NCBI RefSeq assembly: GCF_030816295.1
Contig: NZ_JAUSXV010000001.1
Span: 682,001 to 746,000, forward strand
Direction of reading: 5' to 3'
DNA from: Microbacterium natoriense
Lineage (GTDB): Bacteria > Actinomycetota > Actinomycetes > Actinomycetales > Microbacteriaceae
Length of the DNA: 64,000 bases
Shown here: piece by piece, positions 1-64,000 of the stretch
How positions within the stretch are numbered: position 1 is the first letter of the stretch
Layout of the letters: every line of letters starts with the position of its first letter
Notes under the pieces: model-generated
Database searches by the model: none
Seen by the model: only the letters and a program-made list of their open reading frames with translations
What the model was told of the DNA's origin: nothing
Program-made: the position numbers and the translations under genes

Positions 1-453
1 CAGCTCTCCGGCGGGCAGCAGCAGCGCGTCGGCGTGGCCAGAGGGCTCGCGGCCGATCCCAACATCCTGCTGATGGACGAGCCGTTCGGCGCCGTCGATC
101 CCATCGTGCGCGCCGATCTTCAGCAGGAGACCAGCCGGCTGCAGCGCGAGCTCGACAAGACCGTGGTGTTCGTGACGCACGACATCGACGAGGCGTTCCT
201 GCTGGGCGATCAGGTCGTGATCCTCGACAAGGGAGCGCGCATCGTGCAGGTGGGCAGCCCCAGCGAGATCATCGAGAGTCCGGCAGACGACTTCGTCGCG
301 GCGTTCATCGGCGCCGACCGAGGGCGTCGGGCGCTGAGCCTCAAGCAGACGCCGCGCGGGCTCGTCGTGGTCGACTCGGAAGGGCGCACGCAGGGCGCGA
401 TCGTCGGGTCGGATGCCGCGGCTCCCGCTTCTGCCGACGGAGCCGCCCCGTGA
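1..453 (+). CDS. Osmoprotectant ABC importer ATPase, C-terminal part (OpuCA-like)
   Basis: The 5' end lies outside the window. The visible frame opens in the ABC signature (LSGGQQQR), followed by the Walker B segment LLMDEPF, a D-loop (AVDP) and the switch histidine in VTHDIDEA. This is the ATPase of an importer for quaternary ammonium osmoprotectants such as glycine betaine or carnitine. It overlaps the next permease by 4 bp, and the set ATPase, permease, permease, binding protein is the OpuC/YehZYXW arrangement. No clear CBS domain pair follows the ATPase core: the tail after the switch region is only about 75 residues and ends in an Ala/Pro-rich stretch. The substrate is inferred from the family and gene order. 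Confidence 0.9.
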   Translation, partial: QLSGGQQQRVGVARGLAADPNILLMDEPFGAVDPIVRADLQQETSRLQRELDKTVVFVTHDIDEAFLLGDQVVILDKGARIVQVGSPSEIIESPADDFVAAFIGADRGRRALSLKQTPRGLVVVDSEGRTQGAIVGSDAAAPASADGAAP

Positions 454-1139
454 ACTGGGTCGTCGACAACTTCGGGTTGATCCTCCAGCTGACGGTGATC
501 CACCTTCAGCAGAGCGTGATCCCGATCGTGCTCGGATTCGTGCTGTCGCTGCCTCTGGGCTGGGTCGCCTGGCGGTACCGCCTGGTGCGCGGACCGGTCA
601 TCGTGCTCACAGGGCTTCTCTACACGATCCCTTCGCTCGCCTTGCTGATCCTGCTCCCCGCGACGCTGGGCTATTCGGCGATCAGCGCGCCCAATCTCAT
701 CATCGCCCTGACGATCTACGCCGTGGCGATCCTCGTGCGCGCGGTCGCCGACGGACTCGATTCGGTCGACGAAGACGTGAGGCAGGCGGCGACGGCCACC
801 GGCTTCGCCCCGTTCCGCCGCTTCTGGGCGGTCGAGTTCCCGCTCGCAGGTCCCGTGATCCTCGCGGGACTCCGCGTCACGGCAGTGAGCACGATCTCGC
901 TCGCGACCGTCGGCATCCTCATCGGCGTGACGAACCTCGGCTACCTCTTCACGAACGGCCTCGAGCGTCGCATCATCGCCGAGGTTTTCGCCGGCGTCAT
1001 CGCGGTCGTGATCATCGCCCTCGTGTTCGACCTGGTGCTCATGCTGATCGGCCGGGCGCTGATGCCGTGGACCCGGGCGAACGCAGCTGCGGCGCAGGGG
1101 GCGACCGCTCGCGTCGCCACGACGAGGGCGGCCGCATGA
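450..1139 (+). CDS. Osmoprotectant ABC importer permease 1 (OpuCB/YehW-like)
   Basis: A 229-aa integral membrane protein of the BPD-transporter permease superfamily, the normal size for OpuCB/OpuCD-type subunits. Hydrophobic helices begin near residues 8, 45, 70 and 130. The cytoplasmic coupling (EAA-like) segment is DVRQAATATGFAPFRRFW at about residues 109-126. The GTG start overlaps the stop of the ATPase (GTGA), so the two are translationally coupled. With the downstream permease it should form the heterodimeric membrane channel. The substrate is inferred from the family. Confidence 0.92.
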   Translation: MNWVVDNFGLILQLTVIHLQQSVIPIVLGFVLSLPLGWVAWRYRLVRGPVIVLTGLLYTIPSLALLILLPATLGYSAISAPNLIIALTIYAVAILVRAVADGLDSVDEDVRQAATATGFAPFRRFWAVEFPLAGPVILAGLRVTAVSTISLATVGILIGVTNLGYLFTNGLERRIIAEVFAGVIAVVIIALVFDLVLMLIGRALMPWTRANAAAAQGATARVATTRAAA

Positions 1140-1858
1140 ATCTCTTCGCCGAGGCCATCGCCTGGATGCTCGCTCCCGCGCAGTGGACGGGCAACTACGC
1201 GCTGCCGAAGCTGCTGGGCGAGCATCTCGCGCTGACGGCGATCTCGGTTCTCATCGCCGCGGCGATCGCCCTGCCGATCGGCTGGCTCATCGGCCATACG
1301 GGCAGAGGCCGCGAGGTCGCGGTCGCGGTCGCCGGCGCCGCGCGTGCGATCCCGGCGTTCGGTCTCATGGTGCTCCTCGTGCTGCTGCTCGGCGTGCTCC
1401 GCATTCCTGAAGCGGCGATCACCACCTTCGTGCTGCTCGCCATCCCCTCGCTCCTCGCCGGGGCGTACACGGGGCTCGAGGCCATCGACCGCCGTGTGAT
1501 CGATTCCGCCCGCGCCATGGGCATGACCGAGTGGCAGATCTTCTTCAAGGTCGAACTGCCTCTCGGGCTGCCGCTTCTGCTCGGCGGCATCCGCTCTGCT
1601 CTCCTCCAGGTGATCGCCACGGTCACGATCGCCGCCTACGTCAATCTCGGCGGACTGGGCTGGCCGATCATCCAGGGCATCCCGTTGCGTCGCTTCGACC
1701 AGGTCCTCGCCGGCGCGATCATCGTCGCGGTGCTGGCTCTCCTGGTCGACCTGCTCCTCGCGGCCGCCCAGCACGCCGCGGTTCCTGCCGGCCTGCGTCC
1801 ACCACGAGCCGTGCGCCGTCGCGCGGCCGACCCGGCACCTGCATCCGTCCCCGCCTGA
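1136..1858 (+). CDS. Osmoprotectant ABC importer permease 2 (OpuCD/YehY-like)
   Basis: A 240-aa membrane permease starting with ATG in an ATGA overlap with the previous gene. The upstream extension of this open frame is arginine-rich and overlaps permease 1, so it is not used. The EAA-like coupling loop is DSARAMGMTEWQIFFKVELP at about residues 122-141. Several strongly hydrophobic helices surround it. The C-terminal 25 residues are Ala/Pro/Arg-rich and cytoplasmic. It is the second half of the permease dimer. The binding protein gene follows after 49 bp. Confidence 0.92.
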   Translation: MNLFAEAIAWMLAPAQWTGNYALPKLLGEHLALTAISVLIAAAIALPIGWLIGHTGRGREVAVAVAGAARAIPAFGLMVLLVLLLGVLRIPEAAITTFVLLAIPSLLAGAYTGLEAIDRRVIDSARAMGMTEWQIFFKVELPLGLPLLLGGIRSALLQVIATVTIAAYVNLGGLGWPIIQGIPLRRFDQVLAGAIIVAVLALLVDLLLAAAQHAAVPAGLRPPRAVRRRAADPAPASVPA

Positions 1859-1907
1859 TCCCACCCACAGCACCAGAGATCCCCGCACTCCCAGAGAAGA
1901 GGAAGTC

Positions 1908-2831
1908 ATGTTCACAGCACGAGGCAAGCGCACAGCCTTCGCCGTCGGCCTGGTCGCCGCAGCCGCACTCGCCCTGTCGGCCTGCAGTTCGAGCAACCCG
2001 CTCGACGAGCCGTCCGATGCAGGCTCCGGCTCGGGCGACTCCGACACGATCGTCGTCGGCTCGCAGGCGTACTACTCCAACGAGATCATCGCCGAGATCT
2101 ACGCACAGGCGCTCGAGAACGCCGGATTCACGGTTGAGAAGAAGCTCAACATCGGCCAGCGCGACGCGTACATGCCCGAGGTCGAGTCGGGCGAGATCGA
2201 CGTGTTTCCCGAGTACACCGGCAGCCTGCTGGAGTACCTCTCGAAGGACGGCACCGACGTCACGAGCCCCGACGACGTGTACGCGGCGCTCAAGGAGGAA
2301 CTGCCCGAAGAGCTGACGGCCCTCGACTACGCCGAGGCGTCCGACCAGGACACCTACACGGTGCTCAAGAGCTTCGCCGACGAGAACGGCCTGAAGACCA
2401 TCGCCGACCTCGCCAAGGTCACGACTCCGGTCACGATCGGCGCGGCACCCGAGTTCGAGCAGCGTCCCTACGGCCCGGCTGCGGCCAAGGAGGTCTACGG
2501 CGTGGACCTCGCGTTCTCGGCCACGGGCCAGACGACGCTCGAATCGCTGCTCGCAGGTCAGATCCAGGTCGCCGACATCTACACGGCCGACCCGGCCTTC
2601 CAGACGGAAGACATCGTCGCGCTCGAGGACCCGAAGAACCTGATCCTCGCATCGAACGTCGTGCCGATCGTGTCGAGCGACATCGCCGACGACGTCTCCG
2701 ACGTGCTCAACGCGATCAGCGCCAAGCTCACCGCCGAGGAGCTCGTCGGACTCAACGTGCAGAGCACGGTCGACCAGAAGTCGTCGGCTGACATCGCCAA
2801 GGCCTGGCTCGAGGAGCAGGGTCTGGTCTGA
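1908..2831 (+). CDS. Osmoprotectant-binding lipoprotein (OpuCC/YehZ-like, OpuAC family)
   Basis: A 307-aa solute-binding protein with a lipoprotein signal: MFTARGKR, a hydrophobic stretch, then lipobox LSAC with Cys about residue 26. A Ser/Gly/Asp-rich linker leads to the mature domain, which opens with TIVVGSQAYYSNEIIAEIYA. This is typical of the OpuAC/QAT family, where aromatic residues hold the quaternary amine. It also has the family segment EVESGEIDVFPEYTGSLLEY. GAGGAAG just upstream is a good ribosome-binding site. It delivers substrate to the two upstream permeases. A strong terminator follows 2 bp after the stop, so it ends the operon. Confidence 0.93.
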   Translation: MFTARGKRTAFAVGLVAAAALALSACSSSNPLDEPSDAGSGSGDSDTIVVGSQAYYSNEIIAEIYAQALENAGFTVEKKLNIGQRDAYMPEVESGEIDVFPEYTGSLLEYLSKDGTDVTSPDDVYAALKEELPEELTALDYAEASDQDTYTVLKSFADENGLKTIADLAKVTTPVTIGAAPEFEQRPYGPAAAKEVYGVDLAFSATGQTTLESLLAGQIQVADIYTADPAFQTEDIVALEDPKNLILASNVVPIVSSDIADDVSDVLNAISAKLTAEELVGLNVQSTVDQKSSADIAKAWLEEQGLV

Positions 2832-2833
2832 TC

Positions 2834-2887
2834 GCGTACAAGGAAGGGGCCTTCCGACGACCGTCGGAAGGCCCCTTCCTTGTACGC
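2834..2887 (+). terminator. Perfect 25-bp hairpin terminator of the osmoprotectant operon
   Basis: Arms at 2834-2858 and 2863-2887 are perfectly complementary around the 4-base loop GACC. The stem contains AAGGAAGGGGCC and its complement. It starts 2 bp after the stop codon of the binding protein. No long T-run follows on the + strand, as is common for actinobacterial terminators. Confidence 0.85.
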
Positions 2888-2924
2888 GTGTGGCCGAAGG
2901 GAGCGGCCTGAGAGAATAGACCGT

Positions 2925-2948
2925 ATGGCAACGGACACATCGGCATGA
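2925..2948 (+). other. Seven-residue leader-like mini-ORF (MATDTSA)
   Basis: An ATG at 2925 sits 7 nt after a possible -10 element (GAGAAT, 2912-2917). It encodes MATDTSA and stops in TGA at 2946-2948, overlapping the ATG of the next gene as ATGA. It may be a leaderless coupling peptide. Alternatively it is the true start of the downstream gene, separated by a one-base change. I infer this only from spacing. Confidence 0.3.
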
Positions 2949-3310
2949 TCTCGAAGCGCGATCTCGCCCAACGGCTCGACATCTCCCTGGAGATGGCCGA
3001 CCGCCACGGTTTCGGCGACGGCGCGAGCGAGTCAGAGCTCGCGGCGCTCGAGCAGGATCCGCCCGCATGGCTCGTCCAGTCCCGGTCGAACCGCAAGAAG
3101 GGTGCGCGCCCTGTCTGGGTCACGTTGACCTGCGATGTGTGCGGCTATTCCGAGACGGCGAGGCCGAAGAAGTGGTGGCCCGAGTTCACCTACCTGGTCT
3201 GCCGCCAGCACTCAGTCGACGAGCTTCCGAAGCCGGCTGCCGGGCTGCATCGCGGGTACTTCGAGGGCGTCGGAAGCCGGTTCGTCGGCGTCGTCGACCA
3301 GGGGCTCTAA
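2945..3310 (+). CDS. Conserved hypothetical protein with a Cys motif
   Basis: A 121-aa soluble protein I cannot assign to a named family. The N-terminal 30 residues look like a short helical segment (KRDLAQRLDISLEMADRHG). The middle is basic (RSNRKKGARP) and precedes a CDVCGYSE motif with a further Cys in LVCRQHS. This spacing could hold zinc as CxxC...CxxH. The ATG overlaps the stop of the mini-ORF at 2925. It converges with the AI-2E family gene, 46 bp away, and no strong terminator separates them. Confidence 0.65.
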   Translation: MISKRDLAQRLDISLEMADRHGFGDGASESELAALEQDPPAWLVQSRSNRKKGARPVWVTLTCDVCGYSETARPKKWWPEFTYLVCRQHSVDELPKPAAGLHRGYFEGVGSRFVGVVDQGL

Positions 3311-3356
3311 CCCGCTCGATGACGCAAGCCAGCGCTATGTGAGAAAGCGGCTGTGA

Positions 3357-4553
3357 CTACACCCGGGCGTCCTGCCGGGGAACCCAGACCTGGTTGATGA
3401 TGATGAGGATGGATGCCGCGACCGGCACCGCGACGAGTGCTCCGAGCAGTCCGAGCAGAGTGCCCCCGGCGAGTGCGCCGATCACGACGAGCGAACCAGG
3501 GATGGAGATCGCGCGGTTCATCACACGGGGTGTTATGACGTATGCCTCCACCTGCATGTACACGAGATAGACGATTCCGAAGACCAGCGCGGCGACCGGG
3601 TTCGTGAACAGCGCCAGCCCCGTTCCGATGATCCAGAACATCACCGAGCCCACGAGCGGGATCAGCGTGATGCAGAACGCCACCGTCGCCATCAGCGGCG
3701 GGAACGGGAGCCCGAGGAACAGGTAGAGCAGGAACGCGAGCAGCGCGTTGAAGAACGCGAGCACGACCATGCCCATCACGTAGCCGCCGACCGAGTCGGT
3801 GATCTGCTCGGTGATCTCTCCTGCCCTGATGCGGTCGCGCGCCGGGGCGAGGCGCAGGAGGCCGGTCTTGATGCCGGGGAGGGTCGCGACGAAATAGAGC
3901 GTCAGAACCAGCACGACGATGGCCCCCGAGATGCCGCTCGCGATGCCGGCGCCGATCTTGAGCGCTCCGCCTCCGATCGCGGCGATGTTGCCCGGATCGG
4001 TGAGGAACTTCTGGATGTCGGCGACGAGGTCTTCGAACTGGTCGCCGAACTGCTTCTCGAGGGTCGCGTAGATGTCGGTGCGGGTGAAGTCCTGGATCAT
4101 CCCCGGCACCGAGCGCACGAAGCTCGCGACCTGGTCGATCACGATCGGCAGCACCATCCACAGGATCAGCCCGACCACGACGATCAGTCCGAGGATCACG
4201 ACGACCACCGAGGCCGCACGCGAGAGGCCGCGACGCTCGAGGAACCGCACGGCGGGGTCGAGGCCGAGAGCGGCGAACAATGCCAGAGCGATGTAGATGA
4301 GCACGGTCGACAGACTCGTCACGGCGAGGCCGAGCACGATCGCCGCCAGCCCGCCGAGCGTGACGAGGAAGCCGAAGACGAACGGCTTGTCGATGCGGGT
4401 CCAGAACGAGCGGCTCGGCGTCATGGGCTCGATCACGACGCGGCGCGGGTCGGGCGTGATCATCATCTCCACGACGGGTGCCGCTGCTTCGTCCGCCGGG
4501 ACGGATGCCGTGGCCTCTTCGCTCTCGGACGGCGTCGGTTCTTCTCGGCTCAT
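3357..4553 (-). CDS. AI-2E family transporter (PerM/YdiK-like membrane protein)
   Basis: A 398-aa protein with an acidic N-terminal tail of about 60 residues (Ser/Glu/Ala-rich, then PDPRRVVIEPM) and about eight membrane helices. The helix block starting at FVFGFLVTLGG, the long amphipathic middle region (DIYATLEKQFGDQFEDLVADI) and the late segment LPFPPLMATVAFCITLIPLVG are typical of the AI-2E/PerM family. I chose the ATG at 4553: the 42-residue upstream extension is poorly hydrophobic and would run into the divergent chorismate mutase promoter. Members are proposed exporters or ion antiporters, and the substrate cannot be told here. Confidence 0.88.
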   Translation of the reverse strand: MSREEPTPSESEEATASVPADEAAAPVVEMMITPDPRRVVIEPMTPSRSFWTRIDKPFVFGFLVTLGGLAAIVLGLAVTSLSTVLIYIALALFAALGLDPAVRFLERRGLSRAASVVVVILGLIVVVGLILWMVLPIVIDQVASFVRSVPGMIQDFTRTDIYATLEKQFGDQFEDLVADIQKFLTDPGNIAAIGGGALKIGAGIASGISGAIVVLVLTLYFVATLPGIKTGLLRLAPARDRIRAGEITEQITDSVGGYVMGMVVLAFFNALLAFLLYLFLGLPFPPLMATVAFCITLIPLVGSVMFWIIGTGLALFTNPVAALVFGIVYLVYMQVEAYVITPRVMNRAISIPGSLVVIGALAGGTLLGLLGALVAVPVAASILIIINQVWVPRQDARV

Positions 4554-4596
4554 GTGCTCACGATATCGGGCCGCGTGGGGACCGTAGAGTATGTGC

Positions 4597-4896
4597 ATGA
4601 CCGACGCGCTGGACCCGAAAGCCGAACTGCTCCGACTGCGCGCGAGCATCGACAACATCGATGCGGCGCTGATCTTCATGCTCGCCGAGCGATTCCGCGC
4701 GACGCAGCAGGTCGGTCATCTCAAGGCGGAGCACGCGATGCCGGCATCCGATCCTGGCCGCGAGGAACAGCAGGTCGCACGCCTGCGCGCTCTGGCGGAG
4801 GACGCTCACCTCGACCCCGAATTCGCCGAGAAGTGGTTCAACTTCGTGGTGGCGGAGGTCATCCGTCATCACACCGAAGCGGCCGAAGGACGATGA
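4597..4896 (+). CDS. Chorismate mutase, AroQ type
   Basis: A 99-aa all-helical protein with the AroQ layout: LLRLRASIDNIDAALIFMLA (first helix with the catalytic Arg and Asp), RFRATQQVGHLKAEH (Arg and Lys pocket residues), and the C-terminal helix WFNFVVAEVIRHH. It converts chorismate to prephenate for Phe/Tyr synthesis. ATGs occur at 4591 and 4597. A -10 box TAGAGT at 4585-4590 places the start of transcription at 4597, so the second ATG fits a leaderless mRNA. It is divergent from the AI-2E family gene and ends at a clear terminator. Confidence 0.9.
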   Translation: MTDALDPKAELLRLRASIDNIDAALIFMLAERFRATQQVGHLKAEHAMPASDPGREEQQVARLRALAEDAHLDPEFAEKWFNFVVAEVIRHHTEAAEGR

Positions 4897-4902
4897 GCTG
4901 AT

Positions 4903-4945
4903 CCCCGGGTGGACGACGGTGTGTGCAGCACTCATCCACCCGGGG
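4903..4945 (+). terminator. Terminator after chorismate mutase
   Basis: An 11-bp perfect stem, CCCCGGGTGGA (4903-4913) with TCCACCCGGGG (4935-4945), encloses a 21-nt loop. It starts 7 bp after the stop codon and lies just before the ROK operator. Confidence 0.7.
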
Positions 4946-4954
4946 CAGTCAACT

Positions 4955-4973
4955 TAGTTTATTGAATAAACTA
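4955..4973. promoter_or_regulatory. Palindromic operator of the ROK repressor
   Basis: TAGTTTATT-G-AATAAACTA is a perfect 9-1-9 inverted repeat. It is AT-rich in a GC-rich background and lies 60 bp upstream of the ROK regulator start. ROK repressors such as XylR bind sites with TTAGTTT...AAACTAA halves, so autoregulation is likely. The palindrome also contains the alternative ATG at 4973, which argues against that start. Confidence 0.65.
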
Positions 4974-5032
4974 TGGTCGAGGGTACGCAGTACCCGGGAC
5001 CCTGTCAACCATTTCCCGACGATGGACCAGCA

Positions 5033-6199
5033 ATGCTGAACAGCGACGACGTTCTGGATACTCAAGGCTCTGTTCGGCGTGCGAATCTCCGGCGTGCGCT
5101 GCAGCTCGTGTTCCGGGGCCGGGGAGTCCAGACCAGGGCCGGTATCGCGAGGGCTACGGGGCTCACTGCGGCGACCGCGTCGTCTCTCGTCGCCGAACTC
5201 ATCGACAGCGGCCTCGTCGTCGAGGGCGCGCAAGCCGCGAGCACCGGGGGCAAGAGGGCGACGACTCTGAGTGTGGATGCCGCGCACCACCTGATCCTGG
5301 TCATGGTGATCCGGCCGACCGATGCACGGCTCGCGCTGCTGGCGCTCGACAGCTCGGAGATCGACGTCCGCACGATCGCCTACTCCGCTGAATCGCGGGA
5401 TCGGAAGCTCGATGAGGCCGTCCAGGCGATCGCCGCCGACTACGGCGAGCGTCTGCTCGTCGCCGCCGCTCAGCTGCCCGGAACCACCGACGGGCGGAAA
5501 GTGCTCGAGAGCGTGCAACTCGGATGGAGCGACGTGCCGCTCGCCGATCGGCTGGAGGCCGCGCTCGGTGTGCCGGTTCTGCTCGTGAACGACGTCGATG
5601 CCGAGGCGATCGCCGAAGCGGTCGGAGAGGTGCAGAGCCCGGGCTACCGTCTGTTCGTTCACATCGGCGTGGGAATCGGCGCGGCCGTGACCATCGATGG
5701 GCAGCTCGCCCCCGGTCCACGCGACCGCGCCGGTGAGATCGGGCACGTTCAGGTCGAGTTCGGCGAGCAGGCGCGCCTGTGCCGGTGCGGGCGTCGCGGA
5801 TGCCTCGAATCGGCGTCGTCGATGACGGCGATGCTCGGCGAGGACTTCACCGACGCGATGGATGAGGGCGAGGTCACGGTTCTCGCCCGGGCGGTGGATG
5901 ACGTCATCATCGCCGAGGGCGCGCGTGCGCTCGCGCGCACGGTCAAGCTCGCGTCGGCCCTGCTGGATCCCGCAGAGGTGGTCGTCGGCGGGCCCGTGCG
6001 CGCTCTCGGGGAGCGCTTCCTCGATCTCGTGCGCGAAGAGGCAGACTACCTCGCGACCGGAACGACATCGGTGCCCGTGCGCTACGCGCGGGGCGGCACG
6101 AATCCGTCGATCGGGGCAGGGCAGCTCGCGCTATCGTCGGCGCTCGGTGTGCAGTGGAGCGCCGAGCAGCTTTCCGGGACCGGCGCCGACGGGAGCTGA
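5033..6199 (+). CDS. ROK family transcriptional regulator
   Basis: About 388 aa from the ATG at 5033. An N-terminal winged helix (QTRAGIARATGLTAATASSLVAEL) is followed by the ROK sugar-kinase-like sensor. The signature CRCGRRGCLES (CxCGxxGCxE), which holds structural zinc, is intact. The phosphate-binding loop of true kinases (DxGGTK) is not present at the domain start, where HLILVMVIRPTD is seen instead, so this is a regulator and not a kinase. A longer start at 4973 would lie inside the palindromic operator. No target sugar gene is adjacent, so the inducer is unknown. Confidence 0.88.
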   Translation: MLNSDDVLDTQGSVRRANLRRALQLVFRGRGVQTRAGIARATGLTAATASSLVAELIDSGLVVEGAQAASTGGKRATTLSVDAAHHLILVMVIRPTDARLALLALDSSEIDVRTIAYSAESRDRKLDEAVQAIAADYGERLLVAAAQLPGTTDGRKVLESVQLGWSDVPLADRLEAALGVPVLLVNDVDAEAIAEAVGEVQSPGYRLFVHIGVGIGAAVTIDGQLAPGPRDRAGEIGHVQVEFGEQARLCRCGRRGCLESASSMTAMLGEDFTDAMDEGEVTVLARAVDDVIIAEGARALARTVKLASALLDPAEVVVGGPVRALGERFLDLVREEADYLATGTTSVPVRYARGGTNPSIGAGQLALSSALGVQWSAEQLSGTGADGS

Positions 6200-6235
6200 A
6201 GCGGCCCACGTACGCGGGGGAGTATGGTCGCTCGC

Positions 6236-7090
6236 ATGACAGCCGACTCCACGCTTCTCGAGGTCGCGGTGGAACTGTACGCCGGGCCGCCGGAGGAGTT
6301 CGTCGCCACACGCAATGCTTGGGCGAAGTCCGCAGCCGATCGGGCGCTCGCCGACCAGATCACAGCGCTGCGCAAGCCGAGCGCTGCCGCCTGGGTGGTC
6401 AACGTCTTCGCTCACGAGCGTGCCGCGCAGCTCGGCGAGGCGCTGCGACTGGCCGAGGAACTCCGCGAGGCGCAGGCCGATCTCGATGCGGCCGCGCTTG
6501 CACAACTGGGGCGCCAGCGCCGGGCGCTCACCGCCAAGCTGGCCGCCGAGGCTGCGTCGCTCGCGAAGGCGCGCGGAGCTCGAGTGACGGATGCGACGCT
6601 CGAGGCCGTGCGTCAGACGATCTCCGCCGCGTTCTTCGATCCGGATGCCGCGGCCGCCGTCGCGTCGGGCCGCTTGGTGCGCGAACTCGAACCCGCTGCG
6701 ACCGTCGACCTCGCGGCTGCTGTCGGTGGAGGAACCCCTGAGGCGCCGGCATCCGCTCCCGAGCCGGTCGACGAGCTGCGGGCGCGCCGTGAGCGGCACA
6801 AGGCCGAGAAGGCCGTGCACGACGCCGAGCAGGCGCACGCGCGGGCGGTGAGGGATGCACAGAAGGCCGACAAAGATGCGCGGGATGCCGCGGAGCGCGC
6901 CGAACGGGCTACGGCGAGGATCGCCGAGCTCGAGAAGGAGCTCGCCCGCGCCCGCGTCGACGCGGATTCGGCGGAGGAGGAAGCCACAGCCGCGAAGGAG
7001 CGTCGGGATGGCGCCGCCGAGCGGGCCGCCGAGACGGACGCTGCCGCCGCTGACGCGAAGGCCGCGCTCGACGTTCTGCGTCGCGGATGA
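6236..7090 (+). CDS. Conserved Ala/Glu-rich coiled-coil protein
   Basis: About 284 aa with no signal peptide or membrane segment. The first 150 residues are helical and end in a segment rich in Ala with ARVTDATLEAVRQTISAAF. Residues from about 180 to the end form a long charged coiled coil (KAEKAVHDAEQAHARAVRDA, then EKELARARVDADSAEEE). A -10 box TATGGT (6223-6228) lies 7 nt before the ATG at 6236, favouring a leaderless start there over the ATG at 6224. Similar proteins are common in Microbacteriaceae without a known role. The family name and function are unknown to me. Confidence 0.75.
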   Translation: MTADSTLLEVAVELYAGPPEEFVATRNAWAKSAADRALADQITALRKPSAAAWVVNVFAHERAAQLGEALRLAEELREAQADLDAAALAQLGRQRRALTAKLAAEAASLAKARGARVTDATLEAVRQTISAAFFDPDAAAAVASGRLVRELEPAATVDLAAAVGGGTPEAPASAPEPVDELRARRERHKAEKAVHDAEQAHARAVRDAQKADKDARDAAERAERATARIAELEKELARARVDADSAEEEATAAKERRDGAAERAAETDAAAADAKAALDVLRRG

Positions 7091-7148
7091 TGCTGTGCCC
7101 GCGGGCCGGCCGCCGGGGTCCTGAGGACGCCGGACTCGCTCTACTCGT

Positions 7149-7928
7149 TTAGGCGCCGTAGTCCGCGTCGAACCTGAGGGGGCTCTGATTCGCGCTGCAG
7201 AACTCCGAGATGGCGGAACTCTGAGCGCCTATCGACGACATGGCGTCGCCGAGTACCCGCTGCGGGTCCCGCAGGATCGGCACGAGCTCGGCGAACGACT
7301 CTGCCAGGCGTGACGACGAGGAATCCGCGAGGTCTGCGAGCCAGCCGGCGGCGGTGTCGATGCGCTCGTTCCACTCGGTCTCGTCGACGTCGTCGTACCG
7401 CGTGTAGCCGATGTCCGCGTTGTAGATCAGGCCGTATGCGGTGGAGTAGGCCGCGCAATCCTCGGCGATCAGCGGGTCGACGACGAACGCAGCGGTCGAG
7501 AAGGTCGGGGTGACCGACCAGGCCACACCCTCGGCGATCACGATGGTCAGCGACCCCGCAGTGCTCGGGGTGAGCGGCCACTCGAACGTCGCCGTGTCGC
7601 CGCAGATACCCCTCTGGAGCGTCAGCCCCTCGCCCCTGGGGTCGTCGACCCCGATTTGGAAGGTCACGTCGCCGACGCAGTCGACAGCAAGGGTGACCGA
7701 GCGGAAGTCCCCGTCCGGGATGGCGAACGCGACGTCTACCGGCATGGCCGTGCCGGTTCCAGCGATCGGCTCGCCGCTCCGGGTGACGACGGCCTCTGCC
7801 GCGGTGGCCGACGGCGTCGGCGAAGGAGGCGCATCGTCGGAAGGCTGCGACGCCGAGCATCCGCTCAGCAGGATCGTCGTCGCCGCGATCACGGCGCCGA
7901 TTCGCAGAAGACGTGCGGATGCCGGCAT
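7149..7928 (-). CDS. Hypothetical secreted lipoprotein
   Basis: A 259-aa protein with a clear lipoprotein signal: MPASARLLRIG, a hydrophobic core, then lipobox LSGC with Cys about residue 24. A Pro/Ser/Thr linker (SDDAPPSPTPSATAAE) leads to a beta-rich central domain with Cys in DCVGDV and GICGDT that could form a disulfide. A C-terminal helical part contains further Cys (DCAAY, FCSANQ). I do not recognise the family. It stands alone, converging with the coiled-coil gene. Confidence 0.75.
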   Translation of the reverse strand: MPASARLLRIGAVIAATTILLSGCSASQPSDDAPPSPTPSATAAEAVVTRSGEPIAGTGTAMPVDVAFAIPDGDFRSVTLAVDCVGDVTFQIGVDDPRGEGLTLQRGICGDTATFEWPLTPSTAGSLTIVIAEGVAWSVTPTFSTAAFVVDPLIAEDCAAYSTAYGLIYNADIGYTRYDDVDETEWNERIDTAAGWLADLADSSSSRLAESFAELVPILRDPQRVLGDAMSSIGAQSSAISEFCSANQSPLRFDADYGA

Positions 7929-8058
7929 GATTCCCCCTCGGTCAGGAGATGTCTACCACTCCTCCGCCCCGGCGGGGACGGCAGACGCCACGTGTGTGGA
8001 CGACCACAACGCTCCGTATGCCGCCGGCATCCCTCACCGACCCCTCACGAATCGGGAA

Positions 8059-8130
8059 TCGGGGGCCGACAGGCCAGATCGGGGGACGTTTCGACAGATT
8101 CGTCCCCCGATCTGGCGTGCCGGCCCCCGA
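8059..8130. terminator. Long imperfect hairpin, terminator of the sugar ABC operon
   Basis: TCGGGGGCCG...GGCCAGATCGGGGGACG pairs with CGTCCCCCGATCTGG...CGGCCCCCGA across a 12-nt loop, giving a stem of about 28 bp with a few mismatches. It lies 21 bp beyond the stop of the leftward permease gene. The rest of 7929-8151 shows nothing else I can name. Confidence 0.65.
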
Positions 8131-8151
8131 AGTGGGCGGGCGGAATGCGTC

Positions 8152-9072
8152 CTACTTCACCGAACCCGCGGTGAGCCCGCCGACGAGGCGCTTCTCGATG
8201 AGCATGAACAGGATGACGACGGGCAGGATCGCGACGAGCGAGACGCCGAACACGTACTGCCAGCTCGTCTCGTACTGGCCGACGAACTTGGTGAGCGCCA
8301 CCGAGAGCGGCTGGTTCTTGTCGGTGGAGAGGATCACGAGCGATGCCGCGAACTCGTTCCAGCAGGCGACGAACGTGAAGACGATCGCGGTCACGATGCC
8401 CGGCCACACCAGCGGCAGGTTGATCTTGAACAGCACCGTGAAGCGCCCGGCGCCGTCGATCTGCGCGGCCTCGTCGATCTCCTTGGGGATGCCGGCGAAG
8501 AACGAGTGCATGATCCAGATCGCGAACGACAGGTTGAACGCGGCGTTGATGAAGATCATCGCCGCCCAGGTGTCGCCCATGCCGAGGACGGTGAACTGGC
8601 GGAACAGACCCGAGGTGAGCACAGCCGGCTGCAGCATCTGCGTGACGATCACGAGGAACAGGAACACCATGCGACCGGGGAAGTGGAACCGGGCCGTGTA
8701 ATAGGCGGCGGGCAGCGACACCGCGAGCACCAGCAACGTCGCGAAGACGGAGATGATGATCGTCGAGACGAGGTTGAACGGCAGCGGCGTCTCGGGCGTC
8801 GCCCACATCGTGATGAAGTTCTCCCAGTGCCACTCGGTCGGGAGATACGTGGGGTTCACCGAGCGGATCTGCGGCTTCGTCTTCACCGAACCGAAGAACA
8901 TGATCAGGTACGGGAGCACGAAGATCAGGAGCACGAGCAGGCCAGCGGCCATGCGCAGGATGACGCGGGGCAACGACACCTGATCCTCGGTGTAGCGGCG
9001 CTTGCGTCCGATCTGGGGAGCTCGAGCTCCCGTGCCGCGGGTGGTGACGAGGGCGGTCTCAGTCACGGTCAT
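8152..9072 (-). CDS. Carbohydrate ABC importer permease (MalG/CUT1 type)
   Basis: A 306-aa permease with six predicted helices. The EAA coupling loop is EIDEAAQIDGAGRFTVLFKI, and the protein ends in the typical VGGLTAGSVK tail. The N-terminal 35 residues are cytoplasmic. The start at 9072 has GGAGG 8 nt upstream that overlaps the stop of the preceding permease gene, so translation is coupled. It is the last gene of the leftward operon binding protein, MalF-like, MalG-like. No ATPase is encoded here, so a shared MsmX/MsiK-type ATPase elsewhere is expected. Confidence 0.93.
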   Translation of the reverse strand: MTVTETALVTTRGTGARAPQIGRKRRYTEDQVSLPRVILRMAAGLLVLLIFVLPYLIMFFGSVKTKPQIRSVNPTYLPTEWHWENFITMWATPETPLPFNLVSTIIISVFATLLVLAVSLPAAYYTARFHFPGRMVFLFLVIVTQMLQPAVLTSGLFRQFTVLGMGDTWAAMIFINAAFNLSFAIWIMHSFFAGIPKEIDEAAQIDGAGRFTVLFKINLPLVWPGIVTAIVFTFVACWNEFAASLVILSTDKNQPLSVALTKFVGQYETSWQYVFGVSLVAILPVVILFMLIEKRLVGGLTAGSVK

Positions 9073-9074
9073 GA

Positions 9075-10079
9075 TCAGACCTCCTTCATGGGCTTGACGG
9101 CCTTGACGTAGATCGCGACGATCACGATCACGATGAGGAAGGCGACGACCGACAGCGCGCTCGCGACGTCGACCTTCTTCTGCAGCTCGATGTACTTGAA
9201 GATCATCGTCATGATCGTGTCGGCGCCGTAGCCGGGGATCGACCCGGTCATGACCTTCAGGATCGGCAGCGAGTTGAACACGTTGATGATGTTGATGAGG
9301 ACGGCGACCGCGAGGGCGCTGCGCAGCTGGGGGACGACGATCGTCCAGTAGGTGCGGGTGGCCCCGGCTCCGTCCATCTTCGCGGCCTCGAGAGTGTCGG
9401 AAGGCACCGTCTGAAGGCCGGCGAGGATCGTGTACGTCGTGAACGGCAGCGACACGAAGATCGCGATGACGATCGACCAGATGAACGCGGTCAGCGGGTT
9501 CTTGGTCCAGCCGAAGCCCACGGGGTCGCTCGACAGGCCGAGGTCGTACAGGAACTTGTTGAAGATGCCGAAGTACGGCTCGAGGCTGTAGTAGAAGACC
9601 ATGGTGGTCATCACGACGGACGCCGCCCAGGGGATGATGACGGCCATCCGCACGATCTGCCGGCCGGGGAAGGCCTTGTTCAGGATCTGGGCGAGCCCGA
9701 GCGAGATGAGCACGGTGAACAGCACCACCACGACCACCCACACGATGGTGCGGAAGAAGATCGGCCAGAACTCGGCGAAGGCGAACACGGTCGCGAAGTT
9801 GTCGAAGCCGACCGAGCCTTTGTCGAGGCCCGAGAGGGAGATGTCTCGGGTCGAGTTGAAGAACATCACCCCGGCGGGGAAGAGGACCACGCCGATGATG
9901 AGCACCAGGGCCGGTGCGATCCAGGGCAGCGCCTGGAGGAGGTCCTTCAGGCTCGGCCTGCCGCGCGCGGCGCCCGAGGTCTTCGGGGCGCGGGAGCGGC
10001 CGGAGGCCGCCCCCGCGGGGACGGAGGGGGTGGCTTTCGCCGCCCCCTCGAGGTTCGAGGACTCTGTCGTCTGGCTCAT
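9075..10079 (-). CDS. Carbohydrate ABC importer permease (MalF/CUT1 type)
   Basis: A 334-aa permease whose first 50 residues are Ser/Ala/Pro-rich and cytoplasmic. A first helix (IAPALVLIIGVVLFPAGVMFF) and the periplasmic segment follow. The EAA loop is TLEAAKMDGAGATRTYWTIV. It pairs with the MalG-type permease 2 bp downstream. The binding protein gene is 32 bp upstream. Transport of a sugar or amino sugar is likely, because the operon is divergent from amino-sugar catabolic genes. Confidence 0.93.
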   Translation of the reverse strand: MSQTTESSNLEGAAKATPSVPAGAASGRSRAPKTSGAARGRPSLKDLLQALPWIAPALVLIIGVVLFPAGVMFFNSTRDISLSGLDKGSVGFDNFATVFAFAEFWPIFFRTIVWVVVVVLFTVLISLGLAQILNKAFPGRQIVRMAVIIPWAASVVMTTMVFYYSLEPYFGIFNKFLYDLGLSSDPVGFGWTKNPLTAFIWSIVIAIFVSLPFTTYTILAGLQTVPSDTLEAAKMDGAGATRTYWTIVVPQLRSALAVAVLINIINVFNSLPILKVMTGSIPGYGADTIMTMIFKYIELQKKVDVASALSVVAFLIVIVIVAIYVKAVKPMKEV

Positions 10080-10111
10080 GGTTGTACCCGAACCTCTCCG
10101 TCTCTCGAGGC

Positions 10112-11356
10112 TCAGCCTGCGTCGACCTGTGCCTGGATCTGCTTCAGCACGTCAGCCGCCGGCTGCGACTGGAGCTGACCGAACAGCGACTTGAACGCGC
10201 CGTCGGCGGCCGACCACTTGGCGTTCGTCGAGGGGTAGAACTGCGCGTCGGGCAGCACGTCGAGGAACGGCTTGAGCTTCTCGTCGCTGTTCAGCTGCTC
10301 AGCACCCGACTTGGTGACGGGAAGGAATCCTTCGGCCTGCACCCACGGCACGTAGACGTCGGCGGAGTAGTAGTAGTCGAGGAAGGTCGTGATCGCCTCC
10401 TGCTTGTCGTCGTCGTTCTTGAACGCCATCAGCTGGTCCATGACACCCAGCGTGAACGGCGAGCCGTCGGCTGTCGGGATCGGAACGATCGAGTAGTCGA
10501 GGTCGGGGTTGCCCTCTTCGATCTGGCCCACCGTCGGCGGGAGACCGACCTGCATGCCGATCTTGCCCTGGATGAAGATGTCCATCAGCGGCGAGCGGTT
10601 GGTCGAACCGGGGTCGGCCTGGGTGGCTCCGGCGTCGATCATCTTCTTGATCTGCTCGGCGCCGGCGAGGTTCTCAGGAGTGTCGATCGTGATCTCGGAT
10701 GCGTCGCCGAACGAACCGCCGCCGCCCCAGAGCCACACGGCCGCCTCGGCCTGCGCCTCTTCAGATCCGAGCGGCATGCCGTAGCCGGCCACGCCGCCGC
10801 CGAGGGCTGAGACCTTGGTCGCGGCATCCAGCAGCTCGTCCCAGTTGGTCGGAGCCTCGACGCCGGCCTGCTGCAGCAGCGCGTTGTTGACGAAGAGCGC
10901 ACGAGCCGATGCGATCAGCGGCAGGGCGTACGCCGTGCCGTCCACCTCGGCGTTCTTCAGGAACGCGTCCTGGAAGTCGGAGTAGGTGTCGTCGGAGACG
11001 ACGTCCTTGGCGGGGTAAAGAAGGTCGTCGCCGACGAAGCCGGCGAAGGGGCCTCCGTTGTAGATGTCGGGGGCCTCGCCGGCCTGGATCTTGGTGGACA
11101 CGACCTTCTCGAGGTTGTCCCACGACTGCACCTCGAGCTTCACCTTGATGTCGGGATTCTCCTTCTCGAATCCCTTGATGACGTCTTCCCACAGACCCTT
11201 GGTCGCGTCGGAGTAGCTGGGGACGAGCAGGTCTAGCGTCGTCGCGCCGCCCTCGTCGCCACCGCCACCGCCCGAACCGCCGAATCCGCACGAAGCGAGT
11301 GAAAGGGTGGCGACGGCTGCTACCGCAGCTGCGCCGAATCGCAGTGACTTCTTCAT
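10112..11356 (-). CDS. Extracellular sugar-binding lipoprotein of the CUT1 importer
   Basis: A 414-aa family 1 solute-binding protein. The signal peptide MKKSLRFGAAAVAAVATLSLASC ends at a lipobox Cys (residue 23), then a Gly-rich linker. Mature features typical of the family are the opening TLDLLVPSYSDATKGLWEDV, the segment WDNLEKVVSTKIQAGEAPDI, and YALPLIASARALFVN. It binds the substrate outside the membrane. Divergent transcription from the AgaS-type gene and shared promoter DNA suggest joint control by the DeoR regulator at 15366. Confidence 0.92.
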   Translation of the reverse strand: MKKSLRFGAAAVAAVATLSLASCGFGGSGGGGGDEGGATTLDLLVPSYSDATKGLWEDVIKGFEKENPDIKVKLEVQSWDNLEKVVSTKIQAGEAPDIYNGGPFAGFVGDDLLYPAKDVVSDDTYSDFQDAFLKNAEVDGTAYALPLIASARALFVNNALLQQAGVEAPTNWDELLDAATKVSALGGGVAGYGMPLGSEEAQAEAAVWLWGGGGSFGDASEITIDTPENLAGAEQIKKMIDAGATQADPGSTNRSPLMDIFIQGKIGMQVGLPPTVGQIEEGNPDLDYSIVPIPTADGSPFTLGVMDQLMAFKNDDDKQEAITTFLDYYYSADVYVPWVQAEGFLPVTKSGAEQLNSDEKLKPFLDVLPDAQFYPSTNAKWSAADGAFKSLFGQLQSQPAADVLKQIQAQVDAG

Positions 11357-11712
11357 GTGTTGCTTTCCTCACTGTGTGTGTCCGCCGCTTCGGAGGAGAG
11401 CGGCGAGGGTGCCCTCCGATGGAGCGGCAGGGTGCCTCCAGCAGAGCGGCGATGGTGCACAGCCGCGAACACTCACGCGACGGTGCGTGTGATCCCGCTC
11501 CTCACGGAACGGAGATCGCAGAGCCGGGGTGGGCTCTTGGTGACCTCTTCGTCCACGGAATCGGCGGAGAGGCGGTGGAACTTGTTCGATTATTTGTCAA
11601 GGAAACGAACAAAAACAAGAGCACGGTTGCATTCATTTCCTTGAGCGCAATACTATGATCGAATCACGCATAGAACAATCACAATCACGCAAAGACTTTG
11701 AAGGGGTCGATC
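11357..11712. promoter_or_regulatory. Divergent control region between sugar importer and amino-sugar catabolic operon
   Basis: For the rightward operon, -35 TTGCAT (11627-11632) and -10 TACTAT (11651-11656) are 18 bp apart. Two copies of AATCACGCA (11662-11670 and 11683-11691) lie at and after the predicted start, exactly 21 bp apart, so on one face of the helix. They are candidate DeoR sites. For the leftward operon, -35 TTGTTT and -10 AATAAT can be read on the - strand near 11588-11617. TTGTTCG (11582-11588) and CGAACAA (11606-11612) form an inverted repeat that overlaps it. The first 200 bp after the binding protein start show nothing else. Confidence 0.55.
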
Positions 11713-12609
11713 ATGACCGACGTTCTGCCCGGCGCGCACATGCGCGCAGAGCTCATCTCGCAGCCCGAGGCCTGGGCCCGCGCGGCCGATCTGCGCGATG
11801 GCCAGGCGCTGCTCCCGAACCGCGGCGCCCGTGTCGCCGTCGTCGGCTGCGGCACCTCGTGGTTCATCGCGCAGTCCTACGCCGCGCTGCGCGAGAACGC
11901 GGGGTTCGGCGAGACCGACGCTTTCGCCGCGTCCGAAGCCTTCGTCGATCGCGGCTACGACGCGGTCGTCGCCCTGACGCGTTCCGGCACGACGACAGAG
12001 GTGCTCGAGCTCGTCGACAGGATCAGGGGACGCATCCCGACGATCGGAGTGATCGGCGATGAGTCCTCGCCCCTCGTCTCCCTGGTCGACGAGGCCGTGC
12101 TCATGCCGTTCGCCGACGAGAAATCGGTCGTTCAGACCCGCTTCGCGACCACCGCCCTCGCGCTGTTCCGCGCCTCTCTCGGAGAGGACCTCGCGAGCGC
12201 CATCGCCGATGCCGAAGCCGTGCTGGCGGGCACGGATGACGACGGCCTGCGCGATGCCGAGCAGTACACGTTCCTCGGTCGTGGCTGGACCATCGGACTC
12301 GCGCACGAGGCGGCTCTGAAGATGCGCGAATCCTCGCAGTCGTGGACCGAGTCGTACCCCTCGATGGACTACCGTCACGGCCCGATCGCGATCGCCGCCC
12401 CCGGTCGTGTCACCTGGCAGTTCGGCGAGGCTCCCGAAGGGCTCTCGGCTCAGGTCGAAGCCACGGGAGCGCGCTTCGTGCAGCATCCGATCGACCCGAT
12501 GGCAGATCTCGTGCGTCTGCACCGCGTCGCCCTCGATCGAGCCGTCGTCCGGGGGCTCGATCCCGATCAGCCGCGCAACCTCACGCGTTCCGTGATCCTG
12601 GATGCATGA
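11713..12609 (+). CDS. SIS-domain sugar-phosphate isomerase/deaminase (AgaS-like)
   Basis: A 298-aa protein with two SIS domains. The first carries VAVVGCGTSWFIAQSY and VALTRSGTTTEVLELVDRI. The second has FLGRGWTIGLAHEAALKMRE, the conserved Glu region of GlmS/AgaS-type isomerases, and YRHGPIAI. There is no N-terminal glutaminase domain, so it is not GlmS itself. AgaS-type enzymes convert galactosamine-6-phosphate to tagatose-6-phosphate and ammonia. A FrlB-like deglycase is the alternative. AAGGGG lies before the ATG. It is the first gene of a five-gene operon with 4-bp overlaps. Confidence 0.8.
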   Translation: MTDVLPGAHMRAELISQPEAWARAADLRDGQALLPNRGARVAVVGCGTSWFIAQSYAALRENAGFGETDAFAASEAFVDRGYDAVVALTRSGTTTEVLELVDRIRGRIPTIGVIGDESSPLVSLVDEAVLMPFADEKSVVQTRFATTALALFRASLGEDLASAIADAEAVLAGTDDDGLRDAEQYTFLGRGWTIGLAHEAALKMRESSQSWTESYPSMDYRHGPIAIAAPGRVTWQFGEAPEGLSAQVEATGARFVQHPIDPMADLVRLHRVALDRAVVRGLDPDQPRNLTRSVILDA

Positions 12610-13598
12610 TGTCGACGCCCGAAGGCGTCGGCATCCCTGACGTCGAACGCGACACCACCGGTGAGAAGCTGGCCGCGGTGCGCACGCTCGGCGCCGGCGC
12701 GCCGGTGCTCGCCTTCGACGTGGGCGGAACCGACATCAAATCCGCGCTGTTCGACGTGAACGGCACCGCGCTCGGTCTGCGTCGCACGCCGACGCCGACC
12801 GCAGAAGGCGATCGCACCGCCGTGATCATCGAGCGTCTCGGTGTGCTCGCCACCGAGCTCCGGGCCGCGCATCCCGACGTGGTGCCGCAGGCGGTCGGCC
12901 TGGTCGTGCCGGGGATCGTCGACGCGGATGCCGGCATCGGCGTGTTCGCCAGCAACCTCGGCTGGCACGATTCGCCGCTCCGCGACCTCGCGAGTGCGAG
13001 GCTCGGCCTTCCCGTGGCCTTCGATCACGACGTCCGTGCAGCGAGCTGGGCGGAGCATCGCCTCGGCGGCGCCCGTGACTACGCGGACGCGGTCGTCCTC
13101 GTGATCGGCACCGGCATCGCCGGCGCCGTGCTCGTCGGGGGAAAGCCGTACACCGCGGGCGGCTACGCCGGCGAGATCGGGCACTCGCCGATCGCCGACG
13201 GGCCCGAGTGCGCATGCGGCGCTCGTGGCTGCCTGGAGGCCGTGGCCTCGGCCGGAGCGCTCGCTCGCCGCTACCGCGAGGCGACGGGCGTGACGCCCGA
13301 TGGCGCGAAGGACGTCATCGCGCGCGCGGCCGCCGGAGATCAGGCTGCTGCGGACATCTGGAGCTCCGCCCTCGACGCACTCACCCTGTCGCTCGCGCAG
13401 CTCACGGCGGTCCTGGCCCCGCAGGCGGTCGTGATCGGCGGTGGCCTGTCGCGCGCGGGCGGTGCGCTGTTCGATGAGCTCCGCGCACGGCTCGAGGCGC
13501 GACTGAGCTTCCATCGCCTGCCCGTCCTCGTCCCGGCCGAGCTCTCCGGCAACGCCGGCCTCATCGGCGCTGCGCTGCGGGCCAGGGAGCTGACGTGA
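12606..13598 (+). CDS. ROK family sugar or amino-sugar kinase
   Basis: About 330 aa starting in an ATGA overlap with the SIS gene. The ATP-binding loop AFDVGGTDIKSALFDVNG near residue 38 and the zinc signature CACGARGCLEAVAS are intact. GYAGEIGHSPI carries the sugar-binding Glu and His of ROK kinases. There is no winged helix, so it is an enzyme. In this operon it would phosphorylate the imported sugar at C6, for example galactosamine to galactosamine-6-phosphate. Specificity is inferred from context. Confidence 0.85.
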   Translation: MMSTPEGVGIPDVERDTTGEKLAAVRTLGAGAPVLAFDVGGTDIKSALFDVNGTALGLRRTPTPTAEGDRTAVIIERLGVLATELRAAHPDVVPQAVGLVVPGIVDADAGIGVFASNLGWHDSPLRDLASARLGLPVAFDHDVRAASWAEHRLGGARDYADAVVLVIGTGIAGAVLVGGKPYTAGGYAGEIGHSPIADGPECACGARGCLEAVASAGALARRYREATGVTPDGAKDVIARAAAGDQAAADIWSSALDALTLSLAQLTAVLAPQAVVIGGGLSRAGGALFDELRARLEARLSFHRLPVLVPAELSGNAGLIGAALRARELT

Positions 13599-14527
13599 TC
13601 CTCACGGTCACCCCGAATCCCGCGCTCGACCTCACCTGGCACGTCGAGCACCTGGCCTTCGGCGGTTCGCACCGAGCGGATGCCGGCACCGCCCGGGCCG
13701 GCGGCAAGGGCCTGAACGTCGCGAGGGTCGTTCACGCTCACGGCGTCCCGGTCGCCGCGATCGCCACGGTCGGCGGCGGCACAGGCGTCGAGTTCGCCGC
13801 CGAGCTGAGCGCATCCGGCGTCCCGCACGTGCTGGTCGAGGTCGCGGGAGCGACCCGACGGAGCATCGCGGTCGTCGACGAGCAGCGCGGCGACGCGACG
13901 ATCGTCAACGAACGCGGCGTCAATCCGTCGGATGCGGAGTGGGCGGCGCTTCTCGCCGAGGTCGTCGAACGGCTGCCGAGCGCGTCTGTGCTCGTGATCT
14001 CGGGCAGCCTGCCACCCGGTGCGCCGGACCAGCTGCTGCCCGTGCTCATCGGGGCCGGCCGCGATGGCGGCGTCCCCGTGATCGTCGACACCTCCGGGCC
14101 CGCGCTGCTGCGCGCCGCGGATGCCGGAGCATCCGTCCTCAAGCCCAACGCCGCCGAACTCGCCGAGGCCACAGGCATCGCCGACCCGCTCGAAGGCGCT
14201 ACATCGCTCATCGACCGGGGCGTCGAACTGGTGCTGCTGTCGCTCGGCGCCGAGGGGATGCTGGCCGTGACGGCATCCGGCGCACTGCACGCGCGCCTCG
14301 ACGCACCTCTCGCAGGAAACCCGACCGGCGCCGGCGATGCCGCCGTCGCGGCATGCGCCGTGCTGTTCGCAGAGGGCGAGCGCGATTCCGAGCGCATCCT
14401 GCGCCGCGCCACGGCATGGTCGGCGGCCGCCGTGCTCATGCCGCTCGCCGGCGAGATCTCCGACACCTGGCCCGAACTCGAAGCGCGCGTGACCGTGCGA
14501 CCGTACTCACCGAAGGACCCTGAATGA
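13595..14527 (+). CDS. PfkB-family hexose-phosphate kinase (tagatose-6-phosphate or fructose-1-phosphate kinase type)
   Basis: A 310-aa kinase of the LacC/FruK branch: MILTVTPNPALDLTW at the start, the GGKGLNVARV substrate loop, and the catalytic PTGAGDAAVAA near residue 246. It would phosphorylate tagatose-6-phosphate to tagatose-1,6-bisphosphate, feeding the aldolase next to it. It overlaps both neighbours by 4 bp. 1-Phosphofructokinase is the alternative, but no PTS genes are present here. Confidence 0.85.
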   Translation: MILTVTPNPALDLTWHVEHLAFGGSHRADAGTARAGGKGLNVARVVHAHGVPVAAIATVGGGTGVEFAAELSASGVPHVLVEVAGATRRSIAVVDEQRGDATIVNERGVNPSDAEWAALLAEVVERLPSASVLVISGSLPPGAPDQLLPVLIGAGRDGGVPVIVDTSGPALLRAADAGASVLKPNAAELAEATGIADPLEGATSLIDRGVELVLLSLGAEGMLAVTASGALHARLDAPLAGNPTGAGDAAVAACAVLFAEGERDSERILRRATAWSAAAVLMPLAGEISDTWPELEARVTVRPYSPKDPE

Positions 14528-15363
14528 CCCTCGTCTCCGCCCGCGAACTGGTGAAGGACGCCGCGAGCCGCGGCTCCGGCATCGGCGCGTTCAACGTGAT
14601 CCACCTCGAGACGGCTGAGGGTCTGGTGCGCGCCTCGGAGCAGGCGCAGCTGCCCGTGATCCTGCAGATCTCGCAGAACTGCGCCGACTATCACGGCGGT
14701 CTCGAACCGATCGCACTGGCCACGCTCGCGGTGGCTCGCCGCTCGTCGATGCCTGTCGCGGTGCACCTCGACCACGCCGAGCGCCCCGAGCTCGTCGACG
14801 AGGCGATCGCGCTGGGATTCGGCTCGGTGATGTTCGACGGCGGTGCACTGCCCTATGACGACAACGTCGCCCTGACCGCAGCTGTCGCCGAGCGGGCGCA
14901 CGCGGCCGGCGTCTACGTCGAAGGCGAGCTCGGCGAGGTCGGCGGCAAGGACGGAGCGCATGCGCCTGGTGTCCGCACCGACCCCGACGAGGCACGGGCC
15001 TTCGTGGAGGCGACGGGAGTCGACGCGCTCGCCGTGGCGGTGGGCTCGTCGCACGCCATGCTCGATCGCTCCGCATCTCTCGATCTCGAGTTGATCGCGC
15101 GGCTGCACGCCGCCCTCGCGGTCCCTCTCGTGCTGCACGGCTCCTCCGGAGTCGCCGACGCAGTCATCGCCGATGCCGTACGCGCCGGCATGACGAAGAT
15201 CAACGTCTCCACGCACCTGAACGGGTTCTTCACGCGTACGATCCGAGACGCTCTCGGCGCCGACGACTCGCTCGTCGACTCGCGCAAGTACCTGAAGCCC
15301 GCCCGGGACGCGCTCGCCGGGGAGGCCGCGCGGATGCTGCGATCGTTCGCCCTAGAGTCGTAG
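14524..15363 (+). CDS. Class II tagatose/fructose-bisphosphate aldolase (GatY/KbaY-like)
   Basis: A 279-aa (beta/alpha)8 aldolase. The zinc ligand motif VHLDHAER, the Glu-rich YVEGELGEVGG loop and the later His in VLHGSSG are present, followed by KINVSTHLNG, the phosphate and Asn site. It would split tagatose-1,6-bisphosphate to dihydroxyacetone phosphate and glyceraldehyde-3-phosphate. The ATGA overlap with the kinase gene couples them. Confidence 0.88.
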   Translation: MTLVSARELVKDAASRGSGIGAFNVIHLETAEGLVRASEQAQLPVILQISQNCADYHGGLEPIALATLAVARRSSMPVAVHLDHAERPELVDEAIALGFGSVMFDGGALPYDDNVALTAAVAERAHAAGVYVEGELGEVGGKDGAHAPGVRTDPDEARAFVEATGVDALAVAVGSSHAMLDRSASLDLELIARLHAALAVPLVLHGSSGVADAVIADAVRAGMTKINVSTHLNGFFTRTIRDALGADDSLVDSRKYLKPARDALAGEAARMLRSFALES

Positions 15364-15365
15364 TC

Positions 15366-16142
15366 ATGAAGCGAGCCGCGCGTCTGAACGCGATCCTCGA
15401 TCTGCTGGCCGCGTCGGGGGAGGTCACGGTCGAGGACCTGGTCGAACGCTTCGGTGCGTCGCAGGCCACCACTCGACGTGACCTCGACAGTCTCGCCGAG
15501 CAGCGCCTTCTCACGAGGACCCATGGCGGCGCCGTCGCCCAGGCCGTCGCCTACGAGCTGCCGATCCGCTACAAGAGCCACCTGCGCACCCAGCAGAAGA
15601 AGGCGATCGCCCAGGCCGCGGCCGAGCTCGTGCTCCCCGGCATGGTCGTCGGCCTCTCCGGCGGAACCACGACGACGGCCATCGCCGCCGCACTCGCCGC
15701 GAGGGACGATCTCGCGGAGGGCGGCGGCATCACCGTCGTCACGAACGCCGTGAACATCGCAGCCCAGCTCGCCACCCGCCCCGACATCAAGGTCGTCGTG
15801 ACGGGCGGAGTGATCCACTCGCGCAGCTACGAGCTCGTCGGCCCGTTCGTCGAACAGCTGCTGCGCGGAGTGCGCCTCGACATCGCCTTCATCGGGGTGA
15901 ACGGGATGGATGCGGCATCCGGCGCCTCCACGCAGGATGAGCGCGAGGCTGCCGTGAACCGCATGATGGCCGAGCGAGCCCGGCAAGCCGTGGTCGTGAC
16001 CGATTCCAGCAAACTCGGGATCACGGCATTCGCCTCCGTGGGCGAGGCCGAGCTCTTCCCCGTGGTGCTGACGGATGCCGACGCCGACGCCGCCACTCTC
16101 GCCGCGCTACGCGAAGCGGGCTACGAAGTGCGCACGGCCTGA
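15366..16142 (+). CDS. DeoR family transcriptional regulator
   Basis: A 258-aa repressor with an N-terminal helix-turn-helix (RLNAILDLLAASGEVTVEDLVERF) and the DeoR sensor domain for phosphorylated sugars (GLSGGTTTTAIAAALA, then VVVTDSSKLG). It lies 2 bp after the aldolase gene as the last gene of the operon, and likely represses both this operon and the divergent importer. The paired AATCACGCA sites at 11662-11691 are candidate targets. Confidence 0.88.
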   Translation: MKRAARLNAILDLLAASGEVTVEDLVERFGASQATTRRDLDSLAEQRLLTRTHGGAVAQAVAYELPIRYKSHLRTQQKKAIAQAAAELVLPGMVVGLSGGTTTTAIAAALAARDDLAEGGGITVVTNAVNIAAQLATRPDIKVVVTGGVIHSRSYELVGPFVEQLLRGVRLDIAFIGVNGMDAASGASTQDEREAAVNRMMAERARQAVVVTDSSKLGITAFASVGEAELFPVVLTDADADAATLAALREAGYEVRTA

Positions 16143-16173
16143 GCCCTGGCTCGGCGACCGGATGAAACCCGGC

Positions 16174-16205
16174 GGGGGTGCCGCGGTTGCAACCGCGGCA
16201 CCCCC
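16174..16205. terminator. Perfect bidirectional hairpin between convergent operons
   Basis: GGGGGTGCCGCGGTT (16174-16188) is perfectly repeated in inverse at 16191-16205 with only GC between. It separates the rightward amino-sugar operon from the leftward CHAT operon. In 16206-16370 I see only a small hairpin, TGCACT-CCCC-AGTGCA. Confidence 0.75.
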
Positions 16206-16370
16206 TGAGTAGTCGGTGTCCATGTCGTGTCCCTGCACTCCCCAGTGCACAGGTTCCCCAGTTCGACTGCGCCTCCCGCGCTCCGCCTTCTCGAAGCCCT
16301 TTCGCATCGGCACCTTCCGAAGATCAGGAGCAGGTCAGGCCGCGTCTGATACATCGAATGGAGAAATTCT

Positions 16371-18866
16371 TCAGAATCCGCTGCCGTGGCATTGGAACGG
16401 CGCATGAAGGCCGGTGCTGCGAGATGCCGCGGCCAGCGCATCCGCAGGATCCTCGCCTGCCGCGAGGCCCGCATGCACGGCTGCGAGCAGCTCTCCGGCC
16501 ACAGCATCCGCCACGACCACCGGTGCGGCGATCACGCACCGCGTGCCGGCGTGGAGCCAGACCCGGGTCATGCCGAGCGCCTCTTCGCCCCACCGCACGG
16601 AAGAGCGGCCGAGCTCGCACGCCGACAGCACGACCGTGGCCGGAGTCTGCGGAATCAGATCGATGTCGTAGCCGAAGAGCGCGCCGTCGGCGAGCTCGAG
16701 CCCCGAGAACAGCGGGTTGTCGGTGGCGTGCCGCCCATGCGCGGCGATGTGCAGGACGTCGCTGCGCGCGGCGAGATCGGTGACCGCGTCGACCTGTGCG
16801 CCGTCGCCGGTCAGCACCTCGGCGACCTCCCAGGCGTCGGCCGCACGCCGCACCTCTTCCTCTGCGCGCGGTACCCGCGGGCCCGCCGCGAAGCCGGCCG
16901 TCGCGGTCAGGGCCTCGCCGCCCACCTCCGTCACAGCTGAAGCGGGGCGTCGACGAACGTGGTCGCCGTCGCGGTGCTCGAGCCACCGGGAGACCGAGGT
17001 CGCCAGCGTGAACGGCACGCCGTGCAGGCTCGGCAGCATCGCCCACGGGATGCCGCCGAGCACACCGGGCACGGTCAGGGCGAAGCGCCCCGCGTCGACC
17101 CCCAGCGGCACGATCAGTTCGCGGTCGAGACGCTGCAGGCGATCGGCGAGCGAGCGCTCGACCGGACCGGCCATCGGCCCTCCGCGGGTGAGCGCGGCGA
17201 CGTCGAGGTCGGCTCGCAGACCGTCGAGAGCGGCCTGCACGCGAGGCCAGTCGAGAGCGACGGTCCATGAGGCGGATGCCGTCGCCACCACACATCGCAA
17301 CTCCGCGCCGGTGAACACGTAGGCGAGAATCGCGGTGTCATCGCCGAGCAGCGCCTGGGCCTCGGAGAGCCCGATCCGATCTCGGCTCCCCGAGGTGCCG
17401 GTTCCCGACCACTGGCGTTCCCGCACCCGGTCGCGCAGCGCTCGCACGCGTGCGTCGGCGGTCCAGTCGGAACCGGCGAGGTCGGCGCGCAGCATCCGCA
17501 GCTCGGCGAGATCCGCCGAGAGCCCGTCATCGTGCGGCGGGCGCACAGGAGCGACCTGCTGGCTGAGGTGGCGGGCGCGCTCCGACCACTCGAAGAGAAC
17601 AGCAGGGTCGCCCGATCGGGCCGCGGCCCGGAGACCCGCGAAGATCAGTTCGGTGCCGTGCATCGCCACCGAGGCCTGAAGGTCGAGAGCGCCGAACGAC
17701 TGCTGCCACGCCGTGAGCAGTTCGAGGCCCGCCGCCGCGTCGCGCCGTGCCTGCGCATCGCGCCCGACGCTCGAGGCGCGCACCGCCCGCACTTCGAAGG
17801 CGCGCAACCGCAACGGCGTCGGGGCGTCGGCGGCGAGGCGCGGCATCCGCCCGTCGTCGACGAGTCGCGAGGTCAGCGCCAGCGCGGTCGCCTCGGTGCG
17901 GAACCCCGCTGTGCGCAGAGCGGATGCTGTGCGCGCGAAGTCCGCGGCCGCGGTGGGGCGCGAGGCTCGCACCCGCGCCTCGAGCCGCACGGCGTCGGCT
18001 CGGGCCGCCCAGCCCTCGTTGCCGAGGCGGGTGAAACGGCGCGCCGCCGTGGCGGCCGTGCGCTCAGCGGCCGCGACGTCGTGTCGCAGCTGCGATCTGG
18101 CGAGATGGAACTCCGCCTCACCTCGGGCCTGGCGCATGCCCTGCGCCCCGAACTGCTCGGCCACCGTGGCGAGCAACTCTTCGGCCTCGGTCGTGAGGCC
18201 GGCATCGCGCAGCACCTCGGCGCGGTCGAGGTCGCTGATGGCGGCGGCGAGATCGCTCGTGGCGGCGAGAGTCGGTCGCGAACGGGTCATCGACGCGAGC
18301 GCGGTCACCAGGTCGCCGCCCAGCAGCGCGGCGTAGCCCAGGTTGTGGCGTGCCTCGGCGAGCGGTTCGTCCTCCCCTCGGGATTCGTAGATGGCCGCGG
18401 CCCGTTCGAGATCGGCGACGCATGCGGCGAGCTCGTGCAGCTGCATCCGCGTCACCGCACGGTTCACGAGAAGGTTCGCGAGTTCGGTCGTCTCGGCGCC
18501 GACCTCGTCGGCGTCGCCCGAGTCGGCGGCGGCGTCGATTCCGTCGATGGCCAGCGTGAGCATCGCCTGCGCCTCATCGAGGCGACCGGAGTGCAGCAGA
18601 AGTGTGCCGAGCTGCCCTCCGAGCATCGCCGTCGTCTCGGCGCTCAGACCGGGCCGGGCGAGGGCTTTGCGAGAGAGCCGCTCGGCGTCGCCGGGGTGCC
18701 CGGTCTGCGCGAGGACGTAGGCCAGAGTGCCGTCGATCCGCGCGCGCAGGTCGTGATCGTCGGCACGGGCCGATGCTGCGGTCAACGCGCGTCGTGCCTG
18801 GCCGAACCTCCTGGCGTTCGCCGCGGTCACTCCACGGCGGTGCAGTTCGGCGGCAGACAGGGGCAT
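16371..18866 (-). CDS. Helical-repeat CHAT-domain protease
   Basis: An 831-aa protein without signal peptide. Residues about 1-430 are Ala/Leu/Arg-rich helical repeats of TPR type. A linker follows, and the C-terminal 270 residues form a caspase-like CHAT domain. The catalytic pair is present: His710 in HIAAHG and Cys750 in VLSACELG, with GALGYD-like strands around FGYDIDLI and GTRCVIAAPVVV after them. CHAT proteases are cytoplasmic effectors that cleave specific partner proteins when their repeats sense a signal. It is the last gene of an operon with an S8 protease, a 151-aa protein and an ECF sigma factor. The natural target is unknown. Confidence 0.85.
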   Translation of the reverse strand: MPLSAAELHRRGVTAANARRFGQARRALTAASARADDHDLRARIDGTLAYVLAQTGHPGDAERLSRKALARPGLSAETTAMLGGQLGTLLLHSGRLDEAQAMLTLAIDGIDAAADSGDADEVGAETTELANLLVNRAVTRMQLHELAACVADLERAAAIYESRGEDEPLAEARHNLGYAALLGGDLVTALASMTRSRPTLAATSDLAAAISDLDRAEVLRDAGLTTEAEELLATVAEQFGAQGMRQARGEAEFHLARSQLRHDVAAAERTAATAARRFTRLGNEGWAARADAVRLEARVRASRPTAAADFARTASALRTAGFRTEATALALTSRLVDDGRMPRLAADAPTPLRLRAFEVRAVRASSVGRDAQARRDAAAGLELLTAWQQSFGALDLQASVAMHGTELIFAGLRAAARSGDPAVLFEWSERARHLSQQVAPVRPPHDDGLSADLAELRMLRADLAGSDWTADARVRALRDRVRERQWSGTGTSGSRDRIGLSEAQALLGDDTAILAYVFTGAELRCVVATASASWTVALDWPRVQAALDGLRADLDVAALTRGGPMAGPVERSLADRLQRLDRELIVPLGVDAGRFALTVPGVLGGIPWAMLPSLHGVPFTLATSVSRWLEHRDGDHVRRRPASAVTEVGGEALTATAGFAAGPRVPRAEEEVRRAADAWEVAEVLTGDGAQVDAVTDLAARSDVLHIAAHGRHATDNPLFSGLELADGALFGYDIDLIPQTPATVVLSACELGRSSVRWGEEALGMTRVWLHAGTRCVIAAPVVVADAVAGELLAAVHAGLAAGEDPADALAAASRSTGLHAPFQCHGSGF

Positions 18867-19015
18867 GTCCCCAGGATGGCGTGCCCGAAGCGCCGGGGGA
18901 AGTGCGCGGCGCTCGAGATGTTCCGCGTTCGCCGGCTGTGAGCAGCGCGAGGTGGCTGATCAGCCGGCCGAGGGGCGTCTCCGTCGACGTCGGAGCGCGC
19001 CCGCTGTGCCCGTGA

Positions 19016-20569
19016 TCAGCCCTGAACCACCGGCGTGGGCAGTCCCTCCAGCACCTTCTTGACGACCTCTGCCGCGGTCGAGGTCTTCACCCCCGAGAGG
19101 GGAACCGCGCCGAGCTGCGCCGCGATCCGACCCGCGACGTACGGGGCCGCGAACGACGTTCCGCTCCACACCGCGAAGCCACCGCGGTAATCGTCAGGGT
19201 CGAGCGTCTCCCGGCTGAGCCCCGCGAAATCTGCTCTCGACGACGCCTGTTCTCCGCCGACGAAGGCCGGTGACGTGCTCACGACAGCGGCGCCGGGTGC
19301 ATACACGCGCACCCACGGGCCGACGTTCGAGAACAGCGCGACCGAGCAGGAAGACGGATTGAGCGCGCCCACCGATACAAGGGGAGCGTCGTCATCGCGG
19401 GGGATGCCGTTGTCGGCGCCCGGCCACGCCCACAGCGAGGCCGGGAACGACGGGCGGTCGATCGCGTCGTTGCCCGCCGAGCACACGACGACGCAGCCGA
19501 GCTCGCGCGCCCTGGTCAGCAGGGCGTTCAGGGTCAGACTGAAGAGCCCGTCGGTGGGCGTCTCGTGGTAGTACCCGAGAGAGAGGTTGAGGACGTCGAT
19601 CGGATGCCCGGTGCGCGGGTTCTCGCGGTGCCGCCGCAGCAGCTCGACGACCTGCGCGAGAGTGTCCAGGAATGTGCTCTCGTCGACGACGCCGAGAGCG
19701 CCGGCGATGCGGATCGACAGGATGTCGGCATCCGGCGCCGCCTGGCGGATGACACCGGCGATGAAGGTGCCATGCCCGGCCACCGCATCGATCTCGCCGT
19801 CGAGCTGCCCGTACAGATCCGGGTAGCGCTCCGGATCCGCGTCGTCGGTCAGCCCGACCGGCACCCCGTCGACGTCGACGTGCTTCGTCACGATGTCGTC
19901 GGGAAGCCACTCATGCACGCCGCATCCGGTGTCGAGCACCGCGACGACCGTTCGGCGGCCCTTGCGCGGGGCGGGGCCACGCAGCGGCGCCGGGCCGAGC
20001 CAGCTCACCGGCTGCCGAGCACCGCGCCCCGGCTGCAGGTAGTCCTCGCTGCCCGCGGCTCCCCCGGCGCCCACCGGGTTCGTGCGCGTGAACGGATTCG
20101 TTCGCGTGAACGGGTTCGTCCTGGTGAACGGGTTGAGTCCCACGGGGTCGATCGACAGCACGTGCTCGAGGCTCGTGCGGGGCATGGGCGAACGAGAGAT
20201 CCTCCGCGCGCGCTGCAGCACGCGCCAGGCGTCGGGTGCCACGGGCGATTCGCCGCTGCCGGCGTCATCGGGCGTGGTGAGACGGGCGCGCACGAACCAG
20301 GGGATCTCGGCGGTGAGACCCCGCCGCTGCGCGGGCTCGTCGAGGATCAGCTGCCAGCCGAACGACGCCGCCGCCTCGTGCAGGGTCTTGACCTCGCGGT
20401 CGTAGGCGCCGTTGTCGTCGTCGTGCGTGATCAGCAGCCGCTCGGGCAGGTATGCGGTGGGGAAGGCTCGGATGCCGTCGACTCGTTCGACATTCGGATC
20501 GAGCGCCGTGCCGCGGCGGATCGATCCTTCCGCGCGATCCTGCCAGGTCCATCCCTCGGGCTGCTCCAT
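19016..20569 (-). CDS. Subtilisin-like serine protease (S8), cytoplasmic type with NPFTRT repeats
   Basis: A 517-aa protease with the full catalytic triad: Asp213 (VAVLDTGCG), His266 (GHGTFIAG) and Ser472 (WSGTSFAAPYVAG). There is no signal peptide or membrane segment, unlike secreted subtilisins or mycosins, so it is predicted to act inside the cell. Residues about 35-130 may be a pro- or sensing domain. Residues 146-163 are three tandem NPFTRT units before the catalytic domain. It sits 75 bp after the 151-aa protein gene and 149 bp before the CHAT protease gene on the same strand. Confidence 0.88.
   Translation of the reverse strand: MEQPEGWTWQDRAEGSIRRGTALDPNVERVDGIRAFPTAYLPERLLITHDDDNGAYDREVKTLHEAAASFGWQLILDEPAQRRGLTAEIPWFVRARLTTPDDAGSGESPVAPDAWRVLQRARRISRSPMPRTSLEHVLSIDPVGLNPFTRTNPFTRTNPFTRTNPVGAGGAAGSEDYLQPGRGARQPVSWLGPAPLRGPAPRKGRRTVVAVLDTGCGVHEWLPDDIVTKHVDVDGVPVGLTDDADPERYPDLYGQLDGEIDAVAGHGTFIAGVIRQAAPDADILSIRIAGALGVVDESTFLDTLAQVVELLRRHRENPRTGHPIDVLNLSLGYYHETPTDGLFSLTLNALLTRARELGCVVVCSAGNDAIDRPSFPASLWAWPGADNGIPRDDDAPLVSVGALNPSSCSVALFSNVGPWVRVYAPGAAVVSTSPAFVGGEQASSRADFAGLSRETLDPDDYRGGFAVWSGTSFAAPYVAGRIAAQLGAVPLSGVKTSTAAEVVKKVLEGLPTPVVQG
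20081..20134 (-). repeat. Three 18-bp tandem repeats encoding NPFTRT
   Basis: Three 18-bp units inside the S8 protease gene encode NPFTRT three times and are followed by a fourth partial NP. The copies differ at a few third positions, so the peptide rather than the DNA seems conserved. The unit lies in the linker between the N-terminal region and the protease domain. Confidence 0.8.
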
Positions 20570-20644
20570 CGGTCGTTCCTCTCATGGCGGGCGTGCCCGC
20601 GGTGTCGTCGTCGGATGCCGGTCAGATGCGGGTGGCGGCCGTCA

Positions 20645-21100
20645 TCACAGCTCGAACTGCGGTGTCGACAGGGTGCGATCCTCATCGCCGACCCTGGTCG
20701 TCAGGCGCACTCGGGTGAGGCCCGCGGGCACGTCGTCGAAGACGAACCGACCGGTGTCCGAAGGGGCGGTGGAGCGGATGCCGTCGCCCTGGCTGAGCAC
20801 GATCGCCGCCGAGGCGGTGTCGACCCAGCCGTCGATGCGATGGCGTCCGCTCGCCGTCGTGGTGACGTGGAGCAGGATGCTCGTGGTGCCGTCGCTGAAC
20901 TGCAGCGTGAGAGCATCCGCGTCTCCCCTGACCTCTCCGAGAGGCTGGTCGACGAGGGTGAGCAGCGCGTACTCCGCCGACAACGAGTCGGTGGCGACGG
21001 TCGCGATCATGCGATCGATCAGGCTCGCGGGAATCGGGTCGACCTCGGTCCACAGGGAGCGGAGCCGCGCGAACAGCTCGGCGTCTTCGTGCTCGGTCAT
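20645..21100 (-). CDS. Hypothetical 151-aa protein coupled to an ECF sigma factor
   Basis: Starts in an ATGA overlap with the sigma factor gene. The N-terminal 50 residues are helical and charged (HEDAELFARLRSLWTEVDPI, then SLIDRMIATVA). The C-terminal 100 residues look all-beta (LTLQFSDGTTSILLHVTTT, then GRFVFDDVPAGLTRVRLTTR), like carboxypeptidase-regulatory or Ig-like folds. There is no membrane segment and no zinc HxxxCxxC motif, so it is not a classical anti-sigma factor. Its position and length suggest a soluble partner of the sigma factor and possibly a substrate of the operon's proteases. That role is inference. Confidence 0.72.
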   Translation of the reverse strand: MTEHEDAELFARLRSLWTEVDPIPASLIDRMIATVATDSLSAEYALLTLVDQPLGEVRGDADALTLQFSDGTTSILLHVTTTASGRHRIDGWVDTASAAIVLSQGDGIRSTAPSDTGRFVFDDVPAGLTRVRLTTRVGDEDRTLSTPQFEL

Positions 21101-21714
21101 GATGCTCCTCCCGCAGGCTCCAGTAGGACGCGGAGTTTGGTGAGGCACCGCTTGCGCGTCGGACCGATGCTGCCGATCGGCATCGCCAGGTCGGCGGCGA
21201 GAGCGGCGTAGTCGGGGCGGTCTTCGAACGCGATCACGCGCAGCAGCCGCTGGCACCGCTCGTCGAGGGCTTGTACGGCTGCCCAGAGCCGTCGCCTCTC
21301 ATCGCCGGTGGTGGCGCGCTCCTCGGCGGAGGCCTGTGGCGGGAGCAGGACGTCGAGGCCGTCGGCATCCGTCTGATCGACTCTGCCGTGCGCTTTGCCG
21401 ACCTTCCACGCCTCGCGGCGGGCGGTGGTCGTGAGCCATGCCGCGACCGCACGCGGATCGGCGACCCGTTCATGCCCGCGCACGAGCTGCAGCCACGTGG
21501 TCTGCACGACGTCCTCCGCGAGCATCCGCTCGAGGCCGTAAGCGCGCACCACGTGCCAGAGCACAGGAGACATCAGCCGCACGAGGTCGTCCATCGCGCG
21601 GCTGTCGCCGTCTCTCCATGCGCCGAAGAAGGCTGCGGCTCTCTGCCACCGCGCCGCCCCGTCTTCGGTCGGATCGAGATCGGCGTCGGGAACGCCGTCG
21701 ATCATGAGACCCAT
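21097..21714 (-). CDS. ECF-type RNA polymerase sigma factor
   Basis: About 205 aa from ATG 21714 (ATG 21705 is possible). Region 2 covers AMDDLVRLMSPVLWHVVRAYG and EDVVQTTWLQLVRG. Region 4 covers RLLRVIAFEDRPDYAALAADL and PIGSIGPTRKRCLTKLRVLL. There is no region 1 or 3, as in ECF factors. A GGAAAC word (- strand, 21746-21751) upstream resembles an ECF -35 element, so autoregulation is possible. Next to it is an inverted repeat GATAC-GT-GTATC (21753-21764). It is the first gene of the CHAT/S8 operon. Confidence 0.87.
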   Translation of the reverse strand: MGLMIDGVPDADLDPTEDGAARWQRAAAFFGAWRDGDSRAMDDLVRLMSPVLWHVVRAYGLERMLAEDVVQTTWLQLVRGHERVADPRAVAAWLTTTARREAWKVGKAHGRVDQTDADGLDVLLPPQASAEERATTGDERRRLWAAVQALDERCQRLLRVIAFEDRPDYAALAADLAMPIGSIGPTRKRCLTKLRVLLEPAGGAS

Positions 21715-21881
21715 TGTGATCACACCATGAAGGAGCGCGGCAAGGGTTTCCTGATACGTGTATCGGATAAATGAACCGTTGGAGCGGGTGAGGACCGTTC
21801 GCATCCCGCAAAACCGGGCGGATACGGCCGGTGTGGATGCCGGCGCCGGTCCCCTCGCGAGAAGGAGGTTAGCGTGGAAGG

Positions 21882-22100
21882 GTGATCGTCCTCGCCGTCG
21901 TGCTCTTCCTCAACGCCGCGTTCAACGCCCTCGTCTGGCCGCAGTTCTACAAGCGGGTCTCGAACGACCCGCGCGCGAGGGACGAGAACGGCAAGCCGAC
22001 CGCATTCCTGAAGGTGCACGCGGTGCTGATCGCGATCGCGCTCGTGCTCGCCCTGGTCTCGGTGCTCGTCGGAGTCGTCGCACTGACGGGGGCTCTCTGA
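21882..22100 (+). CDS. Small SCO4848-type membrane protein
   Basis: 72 aa with two membrane helices: IVLAVVLFLNAAFNALVWPQF and HAVLIAIALVLALVSVLVGV. Between them is a polar loop ending in NGKPTAFLKVH. The pattern WPxF...TAFxxVH is that of the SCO4848 family of actinobacteria, whose role is unknown. The GTG start lies 6 nt after a -10 box TAGCGT (21870-21875), so the mRNA is probably leaderless. Confidence 0.75.
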   Translation: MIVLAVVLFLNAAFNALVWPQFYKRVSNDPRARDENGKPTAFLKVHAVLIAIALVLALVSVLVGVVALTGAL

Positions 22101-22105
22101 CCTCT

Positions 22106-22195
22106 GCGTGCGAAAAGTCGGAGCCGCGGCGCGACACGCCGCCCGCGGGGTCTCCTGCACGGCATGTCGCGCGCAAACTCCGACTTCTCGCACGC
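22106..22195. repeat. 90-bp imperfect palindrome (REP-like or bidirectional terminator)
   Basis: GCGTGCGAAAAGTCGGAG (22106-22123) pairs with the inverse copy at 22178-22195 (17 of 18). Inside, GCGCGACACGCC pairs with GGCATGTCGCGC (11 of 12). The element lies between two convergent genes. It may be a dispersed intergenic repeat as well as a terminator. The remaining 22196-22244 shows nothing. Confidence 0.65.
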
Positions 22196-22244
22196 CGGGG
22201 TGAGTCCAGGCCGAACCTGAAGCCAGGCCCGCGTCACCTCCTGG

Positions 22245-23045
22245 TCAGGGCCGCGCGACGGGCTGCTGCAGCTCGGTGACCCAGTCGGACTGATCTTCCG
22301 ATACCGCCCGCACGTAGAGCTCGCGGCACGGTCCGCTGGGCACGAAGCCACGGGCGATGATCTCGGCGTGCACGGCTCCCCAGGTCTCACGGATGCGATC
22401 CATAGACCCCAGGTGCACGCCGCAGATCGCGAGCTCGACAGCAGGCAGATCGACGAGCTCGAACCCTTCTTGACGCTCTCCGCCGTATGCGTAGCCGGCC
22501 GTGATCTCCATGCCGTCTTCGGTGAGCTCGTACTGCGCGATCGGCGTCGACAGCGCGCCGCACTCGTCGGCGAGCACGCTCTCGATGCGCTCGAACAGGG
22601 GGCCGACCGCGGCGCCCACCTCGTCCTCCGGCACGGAGGCGACATGCGCGGCGAGGCGAACGGCGGGCAGGGGCTTCTCGATGATCTCGACGGTGGACAT
22701 GTGGTTCTCGCTCTCTATGAGGTGGAGCCGCCGCTCCACGTCGACGAGTCTGGCCGCGGCGACGCGGTGCTCCTCTTCGACTTCGGCTCGGCGTACGCGC
22801 AGCATGGCCGCGATGCGGCCGGCGTCGATCCCCTGCTCGAGGATCTGCGCGATGTCGTCGAGGCCGAAGCCGAGCTGGCGCAGGGCGACGATCCGGTGCA
22901 GCCGCTCGAGCTGCGACGGATCGTACGACCGATAGCCGCTGGACTCGTCCACATGGGCGGGCACGAGCAGCCCGGCGGTGTCCCAATGCCGCAGCATCCG
23001 ATGGGTCACCTGGCCGATCTGCGCGAACGCTCCGATGGATAACAT
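22245..23045 (-). CDS. MerR family regulator with GyrI-like effector domain
   Basis: A 266-aa protein. A MerR winged helix (IGAFAQIGQVTHRMLRHWDTAG, then YDPSQLERLHRIVALRQLGF) is followed by a dimerisation coiled coil and a GyrI/SOUL-type ligand domain from residue about 120 (KPLPAVRLAAHVASVPEDE). This is the BmrR/TipA-like layout of drug-sensing activators. It is preceded by a MerR-type promoter with a 19-bp spacer. No obvious separate target gene is adjacent, so autoregulation is likely. Confidence 0.88.
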   Translation of the reverse strand: MLSIGAFAQIGQVTHRMLRHWDTAGLLVPAHVDESSGYRSYDPSQLERLHRIVALRQLGFGLDDIAQILEQGIDAGRIAAMLRVRRAEVEEEHRVAAARLVDVERRLHLIESENHMSTVEIIEKPLPAVRLAAHVASVPEDEVGAAVGPLFERIESVLADECGALSTPIAQYELTEDGMEITAGYAYGGERQEGFELVDLPAVELAICGVHLGSMDRIRETWGAVHAEIIARGFVPSGPCRELYVRAVSEDQSDWVTELQQPVARP

Positions 23046-23051
23046 GTCTCC

Positions 23052-23082
23052 GTTATCTCGCCTTCCACAGTGTCAGGGTCAA
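23052..23082 (-). promoter_or_regulatory. MerR-type promoter with 19-bp spacer
   Basis: On the - strand, -35 TTGACC (23082-23077) and -10 GATAAC (23057-23052) are separated by 19 bp, the overlong spacing that MerR activators correct. The spacer contains CTGACACTGTGG, a partial dyad. The -10 box is 6 nt from the ATG, so the transcript would be leaderless. Confidence 0.6.
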
Positions 23083-23173
23083 GTCTCTCGCTCCTGCGCG
23101 TCCTGGCGGGCTCTCATCACGACGCGGGCAAGGCCGCGGATGAGCGCGGCATCGCGCGGCGAGCGCGGCGTGC

Positions 23174-23860
23174 CTACGGCTTCGCTCGGCGGAAGGCGAG
23201 GAACGAGAAGAGCGCGAGCACGGCCACGACGACGAGACCCCACAGCGCGACGCCGACAGTGCCGAGGGCGCCCAGAACCTGGCCGACGTCTCCCCACCAT
23301 TCGAAGCGCGTCGCGAGGTAGGCGAAGCCGATCAGCGCCAAGCCCAACGCCACGCCGATGATCGTCAGCACCACGCCGCCCCAGGTCTTGAAGATCGTGG
23401 CGCCGGTGAAACCGATCACGAAGAAGAACAGCGCGAGCGTGAAGAACACGACGAAGGCGCCGAGCGGACCAGCCACCCACGCCCACGGCTGGTAGAACAT
23501 CCACCCGTTGACCCCGTATCCGCCGGTGGCGAGCTCGATGCCCCCGCCGATCAGGAAGAGCAGGCCCATGAAGGTGCTGCCGAGCACCGCCGTCAGCATC
23601 GTCCCGAGGAAGAACTCGCGACGGGTGATGCTCATCGCCTGCGAGAACGGGAAGGTGAGGGTCATCGCCGAGATGCCGATCGCGAAGAAGTACCACAGCG
23701 GCGCCTGTGCCCCGCCGCCGTACTTCGGCTCGCCTGACGGGATCAGGAGGTAGATGAGAATCGACATCGCCGTCGCCGCAGCGAGGATGATCAGCGGGAT
23801 CCAGAAGAAAGTGTTGCGGTTGATCAGCTGCAGGCGGACGACGTTGAGTATGCGTCGCAT
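23174..23860 (-). CDS. ABC exporter membrane subunit (YtrC/D-like)
   Basis: About 228 aa with six hydrophobic helices (such as TFFWIPLIILAAATAMSILI and AFVVFFTLALFFFVIGFTGA). MSITRREFFLGTMLTAVLG between helices 2 and 3 is typical of ABC-2 permeases next to YtrB ATPases. I chose the start at 23860, which has GGAGG upstream and overlaps the ATPase stop as TGATG. It is the third gene of a GntR, ATPase, permease operon. Confidence 0.83.
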   Translation of the reverse strand: MRRILNVVRLQLINRNTFFWIPLIILAAATAMSILIYLLIPSGEPKYGGGAQAPLWYFFAIGISAMTLTFPFSQAMSITRREFFLGTMLTAVLGSTFMGLLFLIGGGIELATGGYGVNGWMFYQPWAWVAGPLGAFVVFFTLALFFFVIGFTGATIFKTWGGVVLTIIGVALGLALIGFAYLATRFEWWGDVGQVLGALGTVGVALWGLVVVAVLALFSFLAFRRAKP

Positions 23861-24762
23861 CACACGACCTCCTCTTTCACGGCGGACTTGGCCGACGAGT
23901 TCTGCGTGAGTCGAACGATGAGCTGCTGCAGCGACACGGGCGCGAGTTCGAGGCCGGCGGCGGTGACATCCGCTCGCTCCTCCGGCGTGAGCGCGCCCAG
24001 AGTGGTCACCGAGACCACCCGGCCGAGGGATTCCCGGTGCAGCACCTCGCGGCCTGTCGTCCATGAGTCGACGACGGACGCGTCGCCGATCACGGTGACG
24101 GCGCGGTCGCGCACGGCATCCGTGTCGTCGTTGAGGATGATCCGGCCGTTGTCGATCACGATCACCTTCTCGATGAGGTTGGCGACCTCATCGATCAGGT
24201 GGGACGAGAGGATGACGGTGCGCGGGTGCTCCGCGTAATCCTCGAGCAGGCGGTCGTAGAAGATCTGCCTGGCCACCGCGTCGAGGCCGAGGTAGGGCTC
24301 GTCGAAGAAGGTGATCTCCGCGCGAGACGCGATTCCGATGATGACCCCGACGGCGGAGAGCTGACCGCGGGAGAGCTTTTTGATCTTCTGTCTCATCGGC
24401 AGCTGGAACTGCTCGACCAGGTCGTCGGCGACGGCCTGGCTCCAGTTCGGGAAGAACATGCTCGCCGCCTTGAAGGCGTGGCGCGGGTGCGCGTCGTCGG
24501 GGTACTTCTGGCTCTCGCGGACGAAGCAGAGCCGGCTGAGCACCCTCGCGTTCTCGTACGGATGCTCGCCGAAGACCTTCACGGTGCCTGACGTCTCGAA
24601 GTTCTGCGCCGTGAGGATCGACATGAGCGTCGTCTTGCCGGCGCCGTTGCGGCCGAGCAGGCCGTAGATCGCGCCCGGTTCGAGCGACAGAGTGACGTCG
24701 TCGAGGGCGTTCTTGTCCTTGTATCGCTTGGTGAGGTTGTGCACCTCGATGACGGCGGTCAT
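23860..24762 (-). CDS. ABC transporter ATPase (YtrB-like)
   Basis: A 300-aa ATPase with Walker A (GLLGRNGAGKTTLMSIL), signature LSRGQLSAV, Walker B ITFFDEPYLGLDA and the switch His in SSHLIDE. The signature has R in place of the usual second G, as often seen in the YtrB branch. A C-terminal regulatory domain of about 80 residues follows. It powers the membrane protein downstream. The operon likely answers to membrane or cell-wall stress, by analogy to YtrABCDEF. Confidence 0.87.
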   Translation of the reverse strand: MTAVIEVHNLTKRYKDKNALDDVTLSLEPGAIYGLLGRNGAGKTTLMSILTAQNFETSGTVKVFGEHPYENARVLSRLCFVRESQKYPDDAHPRHAFKAASMFFPNWSQAVADDLVEQFQLPMRQKIKKLSRGQLSAVGVIIGIASRAEITFFDEPYLGLDAVARQIFYDRLLEDYAEHPRTVILSSHLIDEVANLIEKVIVIDNGRIILNDDTDAVRDRAVTVIGDASVVDSWTTGREVLHRESLGRVVSVTTLGALTPEERADVTAAGLELAPVSLQQLIVRLTQNSSAKSAVKEEVV

Positions 24763-25136
24763 GCGGGGCTCCCTTCGGTGCGAGCGGCCCGCTCGGCGAG
24801 CATATTCGCGAGATCGTCGGGGCCGAGCCCGAGCGTGCGGGCCTCGGCGAGCAATGGATCGATGTAGCGGTCGGCGAACGCGGAGCGGCGTTCGCCGAGC
24901 AGGAAATCTTTGGCACCGGCCGCGACGAACATGCCGATGCCGCGGCGCTTGTAGAGCACTCCCTTGTCGGTGAGCATTGCGACTCCCTTCGCTGCCGTGG
25001 CCGGGTTGATCCGGTAGAACGCCGCGAGTTCGTTCGTCGAAGGCGCCTGCGATTCCTCGGTCAGCGAGCCGTCGAGGATCGAGTCCTCGATCCGCTCGGC
25101 GATCTGGAGGAAGAGCGGCTTGCCTTCTTCGATCAC
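24759..25136 (-). CDS. GntR family regulator, YtrA subfamily
   Basis: A 125-aa regulator starting at GTG 25136, with GGAGGA before it. The winged helix is PLFLQIAERIEDSILDGSLT, then QAPSTNELAAFYRINPATAAKGVAMLTDKG. The short C-terminal tail with no ligand domain defines the YtrA type. The ATGA overlap with the ATPase gene shows one operon. The palindrome at 25178-25190 covers its own -10 region, so it is probably an autorepressor. Confidence 0.88.
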   Translation of the reverse strand: MIEEGKPLFLQIAERIEDSILDGSLTEESQAPSTNELAAFYRINPATAAKGVAMLTDKGVLYKRRGIGMFVAAGAKDFLLGERRSAFADRYIDPLLAEARTLGLGPDDLANMLAERAARTEGSPA

Positions 25137-25175
25137 GGGTCCTCCGGAGGCAGTTGGTTGGTTAGTTACATGACT

Positions 25176-25205
25176 AAGTAACCAGGTTACTGGGGGGCGT
25201 GTCAA
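25176..25205 (-). promoter_or_regulatory. Promoter and operator of the YtrA operon
   Basis: On the - strand, -35 TTGACA (25205-25200) and -10 TTACTT (25181-25176) are 18 bp apart. The perfect palindrome GTAACC-A-GGTTAC (25178-25190) overlaps the -10 box. A second GTTAC...GTAAC pair (25165-25182) extends it. This fits repression by the GntR/YtrA protein. Confidence 0.65.
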
Positions 25206-25223
25206 GAGGAGCCTCAGAACGCA

Positions 25224-25256
25224 GAAGAGCCGCCTCGGCATGCCGGGCGGCTCTTC
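25224..25256 (-). terminator. Hairpin after the KDPG-type aldolase gene
   Basis: GAAGAGCCGCC (25224-25234) pairs perfectly with GGCGGCTCTTC (25246-25256) across an 11-nt loop. It starts 20 bp beyond the stop of the leftward aldolase gene. Confidence 0.65.
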
Positions 25257-25275
25257 CAGGATGGGGTGCGTTGCG

Positions 25276-25881
25276 TCAGGACCGACCGAGCAGCGAGGCC
25301 AGCAGCGGCAGTTGCGCCGGATCCTCCAGCGCGGTCCCCACAGCCACGACGCTCGCCCCCGCACTCAGATATTCGCCGGCGTTCGTCGCGTTCATTCCTC
25401 CTGTGGTGACGAACCGGGCCTGCGGGAACGGCCCGCGCATGGCGGTGAGCCACTGCGGCCCGAGCACCGAGGCGGGGAACGCCTTCAGCCAGGTCAGCCC
25501 CGACTTCATGGCGAGCTGCACCTCGCTCGCGGTCGCGACGCCGGGCATGCTGAGCATGCCCGCCTCATGAGACGCGCGGACGATCTCGAGGTCCAGCCCC
25601 GGACTGACCGTGAACGATGCTCCGGCTGAGGCCGCCTGGGCGACGTGCTCGAGTGACACGACAGTGCCGGCGCCGACGATCTTGCCGCGTTCGCGAGCGG
25701 CGGCCGAGACCAGGCGCAGCGCCTCGAGGTCTTCCGTCGTCTGAATGGGGAGCTCCACCATGTCGATGCCCAGATCCCACGCGGTCGTCGACACCGCGAG
25801 GCTGCGCTCTACGCCCATGCCGCGCAGAATCGCCATGAGCGGTGCGCCCCCGAAGAGCTCCTCGAAACCGGAGTTGTCCAT
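25276..25881 (-). CDS. KDPG/KHG-type aldolase (Eda-like)
   Basis: A 201-aa (beta/alpha)8 aldolase. Family marks are LMAILRGMGVERSLAVSTTAWD, the Glu in MVELPIQT, VGAGTVVSLEHVAQA and the Schiff-base Lys in WLKAFPASVLGP. It cleaves 2-keto-3-deoxy-6-phosphogluconate to pyruvate and glyceraldehyde-3-phosphate, or the galactonate isomer. It follows a sugar-acid kinase on the same strand (61-bp gap), which would supply the phosphorylated substrate. Confidence 0.9.
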   Translation of the reverse strand: MDNSGFEELFGGAPLMAILRGMGVERSLAVSTTAWDLGIDMVELPIQTTEDLEALRLVSAAARERGKIVGAGTVVSLEHVAQAASAGASFTVSPGLDLEIVRASHEAGMLSMPGVATASEVQLAMKSGLTWLKAFPASVLGPQWLTAMRGPFPQARFVTTGGMNATNAGEYLSAGASVVAVGTALEDPAQLPLLASLLGRS

Positions 25882-25942
25882 CGTCTTCCTTCTCTCGTCT
25901 CCGGCCGCGGGGGCGGCCGGTCCTGTCATCGATCGCGGGCGG

Positions 25943-26863
25943 TCAGCCCGCGGCATCCGTCTCGCCGACCCCGACCACGTCGTGGGTCGACTGCAGCACC
26001 AGGTGTGCTCGCTCATGTCCGCGCCGCAGGCTCTCGTGCGGAGAGCTTCCGTTCAGCACGCCCGACAGATATCCGGCGGCGAACGCGTCGCCCGCTCCGA
26101 CGGCCTCGACCACCTCGGTCGGGATGGCCGGCACGAACATCACGCCGTCGGGGGAGAACTCCGTCGCTCCGACCGCACCGTCCTTCACGACCAGGTGAGA
26201 GGGAGCCGACACGAGCGCTCGCACGTCGGCGGCGGTGCGGCATCCCCACAGCGTCTCGGCCTCGTCGAGCCCGACGAACACGATGTCGGCGCGGTTCGCA
26301 AGTGCGAGCAGCACGGGCGCTGCCTCGGATGCCGACCACAGCGCCGCGCGATGGTTCACGTCGAAGCTCAGCAGGGCCGGACTCGCGGCGACGCGGTCGA
26401 TCACGGTGTCGATCATGGCGGCGCAGCTCGCGGAGAGCGCGGGCGTGATGCCGGAGACGTGCACGATCCGCGCGTCTTCGAGCGGCACCTCGGCGATGGT
26501 CTCGGGGGTCATGCGCGAGGCGGCCGAGCCGGCGCGGTAGTAGCGCACGCCGTGGCCGGGGTCTTTGAAGTACACCCCGGTGGGTGCAGTGGGGTCGAAG
26601 CCCACCCAGCGCGTGTCGACGCCGTGTGCGGCGACAGCGCGGTGCACGCGGTGTCCGAGCACCTCGTCGCCGAGGCGGCTCACCCATGCGGCGCTCTGGC
26701 CGAGGATGGCGACGTGCGCGGCGATGTTCGACTCGGCGCCTCCGATGCTCAGCCGCACATCTTCGGCCTCGGCGAGGGGCGTGGCATCGGTCGGCGTGAC
26801 GAGGAGCATGGTCTCCCCGATGGCGATCAGGGCCGGGGTGGCGGCTGCGGTCATGATTGTCAT
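25943..26863 (-). CDS. PfkB-family kinase, 2-keto-3-deoxygluconate kinase type
   Basis: About 306 aa. It opens with ALIAIGETMLLVTPTD and has SIGGAESNIAAHVAILG, YYRAGSAASRMTPE and the catalytic VGAGDAFAAGYLSG, all typical of KdgK-type ribokinase-fold enzymes. It would phosphorylate 2-keto-3-deoxygluconate for the adjacent aldolase. ATGs occur at 26863 and 26854 and neither has a clear ribosome site. It is divergent from the PLP deaminase gene across a 102-bp control region. Confidence 0.87.
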   Translation of the reverse strand: MTIMTAAATPALIAIGETMLLVTPTDATPLAEAEDVRLSIGGAESNIAAHVAILGQSAAWVSRLGDEVLGHRVHRAVAAHGVDTRWVGFDPTAPTGVYFKDPGHGVRYYRAGSAASRMTPETIAEVPLEDARIVHVSGITPALSASCAAMIDTVIDRVAASPALLSFDVNHRAALWSASEAAPVLLALANRADIVFVGLDEAETLWGCRTAADVRALVSAPSHLVVKDGAVGATEFSPDGVMFVPAIPTEVVEAVGAGDAFAAGYLSGVLNGSSPHESLRRGHERAHLVLQSTHDVVGVGETDAAG

Positions 26864-26886
26864 GATGACGAGTGTGTGCAGCGCAC

Positions 26887-26900
26887 GCAACGAGCGTTGC
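26887..26900. promoter_or_regulatory. Palindromic operator between the sugar-acid kinase and deaminase genes
   Basis: GCAACG-AG-CGTTGC is a perfect 6-2-6 inverted repeat in the short divergent region. An outer pair TGTGCA...TGCACA (26875-26912) frames it. The likely binder is the IclR regulator at 28242, which would switch both directions. Confidence 0.5.
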
Positions 26901-26965
26901 AGCATATGCACAGACATGGTTCCTGGAGTAGGTTCGACCCAGTACCAGGACTGCGGAGGACTCGG

Positions 26966-28240
26966 ATGGCACAGCGGCTTCTGCTCGACGGGCTCGGCGC
27001 CGAGCGTCTCTCGGCGCGCGACAAGGGCATCCCCGAGCGCGCGTTCGGGCTCACGGTCGACGCATTCCTCGCCACAACCCCCCGGCTCCCCGAGTTCTGG
27101 ACGCCGCTGATCGCCCTCGACGGCGCAGCCATGCGCGACAACATCGCCCTGATGGCCGACTGGTCCGCCGAGCGCGGACTCGAGCTCATGCCCCACGGCA
27201 AGACGACGATGGCTCCCGCCCTGTGGCAGCGCCAGCTCGACGCCGGATGCCCAGGCATCACGCTCGCCAACATGGACCAGGTCCGCGTCGCCCGCACCTT
27301 CGGTCTCGCCGACATCATGCTCGCGAACGCCGTGATCGACCCGCGCTCGCTGCGCTACCTCTCGGCCGAGCTCGCCGACCCCGACCTCTCGTTCGTCAGC
27401 TGGGCCGACTCGCTCGAGACGGTGGAGCGGATGCAGGGTGCACTCCGCGAGATGGGAGTGCCCCGCCGCGTCGACGTGTGCGTCGAGCTCGGCGCCCCGG
27501 GTGGACGCACCGGCGCACGCACCGTCGACGAGGCGATCGAGATCTCACGGGCGATCTCGGCATCCGACGTCCTCCGCCTCGCCGGTGTGGCAGGGTACGA
27601 AGGCAGCCTCGGCCATGACCGATCGCCTGCGGCGCTCGCCGCGGTGCGGGGATATCTGGAGAATCAGATCGCACTGCACGATGCGATCAGCGATCTGTAC
27701 GACGACGAGGGCGACGTCTTCGTGACGGCCGGCGGCAGCGCCTACTTCGACCTCGTGGCCGACGTGTACGCCCCGGCCATCGCGCGCGACGATCGCACCC
27801 GTTTCACCTTGCGCTCGGGCGCCTACATCGTGCATGACGACGGCTTCTACCGCGGCATCTCACCTCTCGACGGCGGTCGCAGCGACGAAGGGCGACTGCG
27901 CTCGGCGATGCACGGCTGGACCCGGGTCGTCTCCCACCCCGAACCAGGGCTCGCGCTGCTCGACGGCGGCAAACGCGACCTCCCGTTCGACGAGGGGCTG
28001 CCAGAGCCGCAGGGTGTCGCCGCCGACCTCGGCGCCCCGCCCACGGCGTTGCCCGGCGCCACGATCTCGGCCATGAACGACCAGCACACGTTCCTGCGCT
28101 CCGCCGAGGTGCACGTCGGCGATGTCGTGCGGCTCGGGCTGTCGCACCCGTGCACGGCCTTCGACAAATGGCACTACCTGCCGGTCGTGGCCTCGCCCGA
28201 CGACGACCGCGTGATCGAGCTCGTGCGGACGTTCTTCTGA
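26966..28240 (+). CDS. Fold-type III PLP deaminase/dehydratase (D-serine dehydratase / D-threonine aldolase family)
   Basis: A 424-aa enzyme with the alanine-racemase-type barrel. The PLP Lys is K79 in MPHGKTTMAP. The C-terminal metal site is H394 and C396 in SHPCTAFDKW, the HxC pair that holds zinc in DSD1-type D-serine dehydratases. GGAGGA lies before the ATG. Members deaminate D-serine or related hydroxy-amino acids, and some act on D-glucosaminate. The divergent kinase and aldolase for keto-deoxy sugar acids favour an amino-sugar acid substrate here. That choice is inference. Confidence 0.83.
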   Translation: MAQRLLLDGLGAERLSARDKGIPERAFGLTVDAFLATTPRLPEFWTPLIALDGAAMRDNIALMADWSAERGLELMPHGKTTMAPALWQRQLDAGCPGITLANMDQVRVARTFGLADIMLANAVIDPRSLRYLSAELADPDLSFVSWADSLETVERMQGALREMGVPRRVDVCVELGAPGGRTGARTVDEAIEISRAISASDVLRLAGVAGYEGSLGHDRSPAALAAVRGYLENQIALHDAISDLYDDEGDVFVTAGGSAYFDLVADVYAPAIARDDRTRFTLRSGAYIVHDDGFYRGISPLDGGRSDEGRLRSAMHGWTRVVSHPEPGLALLDGGKRDLPFDEGLPEPQGVAADLGAPPTALPGATISAMNDQHTFLRSAEVHVGDVVRLGLSHPCTAFDKWHYLPVVASPDDDRVIELVRTFF

Positions 28241-28241
28241 C

Positions 28242-28973
28242 ATGTCGCAGAGCGTGCGCAGGGCCGCCCTCATCGTCGACGCGATCGCGTCGCGTCCGCA
28301 GAGCGTGGCCGAACTCGCGACGGAGTTCGGGCTGCACCGCTCGACCATGTTCCGCGAGCTGCAGACGCTCGAAGACGTCGGCTACGTGCGTCGCCGTGGC
28401 GATGGGGCGTACGTTCTGGCGTTCCACCTCGTCTCGCTCGCCCAGGTCGCGCTGGAGCATCTCGACCTCAGGAAGGCCGCAGCCGCTCCGCTGCGCGATC
28501 TGCACGAGGTCACCGGCAACACCCTGCACGTCGCCGCGCTGATCGACGACTCGATCGTCTATGTCGACAAAGCGGAGGACCAGAGCGGCATGCGCATGTA
28601 CTCGCGCATCGGTTCGCGAGTGCCGCCGTACTGCACGGGGGTCGGCAAGGCGATCCTCGCGGACCTCGACGATCAGCGCAGGGATGCCGTGCTCGCCGGC
28701 ACCGCATGGACACCGCACACCGCCAACACCCTCACGTCGAGGGGTGCGCTCGACGCCGAACTCGACGTGATCTCGGCTCGGGGCTGGGCAGTGGACGACT
28801 CGGAGTTCGAGGACTTCGTCAACTGCGTGGCCGTGCCGATCCGCGGCCCGATGGGCGTCGTGGGCGCGCTTTCGCTCACCGCAGTCCGCGCTGTGCAGGA
28901 TCTCGACGAGCTCGCCGTGCGCATTCCGCTGCTGCAGCGTACGGCGGCGCAAATCGCCCGCGAGGTCGGCTGA
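28242..28973 (+). CDS. IclR family transcriptional regulator
   Basis: A 243-aa regulator. The N-terminal winged helix is RRAALIVDAIASRPQSVAEL, then GLHRSTMFRELQTLEDVGYV. The effector domain carries the family segment PPYCTGVGKAILADL and AVPIRGPMGVVGALSL. It starts 1 bp after the deaminase gene, so the two are cotranscribed. It is the probable regulator of the deaminase, kinase and aldolase genes. Confidence 0.9.
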   Translation: MSQSVRRAALIVDAIASRPQSVAELATEFGLHRSTMFRELQTLEDVGYVRRRGDGAYVLAFHLVSLAQVALEHLDLRKAAAAPLRDLHEVTGNTLHVAALIDDSIVYVDKAEDQSGMRMYSRIGSRVPPYCTGVGKAILADLDDQRRDAVLAGTAWTPHTANTLTSRGALDAELDVISARGWAVDDSEFEDFVNCVAVPIRGPMGVVGALSLTAVRAVQDLDELAVRIPLLQRTAAQIAREVG

Positions 28974-28987
28974 CGTATCTTGGGGAG

Positions 28988-30094
28988 GTGCCCGACTTCC
29001 CCTACGCCCGCCTTCGCCGGCGGCCCGACGTCGAGGCCGAGAACCTGCAGGCTCACGACGCGACCGATCTGCTGCTCGTCGAGAGAGCGCTCGACTCCGA
29101 CATCCCGGGTGCGGAGATCGCCGTCATCGGCGACGAGTACGGCGCGATCACGCTGGCGCTGACGGATGCCGGGCTCACCGGCATCCGGGTCCATCAGGAT
29201 CTCGCGACCGGCCGGAGAGCGCTGGCGCTGAACGCCGAGGACCTCGATCTGACCGGCTTCGTGTCGCACGAGCTCGACTCGGCATTGCTCGCCGACGCTC
29301 GGCTCGTGCTCCTGCAGCTGCCGAAGTCGCTCGCAGAGCTCGAAGAGATCGTGGATGCCGTGGCGCGCTGGGCCGCTCCGGATGCCGTGCTCGTCGCCGG
29401 GGGCAGGGTCAAGCACATGACTCTCGCGCAGAACGAGGTGCTCGCGCGTTCGCTCGCGTCGGTGCAGGCGCAGCGCGCCGAGCGGAAGTCACGGCTGATC
29501 GTGGCGTCATCTCCGCTGCCCGCCCCCGCATCGCCGCCGTTCCCGGTGACGGTGCAGCACGAAGGCCTGACCCTCGTCGCGCACGGTGGCGCCTTCGCCG
29601 GAGCCCGGCTCGACATCGGCACTCGCGTGCTGCTCGACGCGCTCGGGCGGATGCCCACGGGGGAGACCGTCGTCGACCTGGGCTGCGGCACGGGCGCGCT
29701 CGCGGTCTCGTACGCGATCGCTCACCCCGGGGCTCACGTGATCGCGACCGATCGCTCGGCGGCGGCCGCGGCATCCGCTCGAGCCACCGTTCTCGCGAAC
29801 GGGGTCGACGACCGCGTGACCGTGACGCATGACGACGCCGGATCAGAGATCGAGACCGGTTCGATCGATGTCGTGCTGCTGAACCCGCCATTCCACCTCG
29901 GCACCAGCGTTCACACCGGTGCGGCGACCCGGTTGTTCGAGGCGGCGGCTCGGATGCTGCGACCCGGCGGCGAGCTCTGGACGGTCTACAACTCCTCGCT
30001 CGGCTACCGCGCCGAGTTGACCCGTCTGATCGGCACTACCGAGCAGGTCGAGCGCACGCCGAAGTTCACGGTGACGCGCAGCGTCAGGCGCTGA
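28988..30094 (+). CDS. Class I methyltransferase of the RsmC/RlmG type
   Basis: About 368 aa with the duplicated methyltransferase layout of RsmC/RlmG. A degenerate N-terminal copy is followed by a functional C-terminal Rossmann domain: VVDLGCGTGALAVSYAIAHP for S-adenosylmethionine and the catalytic LLNPPFHLG motif near residues 297-301. NPPF methylates exocyclic amino groups, so the likely reaction is N2-guanine methylation of 16S or 23S rRNA. The GTG start is 6 nt after a -10 box TATCTT (28976-28981), giving a leaderless mRNA. Confidence 0.85.
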   Translation: MPDFPYARLRRRPDVEAENLQAHDATDLLLVERALDSDIPGAEIAVIGDEYGAITLALTDAGLTGIRVHQDLATGRRALALNAEDLDLTGFVSHELDSALLADARLVLLQLPKSLAELEEIVDAVARWAAPDAVLVAGGRVKHMTLAQNEVLARSLASVQAQRAERKSRLIVASSPLPAPASPPFPVTVQHEGLTLVAHGGAFAGARLDIGTRVLLDALGRMPTGETVVDLGCGTGALAVSYAIAHPGAHVIATDRSAAAAASARATVLANGVDDRVTVTHDDAGSEIETGSIDVVLLNPPFHLGTSVHTGAATRLFEAAARMLRPGGELWTVYNSSLGYRAELTRLIGTTEQVERTPKFTVTRSVRR

Positions 30095-30167
30095 CTCTTC
30101 ATACTCGCGAGACCCGCGCATTCCCCCGGTCAGCCGCGGAAACCGAACAGTGATCAGCATCCCGGAT

Positions 30168-30196
30168 TTGCCCCTGATCGGCCATTTCGTTATGTT
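30168..30196 (+). promoter_or_regulatory. Promoter of the ProU-type betaine operon
   Basis: -35 TTGCCC (30168-30173) and -10 TATGTT (30191-30196) are 17 bp apart. Transcription would start near 30203, about 212 nt before the GTG of the ATPase gene. Confidence 0.5.
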
Positions 30197-30202
30197 GGTC
30201 TG

Positions 30203-30414
30203 TGGGCCTTCTGGCCCAAGACCAGTCCGCGGCCGCGTCCTTCTTTCGATGTGCTGTGCTGCGAAGAGGCGTGGGCGTACGGTCGATGTTCTCTGCGAGG
30301 GATCCGAAATCCCTTGCCAGCGCCGCCACAGCGAAGCACTCGAAACGGCCCCGTGAACGTCACCCGGGCGTAACCGAAGCGGGCTCGCCCCACAGGGCGC
30401 GCCGCGGGGGAAAC
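30203..30414 (+). other. Long untranslated leader of the betaine importer operon
   Basis: About 210 nt between the predicted start of transcription and the first codon contain no gene I can support. Local stems are seen: GGGCC-TTCT-GGCCC at the very 5' end and GGGAT-CCGAA-ATCCC near 30300. Such a long leader in a genome with many leaderless genes suggests cis control of osmolyte uptake. I could not match it to a known riboswitch by eye. Confidence 0.4.
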
Positions 30415-31759
30415 GTGTCCGAAATCGCACTTGAAGCGCGCCATCTCTACAAGGTGTTCGGGAAGAATCCGAACCAGGCCGTTCGCCGGCTGAAGGCCGG
30501 GGAGCGCCGCACCGACGTCACCGACGCAGGAACAGCCGCCGTCATCGACGCCGGCTTCACCGTGAACCGCGGTGAGATCTTCGTCATCATGGGACTGTCC
30601 GGATCGGGCAAGTCCACCATCATCCGCATGCTCAACGGGCTGCACGAGGCGACCGACGGCTCGGTCCTCGTCGCCGGCGACCCGATCACCGGCATCCCCG
30701 CCTCGCGTCTGCGCGAGATCCGCCGTGACCGCATCTCGATGGTGTTCCAGCACTTCGCCCTGCTGCCGCACCGCACCGTGGTCGCGAACGTCGCCTACCC
30801 GCTCGAGCTCAAGGGCGTGCCCCGTGCCGAGCGCCTCGCGAAGGCCGAGGAGATCCTCTCCCTCGTCGGGCTCGAGGGCCAAGGCGACAAGCTGCCCTCC
30901 GAGCTCTCGGGCGGCATGCAACAGCGCGTCGGCATCGCCCGTGCCCTCGCCGCTGACACCGACATCCTGCTGATGGACGAGGCGTTCAGCGCCCTCGACC
31001 CGCTGATCCCGCCGCGAGATGCAGGAGCAGCTCCTCGAGCTGCAGGAGAAGCTGCAGAAGACCATCGTCTTCATCACGCACGACCTCAACGAGGCGATGT
31101 TCCTCGGCGACCGCATCGCGGTGATGCGCGACGGTCGCATCGTGCAGATCGGCACGCCGGAGGACATCCTCACAGACCCCGCCAACGACTACGTCGAGCA
31201 GTTCGTGCAGGACGTCGACCGCGCCCGCGTGCTCACCGCGTCGAACGTGATGGAGCGCCCCCGTCCGGTCGTGGCCGAAACGGCGGGACCTCGCACTGCG
31301 CTGCGCCAGATGCGCGACGCCTACATGTCGGCGACCTACGTCGTCGGACGCGACCGCAAGCTCGTCGGCATCGTGACCGACCGCGACGCCGTGAAGCTGG
31401 TCCGCAAGGGCGAGACGACGCTCGCGTCGATCCTGAAGCCCGTGCCGCTCGCGGTCGACGAGAACGAGGTGCTGATGAACCTGTTCATCCCGGCCGTCGA
31501 ATCGCCCGTGCCGCTGGCGGTGACGGATGCCGACGGCCGACTGGTCGGCGTCATCCCGCGCGTCACCCTGCTCGCTGCCCTCGGCCCCGGTCCCGGCGCG
31601 ACGGGCGAGCTCACGCTGCCGCTCATGCCGATGCCGCAGGCCGAGATCGACGCGGTGCTCGATGACGGTTGGACCGCAGAGCCGGCGACCTTCCCGGTCG
31701 TCGAGCGCGGACTCGAACGCGGAGAAGATGCGACGCCGAGCGAGGAGATCACCCGATGA
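30415..31759 (+). pseudogene. Glycine betaine/proline ABC importer ATPase (ProV-like), frameshifted
   Basis: The N-terminal part from GTG 30415 has Walker A ([14 protein letters not shown]), the Q-loop [11 protein letters not shown], signature LSGGMQQRV and [14 protein letters not shown]. An extra C in the CCC run at 31008-31010 then shifts the frame. The frame holding [20 protein letters not shown] carries on with the switch His HDLNEA and two CBS-like repeats to 31759. With one C removed the product is about 447 aa, normal for ProV. The downstream permease and binding protein are intact, so this is a fresh mutation or a sequence error. Confidence 0.85.
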
Positions 31760-32706
31760 ACTTCCACCTGCCCGTCGGCGCCTGGGTCGAGTCCGCCGTC
31801 GACTGGATCAAAGCCAATCTCGACGGCTTCCTCGACGTCGTCTCGTTCGTGGTGACGTTCCTCGTCGAGGGCCTCACCTTCCTCCTGCTCCTGCCCTACT
31901 TCTACGTCGTGATCGTGGTCGCGGCGCTGATCGCCTGGCTGGTGCGCTCATGGCAGCTCGCGATCGGCACCGTGATCTCCTTCGGCCTCATCGTCGCGAT
32001 GGGGCTGTGGGTGCCCGCGATGCAGACGCTCGCGCTCGTGCTGGTCGCGGCGCTCGTGGCGGTGCTCATCGCGATCCCGCTCGGCATCTGGTCGGCCCGC
32101 AATCCCACTGTGCGCGCGGTGCTCAAACCGGTGCTCGACTTCATGCAGACCATGCCGGCGTTCGTCTACCTGATCCCCGCGATCGTGTTCTTCAGCATCG
32201 GCGTGGTTCCCGGTCTCGTCGCCACGGTGATCTTCGCGCTGCCCCCGGGCGTGCGCCTCACCGAACTCGGCATCCGCGGAGTCGACTCCGAGACCGTCGA
32301 AGCCGGGCAGGCCTTCGGCGCGACGCCCTCGCAGATCCTGCGCGGCATCCAGCTTCCGCTCGCGATGCCGACGATCCTCGCCGGCGTCAACCAGGTCATC
32401 ATGCTCGCGCTGTCGATGGCCGTGATCGCCGGAATGGCCGGCGCCGACGGACTCGGGAAGATGGTCGTCGAGGCCATCTCGACCGTGAACATCGCCAAGG
32501 GCGTCGAGGCCGGTCTGGGCGTCGTGCTCATCGCCGTCTTCCTCGACCGCGTCACCGCGGCGCTCGGGTCATTGGGCCGCCACCCCGGCTCCCTGCTTTG
32601 GACGCTCGCACAGCGACGCTCCGGGCAGCGTGCTGCCGCGGCATCTGCGGCGGTGGCCGACGCCAGTGCGGTCCGCACCGACGAGAAGGAGCTTCAGAAT
32701 GCCTAA
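31756..32706 (+). CDS. Glycine betaine/proline ABC importer permease (ProW-like)
   Basis: A 316-aa permease that starts in an ATGA overlap with the ATPase gene. About seven helices are seen, with the coupling loop ETVEAGQAFGATPSQILRGI and the family segment QVIMLALSMAVIAGMAGADGLG. The Ala-rich C-terminus is cytoplasmic. Its end overlaps the start of the binding protein by 8 bp, so the three subunits are tightly coupled. Confidence 0.92.
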   Translation: MNFHLPVGAWVESAVDWIKANLDGFLDVVSFVVTFLVEGLTFLLLLPYFYVVIVVAALIAWLVRSWQLAIGTVISFGLIVAMGLWVPAMQTLALVLVAALVAVLIAIPLGIWSARNPTVRAVLKPVLDFMQTMPAFVYLIPAIVFFSIGVVPGLVATVIFALPPGVRLTELGIRGVDSETVEAGQAFGATPSQILRGIQLPLAMPTILAGVNQVIMLALSMAVIAGMAGADGLGKMVVEAISTVNIAKGVEAGLGVVLIAVFLDRVTAALGSLGRHPGSLLWTLAQRRSGQRAAAASAAVADASAVRTDEKELQNA

Positions 32707-33625
32707 GAACAGGATCTTCAGCGCAGCGGCTCTCGGGCTCGCGGCGACGCTTGCCCTCGCAGGCTGCGCGACCGACGGCGCCGGCGGCACCAGCGGTCTC
32801 ACCGGCGACGGTTCGAGCGCAGGCGGCGGCGACAAGGGAACCATCACGCTCGGCTATCTGCCCAGCTGGACAGACGGCCTCAGCACTGCGTTCCTGCTGC
32901 AGGATCAGCTCGAGAAGCTCGGCTACGACGTGGAGATGAAGACGCTCACCGAGGCGGGGCCGCTCTACGCGGGACTCGCTCAGGGCGATGTCGACCTCTA
33001 CCCGTCGGCCTGGCCCGAGCTCACCCACGCCGAGTACATGAAGAAGTACTCCGACGACATCGAGGATCTCGGCGCGTACTACGACCACGCGAAGCTGACG
33101 ATCGCGGTGCCCGAGTACTCCGACATCGACTCGATCGACGATCTCGCGGGGCGCGGGGGCGACTTCGGCGGAAAGATCGTCGGCATCGAGCCGGGCGCGG
33201 GCCTCACAGGTCAGGCGGGCAAGATGCTGTCGGCATACGGGCTCGACGGCGAGTACTCGCTGCTCACCTCGTCGACCGCGGCCATGCTCACCGAGCTGAA
33301 GGCGGCCACCGAGAAGCAGGAAGACATCGTCGTCACGCTGTGGCGGCCTTTCTGGGCCAACGACGCCTTCCCCGTGAAGGATCTCGAAGACCCGAAGGGC
33401 GCGATGGGCGAGGCCGAAGGCCTGCACTTCCTCGGCACGAAGGGGTTCTCCGACGAGTTCCCCGAGGCGGCCGAGCTGATCGAGAAGATCACGCTCGACG
33501 ACGAGCAGTACGGAGCGCTCGAAGACCTCGTCGTCAACCAGTACGGCGAGGGCGAAGAGGCGGATGCCGTCGACGCCTGGCTCGAGGAGTACGGCGACCA
33601 GTTCGACTGGACCGTCGAGGACTGA
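32699..33625 (+). CDS. Glycine betaine-binding lipoprotein (ProX/OpuAC-like)
   Basis: A 308-aa OpuAC-family protein. The signal MPKNRIFSAAALGLAATLALAG ends at the lipobox Cys in LAGC (residue 23). The mature part starts TITLGYLPSWTDGLSTAFLL. Its Trp residues in WTDG, AWPEL and LWRPFW match the aromatic cage for trimethylammonium groups. It feeds the ProW-like permease. An 11-bp terminator follows 5 bp after its stop codon. Confidence 0.92.
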   Translation: MPKNRIFSAAALGLAATLALAGCATDGAGGTSGLTGDGSSAGGGDKGTITLGYLPSWTDGLSTAFLLQDQLEKLGYDVEMKTLTEAGPLYAGLAQGDVDLYPSAWPELTHAEYMKKYSDDIEDLGAYYDHAKLTIAVPEYSDIDSIDDLAGRGGDFGGKIVGIEPGAGLTGQAGKMLSAYGLDGEYSLLTSSTAAMLTELKAATEKQEDIVVTLWRPFWANDAFPVKDLEDPKGAMGEAEGLHFLGTKGFSDEFPEAAELIEKITLDDEQYGALEDLVVNQYGEGEEADAVDAWLEEYGDQFDWTVED

Positions 33626-33630
33626 CCGCT

Positions 33631-33656
33631 TCGGGGCCGACCGCTGTCGGCCCCGA
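33631..33656 (+). terminator. Terminator of the ProU-type operon
   Basis: TCGGGGCCGAC (33631-33641) and GTCGGCCCCGA (33646-33656) form a perfect 11-bp stem with a CGCT loop right after the binding protein gene. Confidence 0.8.
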
Positions 33657-33745
33657 TTCGTGACTGCTGCGGTCCCGGGTAGCCGGATCGACATGACAGG
33701 CGCAAGCCCCTGACCCGTCCACGTCCCCGGGCGTAGCCTGGCGGC

Positions 33746-35236
33746 GTGGACGGGTTCGCAGCGGTCGATTTCGGGTTCGCCCGCGAAGTCCTTCAGCGGG
33801 GCATCGCGGCGCTGTATCTCGTCGCGTTCCTTTCGACGCTCAACCAGTTCCGGCCGCTGCTCGGCGAACGCGGCCTGCTTCCCGCGCCGGCGCTGCTCGA
33901 ATGGGTCGCGGCGAGTGACACCAGGAAGCGGATGCTGAACCCGACGCTGTTCCGCCGCATCCGCTATTCAGATCGACGCCTCGTCATCCTGTGCTGGCTC
34001 GGCATGGCCGTCTCGCTGCTCGTCGTCGCCGGCATCCCGCAACTCGGTCCGCCCTGGGTGCCGATGGTGTGCTTCCTCGCGCTCTGGCTCGGCTACATGT
34101 CGATCGTCAGCATCGGGCAGACGTTCTACTCGTTCGGGTGGGAGATGCTGCTGCTCGAAGCGGGGTTCCTCGCCGCCTTCCTCGGCTCGAACGACCAGCC
34201 GCCGCCGACCGTGGTGATCGTGCTGTTCTGGTGGCTGCTGTTCCGGCTCGAGTTCGGTGCGGGAATGATCAAGATCCGCGGCGGCCGCGAATGGCGGGAT
34301 CTCACCGCGCTCATGTATCACCACGAGACGCAGCCGATGCCCGGTCCACTGAGCCGCCAGGCGCATCTGCTGCCGCGGTGGTTCCACCGAGTCGAGGTCG
34401 TCGGCAACCACTTCGCGCAGCTGGTGGTGCCGTTCTTCCTGTTCGCGTCCCTTTTGAGCTGGGTTCCTGAGCCTGTCGAAGGATGGGTTCCCGGGCCCGT
34501 GCCGCAGATCGTCGGCGCCGTGGCGGGTGTGATCGTCATCGCCACGCAGTTCTGGCTCGTGCTCACCGGCAACTTCGCCTGGCTGAACTGGGCCACGATC
34601 GTGATCGGGTTCTCTGCGATCGGCCTTCCCTCGGTCGTCGAGCCAGCCCAGGGAGACGAGACGCCCTGGGTCATCGACGGCATCCCGCTGTACTGGTTCG
34701 CCCTCACCTGCGCCGTCGGCATCCTGTATCTCGCTGTCAGCTGGCCCGCCGTGCGCAACCTCTTCGCGCGCCGTCAACTCATGAACGCGAGCTTCAACCG
34801 CTGGCAGCTCGCGAACGCCTACGGAGCGTTCGGCACGGTGACGAAGGAGCGCGTCGAGATCGTCGTCGAGGGATCGCCCGACGAAGACGGCGCGGAATGG
34901 CGCGAGTACGAGTTCAAGGGCAAGCCCGGTGACGTGCGACGGGTGCCGCGGCAGTTCGCGCCGTATCACCTGCGTCTGGACTGGCTGATGTGGTTCCTGC
35001 CGCTCGGGCGTTCGCTCGACGACTGGTTCACCGGGTTCCTGGTGCGGTTGCTCGAGGCGGATGCCCCCACCCTCGCCCTCTTGCGGACCGATCCGTTCGC
35101 GGGCGAGAAGCCACGGTGGGTGCGAGCCGTGTCGTACCGCTACCGCTTCGCCGCCCGCGCCGAACGCAAGGCCGAGGGCGCGGTCTGGGTGCGGACAGGA
35201 CGGAAGGTGATCATGGAGCCGGTCGGGCTGAAGTAG
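33746..35236 (+). CDS. Lipase maturation factor (LMF1)-family membrane protein
   Basis: A 496-aa multi-spanning protein. YSFGWEMLLLEAGFLAAFLG, LFRLEFGAGMIKIRGG and WRDLTALMYHHETQPMPGPL are hallmarks of the LMF1 family. In vertebrates LMF1 folds lipases in the ER, while the bacterial role is unknown. The C-terminal third is soluble (YEFKGKPGDVRRVPRQFAPY, then HLRLDWLMWF). GTG 33746 is 6 nt after TAGCCT, so it is leaderless. A dispersed repeat (34460-34482) is read in frame as WVPEPVEG inside a periplasmic loop. Confidence 0.87.
   Translation: MDGFAAVDFGFAREVLQRGIAALYLVAFLSTLNQFRPLLGERGLLPAPALLEWVAASDTRKRMLNPTLFRRIRYSDRRLVILCWLGMAVSLLVVAGIPQLGPPWVPMVCFLALWLGYMSIVSIGQTFYSFGWEMLLLEAGFLAAFLGSNDQPPPTVVIVLFWWLLFRLEFGAGMIKIRGGREWRDLTALMYHHETQPMPGPLSRQAHLLPRWFHRVEVVGNHFAQLVVPFFLFASLLSWVPEPVEGWVPGPVPQIVGAVAGVIVIATQFWLVLTGNFAWLNWATIVIGFSAIGLPSVVEPAQGDETPWVIDGIPLYWFALTCAVGILYLAVSWPAVRNLFARRQLMNASFNRWQLANAYGAFGTVTKERVEIVVEGSPDEDGAEWREYEFKGKPGDVRRVPRQFAPYHLRLDWLMWFLPLGRSLDDWFTGFLVRLLEADAPTLALLRTDPFAGEKPRWVRAVSYRYRFAARAERKAEGAVWVRTGRKVIMEPVGLK
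34460..34482 (+). repeat. Dispersed repeat TGGGTYCCTGAGYCTGTCGAAGG, copy 1
   Basis: A 23-bp word shared (21 of 23) with the copy at 47248-47270. I know this type of GGTCCCTGAGCCTGTCGAAGG word as a frequent intergenic repeat in Microbacteriaceae. Here it lies inside the LMF1-like gene without breaking its frame. Confidence 0.55.
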
Positions 35237-35316
35237 CGAAGCGCAGGAGAGTCAGCGCCGGGCAATGCCCTATGTTGTGTTCTGTTGGATTCGACAGATC
35301 CTAGCGGGGGTGGGAT

Positions 35317-36408
35317 ATGACGGCGGCGGCACGCCACGATGCGATCCTTCGCGAGCTCGAGCTACGCGGGTCGCTGCAAAGCTCCTCGCTGTCCGCACGC
35401 CTCGGCGTCGCCTCGATGACACTCTGGCGCGATCTCGTGACACTGGAGGAGCGCGGGCTGCTCGTGCGGGTGCACGGCGGAGCGGTCTCGCTGGCTGTGG
35501 CGCAGCAGCAGGCGCGCACCGAAGGCGGCGGCGTCGCAAGGGTGCGGCCCATCGCGACGATCGGCATGATCGTGCCCACCATTGACTACTACTTCCCCGA
35601 GGTGATCCGCGGGGCGAGTCAGGCCGCCGGGGAACTCAATTGCCGGCTGGTCGTCGGCGCGACGAATTACTCGCCCGATGAGGAACTGCGCCAGGCCGAG
35701 CGCCTGATCGCGGCCGGTGTCGACGCGCTGATGGTCACCCCCCATGATGCGATCCTCGAGGCATCCCCGCTGCAGCGCCTGCTCGAGCGGGCGGATATCC
35801 CCGTGGTCATGGTCGAGCGTTTCGTCGATGAGAGCGTGGCCGGGCGACTGGAGTGGGTGCGAACCGACCATGCCTACGGGGCAGAACTCGCGGTACGGCA
35901 TCTCGCCGCGAACGGGCACGAGGGCATCGCGCTTGCCGCGCGACCGTCGGCGACTGCGGCCGGTCTCGATGTCGGCTACCGCAAGGCGGTGGCCGATCTG
36001 GGGCTGCCTCTGGAGCGCCAGCTGCGCTGCGAGCTCCCGGATCCGCAGGGGGGACGAGGCATCTCGATGGGTGCGCTCCGGCAGCTGCTCGACGACTGCC
36101 TCGAGGCGCGGATCACCGCGGCCGTGCTGCTCGGTGACGCAGACGCGATGGCGTTCACCGATCTGGTGCTCGAGCGCGGGCTGCGCATCCCCGATGATTT
36201 CGCGATCATGGCCTATGACGACGAGGTGGCCGCGTTCGCCGCGGTGTCGCTCTCCGCGATCGCCCCGCCGAAGCACGAGCTCGGTCATGCGGCGCTGCGG
36301 CTCTGCTTCGACCGGCTTCGTCAGGTGCCGGATGCCGCGCACACCGTGGTGCGGATGTCGCTGCTGCCGGGGCTCGTGGTCAGGGAGTCGACCGTCCGTT
36401 CCATCTAG
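35317..36408 (+). CDS. Transcriptional regulator with DeoR-type HTH and LacI-type sensor
   Basis: A 363-aa protein. The N-terminal 60 residues are a DeoR-like winged helix (RHDAILRELELRGSLQSSSL, then MTLWRDLVTLEERGLLVRVHGGAV). From residue about 78 a periplasmic-binding-protein-like sensor follows (IGMIVPTIDYYFPEVIRGAS), as in LacI repressors. True LacI proteins carry a different DNA-binding domain, so this is a mixed architecture. A paralogue sits at 45180 at the far side of the PL8 island. It likely controls the importer that follows. Confidence 0.85.
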   Translation: MTAAARHDAILRELELRGSLQSSSLSARLGVASMTLWRDLVTLEERGLLVRVHGGAVSLAVAQQQARTEGGGVARVRPIATIGMIVPTIDYYFPEVIRGASQAAGELNCRLVVGATNYSPDEELRQAERLIAAGVDALMVTPHDAILEASPLQRLLERADIPVVMVERFVDESVAGRLEWVRTDHAYGAELAVRHLAANGHEGIALAARPSATAAGLDVGYRKAVADLGLPLERQLRCELPDPQGGRGISMGALRQLLDDCLEARITAAVLLGDADAMAFTDLVLERGLRIPDDFAIMAYDDEVAAFAAVSLSAIAPPKHELGHAALRLCFDRLRQVPDAAHTVVRMSLLPGLVVRESTVRSI

Positions 36409-36410
36409 TT

Positions 36411-36440
36411 GTTAGATTTTGTTAGAGTCGGCGGCTAACG
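36411..36440 (+). promoter_or_regulatory. GTTAG repeats upstream of the PL8-island importer
   Basis: TTGTTAGA is followed within a few bases by TTGTTAGAG, and then GCTAAC provides an inverted third copy. The cluster lies about 75-100 bp upstream of the binding protein start and just after the regulator gene. It is a candidate operator for the DeoR/LacI-type regulator. Confidence 0.4.
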
Positions 36441-36511
36441 CTTGGGTAATGTTCGGGCATGCCGGAGAATCGGTTTTCGCAAGGTCACCCGATTCAAAGG
36501 AGAACCCGCCT

Positions 36512-37811
36512 ATGTCCCTGCGCCGCACCTCCACTGCCGCGGTCGCGTTGATCGCCACCTCGGTCATGATTGCCGGTTGTGCCGGCAGCGCGCCAGCCCC
36601 TGCCACGGAGAAGCCGAAGGCCGAAGCGAAGGGCGAGATCACCTTCTGGTCGTTCCTGAGCGGCATGTCTGATGTCGCCGCAGCATTCAACGCCAGTCAG
36701 GACGACATCACGGTCAACTTCGAAGAGATCCCGAACGGGGCGAACGGGGGTTACACGAAGCTCTCCGCGGCCATCGAATCCGGCAGCGGTCCTGACGTCG
36801 TCGGCATCGAGTACGACCGGCTTCCCGGCTTCGTCGCCGCCGAGCAGGTGCAGTCGATCGATGACCTGGTGTCTGACGGAATTCTCGGCGAGTACGACGA
36901 ACAGGTGCGTCACCTCGTCTCCTTCGAAGACGAGGCCTATGCGCTCCCTTACGATGCGCCCCCGATGATCATCTGGTATCGCCAGGACGTCCTCGACGCC
37001 GCCGGTGTCGAGGTGCCGACGACCTGGGACGAGTTCGAGGAGGCAGCCCGCGCGGTCAAGGCCGTCAACCCCGACGCCTACCTGACGAGCTTCTTCACGA
37101 ACGAGCCGCAACTCGCGCCGATGTCGTGGCAGGCGGGAGCGGAGTGGTTCAGCGTCGTGGACGGCAGCTGGAAGGTCGGCATCGAGGACAAAGGTTCGCA
37201 GGAGGTCGCGGACTACTGGCAGCGCCTCATCGACGAGGGCCTGGTCAAGAAGCAGCTCGGCTACAGCGACGAATGGGTCGCTGATCTTAATAGCGGTGTC
37301 GTCAACGCCTGGGTCGGCGGCTCGTGGAGCGCGTCGGGGCTGAAGACACGCACTGAGGCAGCGGGGCAAGCCGGCAAATGGATTGCGGCGGCGCCGCCGT
37401 CGTGGGGTGGTGAGCAGACCGGTGCGCTCAGCGGTGGCACTAGCTTCGCGATCCCCGCGGACTCCGACAACGCCGCAGCGGCTGCGGTCTTCCTCGAGTG
37501 GCTGGTTACCCTCCCCGGATGCGATCAAGGCACGTGGGGCGGTGGGGACTGCCTATCCTGCCTTCCCCGGGCTCAGCGAGATCGCGGCCTCCGTAGCCCC
37601 GGTCGACTACTACGCCAACGACATCTATGCGGTGTTCGATGAAGCCTCGAAGAACCTGGGGCCTTGGGCCTGGGGACCGAAGTACGACCTCACGAGCACG
37701 GCGCTGAAGGATGCCGTCACGGCATCGGCCACGTTGAGTGATGCGTTGGAGACGACACAGACGACGACGGTGGACGGCCTCGAGAAGCTCGGCCTCGACA
37801 TCAAGGAATGA
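36512..37811 (+). pseudogene. Sugar ABC importer binding lipoprotein, frameshifted
   Basis: From ATG 36512 (AAAGGAGA upstream) the protein has a lipoprotein signal with lipobox IAGC and family 1 binding protein features (EITFWSFLSGMSDVAAAFNA, then YALPYDAPPMIIWYRQDVLD). At the CCCC run 37513-37516 the frame breaks. Removing one C joins EWLVT to PDAIKARGAVGTAYPAFPGL and gives a normal 432-aa product ending at 37811. It belongs to the importer of the PL8 island. A true mutation would silence import. A base-calling error is the alternative. Confidence 0.85.
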
Positions 37812-37816
37812 CGGAT

Positions 37817-37860
37817 AAGCCGTCGGGCGGGTGTCCAGAGCGACGCCCGCCGGACGGCTT
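37817..37860 (+). terminator. Intra-operon stem-loop after the binding protein gene
   Basis: AAGCCGTCGGGCGGGTG pairs with CGCCCGCCGGACGGCTT with two mismatches. Such loops after binding protein genes usually limit read-through or protect the upstream mRNA, giving more binding protein than permease. Confidence 0.6.
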
Positions 37861-37879
37861 CGACCGAAGGACATAGACG

Positions 37880-38809
37880 ATGACAACTCCGGCTTTCGCG
37901 AAGCGGCGGGCGTTGAGGAAGACCATCCCGGGAACGGGAGGCCGTGCGGCCTCGGTCTTCCTGATCCCCTTCTTCGTGCTCTTCGCTGTGACGATGATCG
38001 CCCCGGTGATCTACGCTGTGTCGCTGAGCCTCTTCGCCGAGAAGCGCAGCGGCCTTGGCTTCGGCGGGGCCACGATCGAGTTCGTCGGTCTCGGAAACTA
38101 TGTCCAGGTGCTGTCCGACCGCACGTTCACCGATGGTTTCGGGCGCCTCGCCGTGTACTGCATCCTGTACGTGCCGGCGCTGCTCGCCGTCGCGCTGGTT
38201 CTCGCGCTCCTGCTGGATGCGACCGTCGCCTACGCCAAGCGGGCGTTCCAGCTCCTCCTCTTCTTGCCGCACGCCGTGCCCGGCGTCATCGCGGCACTCG
38301 TCTGGGCGTACCTGTACACCCCCGGGGTGAGCCCGATCGTCAAGGCGCTGGAATCCGGAGGCATTGCCATCGACTTCCTCTCCGCCCAGCTGGTGTTGCC
38401 GTCGATGGTGAACATCGCTGTATGGGAGTGGGCCGGCTACAACGTCATCATCCTGTTCACGGCCCTCCAGGCCCTACCGCGGGAGATCCTCGAAGCGGCG
38501 CGCGTCGATGGTGCCGGTGAGATCCGCACAGCGCTGTCTATCAAGACCCCGCTGGTTTGGCCTGCGATCGGCGTCGCGCTCCTGTTCACGGTGATCGGTT
38601 CGCTCCAGCTCTTCACGGAACCGAAGATCCTCTCGTCCGCGACGACAGCGGTCACCAGCACGTGGGTGCCCAACATGTGGGCCTATGACGCGGCGTTCAC
38701 CCGCAACGACCTGCCGCAGGCGGCTGCGGCATCCATCATCCTCGCCCTGCTCGCGGGCCTGATGTCCTGGGTCGTCACCCGATTCACCTCGAAGGAGCTG
38801 ACGCGATGA
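37880..38809 (+). CDS. Sugar ABC importer permease (MalF/UgpA type)
   Basis: A 309-aa CUT1 permease with six helices and the EAA loop EILEAARVDGAGEIRTALSI. The first helix is FLIPFFVLFAVTMIAPVIYA. It overlaps the MalG-type gene by 4 bp. It forms the membrane channel for oligosaccharides released by the PL8 lyase encoded in the same island, as far as context can tell. Confidence 0.92.
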   Translation: MTTPAFAKRRALRKTIPGTGGRAASVFLIPFFVLFAVTMIAPVIYAVSLSLFAEKRSGLGFGGATIEFVGLGNYVQVLSDRTFTDGFGRLAVYCILYVPALLAVALVLALLLDATVAYAKRAFQLLLFLPHAVPGVIAALVWAYLYTPGVSPIVKALESGGIAIDFLSAQLVLPSMVNIAVWEWAGYNVIILFTALQALPREILEAARVDGAGEIRTALSIKTPLVWPAIGVALLFTVIGSLQLFTEPKILSSATTAVTSTWVPNMWAYDAAFTRNDLPQAAAASIILALLAGLMSWVVTRFTSKELTR

Positions 38810-39720
38810 CCGCCGTGATCGACCGCCCGACCTCGCATCGAGCCGCCCCGATTCCTCCCGGAGCGCCCCGGCCACGGCGCCTCGGCGGGGGGCGTGCCCT
38901 CTCGATCGTCGGTGTCAACGGACTGCTGGTGCTCGGTGCGGTGTACATGGTGCTGCCACTGCTCTGGCTCGTGTTCGCGGCGACCAAGGATGCTGGTGCC
39001 TTGTACTCGGGCGACGCCTTCACCTTCGGCTCCCACTTCCTCGCCAACATGCAGCACTTGCTGCAGAAGGACGGCGGCATCTTCCTCCGCTGGTTGGCCA
39101 ACAGCGTCCTCTATGCCGGCGTCGGCGCAATCGTCGGCGGCTTCATCTCGCTGATGGCGGGCTATGCGTTCGACAAGTTCGAGTTCCGTGGCAAGCGCCC
39201 GCTCTACGCCGCTGTGCTCGTCGGCGTACTCATCCCCAACACCGCAACGGTGATCCCGCTGTACCTCCTCGCGGCGTCGGCCGGGCTCACCAACACGATC
39301 TGGGCAGTTCTGATACCCACGCTCTGCAACCCGTTCAGCGTGTACCTCGCGCGCGTGTTCTCCGCCGGATATCTCCCCGCGGAGACTCTCGAGGCCGCTC
39401 GAGTCGACGGCGCGGGCCCGGTCCGCAGTTTTCTCCAGGTCGGGCTGCCGATGCTCGTGCCGGGATTCGTCACGATCGCGCTGTTCCAGTTCGTGGGCAT
39501 CTGGAACAACTTCATGCTGCCGCTGATCATGCTGCAGAACCGCGAGTTGTTCCCATCCAGCGTCGGCATCGCGCTGTGGCAGAGCCAGGTGCAGCAGAAC
39601 CCCGAGTTCGCGACCCTCGTCATTGCAGGATCTTTCGTCTCGATTGTGCCACTGGTCATCGCGTTCGTGATGCTCCAGCGCTTCTGGCGGGCTGGGTTGT
39701 CGGCAGGGAGCGTCAAATGA
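38806..39720 (+). CDS. Sugar ABC importer permease (MalG/UgpE type)
   Basis: A 304-aa CUT1 permease. The EAA loop is ETLEAARVDGAGPVRSFLQV and the C-terminus is the usual RAGLSAGSVK. It overlaps its two neighbours by 4 bp. As with the other CUT1 importer, no ATPase gene is adjacent. Confidence 0.92.
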   Translation: MTAVIDRPTSHRAAPIPPGAPRPRRLGGGRALSIVGVNGLLVLGAVYMVLPLLWLVFAATKDAGALYSGDAFTFGSHFLANMQHLLQKDGGIFLRWLANSVLYAGVGAIVGGFISLMAGYAFDKFEFRGKRPLYAAVLVGVLIPNTATVIPLYLLAASAGLTNTIWAVLIPTLCNPFSVYLARVFSAGYLPAETLEAARVDGAGPVRSFLQVGLPMLVPGFVTIALFQFVGIWNNFMLPLIMLQNRELFPSSVGIALWQSQVQQNPEFATLVIAGSFVSIVPLVIAFVMLQRFWRAGLSAGSVK

Positions 39721-40724
39721 GTATCCGGCGCCCGGTTATCGCCTTCGCGATGGGCGAGACCGTCCGTCCTCGGGTGTTTACGGATGACCGCATCCGTGAA
39801 TTCGGAGAGATCGCCGACATCGCCGGGTACCTCACCGAGTACGAATCGGATGCTGCGCGCAGCGTCCTCGCCGAGGTCGACGTGCTCGTCACGGGCTGGG
39901 GCGCTCCGCCGATCGACGACGCCGTCCTCGCCGCCGCTCCCCGGCTCGAGGCCGTTCTGCATGCGGCGGGCTCGGTCAAGGCGTATCTCGGTTCGGGCGT
40001 GCTCGAGCGCGGAATCCGTGTGAGCACCGCGGCTGCGGCGAATGCGGTGCCGGTCGCCGAGTACACCGTCGCCATGATCTTGCTCGCCGGGAAGAAGGTG
40101 CTGCCCATCGCGGCTCGGTACCGGACCGAGCGCGATGACTTCGACGTCGAGGCCGCATTCCCCGGCATGGGCAACTACGGTCAGCGCGTCGGCATCGTGG
40201 GCGCCTCCAAGATCGGGCGCCTCGTCATCGAGATGCTGCGCCCCTACGCCTTCGAGGTCGTCGTCTACGACCCGTTCCTCTCCCAGGCTGGGGCGAGCGA
40301 GCTCGGCGTGCACCAGGTCGCACTCGATGAGCTGCTCGCCACGAGCGACATCGTGTCGATCCATGCGCCGTCGCTCCCCTCGACCTTCGATCTCGTAGAT
40401 GCCCGAGGGATCGGGCTGATGCGTAGGGGAGCGACGCTGGTGAACACCGCCCGCGGTGAGATCGTCGATCAGGCGGCGCTCACACGTCGCGTGGTCTCCG
40501 GCGAGTTGTTCACGATCCTCGACGTCACCGTCCCCTGGATCCTCGAGCCAGAGCATCCGCTCTACTCCTCGGACAATGCGTTCCTCACTCCGCACGTCGC
40601 GGGATCCCTCGGCGCGGAACTGGGCCGGCTCGCCGAAGTGGCGCTCGATGAGCTCCGCCGTCTCGTCGCCGGCCGTCCGCTGGAGCACGAGGTCGAAGCC
40701 GAGCTCCTCGCCATCACGGCGTGA
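39717..40724 (+). CDS. D-isomer-specific 2-hydroxyacid dehydrogenase
   Basis: A 335-aa protein starting in an ATGA overlap. The NAD-binding domain has GQRVGIVGASKIGRLVIEML (GxGxxG-like, with A at one Gly position) and the catalytic signature RRGATLVNTARGEIVDQAAL. The later LTPHVAGSLGAELGRLA carries the active-site His. Family members reduce 2-keto acids or oxidise D-2-hydroxyacids. In this operon a keto-acid derived from an uronic sugar is a plausible substrate, which is inference. Confidence 0.87.
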   Translation: MSIRRPVIAFAMGETVRPRVFTDDRIREFGEIADIAGYLTEYESDAARSVLAEVDVLVTGWGAPPIDDAVLAAAPRLEAVLHAAGSVKAYLGSGVLERGIRVSTAAAANAVPVAEYTVAMILLAGKKVLPIAARYRTERDDFDVEAAFPGMGNYGQRVGIVGASKIGRLVIEMLRPYAFEVVVYDPFLSQAGASELGVHQVALDELLATSDIVSIHAPSLPSTFDLVDARGIGLMRRGATLVNTARGEIVDQAALTRRVVSGELFTILDVTVPWILEPEHPLYSSDNAFLTPHVAGSLGAELGRLAEVALDELRRLVAGRPLEHEVEAELLAITA

Positions 40725-40754
40725 ACCGGCGGTTGCGCGCCCCTCGTCCGCTGC

Positions 40755-41591
40755 TCAGGCGAACATCTGCGAATAGTGAGCGGCCAGCGCCGAACCGCTG
40801 ACTGCCTTGTTGTACAGCGCGACCTTGGCGATCGCACCTTTGAAGAAGGAGGCTCCATCGCGCGAACCGACGCGGACCGGCGCGGTGCCGTCACCGGGCG
40901 TGACCACGACTTCGTTCGCGGTGCCGGGCTCATAGACGAGGTCCCTGGTCTGACGAAGCACGCCGTTTTTATAGATGCGCACCGTGCCGTAGGCGCCTTC
41001 GTCGAGGTTGAACGTCGTCGCGTAGTGGATCCACTGGTTGACCGTCACCGCATCTTGGAAGTACGCACCGGCCCCATAGCCGCCACTGAGGTTCCAGGCG
41101 TAGCCGGAAAGCCGGTTCGGTCGATTCTCGGCGTTGACCTGTGAGTACATCCGTCCGGCCCACTCCTGGCTCCCGGAGCCCATTCCTTTGCCGATGAAGT
41201 GGACGTATCCGGTCGCTTCGTCGTCGGTGAACTGCAGCGTATGCGGCTGCAGCCATGCCTCGAACGTGAATCGTCGGGTGGTGGAGATGCTGAAGTCGGC
41301 CTGATCGGCGATCTGGAAGAAGTCGTCGATCCCGTCGAAGACCGCGGCGCGATCCTGGTTCGGCATCGCGACCGTGGTGGTCGGCCCGGTGTAGTAGCCG
41401 GTGCGTCCACGACCGGTCAGGTCTGTTTCGTACCCGGCGGCCGGTTGAGCCATGGGCCAATAGCCGACCGGGCCATCGGCCAGGACCAGGTCATCGTAGC
41501 CGGAGACCGAGACTGCCTTCGGCTGGGGTGCATGAGTGAGGCCGAGGGCTATGCCGATGCCGACACTGAGCAGACTTCTTCGACTGATCAT
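40755..41591 (-). CDS. Secreted LamG/concanavalin-like domain protein
   Basis: A 278-aa protein with a signal peptide (MISRRSLLSVGIGIALGLTH) and one LamG-type beta-sandwich. AVFDGIDDFFQIADQADFSI and FTFEAWLQPH are typical, as is the ending KGAIAKVALYNKAVSGSALA. Such domains bind sugars on the cell surface or matrix. The gene is 21 bp beyond the PL8 lyase gene on the same strand and probably cotranscribed, which suggests substrate binding for the lyase. Confidence 0.85.
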   Translation of the reverse strand: MISRRSLLSVGIGIALGLTHAPQPKAVSVSGYDDLVLADGPVGYWPMAQPAAGYETDLTGRGRTGYYTGPTTTVAMPNQDRAAVFDGIDDFFQIADQADFSISTTRRFTFEAWLQPHTLQFTDDEATGYVHFIGKGMGSGSQEWAGRMYSQVNAENRPNRLSGYAWNLSGGYGAGAYFQDAVTVNQWIHYATTFNLDEGAYGTVRIYKNGVLRQTRDLVYEPGTANEVVVTPGDGTAPVRVGSRDGASFFKGAIAKVALYNKAVSGSALAAHYSQMFA

Positions 41592-41612
41592 GGTGACCTT
41601 CTTTTTGATGGA

Positions 41613-44066
41613 TCAGAGCTTGACCGAGACCTGCTGCGTTGCTCCGGCGCTCCCGGTCAGGTCGCCGAATCGGATGCGCAGTGCCGAACCGGTCGAGATG
41701 TCTTCGACGGAACCCGGCTGGGACAGCACCCGAGTGACCGGCGTGTTCCACACGAGTTCCAGCCCGCTGGCCTGTCGCGCAGGATCAGCCACGCTGATCG
41801 TGGCGACTCCCTGACTGCGCCGCACCAGGACACTGACGGGCTGGCTGACCGTGATCCCGCCTGCGGTGCCGGCGGACCAGAAATTGGCGGCGATCAACCC
41901 GAGACGACGAACCTCGACCGCATGGCAGTCCGGTGTCCGTTCGAGGACGTCGAACTGGTCGACCAGGGCGCCGGCGGCTCGCTGAGTCTCGCGCTGAGTC
42001 GCGCCGGGCAGAAGCAGATACCCGTAGCCTCCTCCCGAGGGATCCTCACCATGATCGATGCTCAAGGTGAGGTAACGCCGGGTGACCGCAGCCGGTGTGC
42101 CGAACAGGGTGTTGACGTCGAGCCACCGGCCAGTGCGGTCTTGACGCGTGGCCCGCACGCTCGCTCGGCCCGGGAACACATAGCCCCCATGCCCTTCGAT
42201 GTGGGCCCAACCGATGTCCGTGAGATCGGCAGACCATCCAGGGGCATCCGGCTGCCGGACACCGTCGACCACGAACCCGGTCGGCGCCGAACTGGAGATC
42301 TGCCGGTTCTCCACCGTGGTCTCGACAGCGTAGCCGTCGGAACTGCTGATGCCGCTGCCGAGGCATAGCAACCCGGCATCCAGGCTGAACCAGGACTTGT
42401 GAGCCTCCATCGTGCTCGACAGGCCCTGCACATGCTGACCCGTCACCCCGAACTCGCCGTCGGTCGTCCCGCCGGCCCATTTCGTCGACGGGCGCGGCTT
42501 GACCCACGCGCCCCCTTCGCCATCTTGAAGCGGCTTCAACGACGCGGTCGTGCCCGGCATCCGGTAGGGATCGACCGTCGGCCAGTAGCCGTCGGCGTAC
42601 TGCGAGATCGTGTCGGAGGACCACCACTGCACCCATCCGGCGCCGGTGTGCCAGCCTCGCAGATTCTCGCCGTTCCCGCATTCGTAGTGGGAGATCCGCT
42701 CCGAGGACATCGAGATCCCGATCGCCCACCCGGGCCGGCGATGGGTGGCCCGGTCCATCTGCGGGAAGATGCGATGTTCGACCGGTTCGGGCAGCGCCGC
42801 CACCGTCGGTGAACTCCAGACCTCCTGCAGATAGGCCAGCCGGCTGAGGGTCGTGTTTCCGGTGGTCAGGACCGGGTCATGGGTGTTGCGTTCCAGCCAG
42901 CCCTTCACGAGACCTCGCCACCGTGCCGCCTGGGCCGGATCGGCGCCCTTGGCGATGAGTGCGATCGCCGCCAGGATCGGATGGGCCCGAGTGAACTGCG
43001 TGCCGGATGGACGCGTGACGCCACGACTCGAGACCATGTCCATCATCAGGCCGGAGAAGATGAACGGTGCGACCGAGCGTTCGATCGTGTCGAGGAACAG
43101 CTGCCTGTTCGGATCGGTCACTTCCCAGCTCGACCCGGCCAGCAGCGCGAACAGTCTGCCCAGTCCATCGAGCAGCACGGCCCCGTAGCCGCCGATGTAC
43201 GGGATGCTCAGATGCTGGATGAACGATCCGTCGGCGTAGTACCCGTCGCCAGAGGAGACATACGGGAACACCGGCGAGAGGGCATCGCGTCCGAGGACGA
43301 TCCGCGCGGGGTTCTCCGAGACGATGCCGCTGAGGATGATGCCGCGGCACAGGTCGACGCGGTTCGCGCCCGTACTGTTCTCGGTGTAAGAGGCGACGAT
43401 CGAGTCCGGCAGGTGGTAGTCGACAGCGGCGCAGTAGCGGGCACGCTGATCCGGCGTCAGGTCGGCGAACATCAGCACCGCCGTGTCCATCAGCGCCTGC
43501 GGGGCGCCGATCTGGAAGTCCCACCAGTTGCCGTATCCCGGCGTCCCCTCGCGGAAGACATCGGTCGTCATGTGGTCGAGTCCCGCAAGGATGCCCTGCC
43601 TCAGTGCAGGATCATTCGTCATACCCGTCCCCGGCTGGGCGTATGCCTCTGCCATCGAGCGCAGCCGGTTGAATGTCGCCGTCATCCGGCCGCTGAATGC
43701 GAACGAGTCCGAATCGGTGTCCGGCTCCGGATCTCCGTAAACCAGGTCCGGCCACAGGGCACCCGGCGCGGGAGCCAAGGAGCCGAGCTGCGTTCTGGCC
43801 TGTCGGCCGAGGGCTGCGAGCTTGGATGTGAACGGCTGACGCGCCGGATCGAAGCCGACGCCGAGGCTCAAGTCCTTCCAGGCCGCGCGCAGCACGGCGA
43901 ACTCGCTCTCGTCGGCGGACGCGGACGCAGACGTCGACATCAGGGGCGAGGCATCCCAGGCGACGGCCAAACCGATCGCCAGGCCTCCGGAGATGCTGAG
44001 AAAGTGGCGACGTGATAATCCGGACACCAATGACGTGGACTCTGACGTTGAACGCTCATTGTTCAT
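41613..44066 (-). CDS. Polysaccharide lyase family 8 (hyaluronate/chondroitin/xanthan lyase type)
   Basis: An 817-aa secreted lyase with a Tat-like signal (SRRHFLS, then a hydrophobic stretch). The helical barrel contains YGNWWDFQIGAPQALMDTAV and the active-site Asn segment NSTGANRVDL. The HLSIPYIGGYG segment has His and Tyr nine residues apart, as in xanthan and hyaluronate lyases. C-terminal beta domains include HTGAGWVQWW and ISMSSERISHYECGNGENL. It cleaves uronic-acid polysaccharides by beta-elimination. The exact polymer cannot be told from sequence alone. Confidence 0.88.
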   Translation of the reverse strand: MNNERSTSESTSLVSGLSRRHFLSISGGLAIGLAVAWDASPLMSTSASASADESEFAVLRAAWKDLSLGVGFDPARQPFTSKLAALGRQARTQLGSLAPAPGALWPDLVYGDPEPDTDSDSFAFSGRMTATFNRLRSMAEAYAQPGTGMTNDPALRQGILAGLDHMTTDVFREGTPGYGNWWDFQIGAPQALMDTAVLMFADLTPDQRARYCAAVDYHLPDSIVASYTENSTGANRVDLCRGIILSGIVSENPARIVLGRDALSPVFPYVSSGDGYYADGSFIQHLSIPYIGGYGAVLLDGLGRLFALLAGSSWEVTDPNRQLFLDTIERSVAPFIFSGLMMDMVSSRGVTRPSGTQFTRAHPILAAIALIAKGADPAQAARWRGLVKGWLERNTHDPVLTTGNTTLSRLAYLQEVWSSPTVAALPEPVEHRIFPQMDRATHRRPGWAIGISMSSERISHYECGNGENLRGWHTGAGWVQWWSSDTISQYADGYWPTVDPYRMPGTTASLKPLQDGEGGAWVKPRPSTKWAGGTTDGEFGVTGQHVQGLSSTMEAHKSWFSLDAGLLCLGSGISSSDGYAVETTVENRQISSSAPTGFVVDGVRQPDAPGWSADLTDIGWAHIEGHGGYVFPGRASVRATRQDRTGRWLDVNTLFGTPAAVTRRYLTLSIDHGEDPSGGGYGYLLLPGATQRETQRAAGALVDQFDVLERTPDCHAVEVRRLGLIAANFWSAGTAGGITVSQPVSVLVRRSQGVATISVADPARQASGLELVWNTPVTRVLSQPGSVEDISTGSALRIRFGDLTGSAGATQQVSVKL

Positions 44067-44161
44067 CCACGCAGGATATGAGGCATCCGCAAGTGCTCAT
44101 GTCGACTCGTGCAAAACCGTGCACGAGGGGGAGAATCACCCCCTGCACTATCGTGAATCTC

Positions 44162-45115
44162 ATGCGTGCACCCGGTCCAGAATCGCTCATCGTCCTCGGA
44201 ATCGGGCTCCCGGTCATGCTGCTCATCGCTTTCCTCATCGGACAGATCGCTCGTTGGATCGTTCGGCGTCGGATCACATTGACGACACCGACCACCGTCG
44301 TCCTCTCGGTCCTCGGGCTCTCGCTGGGTTTGCTGCTGAGCGGGCTCATCTTCGAGGACTCACGGCCGTGGAGCATAGAGGTGCTGCTTCTCTCCATCGC
44401 CTGCACCGTGCTCCTCCTGGGGCTGTTCACCCTCGTGGCGCGTCGCTTTCAGCCCCCGCTCCCAGAGGGCGGGATCTTCGAACTGGTACGCCTGGGTGAG
44501 TCTCATCTCGTCGAGTTCAAATCATCGGCGCGCTGGAACCTGCACACGAAACAGCGCGACGAGCGACTGGAGCTCGTCATCGCGAAGACCGTCACAGGCT
44601 TCTTGAACGCCGACGGCGGGACCCTGCTGATCGGAGTGTCCGACGACGGACGGGTTCTCGGGCTCGAGCGAGATTTCTCGTTGATGCAACGGCCGGACGT
44701 GGACCGCTATGAACTCTGGCTGCGCGACTTGCTCTCAACGCGTCTGGGGCAGAACGCGGCCACGCTGCCCGTCATCGACTTCACGCCGGCCGTCGTCGAC
44801 GGGGCGCCCACCTTCGTCTGCCGCGTGTCGTGCCCGAGCTCCCCGGTTCCGGTCTATCTCAACGCGGGCCGCAACGAGCGGTCGGAGTTCTGGGTCCGAA
44901 CAGGCAATTCGACCCGTCAATTGGGCCTTGAAGAGACGGCGGAGTACGTGATGCTCCGGTGGCCCCTGGGAATCGGCAGGACCATGGCTGCGCAGCTTCG
45001 CGCTGCGGTCCGAGGCAATGGTGCGGGCAATGACGTGAGGATCGCGCGCGGAGCCCACTCGATCACCCGATTCCGCCGACGGCCTGTGCACACGACGCAG
45101 CCGAGTCCTGAATAG
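44162..45115 (+). CDS. Membrane protein with AlbA_2 (Schlafen-like) domain
   Basis: About 317 aa. Two or three helices come first (LIVLGIGLPVMLLIAFLIGQ, then VVLSVLGLSLGLLLSGLIF and VLLLSIACTVLLLGLFTLVA). A cytoplasmic AlbA_2 domain follows: GESHLVEFKSSARWN, then AKTVTGFLNADGGTLLIGVSDDG. AlbA_2 domains occur in nucleic-acid-linked and defence proteins, usually soluble, so the membrane anchor is unusual. ATG 44162 lies 7 nt after TATCGT (44149-44154), giving a leaderless mRNA. It sits inside the PL8 island but has no clear link to it. Confidence 0.78.
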   Translation: MRAPGPESLIVLGIGLPVMLLIAFLIGQIARWIVRRRITLTTPTTVVLSVLGLSLGLLLSGLIFEDSRPWSIEVLLLSIACTVLLLGLFTLVARRFQPPLPEGGIFELVRLGESHLVEFKSSARWNLHTKQRDERLELVIAKTVTGFLNADGGTLLIGVSDDGRVLGLERDFSLMQRPDVDRYELWLRDLLSTRLGQNAATLPVIDFTPAVVDGAPTFVCRVSCPSSPVPVYLNAGRNERSEFWVRTGNSTRQLGLEETAEYVMLRWPLGIGRTMAAQLRAAVRGNGAGNDVRIARGAHSITRFRRRPVHTTQPSPE

Positions 45116-45179
45116 GAGCTCAGTCGTGCGTCGCTCCCTAGAGGACCGGCGAGCAGGGCCGACGCCTTACAGGCATCCT

Positions 45180-46256
45180 TCATCGTCCCATCGGCTCGCT
45201 CCACACCTCGACCGAGAGCCGTGCATTGAGCGTGGGCTGCAGCGTGATCCGCTGCAGCGCCGGGCCGACCAGCCGATTGGTCGACTCCAGGCGGCGCATG
45301 AGCACGGCGATGCCCGTGGCGCCCACATCGAACTTCGGCGGGGCGACGGCGGTCAGCGGTACTGGAGCCAACGCAGCGACCTCGTCGTCGTAGGCGATCA
45401 TCGAAAGCGCCTCCGGAAGCTCGATTCCTCGAGCCTCCGCAGCCTGCTGTATGGCGATCCCATCCTGATCGCTGTGCACGATGATCGAGTCGGCTGAACC
45501 GCTGAACACGAGATCCAGCAATTCCGCTGCGCGGGCCGGGCCGGTGTGGCCGTTCAGGAGCACAGGGGCGGACACCAGCTGCACCGGCGACGCGCGGACC
45601 GCGTCGTGAACACCTTGAGTCAGCCAGGGGGTTGTCGCCGAGTCCGAGCGTACCGCGACGAAGAGGCGACGATGGCCGAGATTGGCCAGGTGCCGCACAG
45701 CGGCTGCCGCACCTGCGGCATGATCTGTCCGCACCGCCTCGAGCCGAGAGTCCGACCACAACGACGGCACAGCGCGCTCCACGAAGCAGACCGGGATCGA
45801 CGCGGCTGAGAGCTGTGCGAGCAACTCCTCGTCGCACTCTGCGCGGGCCGACGTGAACAACAGGCCATCGATGCTGCTAGCGAGCATCCGTCGTACCAGA
45901 CTGACCTCCTCGCGTTCGTCGTAATTCGAGATCGCGAGCACGATCCTGGCACCCGCCGCCGCAGCGGCGCGGGTGGCTCCCTGGATCACCGGGGGGAAGT
46001 AGTAGTTCGTCGTCGGGACGATCATCCCGATCGTCAATGGGCGGTGATACTGCCGGCCTTCACCTTGACGAGTCGGAGCAACTGCACCTCCATGGACGCG
46101 GGTGACGTAACCCTGTTGCTCGAGCTTCACCAGATCACGGCGGACCGTCACCGGGTCGGCGTCCACACGTCGCGCGATCTCCATCACCCGGACGGATCCA
46201 CGTACTCTGATCTCGCTCATGATCAGCGCTCGTCGATCTGCCGCCAGCAATGTCAC
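45180..46256 (-). CDS. Second DeoR-HTH/LacI-sensor regulator
   Basis: A 358-aa protein with the same layout as the gene at 35317: the N-terminal helix-turn-helix MEIARRVDADPVTVRRDLVK with RVHGGAV, then IGMIVPTTNYYFPPVIQGAT and MIAYDDEVAALAPVPLTAVA. Both share the unusual IGMIVPT(I/T)(D/N)YYFP motif, so they are paralogues. It probably represses genes of the PL8 island. No target lies immediately downstream. Confidence 0.85.
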   Translation of the reverse strand: MTLLAADRRALIMSEIRVRGSVRVMEIARRVDADPVTVRRDLVKLEQQGYVTRVHGGAVAPTRQGEGRQYHRPLTIGMIVPTTNYYFPPVIQGATRAAAAAGARIVLAISNYDEREEVSLVRRMLASSIDGLLFTSARAECDEELLAQLSAASIPVCFVERAVPSLWSDSRLEAVRTDHAAGAAAAVRHLANLGHRRLFVAVRSDSATTPWLTQGVHDAVRASPVQLVSAPVLLNGHTGPARAAELLDLVFSGSADSIIVHSDQDGIAIQQAAEARGIELPEALSMIAYDDEVAALAPVPLTAVAPPKFDVGATGIAVLMRRLESTNRLVGPALQRITLQPTLNARLSVEVWSEPMGR

Positions 46257-46403
46257 CTCTCAGTTCTCGCGATCCTACTGGTCGATCTTCCGTTTTGCAT
46301 GTCCGTCGTCCTCACTACGTACTGGATCTTCCCTGAGGGCAACAGCCAGGCGACGGTCTGTCTGCGAGCAAGCGCGAACCCGGACCGCCGCCGAGCGCGG
46401 CGA

Positions 46404-46440
46404 AACGCCCCGGCCGGGGAGTATCCCCGGACGGAGCGTT
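46404..46440 (-). terminator. Hairpin after the Drr-type permease gene
   Basis: AACGCCCCGGCCGGGG and CCCCGGACGGAGCGTT form an imperfect 16-bp stem around an 5-nt loop. It lies 19 bp beyond the stop of the leftward permease gene. The rest of 46257-46458 shows nothing I can name. Confidence 0.6.
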
Positions 46441-46458
46441 CCGTCTCGCTTGGCGAGA

Positions 46459-47226
46459 TCAACTGATCTTCTTGCGGTACGAGACCATCGCCAGCACGTA
46501 GGCGACGACGAGGATGCCGACGCACCAGGCGAGTGCCACCCAGATGTCGTTCCCGACCGGCTTCTCGGCGAACAGCGCCTGGATCGTGTTGACGATCGAG
46601 GTCACCGGCTGGTTCTCGGCGAACCACCGCACCGGGCCCGGCATGGTGTCGGTCGGCACGAAGGCCGAGCTGATGAACGGCAGGAAGATGAGCGGGTACG
46701 AGAACGCGCTCGCGCCGTCGACGGTCTTCGCGCCGAGTCCGGCGATGATCGCCAGCCAGGTGAGGGCGAGGGTGAACAGCAACAGGATGCCGATCACGCC
46801 GAGCCAGGCGGTGACGCTCGCCCCGGTGCGGAAGCCCATCAGGAATCCGACCGCGAAGATGATCGCCAGGGTGATGATGTTCGCGACGAGAGACGTGATC
46901 ACGTGCGCCCACAGCACGCTCGATCGGGCGATCGGCATGGAGTGGAACCGCTCGAAGATGCCCGACTGCATGTCCGTGAACAGCCGGAACGCCGTGTAGG
47001 CGATGCCCGACGCGATCGCGATCAGCAGGATGCCGGGAAGCAGATAGTTCACGTAGTTCTCGGTGCCGGTGCTCTGCTGGAGCGCCCCTCCGAACACGTA
47101 GACGAAAAGCAGCATCAGCGCGATCGGGGTGACCGCGGTGGTGATGATGGTGTCTGCGCTGCGGAAGATGTGCCGCATGGAGCGGCCGGTGAGAGTCGCC
47201 GTGTCGGCGACGAAGTGCGTGCTCAT
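46459..47226 (-). CDS. ABC-2 type exporter permease (DrrB-like)
   Basis: A 255-aa six-helix protein. The segments IITTAVTPIALMLLFVYVFG and QSGIFERFHSMPIARSSVLW are typical of DrrB daunorubicin-type exporters. It overlaps the ATPase gene by 4 bp. With it, drug or lipid export is likely, and the substrate is unknown. The operon is PadR, DUF1048, ATPase, permease. Confidence 0.9.
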   Translation of the reverse strand: MSTHFVADTATLTGRSMRHIFRSADTIITTAVTPIALMLLFVYVFGGALQQSTGTENYVNYLLPGILLIAIASGIAYTAFRLFTDMQSGIFERFHSMPIARSSVLWAHVITSLVANIITLAIIFAVGFLMGFRTGASVTAWLGVIGILLLFTLALTWLAIIAGLGAKTVDGASAFSYPLIFLPFISSAFVPTDTMPGPVRWFAENQPVTSIVNTIQALFAEKPVGNDIWVALAWCVGILVVAYVLAMVSYRKKIS

Positions 47227-48026
47227 GCTGCGTTTCCTCTCTGATTCTGGGTCCCTGAGTCTGTCGAAGGGCCGGCAGAGGTGCCGACGAGGGTGAGGAA
47301 GATCTCCTCGAGGGTGGGCTGCTTCTCCACGTACTCGACCTTCGCGGCCGGGAGCAGCTGCTTGAGGTCGGCGAGCGTGCCGTTTGCGATGATGCGGCCC
47401 TCATGCAGGATCGCGATGCGGTCGGCCAGCTGCTCCGCCTCGTCGAGGTACTGCGTGGTGAGCAGGACCGTGGTTCCGGTGTTCGCGAGCTCCTTGACGA
47501 CGCCCCACACCTCGATGCGCGCCTCGGGGTCGAGGCCTGTGGTCGGCTCATCGAGGTAGATGACCTCGGGGTGGCCGACCAGGCTCATCGCGATGTCGAG
47601 CCGACGGCGCATGCCGCCGGAGTAGGTGCCGGCCTTGCGGCCGCCGGCATCCGTCAGCCGGAACTTCGCCAGCAGCTCGTCGGCGATCTTCCCCGCCTCG
47701 GGGAGGTGGCGGAGTTTGGCCACCAGCACGAGGTTCTCACGTCCGGTGAGCACCTCGTCGACCGCGGCGAACTGCCCGGTGAGGCTGATGGACTGACGCA
47801 CCTTGAGCGGATCGGAGGCCACGTCGTGGCCCTGCACGGTGGCCGTGCCTGCATCCGCCTTCAACAGTGTGGAGAGGATGCGGACCATGGTGGTCTTGCC
47901 GGCGCCGTTCGAGCCGAGGAGGGCGAAGATCGACCCCTTCTGCACCTCGAAGTCGACACCGCGCAGCACGTGCAGGTCCTTGTACGACTTCTCGATGCCG
48001 CGCACCGAGATGGCTGCGTTCGTCAT
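47223..48026 (-). CDS. ABC exporter ATPase (DrrA-like)
   Basis: A 267-aa ATPase: Walker A (LLGSNGAGKTTMVRIL), signature YSGGMRRRLD, Walker B VIYLDEPTTGLDP, switch His replaced by Gln in LLTTQYLDEAEQ as in DrrA proteins. The C-terminal 20 residues (AGPSTDSGTQNQRGNA) come from a dispersed DNA repeat (47248-47270) that has been absorbed into the gene end. The start at 48026 overlaps the DUF1048 gene by 4 bp. Confidence 0.9.
   Translation of the reverse strand: MTNAAISVRGIEKSYKDLHVLRGVDFEVQKGSIFALLGSNGAGKTTMVRILSTLLKADAGTATVQGHDVASDPLKVRQSISLTGQFAAVDEVLTGRENLVLVAKLRHLPEAGKIADELLAKFRLTDAGGRKAGTYSGGMRRRLDIAMSLVGHPEVIYLDEPTTGLDPEARIEVWGVVKELANTGTTVLLTTQYLDEAEQLADRIAILHEGRIIANGTLADLKQLLPAAKVEYVEKQPTLEEIFLTLVGTSAGPSTDSGTQNQRGNAA
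47248..47270 (+). repeat. Dispersed repeat TGGGTYCCTGAGYCTGTCGAAGG, copy 2
   Basis: The second copy of the 23-bp word (21 of 23 with 34460-34482). Here it is read on the opposite strand as the last residues of the DrrA-like protein. Confidence 0.55.
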
Positions 48027-48391
48027 GACTCCTCCTTCTTCTTCGCGTCGTCGAACGCCTTGATGAGGCGCGCGCGCTCCTTGTCGATCCACTGCCGCCC
48101 GCCGTAGGCCGCGGCGTAGTTCTCGGCGAACTCGACCGGGTCATCGCCGACGATCGCGCTGACCGGCGTGCCGTCGATCGCGGCGCGCTCCCACAGGTCG
48201 GCGATGTCGAGGAACATCTTCACGATGGTGTCTCCGTCGGTCACGCCGCCGTAGTACATGTTGTAGCGCTGCTGGGCCTTCGCCATCTCGCGGTACGGCT
48301 CGGGCAGGGCGTTGATGCGGGCCTGAGCCTGCTTGTACTGCTTCTTCTCTTCGAGCGATCCGGTGATCGCTTCGATCCACTTCGCGGCCAT
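48023..48391 (-). CDS. DUF1048 family protein
   Basis: A 122-aa helical cytoplasmic protein (MAAKWIEAITGSLEEKKQYK, then RINALPEPYREMAKAQQRYN and a basic tail ending KAFDDAKKKEES). DUF1048 proteins are usually encoded between a PadR regulator and an ABC exporter, as here. It starts 2 bp after the PadR gene. The role is unknown. Confidence 0.87.
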   Translation of the reverse strand: MAAKWIEAITGSLEEKKQYKQAQARINALPEPYREMAKAQQRYNMYYGGVTDGDTIVKMFLDIADLWERAAIDGTPVSAIVGDDPVEFAENYAAAYGGRQWIDKERARLIKAFDDAKKKEES

Positions 48392-48392
48392 G

Positions 48393-48737
48393 TCAGTTCT
48401 CCTTGTTGCTCGTGGTGGTGGTGTTCAGCTGTTCGATGTGCTGCGCGAGGAAGTTCCAGGTCTTCCAGAAATCCTCGAGTTCCTCGCGGCCCTGTGCGTT
48501 GAGGGAGTACACCTTGCGTGGCGGCCCCTTCTCGCTCGGAACCTTCTCGACGTCGACGAGGCTCTTCTGCTCGATCCGCACGAGAAGCGCGTAGATCGTC
48601 CCCTCGGCGATGTCGGCGAACCCGTGGTCGCGCAGTCGCGTGGTGATCTCGTATCCGTATGCCGGCTGCTCGGCGAGGAGAGCCAGAACGAGGCCCTCCA
48701 AGGTGCCTTTGAGCATCTCGGTCATCTGCTTGCCCAT
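48393..48737 (-). CDS. PadR family transcriptional regulator
   Basis: A 114-aa winged-helix protein (MLKGTLEGLVLALLAEQPAY, then GYEITTRLRDHGFADIAEGT and KGPPRKVYSLNAQGREELED). The ATG at 48737 has AAGGAGGG before it. The 35-residue upstream extension lies in the operator region and is not used. It would repress the exporter operon until its ligand, probably the exported compound, binds. Confidence 0.9.
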   Translation of the reverse strand: MGKQMTEMLKGTLEGLVLALLAEQPAYGYEITTRLRDHGFADIAEGTIYALLVRIEQKSLVDVEKVPSEKGPPRKVYSLNAQGREELEDFWKTWNFLAQHIEQLNTTTTSNKEN

Positions 48738-48761
48738 CAGGCCCTCCTTTCCTTGGTCTCG

Positions 48762-48829
48762 GTACTCAGTGTTGCTGGGTACCGGTACAAAGTAACACTG
48801 AGTACTGGTACTTAGCAACACCGAATACC
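48762..48829. promoter_or_regulatory. Dense PadR operator array
   Basis: GTACTCAGTGTT (48762-48773) and AACACTGAGTAC (48794-48805) form a perfect 12-bp inverted repeat. Between them lies the perfect palindrome GTACCGGTAC (48779-48788). A further copy, GCAACACCGAATACC (48815-48829), matches the inverse of 48761-48775 at 13 of 15 positions. The array sits 25-92 bp upstream of the PadR start. Confidence 0.7.
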
Positions 48830-48902
48830 AAAGAATTTTCACGCACTCCGAAGATGGCCGTGCGTGAAGCGGAGAATCCCGGCTGTGGTGCTCGGATGCC
48901 CG

Positions 48903-49541
48903 TCAGTCGCGCAGGTAGGCGAGCACGGCGAGCACCCGCCGGTGCCCGCTGTCGCTCGAGGCGAGTCCGAGCTTGGCGAAGATGTTGCCGATGTGCTTGC
49001 TCACTGCGGTCTCGGAGACGAAGAGCCGTGCGGCGATCGTGAGGTTGTCGAGCCCCTCGGCCATGAGCCCGAGGACCTCGCGTTCGCGAGGCGTCAGCGT
49101 CTGCACCGGGTCGTCGGCGCGCCGCCTGCTCATCAACTGGGATATGACTTCGGGGTCCATGACCGTTCCGCCCGCGGCCACGCGGCGCAGCGCGTCGACG
49201 AAGGACGACACCTTGCCCACACGCTCCTTCAGCAGGTAGCCGAGGCCATCGGCACCGGCCGCGAGGAGCTCCCCGGCGTATCTGTCTTCCACGTACGCCG
49301 AGAGCACCAGCACCGGGAATCCGGGGCGACGTGCCCGCGCCTCGGCGGCGGCCTTGAGCCCCTCGCTCGTGAATGTCGGCGGCATCCGCACATCGACCAC
49401 GGCGGCATCCGCTTCGTCGAGGCGGGCGAGGAAGTCATCGCCGTTGTCGACGGCCGCCACCACCTCGAAGCCTTCGCTGCGCAGGAGCAGCGCGAGGCCC
49501 TCCCGCAGCAGGGTGTCGTCCTCGGCGATCACGATCCGCAC
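48903..49541 (-). CDS. Two-component response regulator, NarL/LuxR type
   Basis: A 212-aa regulator from GTG 49541. The receiver has Asp pair EDD, the phospho-acceptor in AAVVDVRMPP, Ser/Thr in VLVLSAYV and Lys in LLKERVG. The LuxR helix-turn-helix is LTPREREVLGLMAEGLDNLT, then VSETAVSKHIGNIFAKLGL. It overlaps the kinase gene by 13 bp. It probably controls the ABC genes divergently encoded beyond the kinase. Confidence 0.92.
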   Translation of the reverse strand: MRIVIAEDDTLLREGLALLLRSEGFEVVAAVDNGDDFLARLDEADAAVVDVRMPPTFTSEGLKAAAEARARRPGFPVLVLSAYVEDRYAGELLAAGADGLGYLLKERVGKVSSFVDALRRVAAGGTVMDPEVISQLMSRRRADDPVQTLTPREREVLGLMAEGLDNLTIAARLFVSETAVSKHIGNIFAKLGLASSDSGHRRVLAVLAYLRD

Positions 49542-50761
49542 GGAAGCTCCGTTCTCAGAGACGTCGGTCCCCCGACCGGACTGTCCAGGCTCATGGCGCC
49601 TTCGAACGCCTCCAAGCGGCGGCGGATGCCGGCGAACCCGCCGCCCGGCCGCTCGATCGCTCCGCCGACACCGTCGTCCTCGACGGCGATGCGCAGGCGG
49701 TCTCCCTCGCGGGTGACCCGCACGACCGCGCGAGTCGCCCGGCTGTGCTTGCTGATGTTCGTCAACGCCTCGGCGACGACGAAGTAGCTCGCCGATTCGA
49801 CGGCGGCGGGGACTCGTCCGATGTCCGTCGCCTCCAGAGTGCACGGGACGATGCTGCGCCCGGCGAGCGAGGCCAGCGCCCCCTCGAGGCCGAGCTCGTC
49901 GAGGATGGGCGGATAGATGTCATGCACCGTACGGCGGAGGCCGGCGAGCGCCTCGGCTGCGGCCTCCTGCGCGCGCTGAAGGGGCGCGGACACGTCTCCG
50001 GCGCCGGTCTCGAGCGCCCGCTCGGCGATCCCGAGCATCATGACCACGTTCACCAGGCGGTTCTGCGCGCCGTCGTGAAGGTCGCGCTCGATCCGTCGCA
50101 GTTCGGCCCCGTGCGCGTCGAGGGCGGCGGCCCGGCTCAGAGTCAGCGCGTCCACCCGTGCGGCCAGGCGCGACACCTCGGGGGCCGTCAGGAGCCGTGC
50201 CGACAGTCCGGACAGCAGCCGTGCCGTGGCCGGGATCAGCCACCATGAGACGAGCGCATAGGCCGCGGCGATGAGCGGCATGGTCGCCGCGAGCGCCCAG
50301 GAGGTCACCGGGTACGGAACGCGGAGCGGATCGTCCGCGGGGACGAGATACCAATAGAACGGCACGGCGAGAGAGCTGACGACGCCGAGCGGGATCGACA
50401 CGACGGTGAGCGAGACGAACAACACGGGAAGCGCGTGCACCGTGAGCCAGAGCGCGTCGCGACCCGCGGAGCGGGAGAACGCGAACCGGAGCCTCTCATC
50501 GATGCTCGATCCTGGTGACAGGGCGGCGGGCGTGCCGGTGATGACCTCGCCCCGTCGCCGGCCGATCCGCAGCCTGGCGCTGTCGCTCCACGACCGCAGC
50601 GCCTTCACCACCTCCGGCATCAGCAGGACGCCACCCGTGATCAGCATCAGCGGCAGGAGCGTCAGCCCGACGCAGAACAGGACGACCGAGACGACGGATG
50701 CCGCGGCCTCGACGGCGACGAATCGCCAGTCGCGCAGCCAGCTCAGCATCCGTGATCGCAT
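49529..50761 (-). CDS. Sensor histidine kinase, NarL-partner (HisKA_3) type
   Basis: A 410-aa membrane kinase. Two helix pairs (VVSVVLFCVGLTLLPLMLIT and LFVSLTVVSIPLGVVSSLAV, then SWALAATMPLIAAAYALVSW) precede the phospho-acceptor His in RIERDLHDGAQNRL. The ATP-binding domain has ALTNISKHSRATRAV (N box) and AVEDDGVGG (G1). ATG 50761 follows a -10 box TATACC. It is divergent from a MacB/FtsX ABC pair, a common cell-envelope stress arrangement. Confidence 0.9.
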   Translation of the reverse strand: MRSRMLSWLRDWRFVAVEAAASVVSVVLFCVGLTLLPLMLITGGVLLMPEVVKALRSWSDSARLRIGRRRGEVITGTPAALSPGSSIDERLRFAFSRSAGRDALWLTVHALPVLFVSLTVVSIPLGVVSSLAVPFYWYLVPADDPLRVPYPVTSWALAATMPLIAAAYALVSWWLIPATARLLSGLSARLLTAPEVSRLAARVDALTLSRAAALDAHGAELRRIERDLHDGAQNRLVNVVMMLGIAERALETGAGDVSAPLQRAQEAAAEALAGLRRTVHDIYPPILDELGLEGALASLAGRSIVPCTLEATDIGRVPAAVESASYFVVAEALTNISKHSRATRAVVRVTREGDRLRIAVEDDGVGGAIERPGGGFAGIRRRLEAFEGAMSLDSPVGGPTSLRTELPCGS

Positions 50762-50869
50762 CCTGCCAGTCTGCCGCAGGCTGTTCCCGCGCACGGTATA
50801 GCCAGCACCACCATCGATCGGGTGGCCCGCAGGATGGGGGCGTCTTTTCGTCGTCTCTAGCGTCGAAGC

Positions 50870-51640
50870 ATGACCTCTCTGCTCCCGGGCCGCGCCCCGG
50901 CCACGTCCCACCCCACCGAGGCGCTGCGTCTCGAATCCGTCGTCAAGAAGTACGGCTCAGGTCCCAGCGGGGTCACGGCTCTGGCTGGCGTCGATCTCGC
51001 CATCGGACGCGGCACGTTCACGGCGATCATGGGACCGTCAGGGTCTGGCAAGAGCACCCTGCTGCACTGCGCGGCCGGGCTCGACACCCCCACGACCGGC
51101 ACGGTCCGCCTCGGCGGCACCGAGATCTCCTCCATGCGTCGCAGGGCGCTCACGGCGTTTCGACGCGATCACGTCGGCTTCGTCTTCCAGGCCTACAACC
51201 TCCTCCCGGCGCTCACCGTGGAGCAGAACATCACGCTGCCGCTGCTCCTCTCGGGTCGCGCCGTCGAGCAGCGCTGGCTGGACTTCCTCCTCGACGCCGT
51301 AGGGCTCGCCGATCGCCGACGCCGGCGGCCCTCCGAACTCTCGGGCGGACAGCAGCAGCGAGTCGCCATCGCGCGGGCTCTCGTCACGCGTCCCTACGTC
51401 GTATTCGGCGACGAGCCGACGGGCGCGCTCGACTCGCGTTCCGGCAAGCAGGTGCTCGAGCTGCTGGCGCACTCCGCTCGTGAGATGGATCAGACAGTGG
51501 TGGTCGTCACCCACGACCCCGTGGTCGCCTCCCACGCCGATCGTGTGATCTTCCTGGCCGACGGCGCCTTCGCCGGGCATCTCGACGGCGCCACGCCCGC
51601 GCAGATCACAGATCGCATGAGCGCTCTGGGGGAATGGTGA
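50870..51640 (+). CDS. MacB/LolD-type ABC ATPase
   Basis: A 256-aa ATPase: Walker A (IMGPSGSGKSTLLHC), Q-loop VFQAYNLLPALTV, signature LSGGQQQRVAIARALV, Walker B VVFGDEPTGALDS, switch His in VVTHDPVV. It is the LolD/MacB type that partners FtsX-like permeases. ATG 50870 lies 6 nt after TAGCGT (50858-50863), so it is leaderless. The permease gene overlaps its end by 7 bp. Confidence 0.92.
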   Translation: MTSLLPGRAPATSHPTEALRLESVVKKYGSGPSGVTALAGVDLAIGRGTFTAIMGPSGSGKSTLLHCAAGLDTPTTGTVRLGGTEISSMRRRALTAFRRDHVGFVFQAYNLLPALTVEQNITLPLLLSGRAVEQRWLDFLLDAVGLADRRRRRPSELSGGQQQRVAIARALVTRPYVVFGDEPTGALDSRSGKQVLELLAHSAREMDQTVVVVTHDPVVASHADRVIFLADGAFAGHLDGATPAQITDRMSALGEW

Positions 51641-54144
51641 TGGCGGCCGCAGGCGTCGGCTTCGGCCAGCTGGTCCGTGCCGATCTGCGGCATCACCGCG
51701 CCGGCTTCGTCGGCGTCGCCGTATCGACGCTCGTCGCGGCGGCGCTCATCACCGGCCTCGGGATCCTGGTCGAGTCCGGGATGCGGGGAGGCCTCGCTCC
51801 GGAGCGCTATACGAGCGCCGAGGTCGTCGTCGGCGGCGCGCAGTCCGTCGACGTGCCGGAGGATCTCCCCGTGCCTCTCACCGAGCGGGCAAAGCTCCCG
51901 GCCGATGCCCAGGAGGCGATCGCTGCGCTCCCCGGCGTCGAATCGGTCGTCGCCGACGTCACGGTCGTGCTGACGGGCGACCACGGCAGAGTCGAGGCGC
52001 ACCCGTGGTCGGCATCCGCGCTGAGCGGATTCCGGATCACCGAGGGCGCCGAGCCGAGCGGCCGGCTGGAGGTCGTCGTGACCGGCTCGTCCTCGACCGC
52101 CGTCGGCGACACGCTGAGGCTGTCATACGGCGGCGTGGAGGGAGAGTATCGGGTCGTCGGGATCGCGGAGGCTGCGGTCACGACGGAACGGGTTCCGCAC
52201 GTCTTCCTCAGCGCGCCGCGGATCGCCCAGCTCGACCCGGGCGAGGGCGCCGCCCAGGCGCTCGGCGTGTTCGTCGGGGAGGGAGCGTCACCAGAGGCGG
52301 TCGCCGGCGTGATCTCCGAGCGGTTCCCCGCGCTCCATGCGGTCACCGGCTCCTCACGGGGCGACGTCGAGTTTCTCGAGTCCGGAGCCGCGCGCGCGTC
52401 ACTCGTCACGATCGGCTCGGCGTTCGCCGGCACCTGCCTGCTCGTCGCGATGTTCATCGTCGCGGGCACGCTCTCCCTCTCGGTGCAGTCCCGCAGACGT
52501 GACTTCGCCCTCCTGCGTGCGGTCGGAGCGACCTCTGCGCAGGTGCATCGCCTGGTGTCTCGCGAGGTTCTGACGGTCTCGGCCGTCGCCGCGGTGATCG
52601 GAGTCGTCCCTGGGTACTTCTTCGCCTCCGTGCTGCAGAGCGCTTTCGTCCGGGCCGGTGTCATCCCCGGCGATTTCGCGCTCGCCGTCAGCGCGCTGCC
52701 GGCCGTGGCCGCTGTGCTGCTCGTGCTCGCCAGCGCGTGGGGAGCGGCGCGGATCGCGGCCAGCCGGCCGGCTCGCATCGATCCCGTCGAGGCCCTGCGA
52801 GAGTCGGCCACCGGGCCCGTCGGAATCGGCCGAGCCAGAATCATCACGGGCGTCGTCCTCGCCGCGGCCGGCGTGATGCTCTCGTGCATTCCCCTCGCGA
52901 TCCGTGGTCAGAGCGCCGCGGGCGCCGCCGCCGGAGCCTCGATCATCCTGATCATCGCGCTCGCCCTGCTCGGTCCGCTGCTCGTGAACCGCGTCGTACG
53001 CCTCGCCGGCGCGCTGCTCGGCCGGCTCTCCGCGCCGGGTTTCCTCGCATCGGCGAACGGAACGGCCGACGCCCGCAGGCTCGCCGCAGCCATCACCCCC
53101 ATCGCGCTCGGCATCGCGCTCGGGCTGGTGCAACTCGGAGCTCCGGCGATGGTCGCGAACGAGGCTGCGGCGCAGACGAGTGCCGGAGTGATCGCCGACC
53201 TGCGGGTGACCGCGCCGGCGGGGCTGTCAGACGCGGGCGTGGCGCGCATCGCCTCTCTTCCCGGCGTCGCCGCGGTGAACCCGGTCACGGTCAGCCAGGC
53301 AGTGCTCGATCACCACGAGCTGGGCAAGGAGGAGATCACCCGTACCGACTTCGTGCTGCAGGGCATCGACTCCGCCGTCGCCTCGAGCACGATCGATCTG
53401 CGGGTGCGCGAGGGCGCCCTCGACCTGAGAGGCCCCGACCGGGTGGCGCTCAGCACCGATGCCCGGCAGGTGCTCGGCCTCGACGTCGGCGACACCCTCG
53501 TCGGCCGCTTCGGAGACGGAGCACCGCTCGAGGCGGAAGTCGTCGCGATCTACGAGCGCGGCCTCGGATTCGGAGACGTGACGATGTCGGGAGACGTCGT
53601 GCGCGCGCACACGACGACCGGTATGAGCGGCCTCGCGCTGATCGACGCGGATGGCGATGCGGAGAGTCTGCGGGCGGCGCTCGAGGCGGACGGGTTCGTC
53701 GTGAGCGGCGCCGGCGGCGTGGCGGCCGCCGGAGCCGACGGCCGATCGCAGCAGGGCTGGGTGAACGCGGTGGCGCTGATCGTCATCCTCGGCTACATCG
53801 CGATCGCCGTCGTGAACACGCTGATGATGGCCACCGCCCAGCGCTCCCGGGAGTTCGCGCTGCTTCAGCTGATCGGCGCCTCACGGCGGCAGGTCCGCGC
53901 AATGATGAGGACGGAGGCGTCGATGCTCGTGGTGATCGCGACGCTCTTCGGGGTCGCGATCTCCGTGCCGCCTCTGGTGGGCATGAGCATGGGCATCACC
54001 GGTCAGCCGGTTCCGATGCTGCCGCTCGTGCCTGGCGCCATTCTCGTCGGCGCGATGGGCGCGCTCGCCCTGGTGGCCCTGGCGGTAGCCACCCATGCGG
54101 CGATGCGCACGAGGCCGGTGGACGAGATCGGATCGCGGCAGTAG
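51634..54144 (+). CDS. FtsX-like ABC permease, fused two-module type
   Basis: An 836-aa permease with two FtsX modules: TM1 near residues 24-42, an extracellular MacB-like domain, then three helices (LVTIGSAFAGTCLLVAMFIV and two more). The layout repeats in the second half and ends LVPGAILVGAMGALALVALA. Such proteins move lipids or peptides, or act as envelope sensors without transport. The start may be 51634, 51637 or 51640, which differ by up to two residues. The two-component system next door likely controls it. Confidence 0.9.
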   Translation: MVMAAAGVGFGQLVRADLRHHRAGFVGVAVSTLVAAALITGLGILVESGMRGGLAPERYTSAEVVVGGAQSVDVPEDLPVPLTERAKLPADAQEAIAALPGVESVVADVTVVLTGDHGRVEAHPWSASALSGFRITEGAEPSGRLEVVVTGSSSTAVGDTLRLSYGGVEGEYRVVGIAEAAVTTERVPHVFLSAPRIAQLDPGEGAAQALGVFVGEGASPEAVAGVISERFPALHAVTGSSRGDVEFLESGAARASLVTIGSAFAGTCLLVAMFIVAGTLSLSVQSRRRDFALLRAVGATSAQVHRLVSREVLTVSAVAAVIGVVPGYFFASVLQSAFVRAGVIPGDFALAVSALPAVAAVLLVLASAWGAARIAASRPARIDPVEALRESATGPVGIGRARIITGVVLAAAGVMLSCIPLAIRGQSAAGAAAGASIILIIALALLGPLLVNRVVRLAGALLGRLSAPGFLASANGTADARRLAAAITPIALGIALGLVQLGAPAMVANEAAAQTSAGVIADLRVTAPAGLSDAGVARIASLPGVAAVNPVTVSQAVLDHHELGKEEITRTDFVLQGIDSAVASSTIDLRVREGALDLRGPDRVALSTDARQVLGLDVGDTLVGRFGDGAPLEAEVVAIYERGLGFGDVTMSGDVVRAHTTTGMSGLALIDADGDAESLRAALEADGFVVSGAGGVAAAGADGRSQQGWVNAVALIVILGYIAIAVVNTLMMATAQRSREFALLQLIGASRRQVRAMMRTEASMLVVIATLFGVAISVPPLVGMSMGITGQPVPMLPLVPGAILVGAMGALALVALAVATHAAMRTRPVDEIGSRQ

Positions 54145-54160
54145 GGATCGGATCTCGGGG

Positions 54161-54205
54161 TGCGCAGGGACAGGATACCCCCATGGGGTATCCTGTCCCT
54201 GCGCA
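54161..54205 (+). terminator. 21-bp perfect terminator after the FtsX-like gene
   Basis: TGCGCAGGGACAGGATACCCC pairs with its exact inverse across a CAT loop. It starts 17 bp after the stop of the FtsX-like gene. The DUF305 gene start follows 45 bp later. Confidence 0.85.
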
Positions 54206-54249
54206 GACAGTTCGGCCGCCACGCTCACCCACGACTGAAGGAAGAAACG

Positions 54250-54266
54250 ATGAAGATCCCTACCGC
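54250..54266 (+). pseudogene. DUF305 lipoprotein gene, 5' fragment cut off by the transposon
   Basis: A good ribosome site (GAAGGAAG) is followed by ATG AAG ATC CCT ACC GC, after which the transposon begins. The rest of the gene resumes at 61971 after the second copy of CCCTACCGC. Joining 54250-54266 to 61971-62559 gives one frame of 606 bp (201 aa plus stop) starting MKIPTAAAALLLAGTVALAG with a lipobox Cys next. Confidence 0.9.
54258..54266. repeat. Target-site duplication, left copy (CCCTACCGC)
   Basis: The 9-bp word directly abuts the left end of the transposon. The identical word abuts the right end at 61962-61970. Confidence 0.9.
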
Positions 54267-54303
54267 TGTGAATCGCGGCGGTAGGTGTCGTGTTTTCGGC
54301 GCC
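54267..54303. repeat. Transposon left terminal inverted repeat
   Basis: TGTGAATCGCGGCGGTAGGT and on to about 54303. It matches the right end perfectly for 11 bp, then about two thirds of the next 25 positions with small gaps. Confidence 0.85.
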
Positions 54304-54305
54304 GT

Positions 54306-55231
54306 TTAGCGTCCAACAAGCAGGGCTTCCTGGGCGGCGTCGACGGCTTCGGGGGTGAGGTGGGTGTGCTTGTTGATGTTGAGGATGCGGTTGACCTGGG
54401 TGACGAGCCGGTCGGCCAGCCGGAAGTTTCCGTTGGTCGCTCGAACGATCGCGGCGAGAGCTGCCGTGTGGGCGAGACCCGCGTTGTCGGGGTCCGGGCC
54501 AGGGAGTCGCTGCGCGACGACGGCGGTGAGTTCGTCGCTGCGGAGGGGGCGATACTCGTGGGCGAAGCCGATGCGGCTGTAGAGCTGGGGGTAGCGGGCG
54601 AGGCGTTTCTCGATGCCAGGCATGCCGATGAGGATGACGCCCATTCGGTGACGGTCGTAGAAGTCGCGGACTTGTTCGAGTCCGGCGGTTTTGAGCCGGT
54701 CGGCTTCGTCGATGATGAGCAGTTCGGTGTTCCCGCTGTATTGGGATTCGGCGTGAACGTAGGGGTCGACATGGCCGTGTTGGGCGTAGTCGATGGCCCA
54801 GGAGATGTGTTGGCAGGCTCGGGGCAGGCCTTGGTCGATCTGCTTGATCGTGGCGGCGACGGTTGGGGTGAAGAACGCGGTTCGGCTCTGTTGGACTGCT
54901 TCGGGCACGGGCGGCAGCGCTCCTGCGCTGCGCGAGAGCGGGTGCCACTGTTCCCATTCATCGGTGCCCGCGTAGTGGCGGGCGGATAGTGTCTTGCCGA
55001 TCCCGGGAGTCCGTAGCAGAGGCCGATGTAGCGGTGCGAGCGGACGGTGTCTGCGAACTCCGTGAACCGGCGGTGCTCCCGCGTGGTCACGAACGCTGGC
55101 CGCGTGTCTGCGTGGGGTGGTGGTGCTTCTCTGAATTCGTCGAAGTGGCCGCTGAGGAACCGGCGCCCGTCGTCGCCTGGGTCGAAGAGGACGGAGATGG
55201 GTTTGCTGTCGTCTGGCTCAGTCGTTGGCAT
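54306..55231 (-). pseudogene. TniB-like AAA ATPase of the transposon, frameshifted in Walker A
   Basis: Start [20 protein letters not shown] at 55231. The frame breaks at YGLPG, where one C is missing in the CCC run at 55002-55004. The next frame supplies [11 protein letters not shown], completing a Walker A motif ([10 protein letters not shown]), then Walker [13 protein letters not shown], sensor segment [20 protein letters not shown] and a C-terminal helical domain. Restored length is about 309 aa. Such ATPases choose the target DNA for the DDE transposase. Its start overlaps the transposase stop by 14 bp. Confidence 0.85.
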
Positions 55232-56655
55232 ACGTTCTCAGTCCGTGTCGGGCCGGGGGTGGCGTTGTGCGGTCGGGTGCGCTCTCCACTACCGGCGCGA
55301 CTTCGGGGCGGTGGCGGGTGTCTTCAGGCAGTGAGCCAGCGTGAGTGGTGAGCTCGCGGAGCTGCTGTTTCAGGGCGCGGCGTTGCTGGTTCCTCGCCGC
55401 CTGCAGATCGGTGAAGGACACGGTCTCGGAGGAGCGTTCGGGCGCGATCGCGCGACACAAGAACGCGTTGTCGTGGAAGATCCGCACTTCTCCGAGGTCG
55501 CGGGGGTCGTACCGCACCGTGACGTCTTCGCCGACGTATGCAGCGAGGACCGGTGAGATGTATCGGGTCGATGCGAAGCGGATCCCGTCGCGTTGCACAC
55601 GTCGGGTTGTGGCCGCAGTCAGCAGGAGAGAATCGAGGTCTTCAGGATGTGCGGGCATTCGAGGGATGAAGCTCTCGCTCCGCCAGCGAGTGTGAGGGGC
55701 TGAGCCGGTCGCTGAATGTGGTCGTTCGTTGTACTCGTTGACGATGAATCGCTCGAGCACGTCATCGAGTTGGTGCAGGGTCAGGCTGGGTTCGCTGACG
55801 GGTGCCCCACCTGTGCCGTGCGGGATGAAGCCGTGCAGGTGCGGCAGCAGCTCGGTCGTGATCGTTCGGTAGAACCGCTCGATCTTGCCGCGCCCCTGCG
55901 GAACACCGACCCGCGAGTGAATCAGGCGCACGTGTAGGTCGAGGCAGACGTGTTCGATCCTGGTCGAGGTGAAATCGGACCCATGATCGCTATAGAGGAT
56001 GTCCGGAAGGCCCGACACCACCCACTTCGGGTTTCGTTTCCGAGCGACGGCCTGATGAAACGCCAGTGCGGAGTTTTCAGCCGTCGGTGCTGAAACGCCC
56101 ACCGTGTAGCCGGCGATCGCTCGCGAGTAGTCGTCGAGCACGATCGTTAGCCATGGACGGACGGGTTGCTGCCGATCGTTGAGGATGATCACATCGAGCA
56201 GGGTGTGGTCCATCTGCCACTGCTCATTCGGGGCAGACGTCGAGCGGCGGTAGACCAGCTCGAACCTGTCCCGGTAGGCGGCGTCCCCGCCATCAGCGAG
56301 AGCCGTCAGACCCCGGGTCGAGCGGGCGAACGATCTCGCGGACCGTGGTGTATCCCGGGGCCGGCAATCCGCGGTCCCGGGCAATGTCACCAATGCGACG
56401 GTGGATATACGCGATCGTCGGCGCTGGCCGGCGCACAGCAAGCGCCTCGACCGCCGTGACCAGCTCGGCGGCAGTGCGCGTCGATCCCCTATCGCGGCGA
56501 GGTGCTCTCGCGAGCTGACCTGTCTCAATCCGAGCTGCCCAGCGTTGCAGAGTCCGCACCGCGACGCCGGAGTGTTCCGCAAGCCGCGTCCACGGCACAC
56601 CGTCCTGGTGTTGGCGCACAAGCTCGGCCTTCTGCCGGTCGCTGAGGTGCGCCAT
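55218..56655 (-). pseudogene. DDE transposase (TniA/Mu type), frameshifted
   Basis: From ATG 56655 an N-terminal helix-turn-helix (SDRQKAELVRQHQDGVPWTR, then SGVAVRTLQRWAARI) runs to about 56310. There an extra C in the CCCC run at 56311-56314 shifts the frame. The other frame carries the integrase core: Asp in QWQMDHTLLDVI, Asp in LYSDHGSDFTS and Glu in GRGKIERFYRTI, then a Mu-type C-terminal beta domain (RYISPVLAAYVGEDVTVRYD). Restored length is about 478 aa, close to the 480 of the Tn552 transposase. Confidence 0.87.
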
Positions 56656-56664
56656 GATCCCTGA

Positions 56665-57231
56665 TCAGGCCCGCTCGACGTGCTCGGCCAAGTGCCGATA
56701 GATCGTGGGCCGGGACACCCCGAACGTGTCGGCGATCTCCTGCACGGTGTGGCCACCTTCGTCATACATCGTCCGGGCCTGCCGGATCTTCGTCGGCGTC
56801 ATCTTGAACTTCGGGCCGCCCTTCCGCCCGCGTGCGCGGGCGGCCGCGAGGCCGTCCCGGGTGCGTTCCACGATGAGGTCGTGCTCGAACTCCGCGATCG
56901 CGGCGAGCATGTGGAAGAACAGGCGGCCACCCGGAGTGGTGGTGTCGATGCCCTGCGAGAGGGCCTTCAATCCGACCCCCCGCTGTTGCAGCTCGTCCGC
57001 GACTTGTTTGAGGTTTCGTACCGATCGCCCGAGCCGGTCAAGCTTCGTCACCACGAGCGAGTCACCCGCGCGCAGATACCCAAGGGCTTCTGTCAGCGCC
57101 GGCCTTTTCGCCAGGGTGCCGGATGCGTGTTCGACGAAAATCCTGTCGCAGCCTGCAGCGTCGAGTGCATCGGTCTGGCCGTCCGGATTCTGGTCTCGGG
57201 TCGAGACGCGGGCGTAACCGATCGTGGCCAT
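56665..57231 (-). CDS. Serine recombinase, resolvase/invertase type
   Basis: A 188-aa intact protein. The catalytic Ser is in IGYARVSTRDQNPDGQ (Ser10). Arg residues of the active site lie in LVVTKLDRLGRSVRNL, and the E-helix follows. The C-terminal helix-turn-helix is HTVQEIADTFGVSRPTIYRH. It would resolve cointegrates formed by the transposase, acting at the repeats just upstream (57262-57340). It lies 9 bp before the transposase gene on the same strand. Confidence 0.92.
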   Translation of the reverse strand: MATIGYARVSTRDQNPDGQTDALDAAGCDRIFVEHASGTLAKRPALTEALGYLRAGDSLVVTKLDRLGRSVRNLKQVADELQQRGVGLKALSQGIDTTTPGGRLFFHMLAAIAEFEHDLIVERTRDGLAAARARGRKGGPKFKMTPTKIRQARTMYDEGGHTVQEIADTFGVSRPTIYRHLAEHVERA

Positions 57232-57261
57232 GCCTCAGCGTAACGCGAACGCCGCCTGCTT

Positions 57262-57340
57262 TACATAGATCGCCGACACGAGTCATGAGACACGACTCGC
57301 CGAGCCCGGCGCGATGATCGGCGACTGACTCGTGAACGGT
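57262..57340. other. Candidate res site of the resolvase
   Basis: CACGAGTCA (57277-57285) and TGACTCGTG (57326-57334) are exact inverse copies 40 bp apart. CGAGTC...GACTCG adds another dyad in between, and GATCGCCGAC / GATCGGCGAC flank them. The cluster lies directly upstream of the resolvase gene, where resolution sites of such transposons are found. Confidence 0.55.
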
Positions 57341-57386
57341 CGTTTACGTTCGCGGGCATTGCCGTGTTGATGTTCACAGGTGCCCG

Positions 57387-57431
57387 TTGACATTGGATAA
57401 CCATACAGTTAGCCTGTTAACCATTCGGTTA
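57387..57431 (+). promoter_or_regulatory. Promoter and twin TetR operators of the cargo operon
   Basis: -35 TTGACA (57387-57392) and -10 TAGCCT (57410-57415) are 17 bp apart. TAACCATACAGTTA (57398-57411) covers the spacer, and TAACCATTCGGTTA (57418-57431) covers the start region. The two are 20 bp apart and share 12 of 14 bases. The second is a perfect TAACC...GGTTA dyad. They are likely sites for the TetR protein encoded in the same operon. Confidence 0.7.
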
Positions 57432-57447
57432 GTGATGGGAGATCGGG

Positions 57448-57909
57448 ATGCCTGTACAGATTCGGGTCGCTCGTGTGCTCCTGGCGTTGATCGCCGTGGC
57501 TCATGGCGCGGCGATCGTTGCCTTGGTGTTGCTGCAGGGAGTCCTCGCGGAGCAGATCAGTGGCGCACGGCCAGCGTTGAGTTCCTCGGATGTCTCGAAA
57601 CTGGTCCTGCTGGAGTTGGTGCGCACGGTGTCGTTCCACGCCCTGCTGGTCGTTGTCTGCGGTATCTACGCGGCGAAGATCGGCTCGGGCAACCGGCGAG
57701 TGTTCCGCATTGTGGTCGCGTCGCAGGTGCTGTCAGTGGTCTTCGGGATCGTGACCTGGTTCACCTCGCCCGATGTAGTGCGGTTCGTGACTCCCGCGTT
57801 CGTCGTGACGGCATTGGCTGTCCTCTTGCTCCTCCTGGGCTCGGCGTCTGCTCGAGCGTTTTTCTCGGCCCGGAGCCATGCCGACGTCCAGGCAACACCC
57901 TCCCGCTAA
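57448..57909 (+). CDS. Cargo membrane protein, four helices, unknown function
   Basis: A 153-aa protein with helices at about residues 7-30 (VARVLLALIAVAHGAAIVAL), 52-75, 86-106 and 110-130. The tail is short and hydrophilic. GGGAGATCGGG precedes the ATG. I do not recognise the family. As the first gene under the TetR-controlled promoter, it probably belongs with the exporter that follows. Confidence 0.75.
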   Translation: MPVQIRVARVLLALIAVAHGAAIVALVLLQGVLAEQISGARPALSSSDVSKLVLLELVRTVSFHALLVVVCGIYAAKIGSGNRRVFRIVVASQVLSVVFGIVTWFTSPDVVRFVTPAFVVTALAVLLLLLGSASARAFFSARSHADVQATPSR

Positions 57910-57961
57910 CCGCGCCCAGTCATCCCCCTTCAACGTTTGACTTCGCAGAAAGTGGCATTCC

Positions 57962-58624
57962 ATGGACTACTCGCACGTTCCGCTCGCAGACGCACTCTTC
58001 CTCTTGGCTCACCGGCCGGATGGAAAACGGGTCGTCCAACGCAAGTTCCTGAAAATTGGTCTGGGTGGGGCCTTGTTGACGGATCTCGTCGTGCATCGCC
58101 GAGTGTCTCTGGTTGACGGCAAGGTCGTACCGGATGACACCGGTGCCGTGCCGCCCGGACTGCTAGGCGAATTCGACGCGATGGTCCGCTCCGAGGCGCG
58201 GCCTCGGTCCGCGAAACATTGGGTGCGGAGATTCCGATGCTCCGACGTCGAGGGCCGGGTCGCCGGCCACGCAGTGGACAGCGGCCTCGCGACGACCGAG
58301 GAGGACGTGGTGCTGGGTTTTATCCCTGTCGTCCGCTATGCGCCGAACCAGGCTGCGCTCGATGACCTGGCGAATCGCGTTGCCGACGTCCTGGCCGACC
58401 GCAGAACCGCAACGGAATGGGACGCCTCGTTGGTCGGTCTTTGCGACGCCACCGGGGTACTGAAGAAGGTGTTCCCGGGGATAGCGAAATCGGCGGTGAA
58501 GTCGATCACCGAGGGCGAGTGGGCGTCGGAGGCGGTGCGGAAGGTCATCAAACAGGCCAACGCCGCGGTACGTAACGCGGTCATCTCCACGGTGAACGCG
58601 AACAACGGATCGCAGGGGTTCTGA
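57962..58624 (+). CDS. GPP34 (Golgi phosphoprotein 3) family protein
   Basis: A 220-aa helical protein opening with PLADALFLLAHRPDGKRVVQ, then KIGLGGALLTDLVVHRRVSL and later GLCDATGVLKKVF. This is the GPP34 family: in yeast and animals it binds phosphatidylinositol-4-phosphate at the Golgi, and many actinobacteria carry copies of unknown role. It is encoded 2 bp before an ABC ATPase, which suggests a membrane-surface partner of the exporter. Confidence 0.85.
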   Translation: MDYSHVPLADALFLLAHRPDGKRVVQRKFLKIGLGGALLTDLVVHRRVSLVDGKVVPDDTGAVPPGLLGEFDAMVRSEARPRSAKHWVRRFRCSDVEGRVAGHAVDSGLATTEEDVVLGFIPVVRYAPNQAALDDLANRVADVLADRRTATEWDASLVGLCDATGVLKKVFPGIAKSAVKSITEGEWASEAVRKVIKQANAAVRNAVISTVNANNGSQGF

Positions 58625-58626
58625 CC

Positions 58627-59616
58627 ATGACCGACACGACGCCCCACTCCTCCAACCCGGCGACCCTCGACCGCGCCACTGTGCCCGCGATCGACGGCGC
58701 GATCCAGATCGAGCACCTGTCCAAAAGCTACGGTGCGACCACCGTCGTTGATGACCTGACGTTCACCGTGCACCCCGGGACGGTCACTGGATTCCTGGGA
58801 CCGAACGGGGCCGGCAAGTCGACGACGATGCGGATGATCCTCGGGCTGGACCGCCCCAGCAACGGACGCGCGCTGATTGGAGGCCGCCCCTACGCCCAGT
58901 GGCCCAGTCCCACCCGGCTTGTCGGGTCGCTGTTGGATGCATCGGCGATCCATCCCGGACGCACTGCCCGCGCGCACTTGTCCTGGATCGCACGATCCTC
59001 CGCCGTCCCCGCCTCCCGCATCGACACCGTTCTGGACCGGGTGGGAATCGCCGACGCTGCCGACCGGCCCGCCGGCGGGCTCTCGCTCGGAATGCGTCAA
59101 CGCCTGGGACTTGCCGGGGCGCTGCTCGGCGACCCGCGAGTCCTCATCCTTGATGAGCCCCTCAACGGACTGGACCCGGAAGGCATCGTCTGGCTGCGAC
59201 ACCTTTTGAAGGACTTCGCCGAGACCGGAGGCACGGTGCTGCTGTCCAGTCACTTGATGAACGAGATGCAGGCCACCGCCGACCATGTCGTCGTCATCGC
59301 CCAGGGGCGCCTGATCGCCGATGTCAGCGTCGCCGAACTCGCCGCCAGAACCAGCGGCACCATCCACGTCGGCGGCGACGGCGCCGCCCAGATCATCGAC
59401 GCACTCGCCAAGCGAGGGGGACACGTCGAGAACGCGGATGACTCCCCGGACAGGTTCACCGTCACCGGAATAGACCCCGCCGAGATCAACCGGATCGCCT
59501 GGTCGCACGATGTGACCCTTCGTGAGCTCGCTCGCACCGGAGCGAGTCTGGAGACGGCGTTCCTCACCCTCACCCACGACCAAGACCGCCGCACCACGAA
59601 GGGAACGACATCATGA
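58627..59616 (+). CDS. Cargo ABC exporter ATPase
   Basis: A 329-aa ATPase with Walker A (GFLGPNGAGKSTTMRMIL), signature LSLGMRQRLGLAGALL, Walker B VLILDEPLNGLDP and switch His in SSHLMNE. The C-terminal 100 residues form a regulatory domain. The bacitracin/lantibiotic-immunity type (BcrA-like) is closest. The N-terminal 25 residues are a Thr/Pro-rich extension. It overlaps the permease gene by 4 bp. Confidence 0.9.
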   Translation: MTDTTPHSSNPATLDRATVPAIDGAIQIEHLSKSYGATTVVDDLTFTVHPGTVTGFLGPNGAGKSTTMRMILGLDRPSNGRALIGGRPYAQWPSPTRLVGSLLDASAIHPGRTARAHLSWIARSSAVPASRIDTVLDRVGIADAADRPAGGLSLGMRQRLGLAGALLGDPRVLILDEPLNGLDPEGIVWLRHLLKDFAETGGTVLLSSHLMNEMQATADHVVVIAQGRLIADVSVAELAARTSGTIHVGGDGAAQIIDALAKRGGHVENADDSPDRFTVTGIDPAEINRIAWSHDVTLRELARTGASLETAFLTLTHDQDRRTTKGTTS

Positions 59617-60437
59617 CCGCCACAACCGCTCCCGTTCAAGAGGTCAGCCGACACGAGCTAACCCGGGCACCGTTCGTCGACCTCGTCAAGGCGGAGCTCG
59701 GGAAGATCCTCAGTCAACGCCCCCAACGGTGGCTCTTCGGGATTGCCGTGCTGCTCGCACCGATGGCCGCAATCGTGTTCTGCATCAGCCTTCCAGTCAC
59801 TCAAGGTAAGACTCTTGGTGACACGGCGACCGGAGATGTACTGACGGCGAGCCTGCTCGGCATCGACGCGGCCACGATCGCTGCGATCGTCTTCGCCGCC
59901 GTCGCTGTCGGCACCGAGTACTCCACCGGCCTCATGCAGCACAGCATCACGGTCACCCCCAACCGCACCAGGCTCCTCACCGCGAAGACCATCGCGGTCG
60001 CCAGCGCCACCGCCGTGATCGGAGTTGCTGGGGTCATCCTCGTCGGGGCAGTAGCCGGCGCCGCCGTCGCTGGCACGGGCCGCAGCTTCGTCGACATCCT
60101 CGGCGGATCCGGGCCGCGCCTGCTGGCAGGAAGCATCCTCATGCCCGTGTTCTACGGGGTCCTCGCCACCCTTTTCGCTTTCATGTTCCGAAAGACCGCC
60201 GCCGGCATCCTCGGACCCATCGCCGTCCTCGTTCTCGCGGCGATCATAGGATGGTTCGGAGCTGATATCAGCCAGGTACTCACCCCACTAACACCCCTCG
60301 CCGGCCTACACAGCATCTCCGGGATCGCCTCCGGCGCCGAGGACATCGGCCCGCTATCCGGAGCTATCACACTCATCGTGTGGCTTCTCTTCGGCTACGG
60401 AATCGCCCGCTGGCGCTTTACCCGAAAGGACGCATGA
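59613..60437 (+). CDS. Cargo ABC exporter permease
   Basis: A 274-aa six-helix membrane protein of the ABC-2 type (LFGIAVLLAPMAAIVFCISL, then the conserved YSTGLMQHSITVTPNRTRLL loop and VIGVAGVILVGAVAGAAVAG). It pairs with the ATPase just upstream. Its stop overlaps the TetR start as ATGA. Confidence 0.88.
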   Translation: MTATTAPVQEVSRHELTRAPFVDLVKAELGKILSQRPQRWLFGIAVLLAPMAAIVFCISLPVTQGKTLGDTATGDVLTASLLGIDAATIAAIVFAAVAVGTEYSTGLMQHSITVTPNRTRLLTAKTIAVASATAVIGVAGVILVGAVAGAAVAGTGRSFVDILGGSGPRLLAGSILMPVFYGVLATLFAFMFRKTAAGILGPIAVLVLAAIIGWFGADISQVLTPLTPLAGLHSISGIASGAEDIGPLSGAITLIVWLLFGYGIARWRFTRKDA

Positions 60438-61183
60438 CGATGCCCAGCACATCGGGCGAAACCGCCCCGTCGAAGACGAGGCGACCCCGGCCCGCAGATC
60501 GAGAGTTGACATTCGCGGAACGAGCACGTCGTGAGCAACTCATCAGCGTCACGATCGACCTAATCGCCGACAACGGAGCCGCCAGAACATCGCTGCAGAA
60601 TATTGCTGATGCCGCATCGATCACCAAAGCGGCCGTGCTGTACCACTACCCAACCAAGAAAGACGTTATCCGGGCCGCGTACGAAGTCGTCCGAACCGGC
60701 CTCATCGCCCACATGCGCGCCCGCATCGAAGCAGCCCCTACACCCGGCGCAGCGCTCAAGGCCTACCTCACCTCGCAACTCGACTACCTCGCCGAGCACC
60801 CACAGCACGTCCGCGTCATGGCCGAATCATTCACCGACCCCGACACCGGAATCACCGAACACGCCGACACTCAGGCCCGATGGCGACCCCTCGCCGACCT
60901 CATTACTAAAGCCCAGACCGCCGGGGAATACAACGCCCAGGTCAATGCCGAGGCACACGCGATCATGTTCGGCGGAGCCGTCGACGCGCTCGTCGCCGAA
61001 ACCCTCACCAACCCAGACTTCTCCCTCCCCGGAGGTGCGAGCGCTCTCCTCGGCCTCGTCGACGTCTTCATGCCCTCGCCGCCGGAACGTGAACACTCCG
61101 ACGATGCACACCAAGCCAACGCGGCCGGCCCCGCGAAAACAGGACGAGAACCGTTGAAAGTCACCAGTGAGGGAAACGCATGA
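60434..61183 (+). CDS. Cargo TetR family repressor
   Basis: A 249-aa protein. After a Pro/Arg-rich leader, the TetR helix-turn-helix is RREQLISVTIDLIADNGAAR, then SLQNIADAASITKAAVLYHY. The ligand domain follows, and the last 30 residues are polar. As a late gene of the operon it most likely closes an autoregulatory loop at the twin operators near 57398-57431. The ligand is probably the exported compound. Confidence 0.9.
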   Translation: MTMPSTSGETAPSKTRRPRPADRELTFAERARREQLISVTIDLIADNGAARTSLQNIADAASITKAAVLYHYPTKKDVIRAAYEVVRTGLIAHMRARIEAAPTPGAALKAYLTSQLDYLAEHPQHVRVMAESFTDPDTGITEHADTQARWRPLADLITKAQTAGEYNAQVNAEAHAIMFGGAVDALVAETLTNPDFSLPGGASALLGLVDVFMPSPPEREHSDDAHQANAAGPAKTGREPLKVTSEGNA

Positions 61184-61842
61184 CGCGAACGAACCGCTCG
61201 ATGGGCCCATGGGCGAGCACAGGGCTGCTCTGGATGCTCGGCCCGTTGTGGTACCTGCTGTGTGAAGCGATCGCGGCCACCGCATTCCCGGGATACAGCT
61301 ACGCCACCAACTACATCAGCGACCTCGGCGTGCCCGACAAGGGCATCCTTGATGGACGTGTTCTCGATTCTCCCCTCCATGCCGTGATGAACGCCGGGTT
61401 CATCGGTGAAGGCATCCTGTTCCTCCTCGGGCTCGTCCTCCTCCTGCCGCGCCTCCACCGCACGGCCAGCGTCACACTCCTGATCATTTTCGGAGCCCTC
61501 CACACTGTGGGCATCGTCCTGGTCGGTGTCGTGCCCGGGTCCGAAGCTAACGTGCATAACGGACTGATCGCCTGGCACGGATTAGGCGCGTTCCTCGCGA
61601 TCGCGAGCGGCAACCTCGTAGCGATCATCGCAGGCAGAAGCCTCCGCATGTCTGGGGCGGTTCGTCGGACCGGATGGTTTCTCGGCGCGCTCGGCTTCGC
61701 CAGCGCAGCCCTGCTCATGGTCCACTTTCTCCTTCCCGACGGGATCTGGGAACGGGCATCCGTGTACACATTCCTCGCCTGGCAACTCGTCACAGCAAGG
61801 GTCCTGCTACGCGGTTCAGCCGTTCCCGACGGACCCAGATAG
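61180..61842 (+). CDS. DUF998 family membrane protein
   Basis: A 220-aa protein with about six helices. The first (STGLLWMLGPLWYLLCEAIA), the YATNYISDLGVP motif after it and the central NAGFIGEGILFLLGLVLLLP are typical of DUF998. It overlaps the TetR gene (ATGA) and ends 119 bp before the right transposon end. The role is unknown. The 61843-61924 stretch shows only the tail of the cargo. Confidence 0.83.
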   Translation: MTRTNRSMGPWASTGLLWMLGPLWYLLCEAIAATAFPGYSYATNYISDLGVPDKGILDGRVLDSPLHAVMNAGFIGEGILFLLGLVLLLPRLHRTASVTLLIIFGALHTVGIVLVGVVPGSEANVHNGLIAWHGLGAFLAIASGNLVAIIAGRSLRMSGAVRRTGWFLGALGFASAALLMVHFLLPDGIWERASVYTFLAWQLVTARVLLRGSAVPDGPR

Positions 61843-61924
61843 CGCCCCCTACAAACGCTCTTATAAGAGCCGGTTGCGCACCGCCCGGGGACCGTACCCG
61901 GCCGATCGCCGCTCGACACTTATC

Positions 61925-61961
61925 TCCACCAAAACCGCGCCACAAAGCGTCGCGATTCACA
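61925..61961. repeat. Transposon right terminal inverted repeat
   Basis: Reading inwards on the - strand it starts TGTGAATCGCGACGCTTTGT. It matches the left end perfectly for 11 bp, then imperfectly through the GTTTT-containing segment. Confidence 0.85.
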
Positions 61962-62559
61962 CCCTACCGCGGCTGCAGCCGCGCTCCTCCTCGCCGGAAC
62001 CGTCGCGCTCGCCGGGTGCTCCGCGGCCGCGCCGAGCGACCACTCCTCGATGCCGGGCATGGACCACGGCTCGTCGTCCTCGACGGCATCCGACGCGCCT
62101 GCATCCGGGGCGAACGACGCCGACACGATGTTCGCGGCGATGATGATCGTCCACCATCAGCAGGCGGTCGATATGTCCGATCTGGTGCTCGGCAAGGAGG
62201 GCATCGATCCGCGGGTCGTCGATCTCGCCGAGCGCATCAAGGCCGCGCAGGCGCCCGAGATCGAGAAGATGCAGGACTGGCTCGACGACTGGGGTGTGGA
62301 TGCTCCTTCCGGCGGGATCGGCCACGGTGACGGCATGATGACCGAAGACGACATGGCCGCTCTCGAAGCGGCATCCGGCGCCGAGGCCTCGAAGCTGTTC
62401 CTCGAGCAGATGATCGTGCACCACGAGGGCGCGATGGCGATGGCCGAGACGCAGATCGCCGACGGTGAGAACCCCGATGCCGTCGCCCTCGCCGAGAGCA
62501 TCGCGTCCTCGCAGGGCGACGAGATCGCGGAGATGAAAGACATCCTCGGGTCGCTCTGA
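61962..62559 (+). pseudogene. DUF305 lipoprotein gene, main part, separated from its start
   Basis: The frame from 61962 reads through a lipoprotein signal (AAAALLLAGTVALAGC) and a Ser/Met/His linker into a DUF305 domain with two repeated metal-type motifs: MIVHHQQAVDMSDL and QMIVHHEGAMAMAETQ. DUF305 proteins are secreted four-helix, ferritin-like proteins often linked to metals. No ATG, GTG, TTG or CTG occurs in this frame between the stop at 61864 and the ATG at 62050, which lies after the signal. A product from 62050 would therefore stay in the cytoplasm. The 61962-61970 bases are the second copy of the target duplication. Confidence 0.88.
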
Positions 62560-62702
62560 GACGGGGTGGAGCACTCCTCGCGGGCGGGCGCGCGCGTCAC
62601 GTCGTTCCCAGCTCTCGAGGAGTTCGGGCCGCAGTGTCTTGGGTAGAGTTCTCGGGACATCGAATCCGAGATCAGAATGGGGATCACGTGGAAGGGCAGT
62701 CC

Positions 62703-63164
62703 GTGAAGAAGCACCAGGACTACAACCCGGGTCCGCGGGTCGGGATCACCTTCTCGACCTTCGACCTGTTGCACGCCGGGCACATCATGATGCTCGCCGA
62801 GGCCAAACGCCAGTGCGACTACCTCATCTGCGGTCTGCAGATGGACCCCACACTCGACCGTCCCGAGAAGAATGCTCCGACCCAGACCGTCGTGGAGCGG
62901 TACATCCAGCTGCGCGGCTGCGAGTACGTCGACGAGATCGTCCCCTACTCCACCGAGCAGGACCTGGAAGACATCCTCCGCTCCTTCAAGCTCGACGTGC
63001 GCATCGTCGGCGACGAGTACGAAGACCGCGACTTCACCGGCCGCACCTACTGCGAAGAAGCAGGCATCGAGCTGTACTTCAACAGCCGCGACCACCGCTT
63101 CTCCAGCTCCGGCCTGCGCAAGATCGTCGCCGCCAAAGAAGCCGAACGCACCGCCAACGACTGA
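62703..63164 (+). CDS. Cytidylyltransferase-like protein (TagD type)
   Basis: About 153 aa from GTG 62703 (GGAAGGG upstream; GTG 62688 is possible). The nucleotidyltransferase core has GITFSTFDLLHAGHIMMLAEAK, with HxGH as HAGH, then TVVERYIQLRGCEYVDEIVP and FSSSGLRKIV. HxGH plus RxxSSS-like endings are marks of glycerol-3-phosphate cytidylyltransferases and related enzymes. A TAGAGT -10 box lies at 62644-62649. The substrate is uncertain, with teichoic acid or nucleotide-sugar precursors possible. Confidence 0.85.
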   Translation: MKKHQDYNPGPRVGITFSTFDLLHAGHIMMLAEAKRQCDYLICGLQMDPTLDRPEKNAPTQTVVERYIQLRGCEYVDEIVPYSTEQDLEDILRSFKLDVRIVGDEYEDRDFTGRTYCEEAGIELYFNSRDHRFSSSGLRKIVAAKEAERTAND

Positions 63165-63172
63165 ACCCCGCG

Positions 63173-63199
63173 GGCACGCCTCAAGCGTTGAGGCGTGCC
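63173..63199. terminator. Bidirectional hairpin between convergent genes
   Basis: GGCACGCCTCAA (63173-63184?) and TTGAGGCGTGCC (63188-63199) form a perfect 12-bp stem with a GCG loop. The right arm lies inside the last codons of the SGNH hydrolase gene, so the hairpin serves both directions. Confidence 0.65.
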
Positions 63200-63921
63200 G
63201 CGGCGACGCGGGCTTCGAGCATCGGCAATGAGCGCGAGGGCGCGGGCCGGATGCCAAGCGTCGTCGCCAGCTCGAGCGCGAGCGACGCGTGCCCCGCGGC
63301 GTTCGGGTGGAAGGGGTCGCCCATGAGGCCCCACGGAACGCCGCCGTTGCCGAGCTCCGTGAAGCGTGCGTGCTGATCGACCAGAAGCACGTCGTCTGCG
63401 GCGGCGACCGCGCGCACCGCATCGACGAACTCGACGATGCGCTCGCGGCCGGGCGCGTTGGGCACGTCGATCGACGGCGGCGTCTGCAGCACGGCGATCG
63501 CGCCCAGGCTGCGGACGCGGGCGACGAACCGGCTCAGCGACGTGGCGAAGTCGCCCGGTTCGACCGTCGCGCGACCGGGTCCGGTCGCGAGGTCGTTCGT
63601 GCCGATCATGAGCGTCACGACGTCAGGGCGCCACGACGAGACCCGGCGGTCGAAGTCGCCGAGGATGTCGGTGAGGCGGTGCCCGCTGATCGCCGAGTTG
63701 ATCACGATGTCGCGCGTGCGGCCGAGCTCGCCGCGCACCAGCTCGTGCAGGTGTTCGGGGTAGCTGCGCTCGCCCTGGGTGTGCACGAGGCCGTGCGTGA
63801 TCGAGTCTCCCGTGAGCACCCAGGTGAGGGGTGCGGCGCCACCGAGAGCTTCGGCGAGACGCCGGAGATCGGATGCTGCGGAAGGGGTGGCGTCGGATGC
63901 GAGAGGTTCGGCGTTCGGCAC
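63181..63921 (-). CDS. SGNH/GDSL-family esterase
   Basis: About 246 aa from GTG 63921. A -10 box TAGGCT (63934-63929 on the - strand) lies 7 nt before it, favouring this over GTG 63942. Block I is VLTGDSITHGL with the catalytic Ser, block III VTLMIGTNDLA, and block V DPFHPNAAGH with Asp and His. There is no signal peptide. It is an esterase or lipase-like enzyme of unknown substrate, common in actinobacteria. It converges with the cytidylyltransferase-like gene. Confidence 0.87.
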   Translation of the reverse strand: MPNAEPLASDATPSAASDLRRLAEALGGAAPLTWVLTGDSITHGLVHTQGERSYPEHLHELVRGELGRTRDIVINSAISGHRLTDILGDFDRRVSSWRPDVVTLMIGTNDLATGPGRATVEPGDFATSLSRFVARVRSLGAIAVLQTPPSIDVPNAPGRERIVEFVDAVRAVAAADDVLLVDQHARFTELGNGGVPWGLMGDPFHPNAAGHASLALELATTLGIRPAPSRSLPMLEARVAAARLNA

Positions 63922-63978
63922 GGCAAAGAGCCTAGCGCCCACGCCCGCTCGGGCCGCAGGCGCACTACTGTGGAGATC

Positions 63979-64000
63979 GTGAGCCCCGAGTCCGACAGAC
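63979..64000 (+). CDS. Start of a further gene, cut by the window end
   Basis: A -10 box TACTGT (63966-63971) lies 7 nt before GTG 63979, which opens a frame reading M-S-P-E-S-D-R to the window edge. The arrangement is the same leaderless layout used elsewhere here, divergent from the SGNH hydrolase. Nothing can be said about the product. Confidence 0.4.

Follow-up and report, generated by a model that had tools for sequence, protein, structure and literature searches.

A Tn552-like transposon inserted in a DUF305 lipoprotein gene of Microbacterium natoriense, and the target duplications of its actinobacterial relatives

In the 64,000-nt stretch of Microbacterium natoriense DNA analyzed here (the window, to which all coordinates refer), a gene for a DUF305 lipoprotein has been interrupted by a transposon, which we assign with high confidence to an actinobacterial branch of Tn552-like elements and which most likely can no longer move. 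The insertion itself is genuine, and the element belongs to a known general kind.

The insertion and its empty site

The transposon occupies 54267-61961 (7,695 bp), an extent defined by an empty site, a 9-bp duplication and matching ends. It is preceded by the first 17 bases of the lipoprotein gene (54250-54266, plus strand), the last nine of which are the left copy of the target duplication CCCTACCGC (54258-54266, plus strand), and is followed by the right copy (61962-61970, plus strand) and the remainder of the gene (61971-62559, plus strand), comprising the hydrophobic stretch, the lipobox and the mature part without a start codon. Read from 54250, the left junction runs ATGAAGATCCCTACCGC and directly on into TGTGAATCGCG; the right junction, around 61951-61973, runs CGCGATTCACA and then CCCTACCGCGGC. 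Both copies of the duplication were identified from these junctions and from the empty site.

This empty site was found in G166 (locus L030), a genome of the same species in which one continuous alignment covers the joint (97.8% over 1,295 bp, with one gap). The site reads ATGAAGATCCCTACCGCGGCTGCAGCC and contains CCCTACCGC once, as an earlier note on this DNA had predicted, and it confirms the insertion in codon 6. The uninterrupted gene of G166 encodes 201 aa, and the joined flanks of the window can likewise be translated into 201 aa with no stop in between; 195 of these are identical to the G166 protein. These results bear out the earlier note's account of a transposon with exact ends, and a 9-bp direct repeat at both junctions, within a 201-codon lipoprotein frame. 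Its remark that neither half has both a start and a signal also holds: the start codon in the window opens a stub of only 19 codons, and the first in-frame start of the right part, an ATG at 62050, lies past the lipobox and opens 169 aa. A search of G166 for the element DNA returned just eight short fragments (66-85% identity), and the left 451 bp of the element gave one full match and one 32-bp piece (88%) in the genome that carries it.

The left, ATPase-side end (54267-54290, plus strand) carries TGTGAATCGCG and a subterminal GTGTCG at element position 19, and the right, cargo-side end (61915-61961, minus strand) has TGTGAATCGCG outermost and GTGKCG at 19 and 43 from the end. No inverted repeat listed for the region is longer than the one with arms 54267-54313 and 61915-61961, which spans 47 nt at 70% complementarity and whose outer 11 nt are perfect. 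The termini, which the earlier note had proposed to seek in other genomes, are common to relatives. Of 38 A-labelled modules, 34 have the element end 39 bp past the stop of the ATPase gene, the exceptions being L004, L063, L066 and L068. A likeness between the target CCTACCGC and the subterminal GCGGTAGG of the element was set aside as chance and was absent by eye in three other copies.

In the proposed mechanism, the DDE transposase, aided by the AAA ATPase, would have linked the TG...CA ends to the two target strands at cuts 9 bases from each other, and repair of the gaps would then have produced the 9-bp repeats. The repeats and the empty site are observed; the chemistry of this step is borrowed from the Mu/Tn7-type family.

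Target duplications among related elements

Of the 89 modules with a fixed end that were surveyed, some loci being present twice, 39 could be paired with a second end bearing an exact repeat; for the other 50, none was found in the fetched DNA, with long cargo, contig ends, nesting and deletion as likely causes. Repeat lengths among the 39 were 5 bp (1), 6 bp (5), 7 bp (4), 8 bp (11), 9 bp (16) and 10 bp (2), while the chance expectations for 5 to 10 bp, with displaced flanks as the null, were 3.0, 0.9, 0.25, 0.05, 0.03 and 0.03; repeats of 5 bp were not above chance (1 observed versus 3 expected). In addition, GTC or GGC stood at positions 21-23 in 37 of the 38 far ends with a repeat of at least 6 bp, a motif that played no part in selecting these ends.

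Clade counts were compiled by hand from this survey. We dropped L090 (8 bp), which has the flanks of L087 apart from a G run shortened by one base; L088 (5 bp) and L094 (6 bp, the motif missing from its far end), as likely chance; and, as duplicates, L071 together with one of the two readings, the second, of both L079 and L109. The plasmid copies L132 and L134 were added. The resulting 35 insertions, the window copy included, have duplications of 6-10 bp: mostly 8-9 bp in clade A, 9-10 bp in clade B and 6-9 bp in the third group, which is a paraphyletic remainder in the tree. Ten clade A insertions have duplications of 7-9 bp, and elements with identical terminal 24-mers have duplications of 6, 7, 7 and 8 bp. 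With a chance expectation of 0.9 at 6 bp, one remaining 6-bp case could be accidental. L109 comprises two modules, and the transposase of either may have made its 6 bp. The far ends of the remaining 6-bp cases do carry the motif.

Taken together, the survey shows that long and variable duplications are a lineage property of actinobacterial Tn552-like elements, not an oddity of a single copy. We lean slightly towards the view that the transpososome controls the spacing of the two target cuts only loosely, with near-identical transposases cutting 6, 7 or 8 bases apart, and that the preference has shifted between clades (9 in B, 8-9 in A and 6-9 elsewhere).

Relation to Tn552 and Tn5053/Tn402

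Judged by gene order, the lack of TniQ in the scanned ORFs and transposase similarity, the nearest known kind is Tn552, and the Tn5053-type label of the earlier note is not the best one. In the Tn552 family, the ATPase, transposase and resolvase genes follow one another from one end, with cargo beyond, and the same order is found here and in a Tn552-like Pediococcus locus. All three genes lie on the minus strand: the ATPase gene in a downstream piece (54306-54908, AAA_22 match), with the frame broken before an upstream piece in another frame (54990-55231); the DDE transposase gene in a downstream piece (55218-56300, rve and Mu-transpos_C matches) and an upstream piece in another frame (56293-56655, HTH matches); and an open frame for a serine resolvase of 188 aa (56665-57231). 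About 480 codons are open in an intact relative (compare the Tn552 name p480). The genes of Tn552 in staphylococci are p271, p480, bin and bla; the cargo of the window element is unrelated to that of Tn552.

With the intact relative L003 as query, the transposase showed, among the matches listed, 39-43% identity over 85-87% to copies on Firmicutes plasmids, which we take to be Tn552-like, compared with 30-30.5% over 39% to TniA-annotated rows. In a quick tree, in which the TniA branch is very long, the Pediococcus copy joined clade A on a long branch (SH-aLRT 99). One report (PMC3276174) gives ~120 bp for the inverted repeats of Tn552 and 6 bp for its duplications, or 10 bp in two plasmid groups. 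By comparison, the window element has 11 perfect bp and 47 nt at 70%, and its 9-bp duplication differs in degree, inside the printed 6-10 range. Since that report already describes Tn552 duplications of both 6 and 10 bp, the window element represents a variant of its lineage rather than a new kind. The earlier note's suggestion of a less-described branch stands in part: the duplication marks a branch unlike Tn5053, but Tn5053 is not its nearest kind. The broken transposition genes and the 6-10 bp spread among relatives had escaped that note.

It is very improbable that the element is a Tn5053/Tn402 family member with an exceptional 9-bp duplication, even though it shares the superfamily traits of a Mu-type transposase, an AAA ATPase, a serine resolvase and TG...CA ends. 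Tn5053/Tn402 elements have terminal inverted repeats of 25 bp, against 11 perfect bp here, and duplications of 5 bp, a length no commoner than chance among the related elements. The ten element ORFs scanned contain neither TniQ nor TnsA, and the same library recognises the TniQ of a Tn402-like element; the TniA similarity is also lower and shorter than that to the Firmicutes copies. Res hunting is a trait of the Tn5053/Tn402 family, and res sites are insertion hotspots of Tn552 as well. In favor of the former family, 11 distinct related loci have a recombinase match whose start lies 63-107 bp outside the ATPase-side end. Recombinases were listed for 16 of 86 ATPase-side and 5 of 38 far-side flanks, the 16 counting L024 and L072 twice (two modules, one strand) and representing 14 distinct names, with L024 and L072 being one locus; L021 (match from base 1) and L079 (from 1,313) fall outside 63-107 bp and are therefore not among the 11. 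Most copies have no recombinase within 1.5 kb of the end, and some relatives adjoin recombinase genes, as Tn552 does at res sites, whereas the window copy does not. Res hunting of Tn5053/Tn402 also figures as a title in the reference list of PMC8649781. As for Tn7-like elements and type V-K CASTs, the transposase of an intact relative matches CAST TnsB (E 1.3e-38) and its ATPase weakly matches ShTnsC (E 2.6e-4), but the scanned ORFs, lacking TnsA and TniQ, set the element apart.

State of the inserted copy, the interrupted gene and the cargo

Relatives of the transposase are carried by 26 loci, some of them fragments. The transposase is in a single open frame in 20 of the 26 and the ATPase in 21, whereas both are broken in the window; programmed frameshifting was rejected for this reason. 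Because both transposition genes are broken and a Mu-transpos_C search of the genome gave one match and none besides, the window copy is, on this sequence evidence, probably immobile, unless a related element provides the proteins. We consider it possible, though unlikely, that the two breaks are sequencing or assembly errors in a still active element: by inspection, both sit in CCCGGG contexts, as does one flank gap against G166, and the frames of the resolvase and cargo genes are open. However, the genome assembly consists of one contig and is rated complete, the 43.9 kb of flank aligned to G166 holds 25 gap entries, several of them clustered, and other copies are broken too (transposase in L007, L020 and L026; ATPase in L012 and L018). 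Frameshifted Tn552 transposase copies are also known, with a p480 frameshift in all pMW2-like copies according to PMC3276174. A copy fixed in place is the reading that we prefer.

A DUF305 search of the genome found only the interrupted gene, and since the insertion has cut its start codon off from the sequence for the signal and the mature protein, the lipoprotein has very probably been lost. Continued expression of the remnant from a start within it, through cargo read-through or an outward promoter, seems improbable; the in-frame ATG at 62050 and the orientation of the cargo genes towards the remnant would allow it, but that start lies beyond the lipobox, and the product would therefore not be a lipoprotein. 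A CsoR-like operator precedes the DUF305 gene in the window and in G166, and in none of the 28 other DUF305 loci searched.

The cargo genes, all on the plus strand, encode a 153-aa protein, hydrophobic by inspection and with no Pfam match above the cut-off (57448-57909), a GPP34-domain protein (57962-58624), an ABC transporter ATP-binding protein (58627-59616), whose top NCBIfam models (lantibiotic protection, GldA and DrrA) are all below the cut-off, an ABC-2-like permease matched below Pfam's cut-off (59613-60437), a TetR-family regulator (60440-61183) and a DUF998 protein (61180-61842). The permease is present in 2 of 361 genomes of the genus, its own included. A PADLOC search for a defence role gave ATPase-type matches only, for one protein, and a search for the cargo DNA on plasmids gave no match. 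Of the 12 window pairs listed, 10 lose similarity to related modules 72-117 bp upstream of the resolvase start, and cargo breakpoints gather just upstream of this gene, in what we presume from them to be the res region (57232-57348). The serine resolvase would resolve cointegrates at this upstream site, and cargo blocks of related elements change there, with the resolvase as the putative agent. In addition, one far arm of ~1.18 kb, 98-100% identical, was found on modules from two clades.

Taken together, one insertion and its empty site are fixed to the base, and the breakpoints upstream of the resolvase gene suggest a route by which these elements swap cargo. Elements with the same ends and 6-, 7- and 8-bp duplications offer natural material on cut spacing in Mu/Tn7-type transposases. 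The usual description of Mu-type transposases gives them a single, constant spacing; if it is loose in this branch, these proteins could reveal what sets it.

Insertion into the DUF305 gene

The earlier note had described the element (54267-61961; 7,695 bp) as an exact-ended transposon that splits a DUF305 lipoprotein gene at codon 6 and is flanked by a 9-bp target duplication. Both junctions read in the window exactly as given there, and the element ends form the longest inverted repeat that a repeat finder listed for the region. When the uninterrupted gene was sought in relatives, DUF305 protein matches were obtained in 165 of 198 genomes of the genus, and the expected empty site, with CCCTACCGC present once at the joint, was found at locus L030 of G166, the one same-species genome among those searched (protein match 96%). 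L030 and the joined window flanks gave a single alignment across the joint (97.8% over 1,295 bp, one gap), and these flanks encode 201 aa with no stop, of which 195 are identical to the intact 201-aa protein of G166. In the window itself, the DUF305 start codon leads into a 19-codon stub; across the element, the part that retains the hydrophobic stretch and lipobox has no start codon. A comparison of the query region's left 451 bp with its own genome gave one full-length match, and G166 matches the element DNA in eight short fragments only (66-85% identity). The insertion is thus confirmed to the base. At 54258-54286, CCTACCGC within the duplicated target is the reverse complement of GCGGTAGG, which lies immediately inward of the left end; this match is probably due to chance.

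A perfect 21-bp palindrome (54161-54205; centre ATACCCC-CAT-GGGGTAT) precedes the start of the DUF305 gene by about 45 bp; this candidate terminator or CsoR-like (copper) operator is shared with G166 and absent from the 28 other DUF305 loci. Elsewhere in the window, an 11.2-kb stretch (35235-46390) has no counterpart at the corresponding place in G166; it carries ABC uptake genes and encodes a pair of regulators that have sugar-binding domains, a protein of polysaccharide lyase family 8 and an AlbA_2 protein. Approximately 1 kb at 7088-8061, beside a short inverted match, also lacks a G166 counterpart.

Gene content and reading frames

From its left end, the element carries on the minus strand genes for an AAA ATPase, a DDE transposase with a Mu-type C-terminus and a serine resolvase, and then on the plus strand six cargo genes, encoding in order a 153-aa protein, GPP34, an ABC ATPase, an ABC-2-like permease, TetR and DUF998. 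The top NCBIfam models for the cargo ABC ATPase (lantibiotic protection, GldA and DrrA) all fall below cut-off, which leaves any role in export or protection conjectural. The ATPase stop lies 39 bp from the left end, as in 34 of 38 modules (blocks of ATPase, transposase and resolvase genes) labelled as clade A of the transposase tree. Each end has a GTGKCG motif at its position 19, and the right end has another at position 43, a pattern that accords with the subterminal repeats that PMC8649781 describes for Tn7, Tn5090, Tn5053 and Tn552. TniQ was absent from the ten ORFs scanned, with a library that recognises a known TniQ; a search of the element's own genome, using a panel without a positive control, also gave no TniQ match.

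By counts from the tabulated frames of 26 related loci, a single open frame contains the transposase pieces in 20 and the ATPase pieces in 21; in the window, neither gene has one. Breaks also occur in the transposase frame of L007, L020 and L026 and in the ATPase frame of L012 and L018, and truncation or fusion affects L025, L027 and L028. The only Mu-transpos_C match in the genome is the element's own. That the broken frames reflect an assembly error is unlikely; the 43.9 kb aligned to G166 contains 25 gap entries, several of them clustered, and one shares its sequence context with the frame breaks.

Target duplications and exchange beside the resolvase gene

Transposase matches at E ≤ 1e-80 were found in 35 of 366 genomes of the genus and 34 of 396 of the order, the element's own genome counted in each. 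Those not coinciding with the 26 loci were newly fetched, and a few loci are present twice in the set (L016/L069, L018/L071 and L024/L072). The ATPase-side end was recognisable in 89 of 101 modules. For 39 of these 89, it could be paired with a partner end bearing an exact repeat of at least 5 bp; the other 50 gave no such partner. Against displaced flanks, 33 repeats of at least 7 bp were observed where 0.36 were expected, five of 6 bp against 0.9, and one of 5 bp against 3; a motif at positions 21-23, which played no part in choosing the far ends, was present in 37 of 38. Removal of duplicates and doubtful cases and addition of two plasmid copies left 35 insertions, with duplications of 7 (n=1), 8 (n=5) and 9 bp (n=4) in clade A, 9 (n=11) and 10 bp (n=2) in clade B, and 6 (n=3), 7 (n=3), 8 (n=4) and 9 bp (n=2) in the rest. 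Duplication length varied with clade (Kruskal p 8e-5; clade A against the rest, p 0.052), both tests being on phylogenetically non-independent rows. L099, L106, L107 and L112 have both terminal 24-mers in common, and their duplications, at unrelated sites, measure 8, 7, 7 and 6 bp, respectively. Two elements, L079 (10,155 bp) and L109 (10,116 bp), carry one transposition module at each end, the two in inverted orientation, and have flanking duplications of 9 and 6 bp, respectively.

Of the 12 listed pairs of the window with related modules, 10 lose similarity at a point 72-117 bp upstream of where the resolvase gene begins, the exceptions being L006 (inside the gene) and L015 (37 bp). Among 342 alignment pairs from 82 modules, 198 stop 0-300 bp upstream of this start, 99 stop before reaching it and 45 extend further. 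A far arm of approximately 1.18 kb, 98-100% identical, is found on the clade B module L095 and on L099, L106, L107, L110 and L112 of the other group, its distance upstream of the resolvase being 117-128 bp in L106 and L112, approximately 730 bp in L107 and approximately 2.5 kb in L110. The cargo block of the window element recurs in the genome G276 (90% over 4.8 kb), where the right end is missing its final 18 bp and the block adjoins a resolvase beginning that, by inspection, soon diverges. Resolvase-driven shuffling is an idea already known, and three papers of the literature searched contain the words 'shuffling function of resolvases'.

Beyond the ATPase-side end, a serine recombinase match was found in 14 distinct flanks (86 flanks counted, doubles included), and in 11 distinct loci it starts 63-107 bp from that end on the same strand, a zone where a res region would lie; PMC3276174 describes res sites as hotspots for Tn552. 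The window copy is no such case. In L024 and L133, a clade B module directly adjoins one of clade A and shares its orientation, an arrangement that would fit insertion of B into the res region of A.

Placement of the element

With the transposase of the intact relative L003 as query, Firmicutes plasmid rows matched at 39-43% over 85-87% and TniA-annotated rows at approximately 30% over 39%, among the 60 of 4,835 matches listed. The L003 record is titled Vibrio cholerae strain 35D, and its module is 93% identical to that of the window over 3.1 kb; the record is probably a mislabelled or contaminated assembly. In a quick tree, a Pediococcus copy grouped with clade A (SH-aLRT 99), although its branch was long; the root leading to TniA was very long.

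PMC3276174 gives Tn552 6-bp repeats, with 10-bp repeats in two plasmid groups, and inverted repeats of approximately 120 bp, and states that p480 is frameshifted in all pMW2-like plasmids. PMC12486829 reports target sites of 7 bp for a Tn552 derivative, and PMC8705779 reports that a B3/Tn552-type prophage leaves a footprint of 6 bp. Among the results listed by literature searches that covered few subscription papers, none described actinobacterial elements forming a branch whose duplications measure 8-9 bp. Because of this, together with the Tn552-type placement and the published repeat lengths, we regard the element as a lineage variant among Tn552-type elements.
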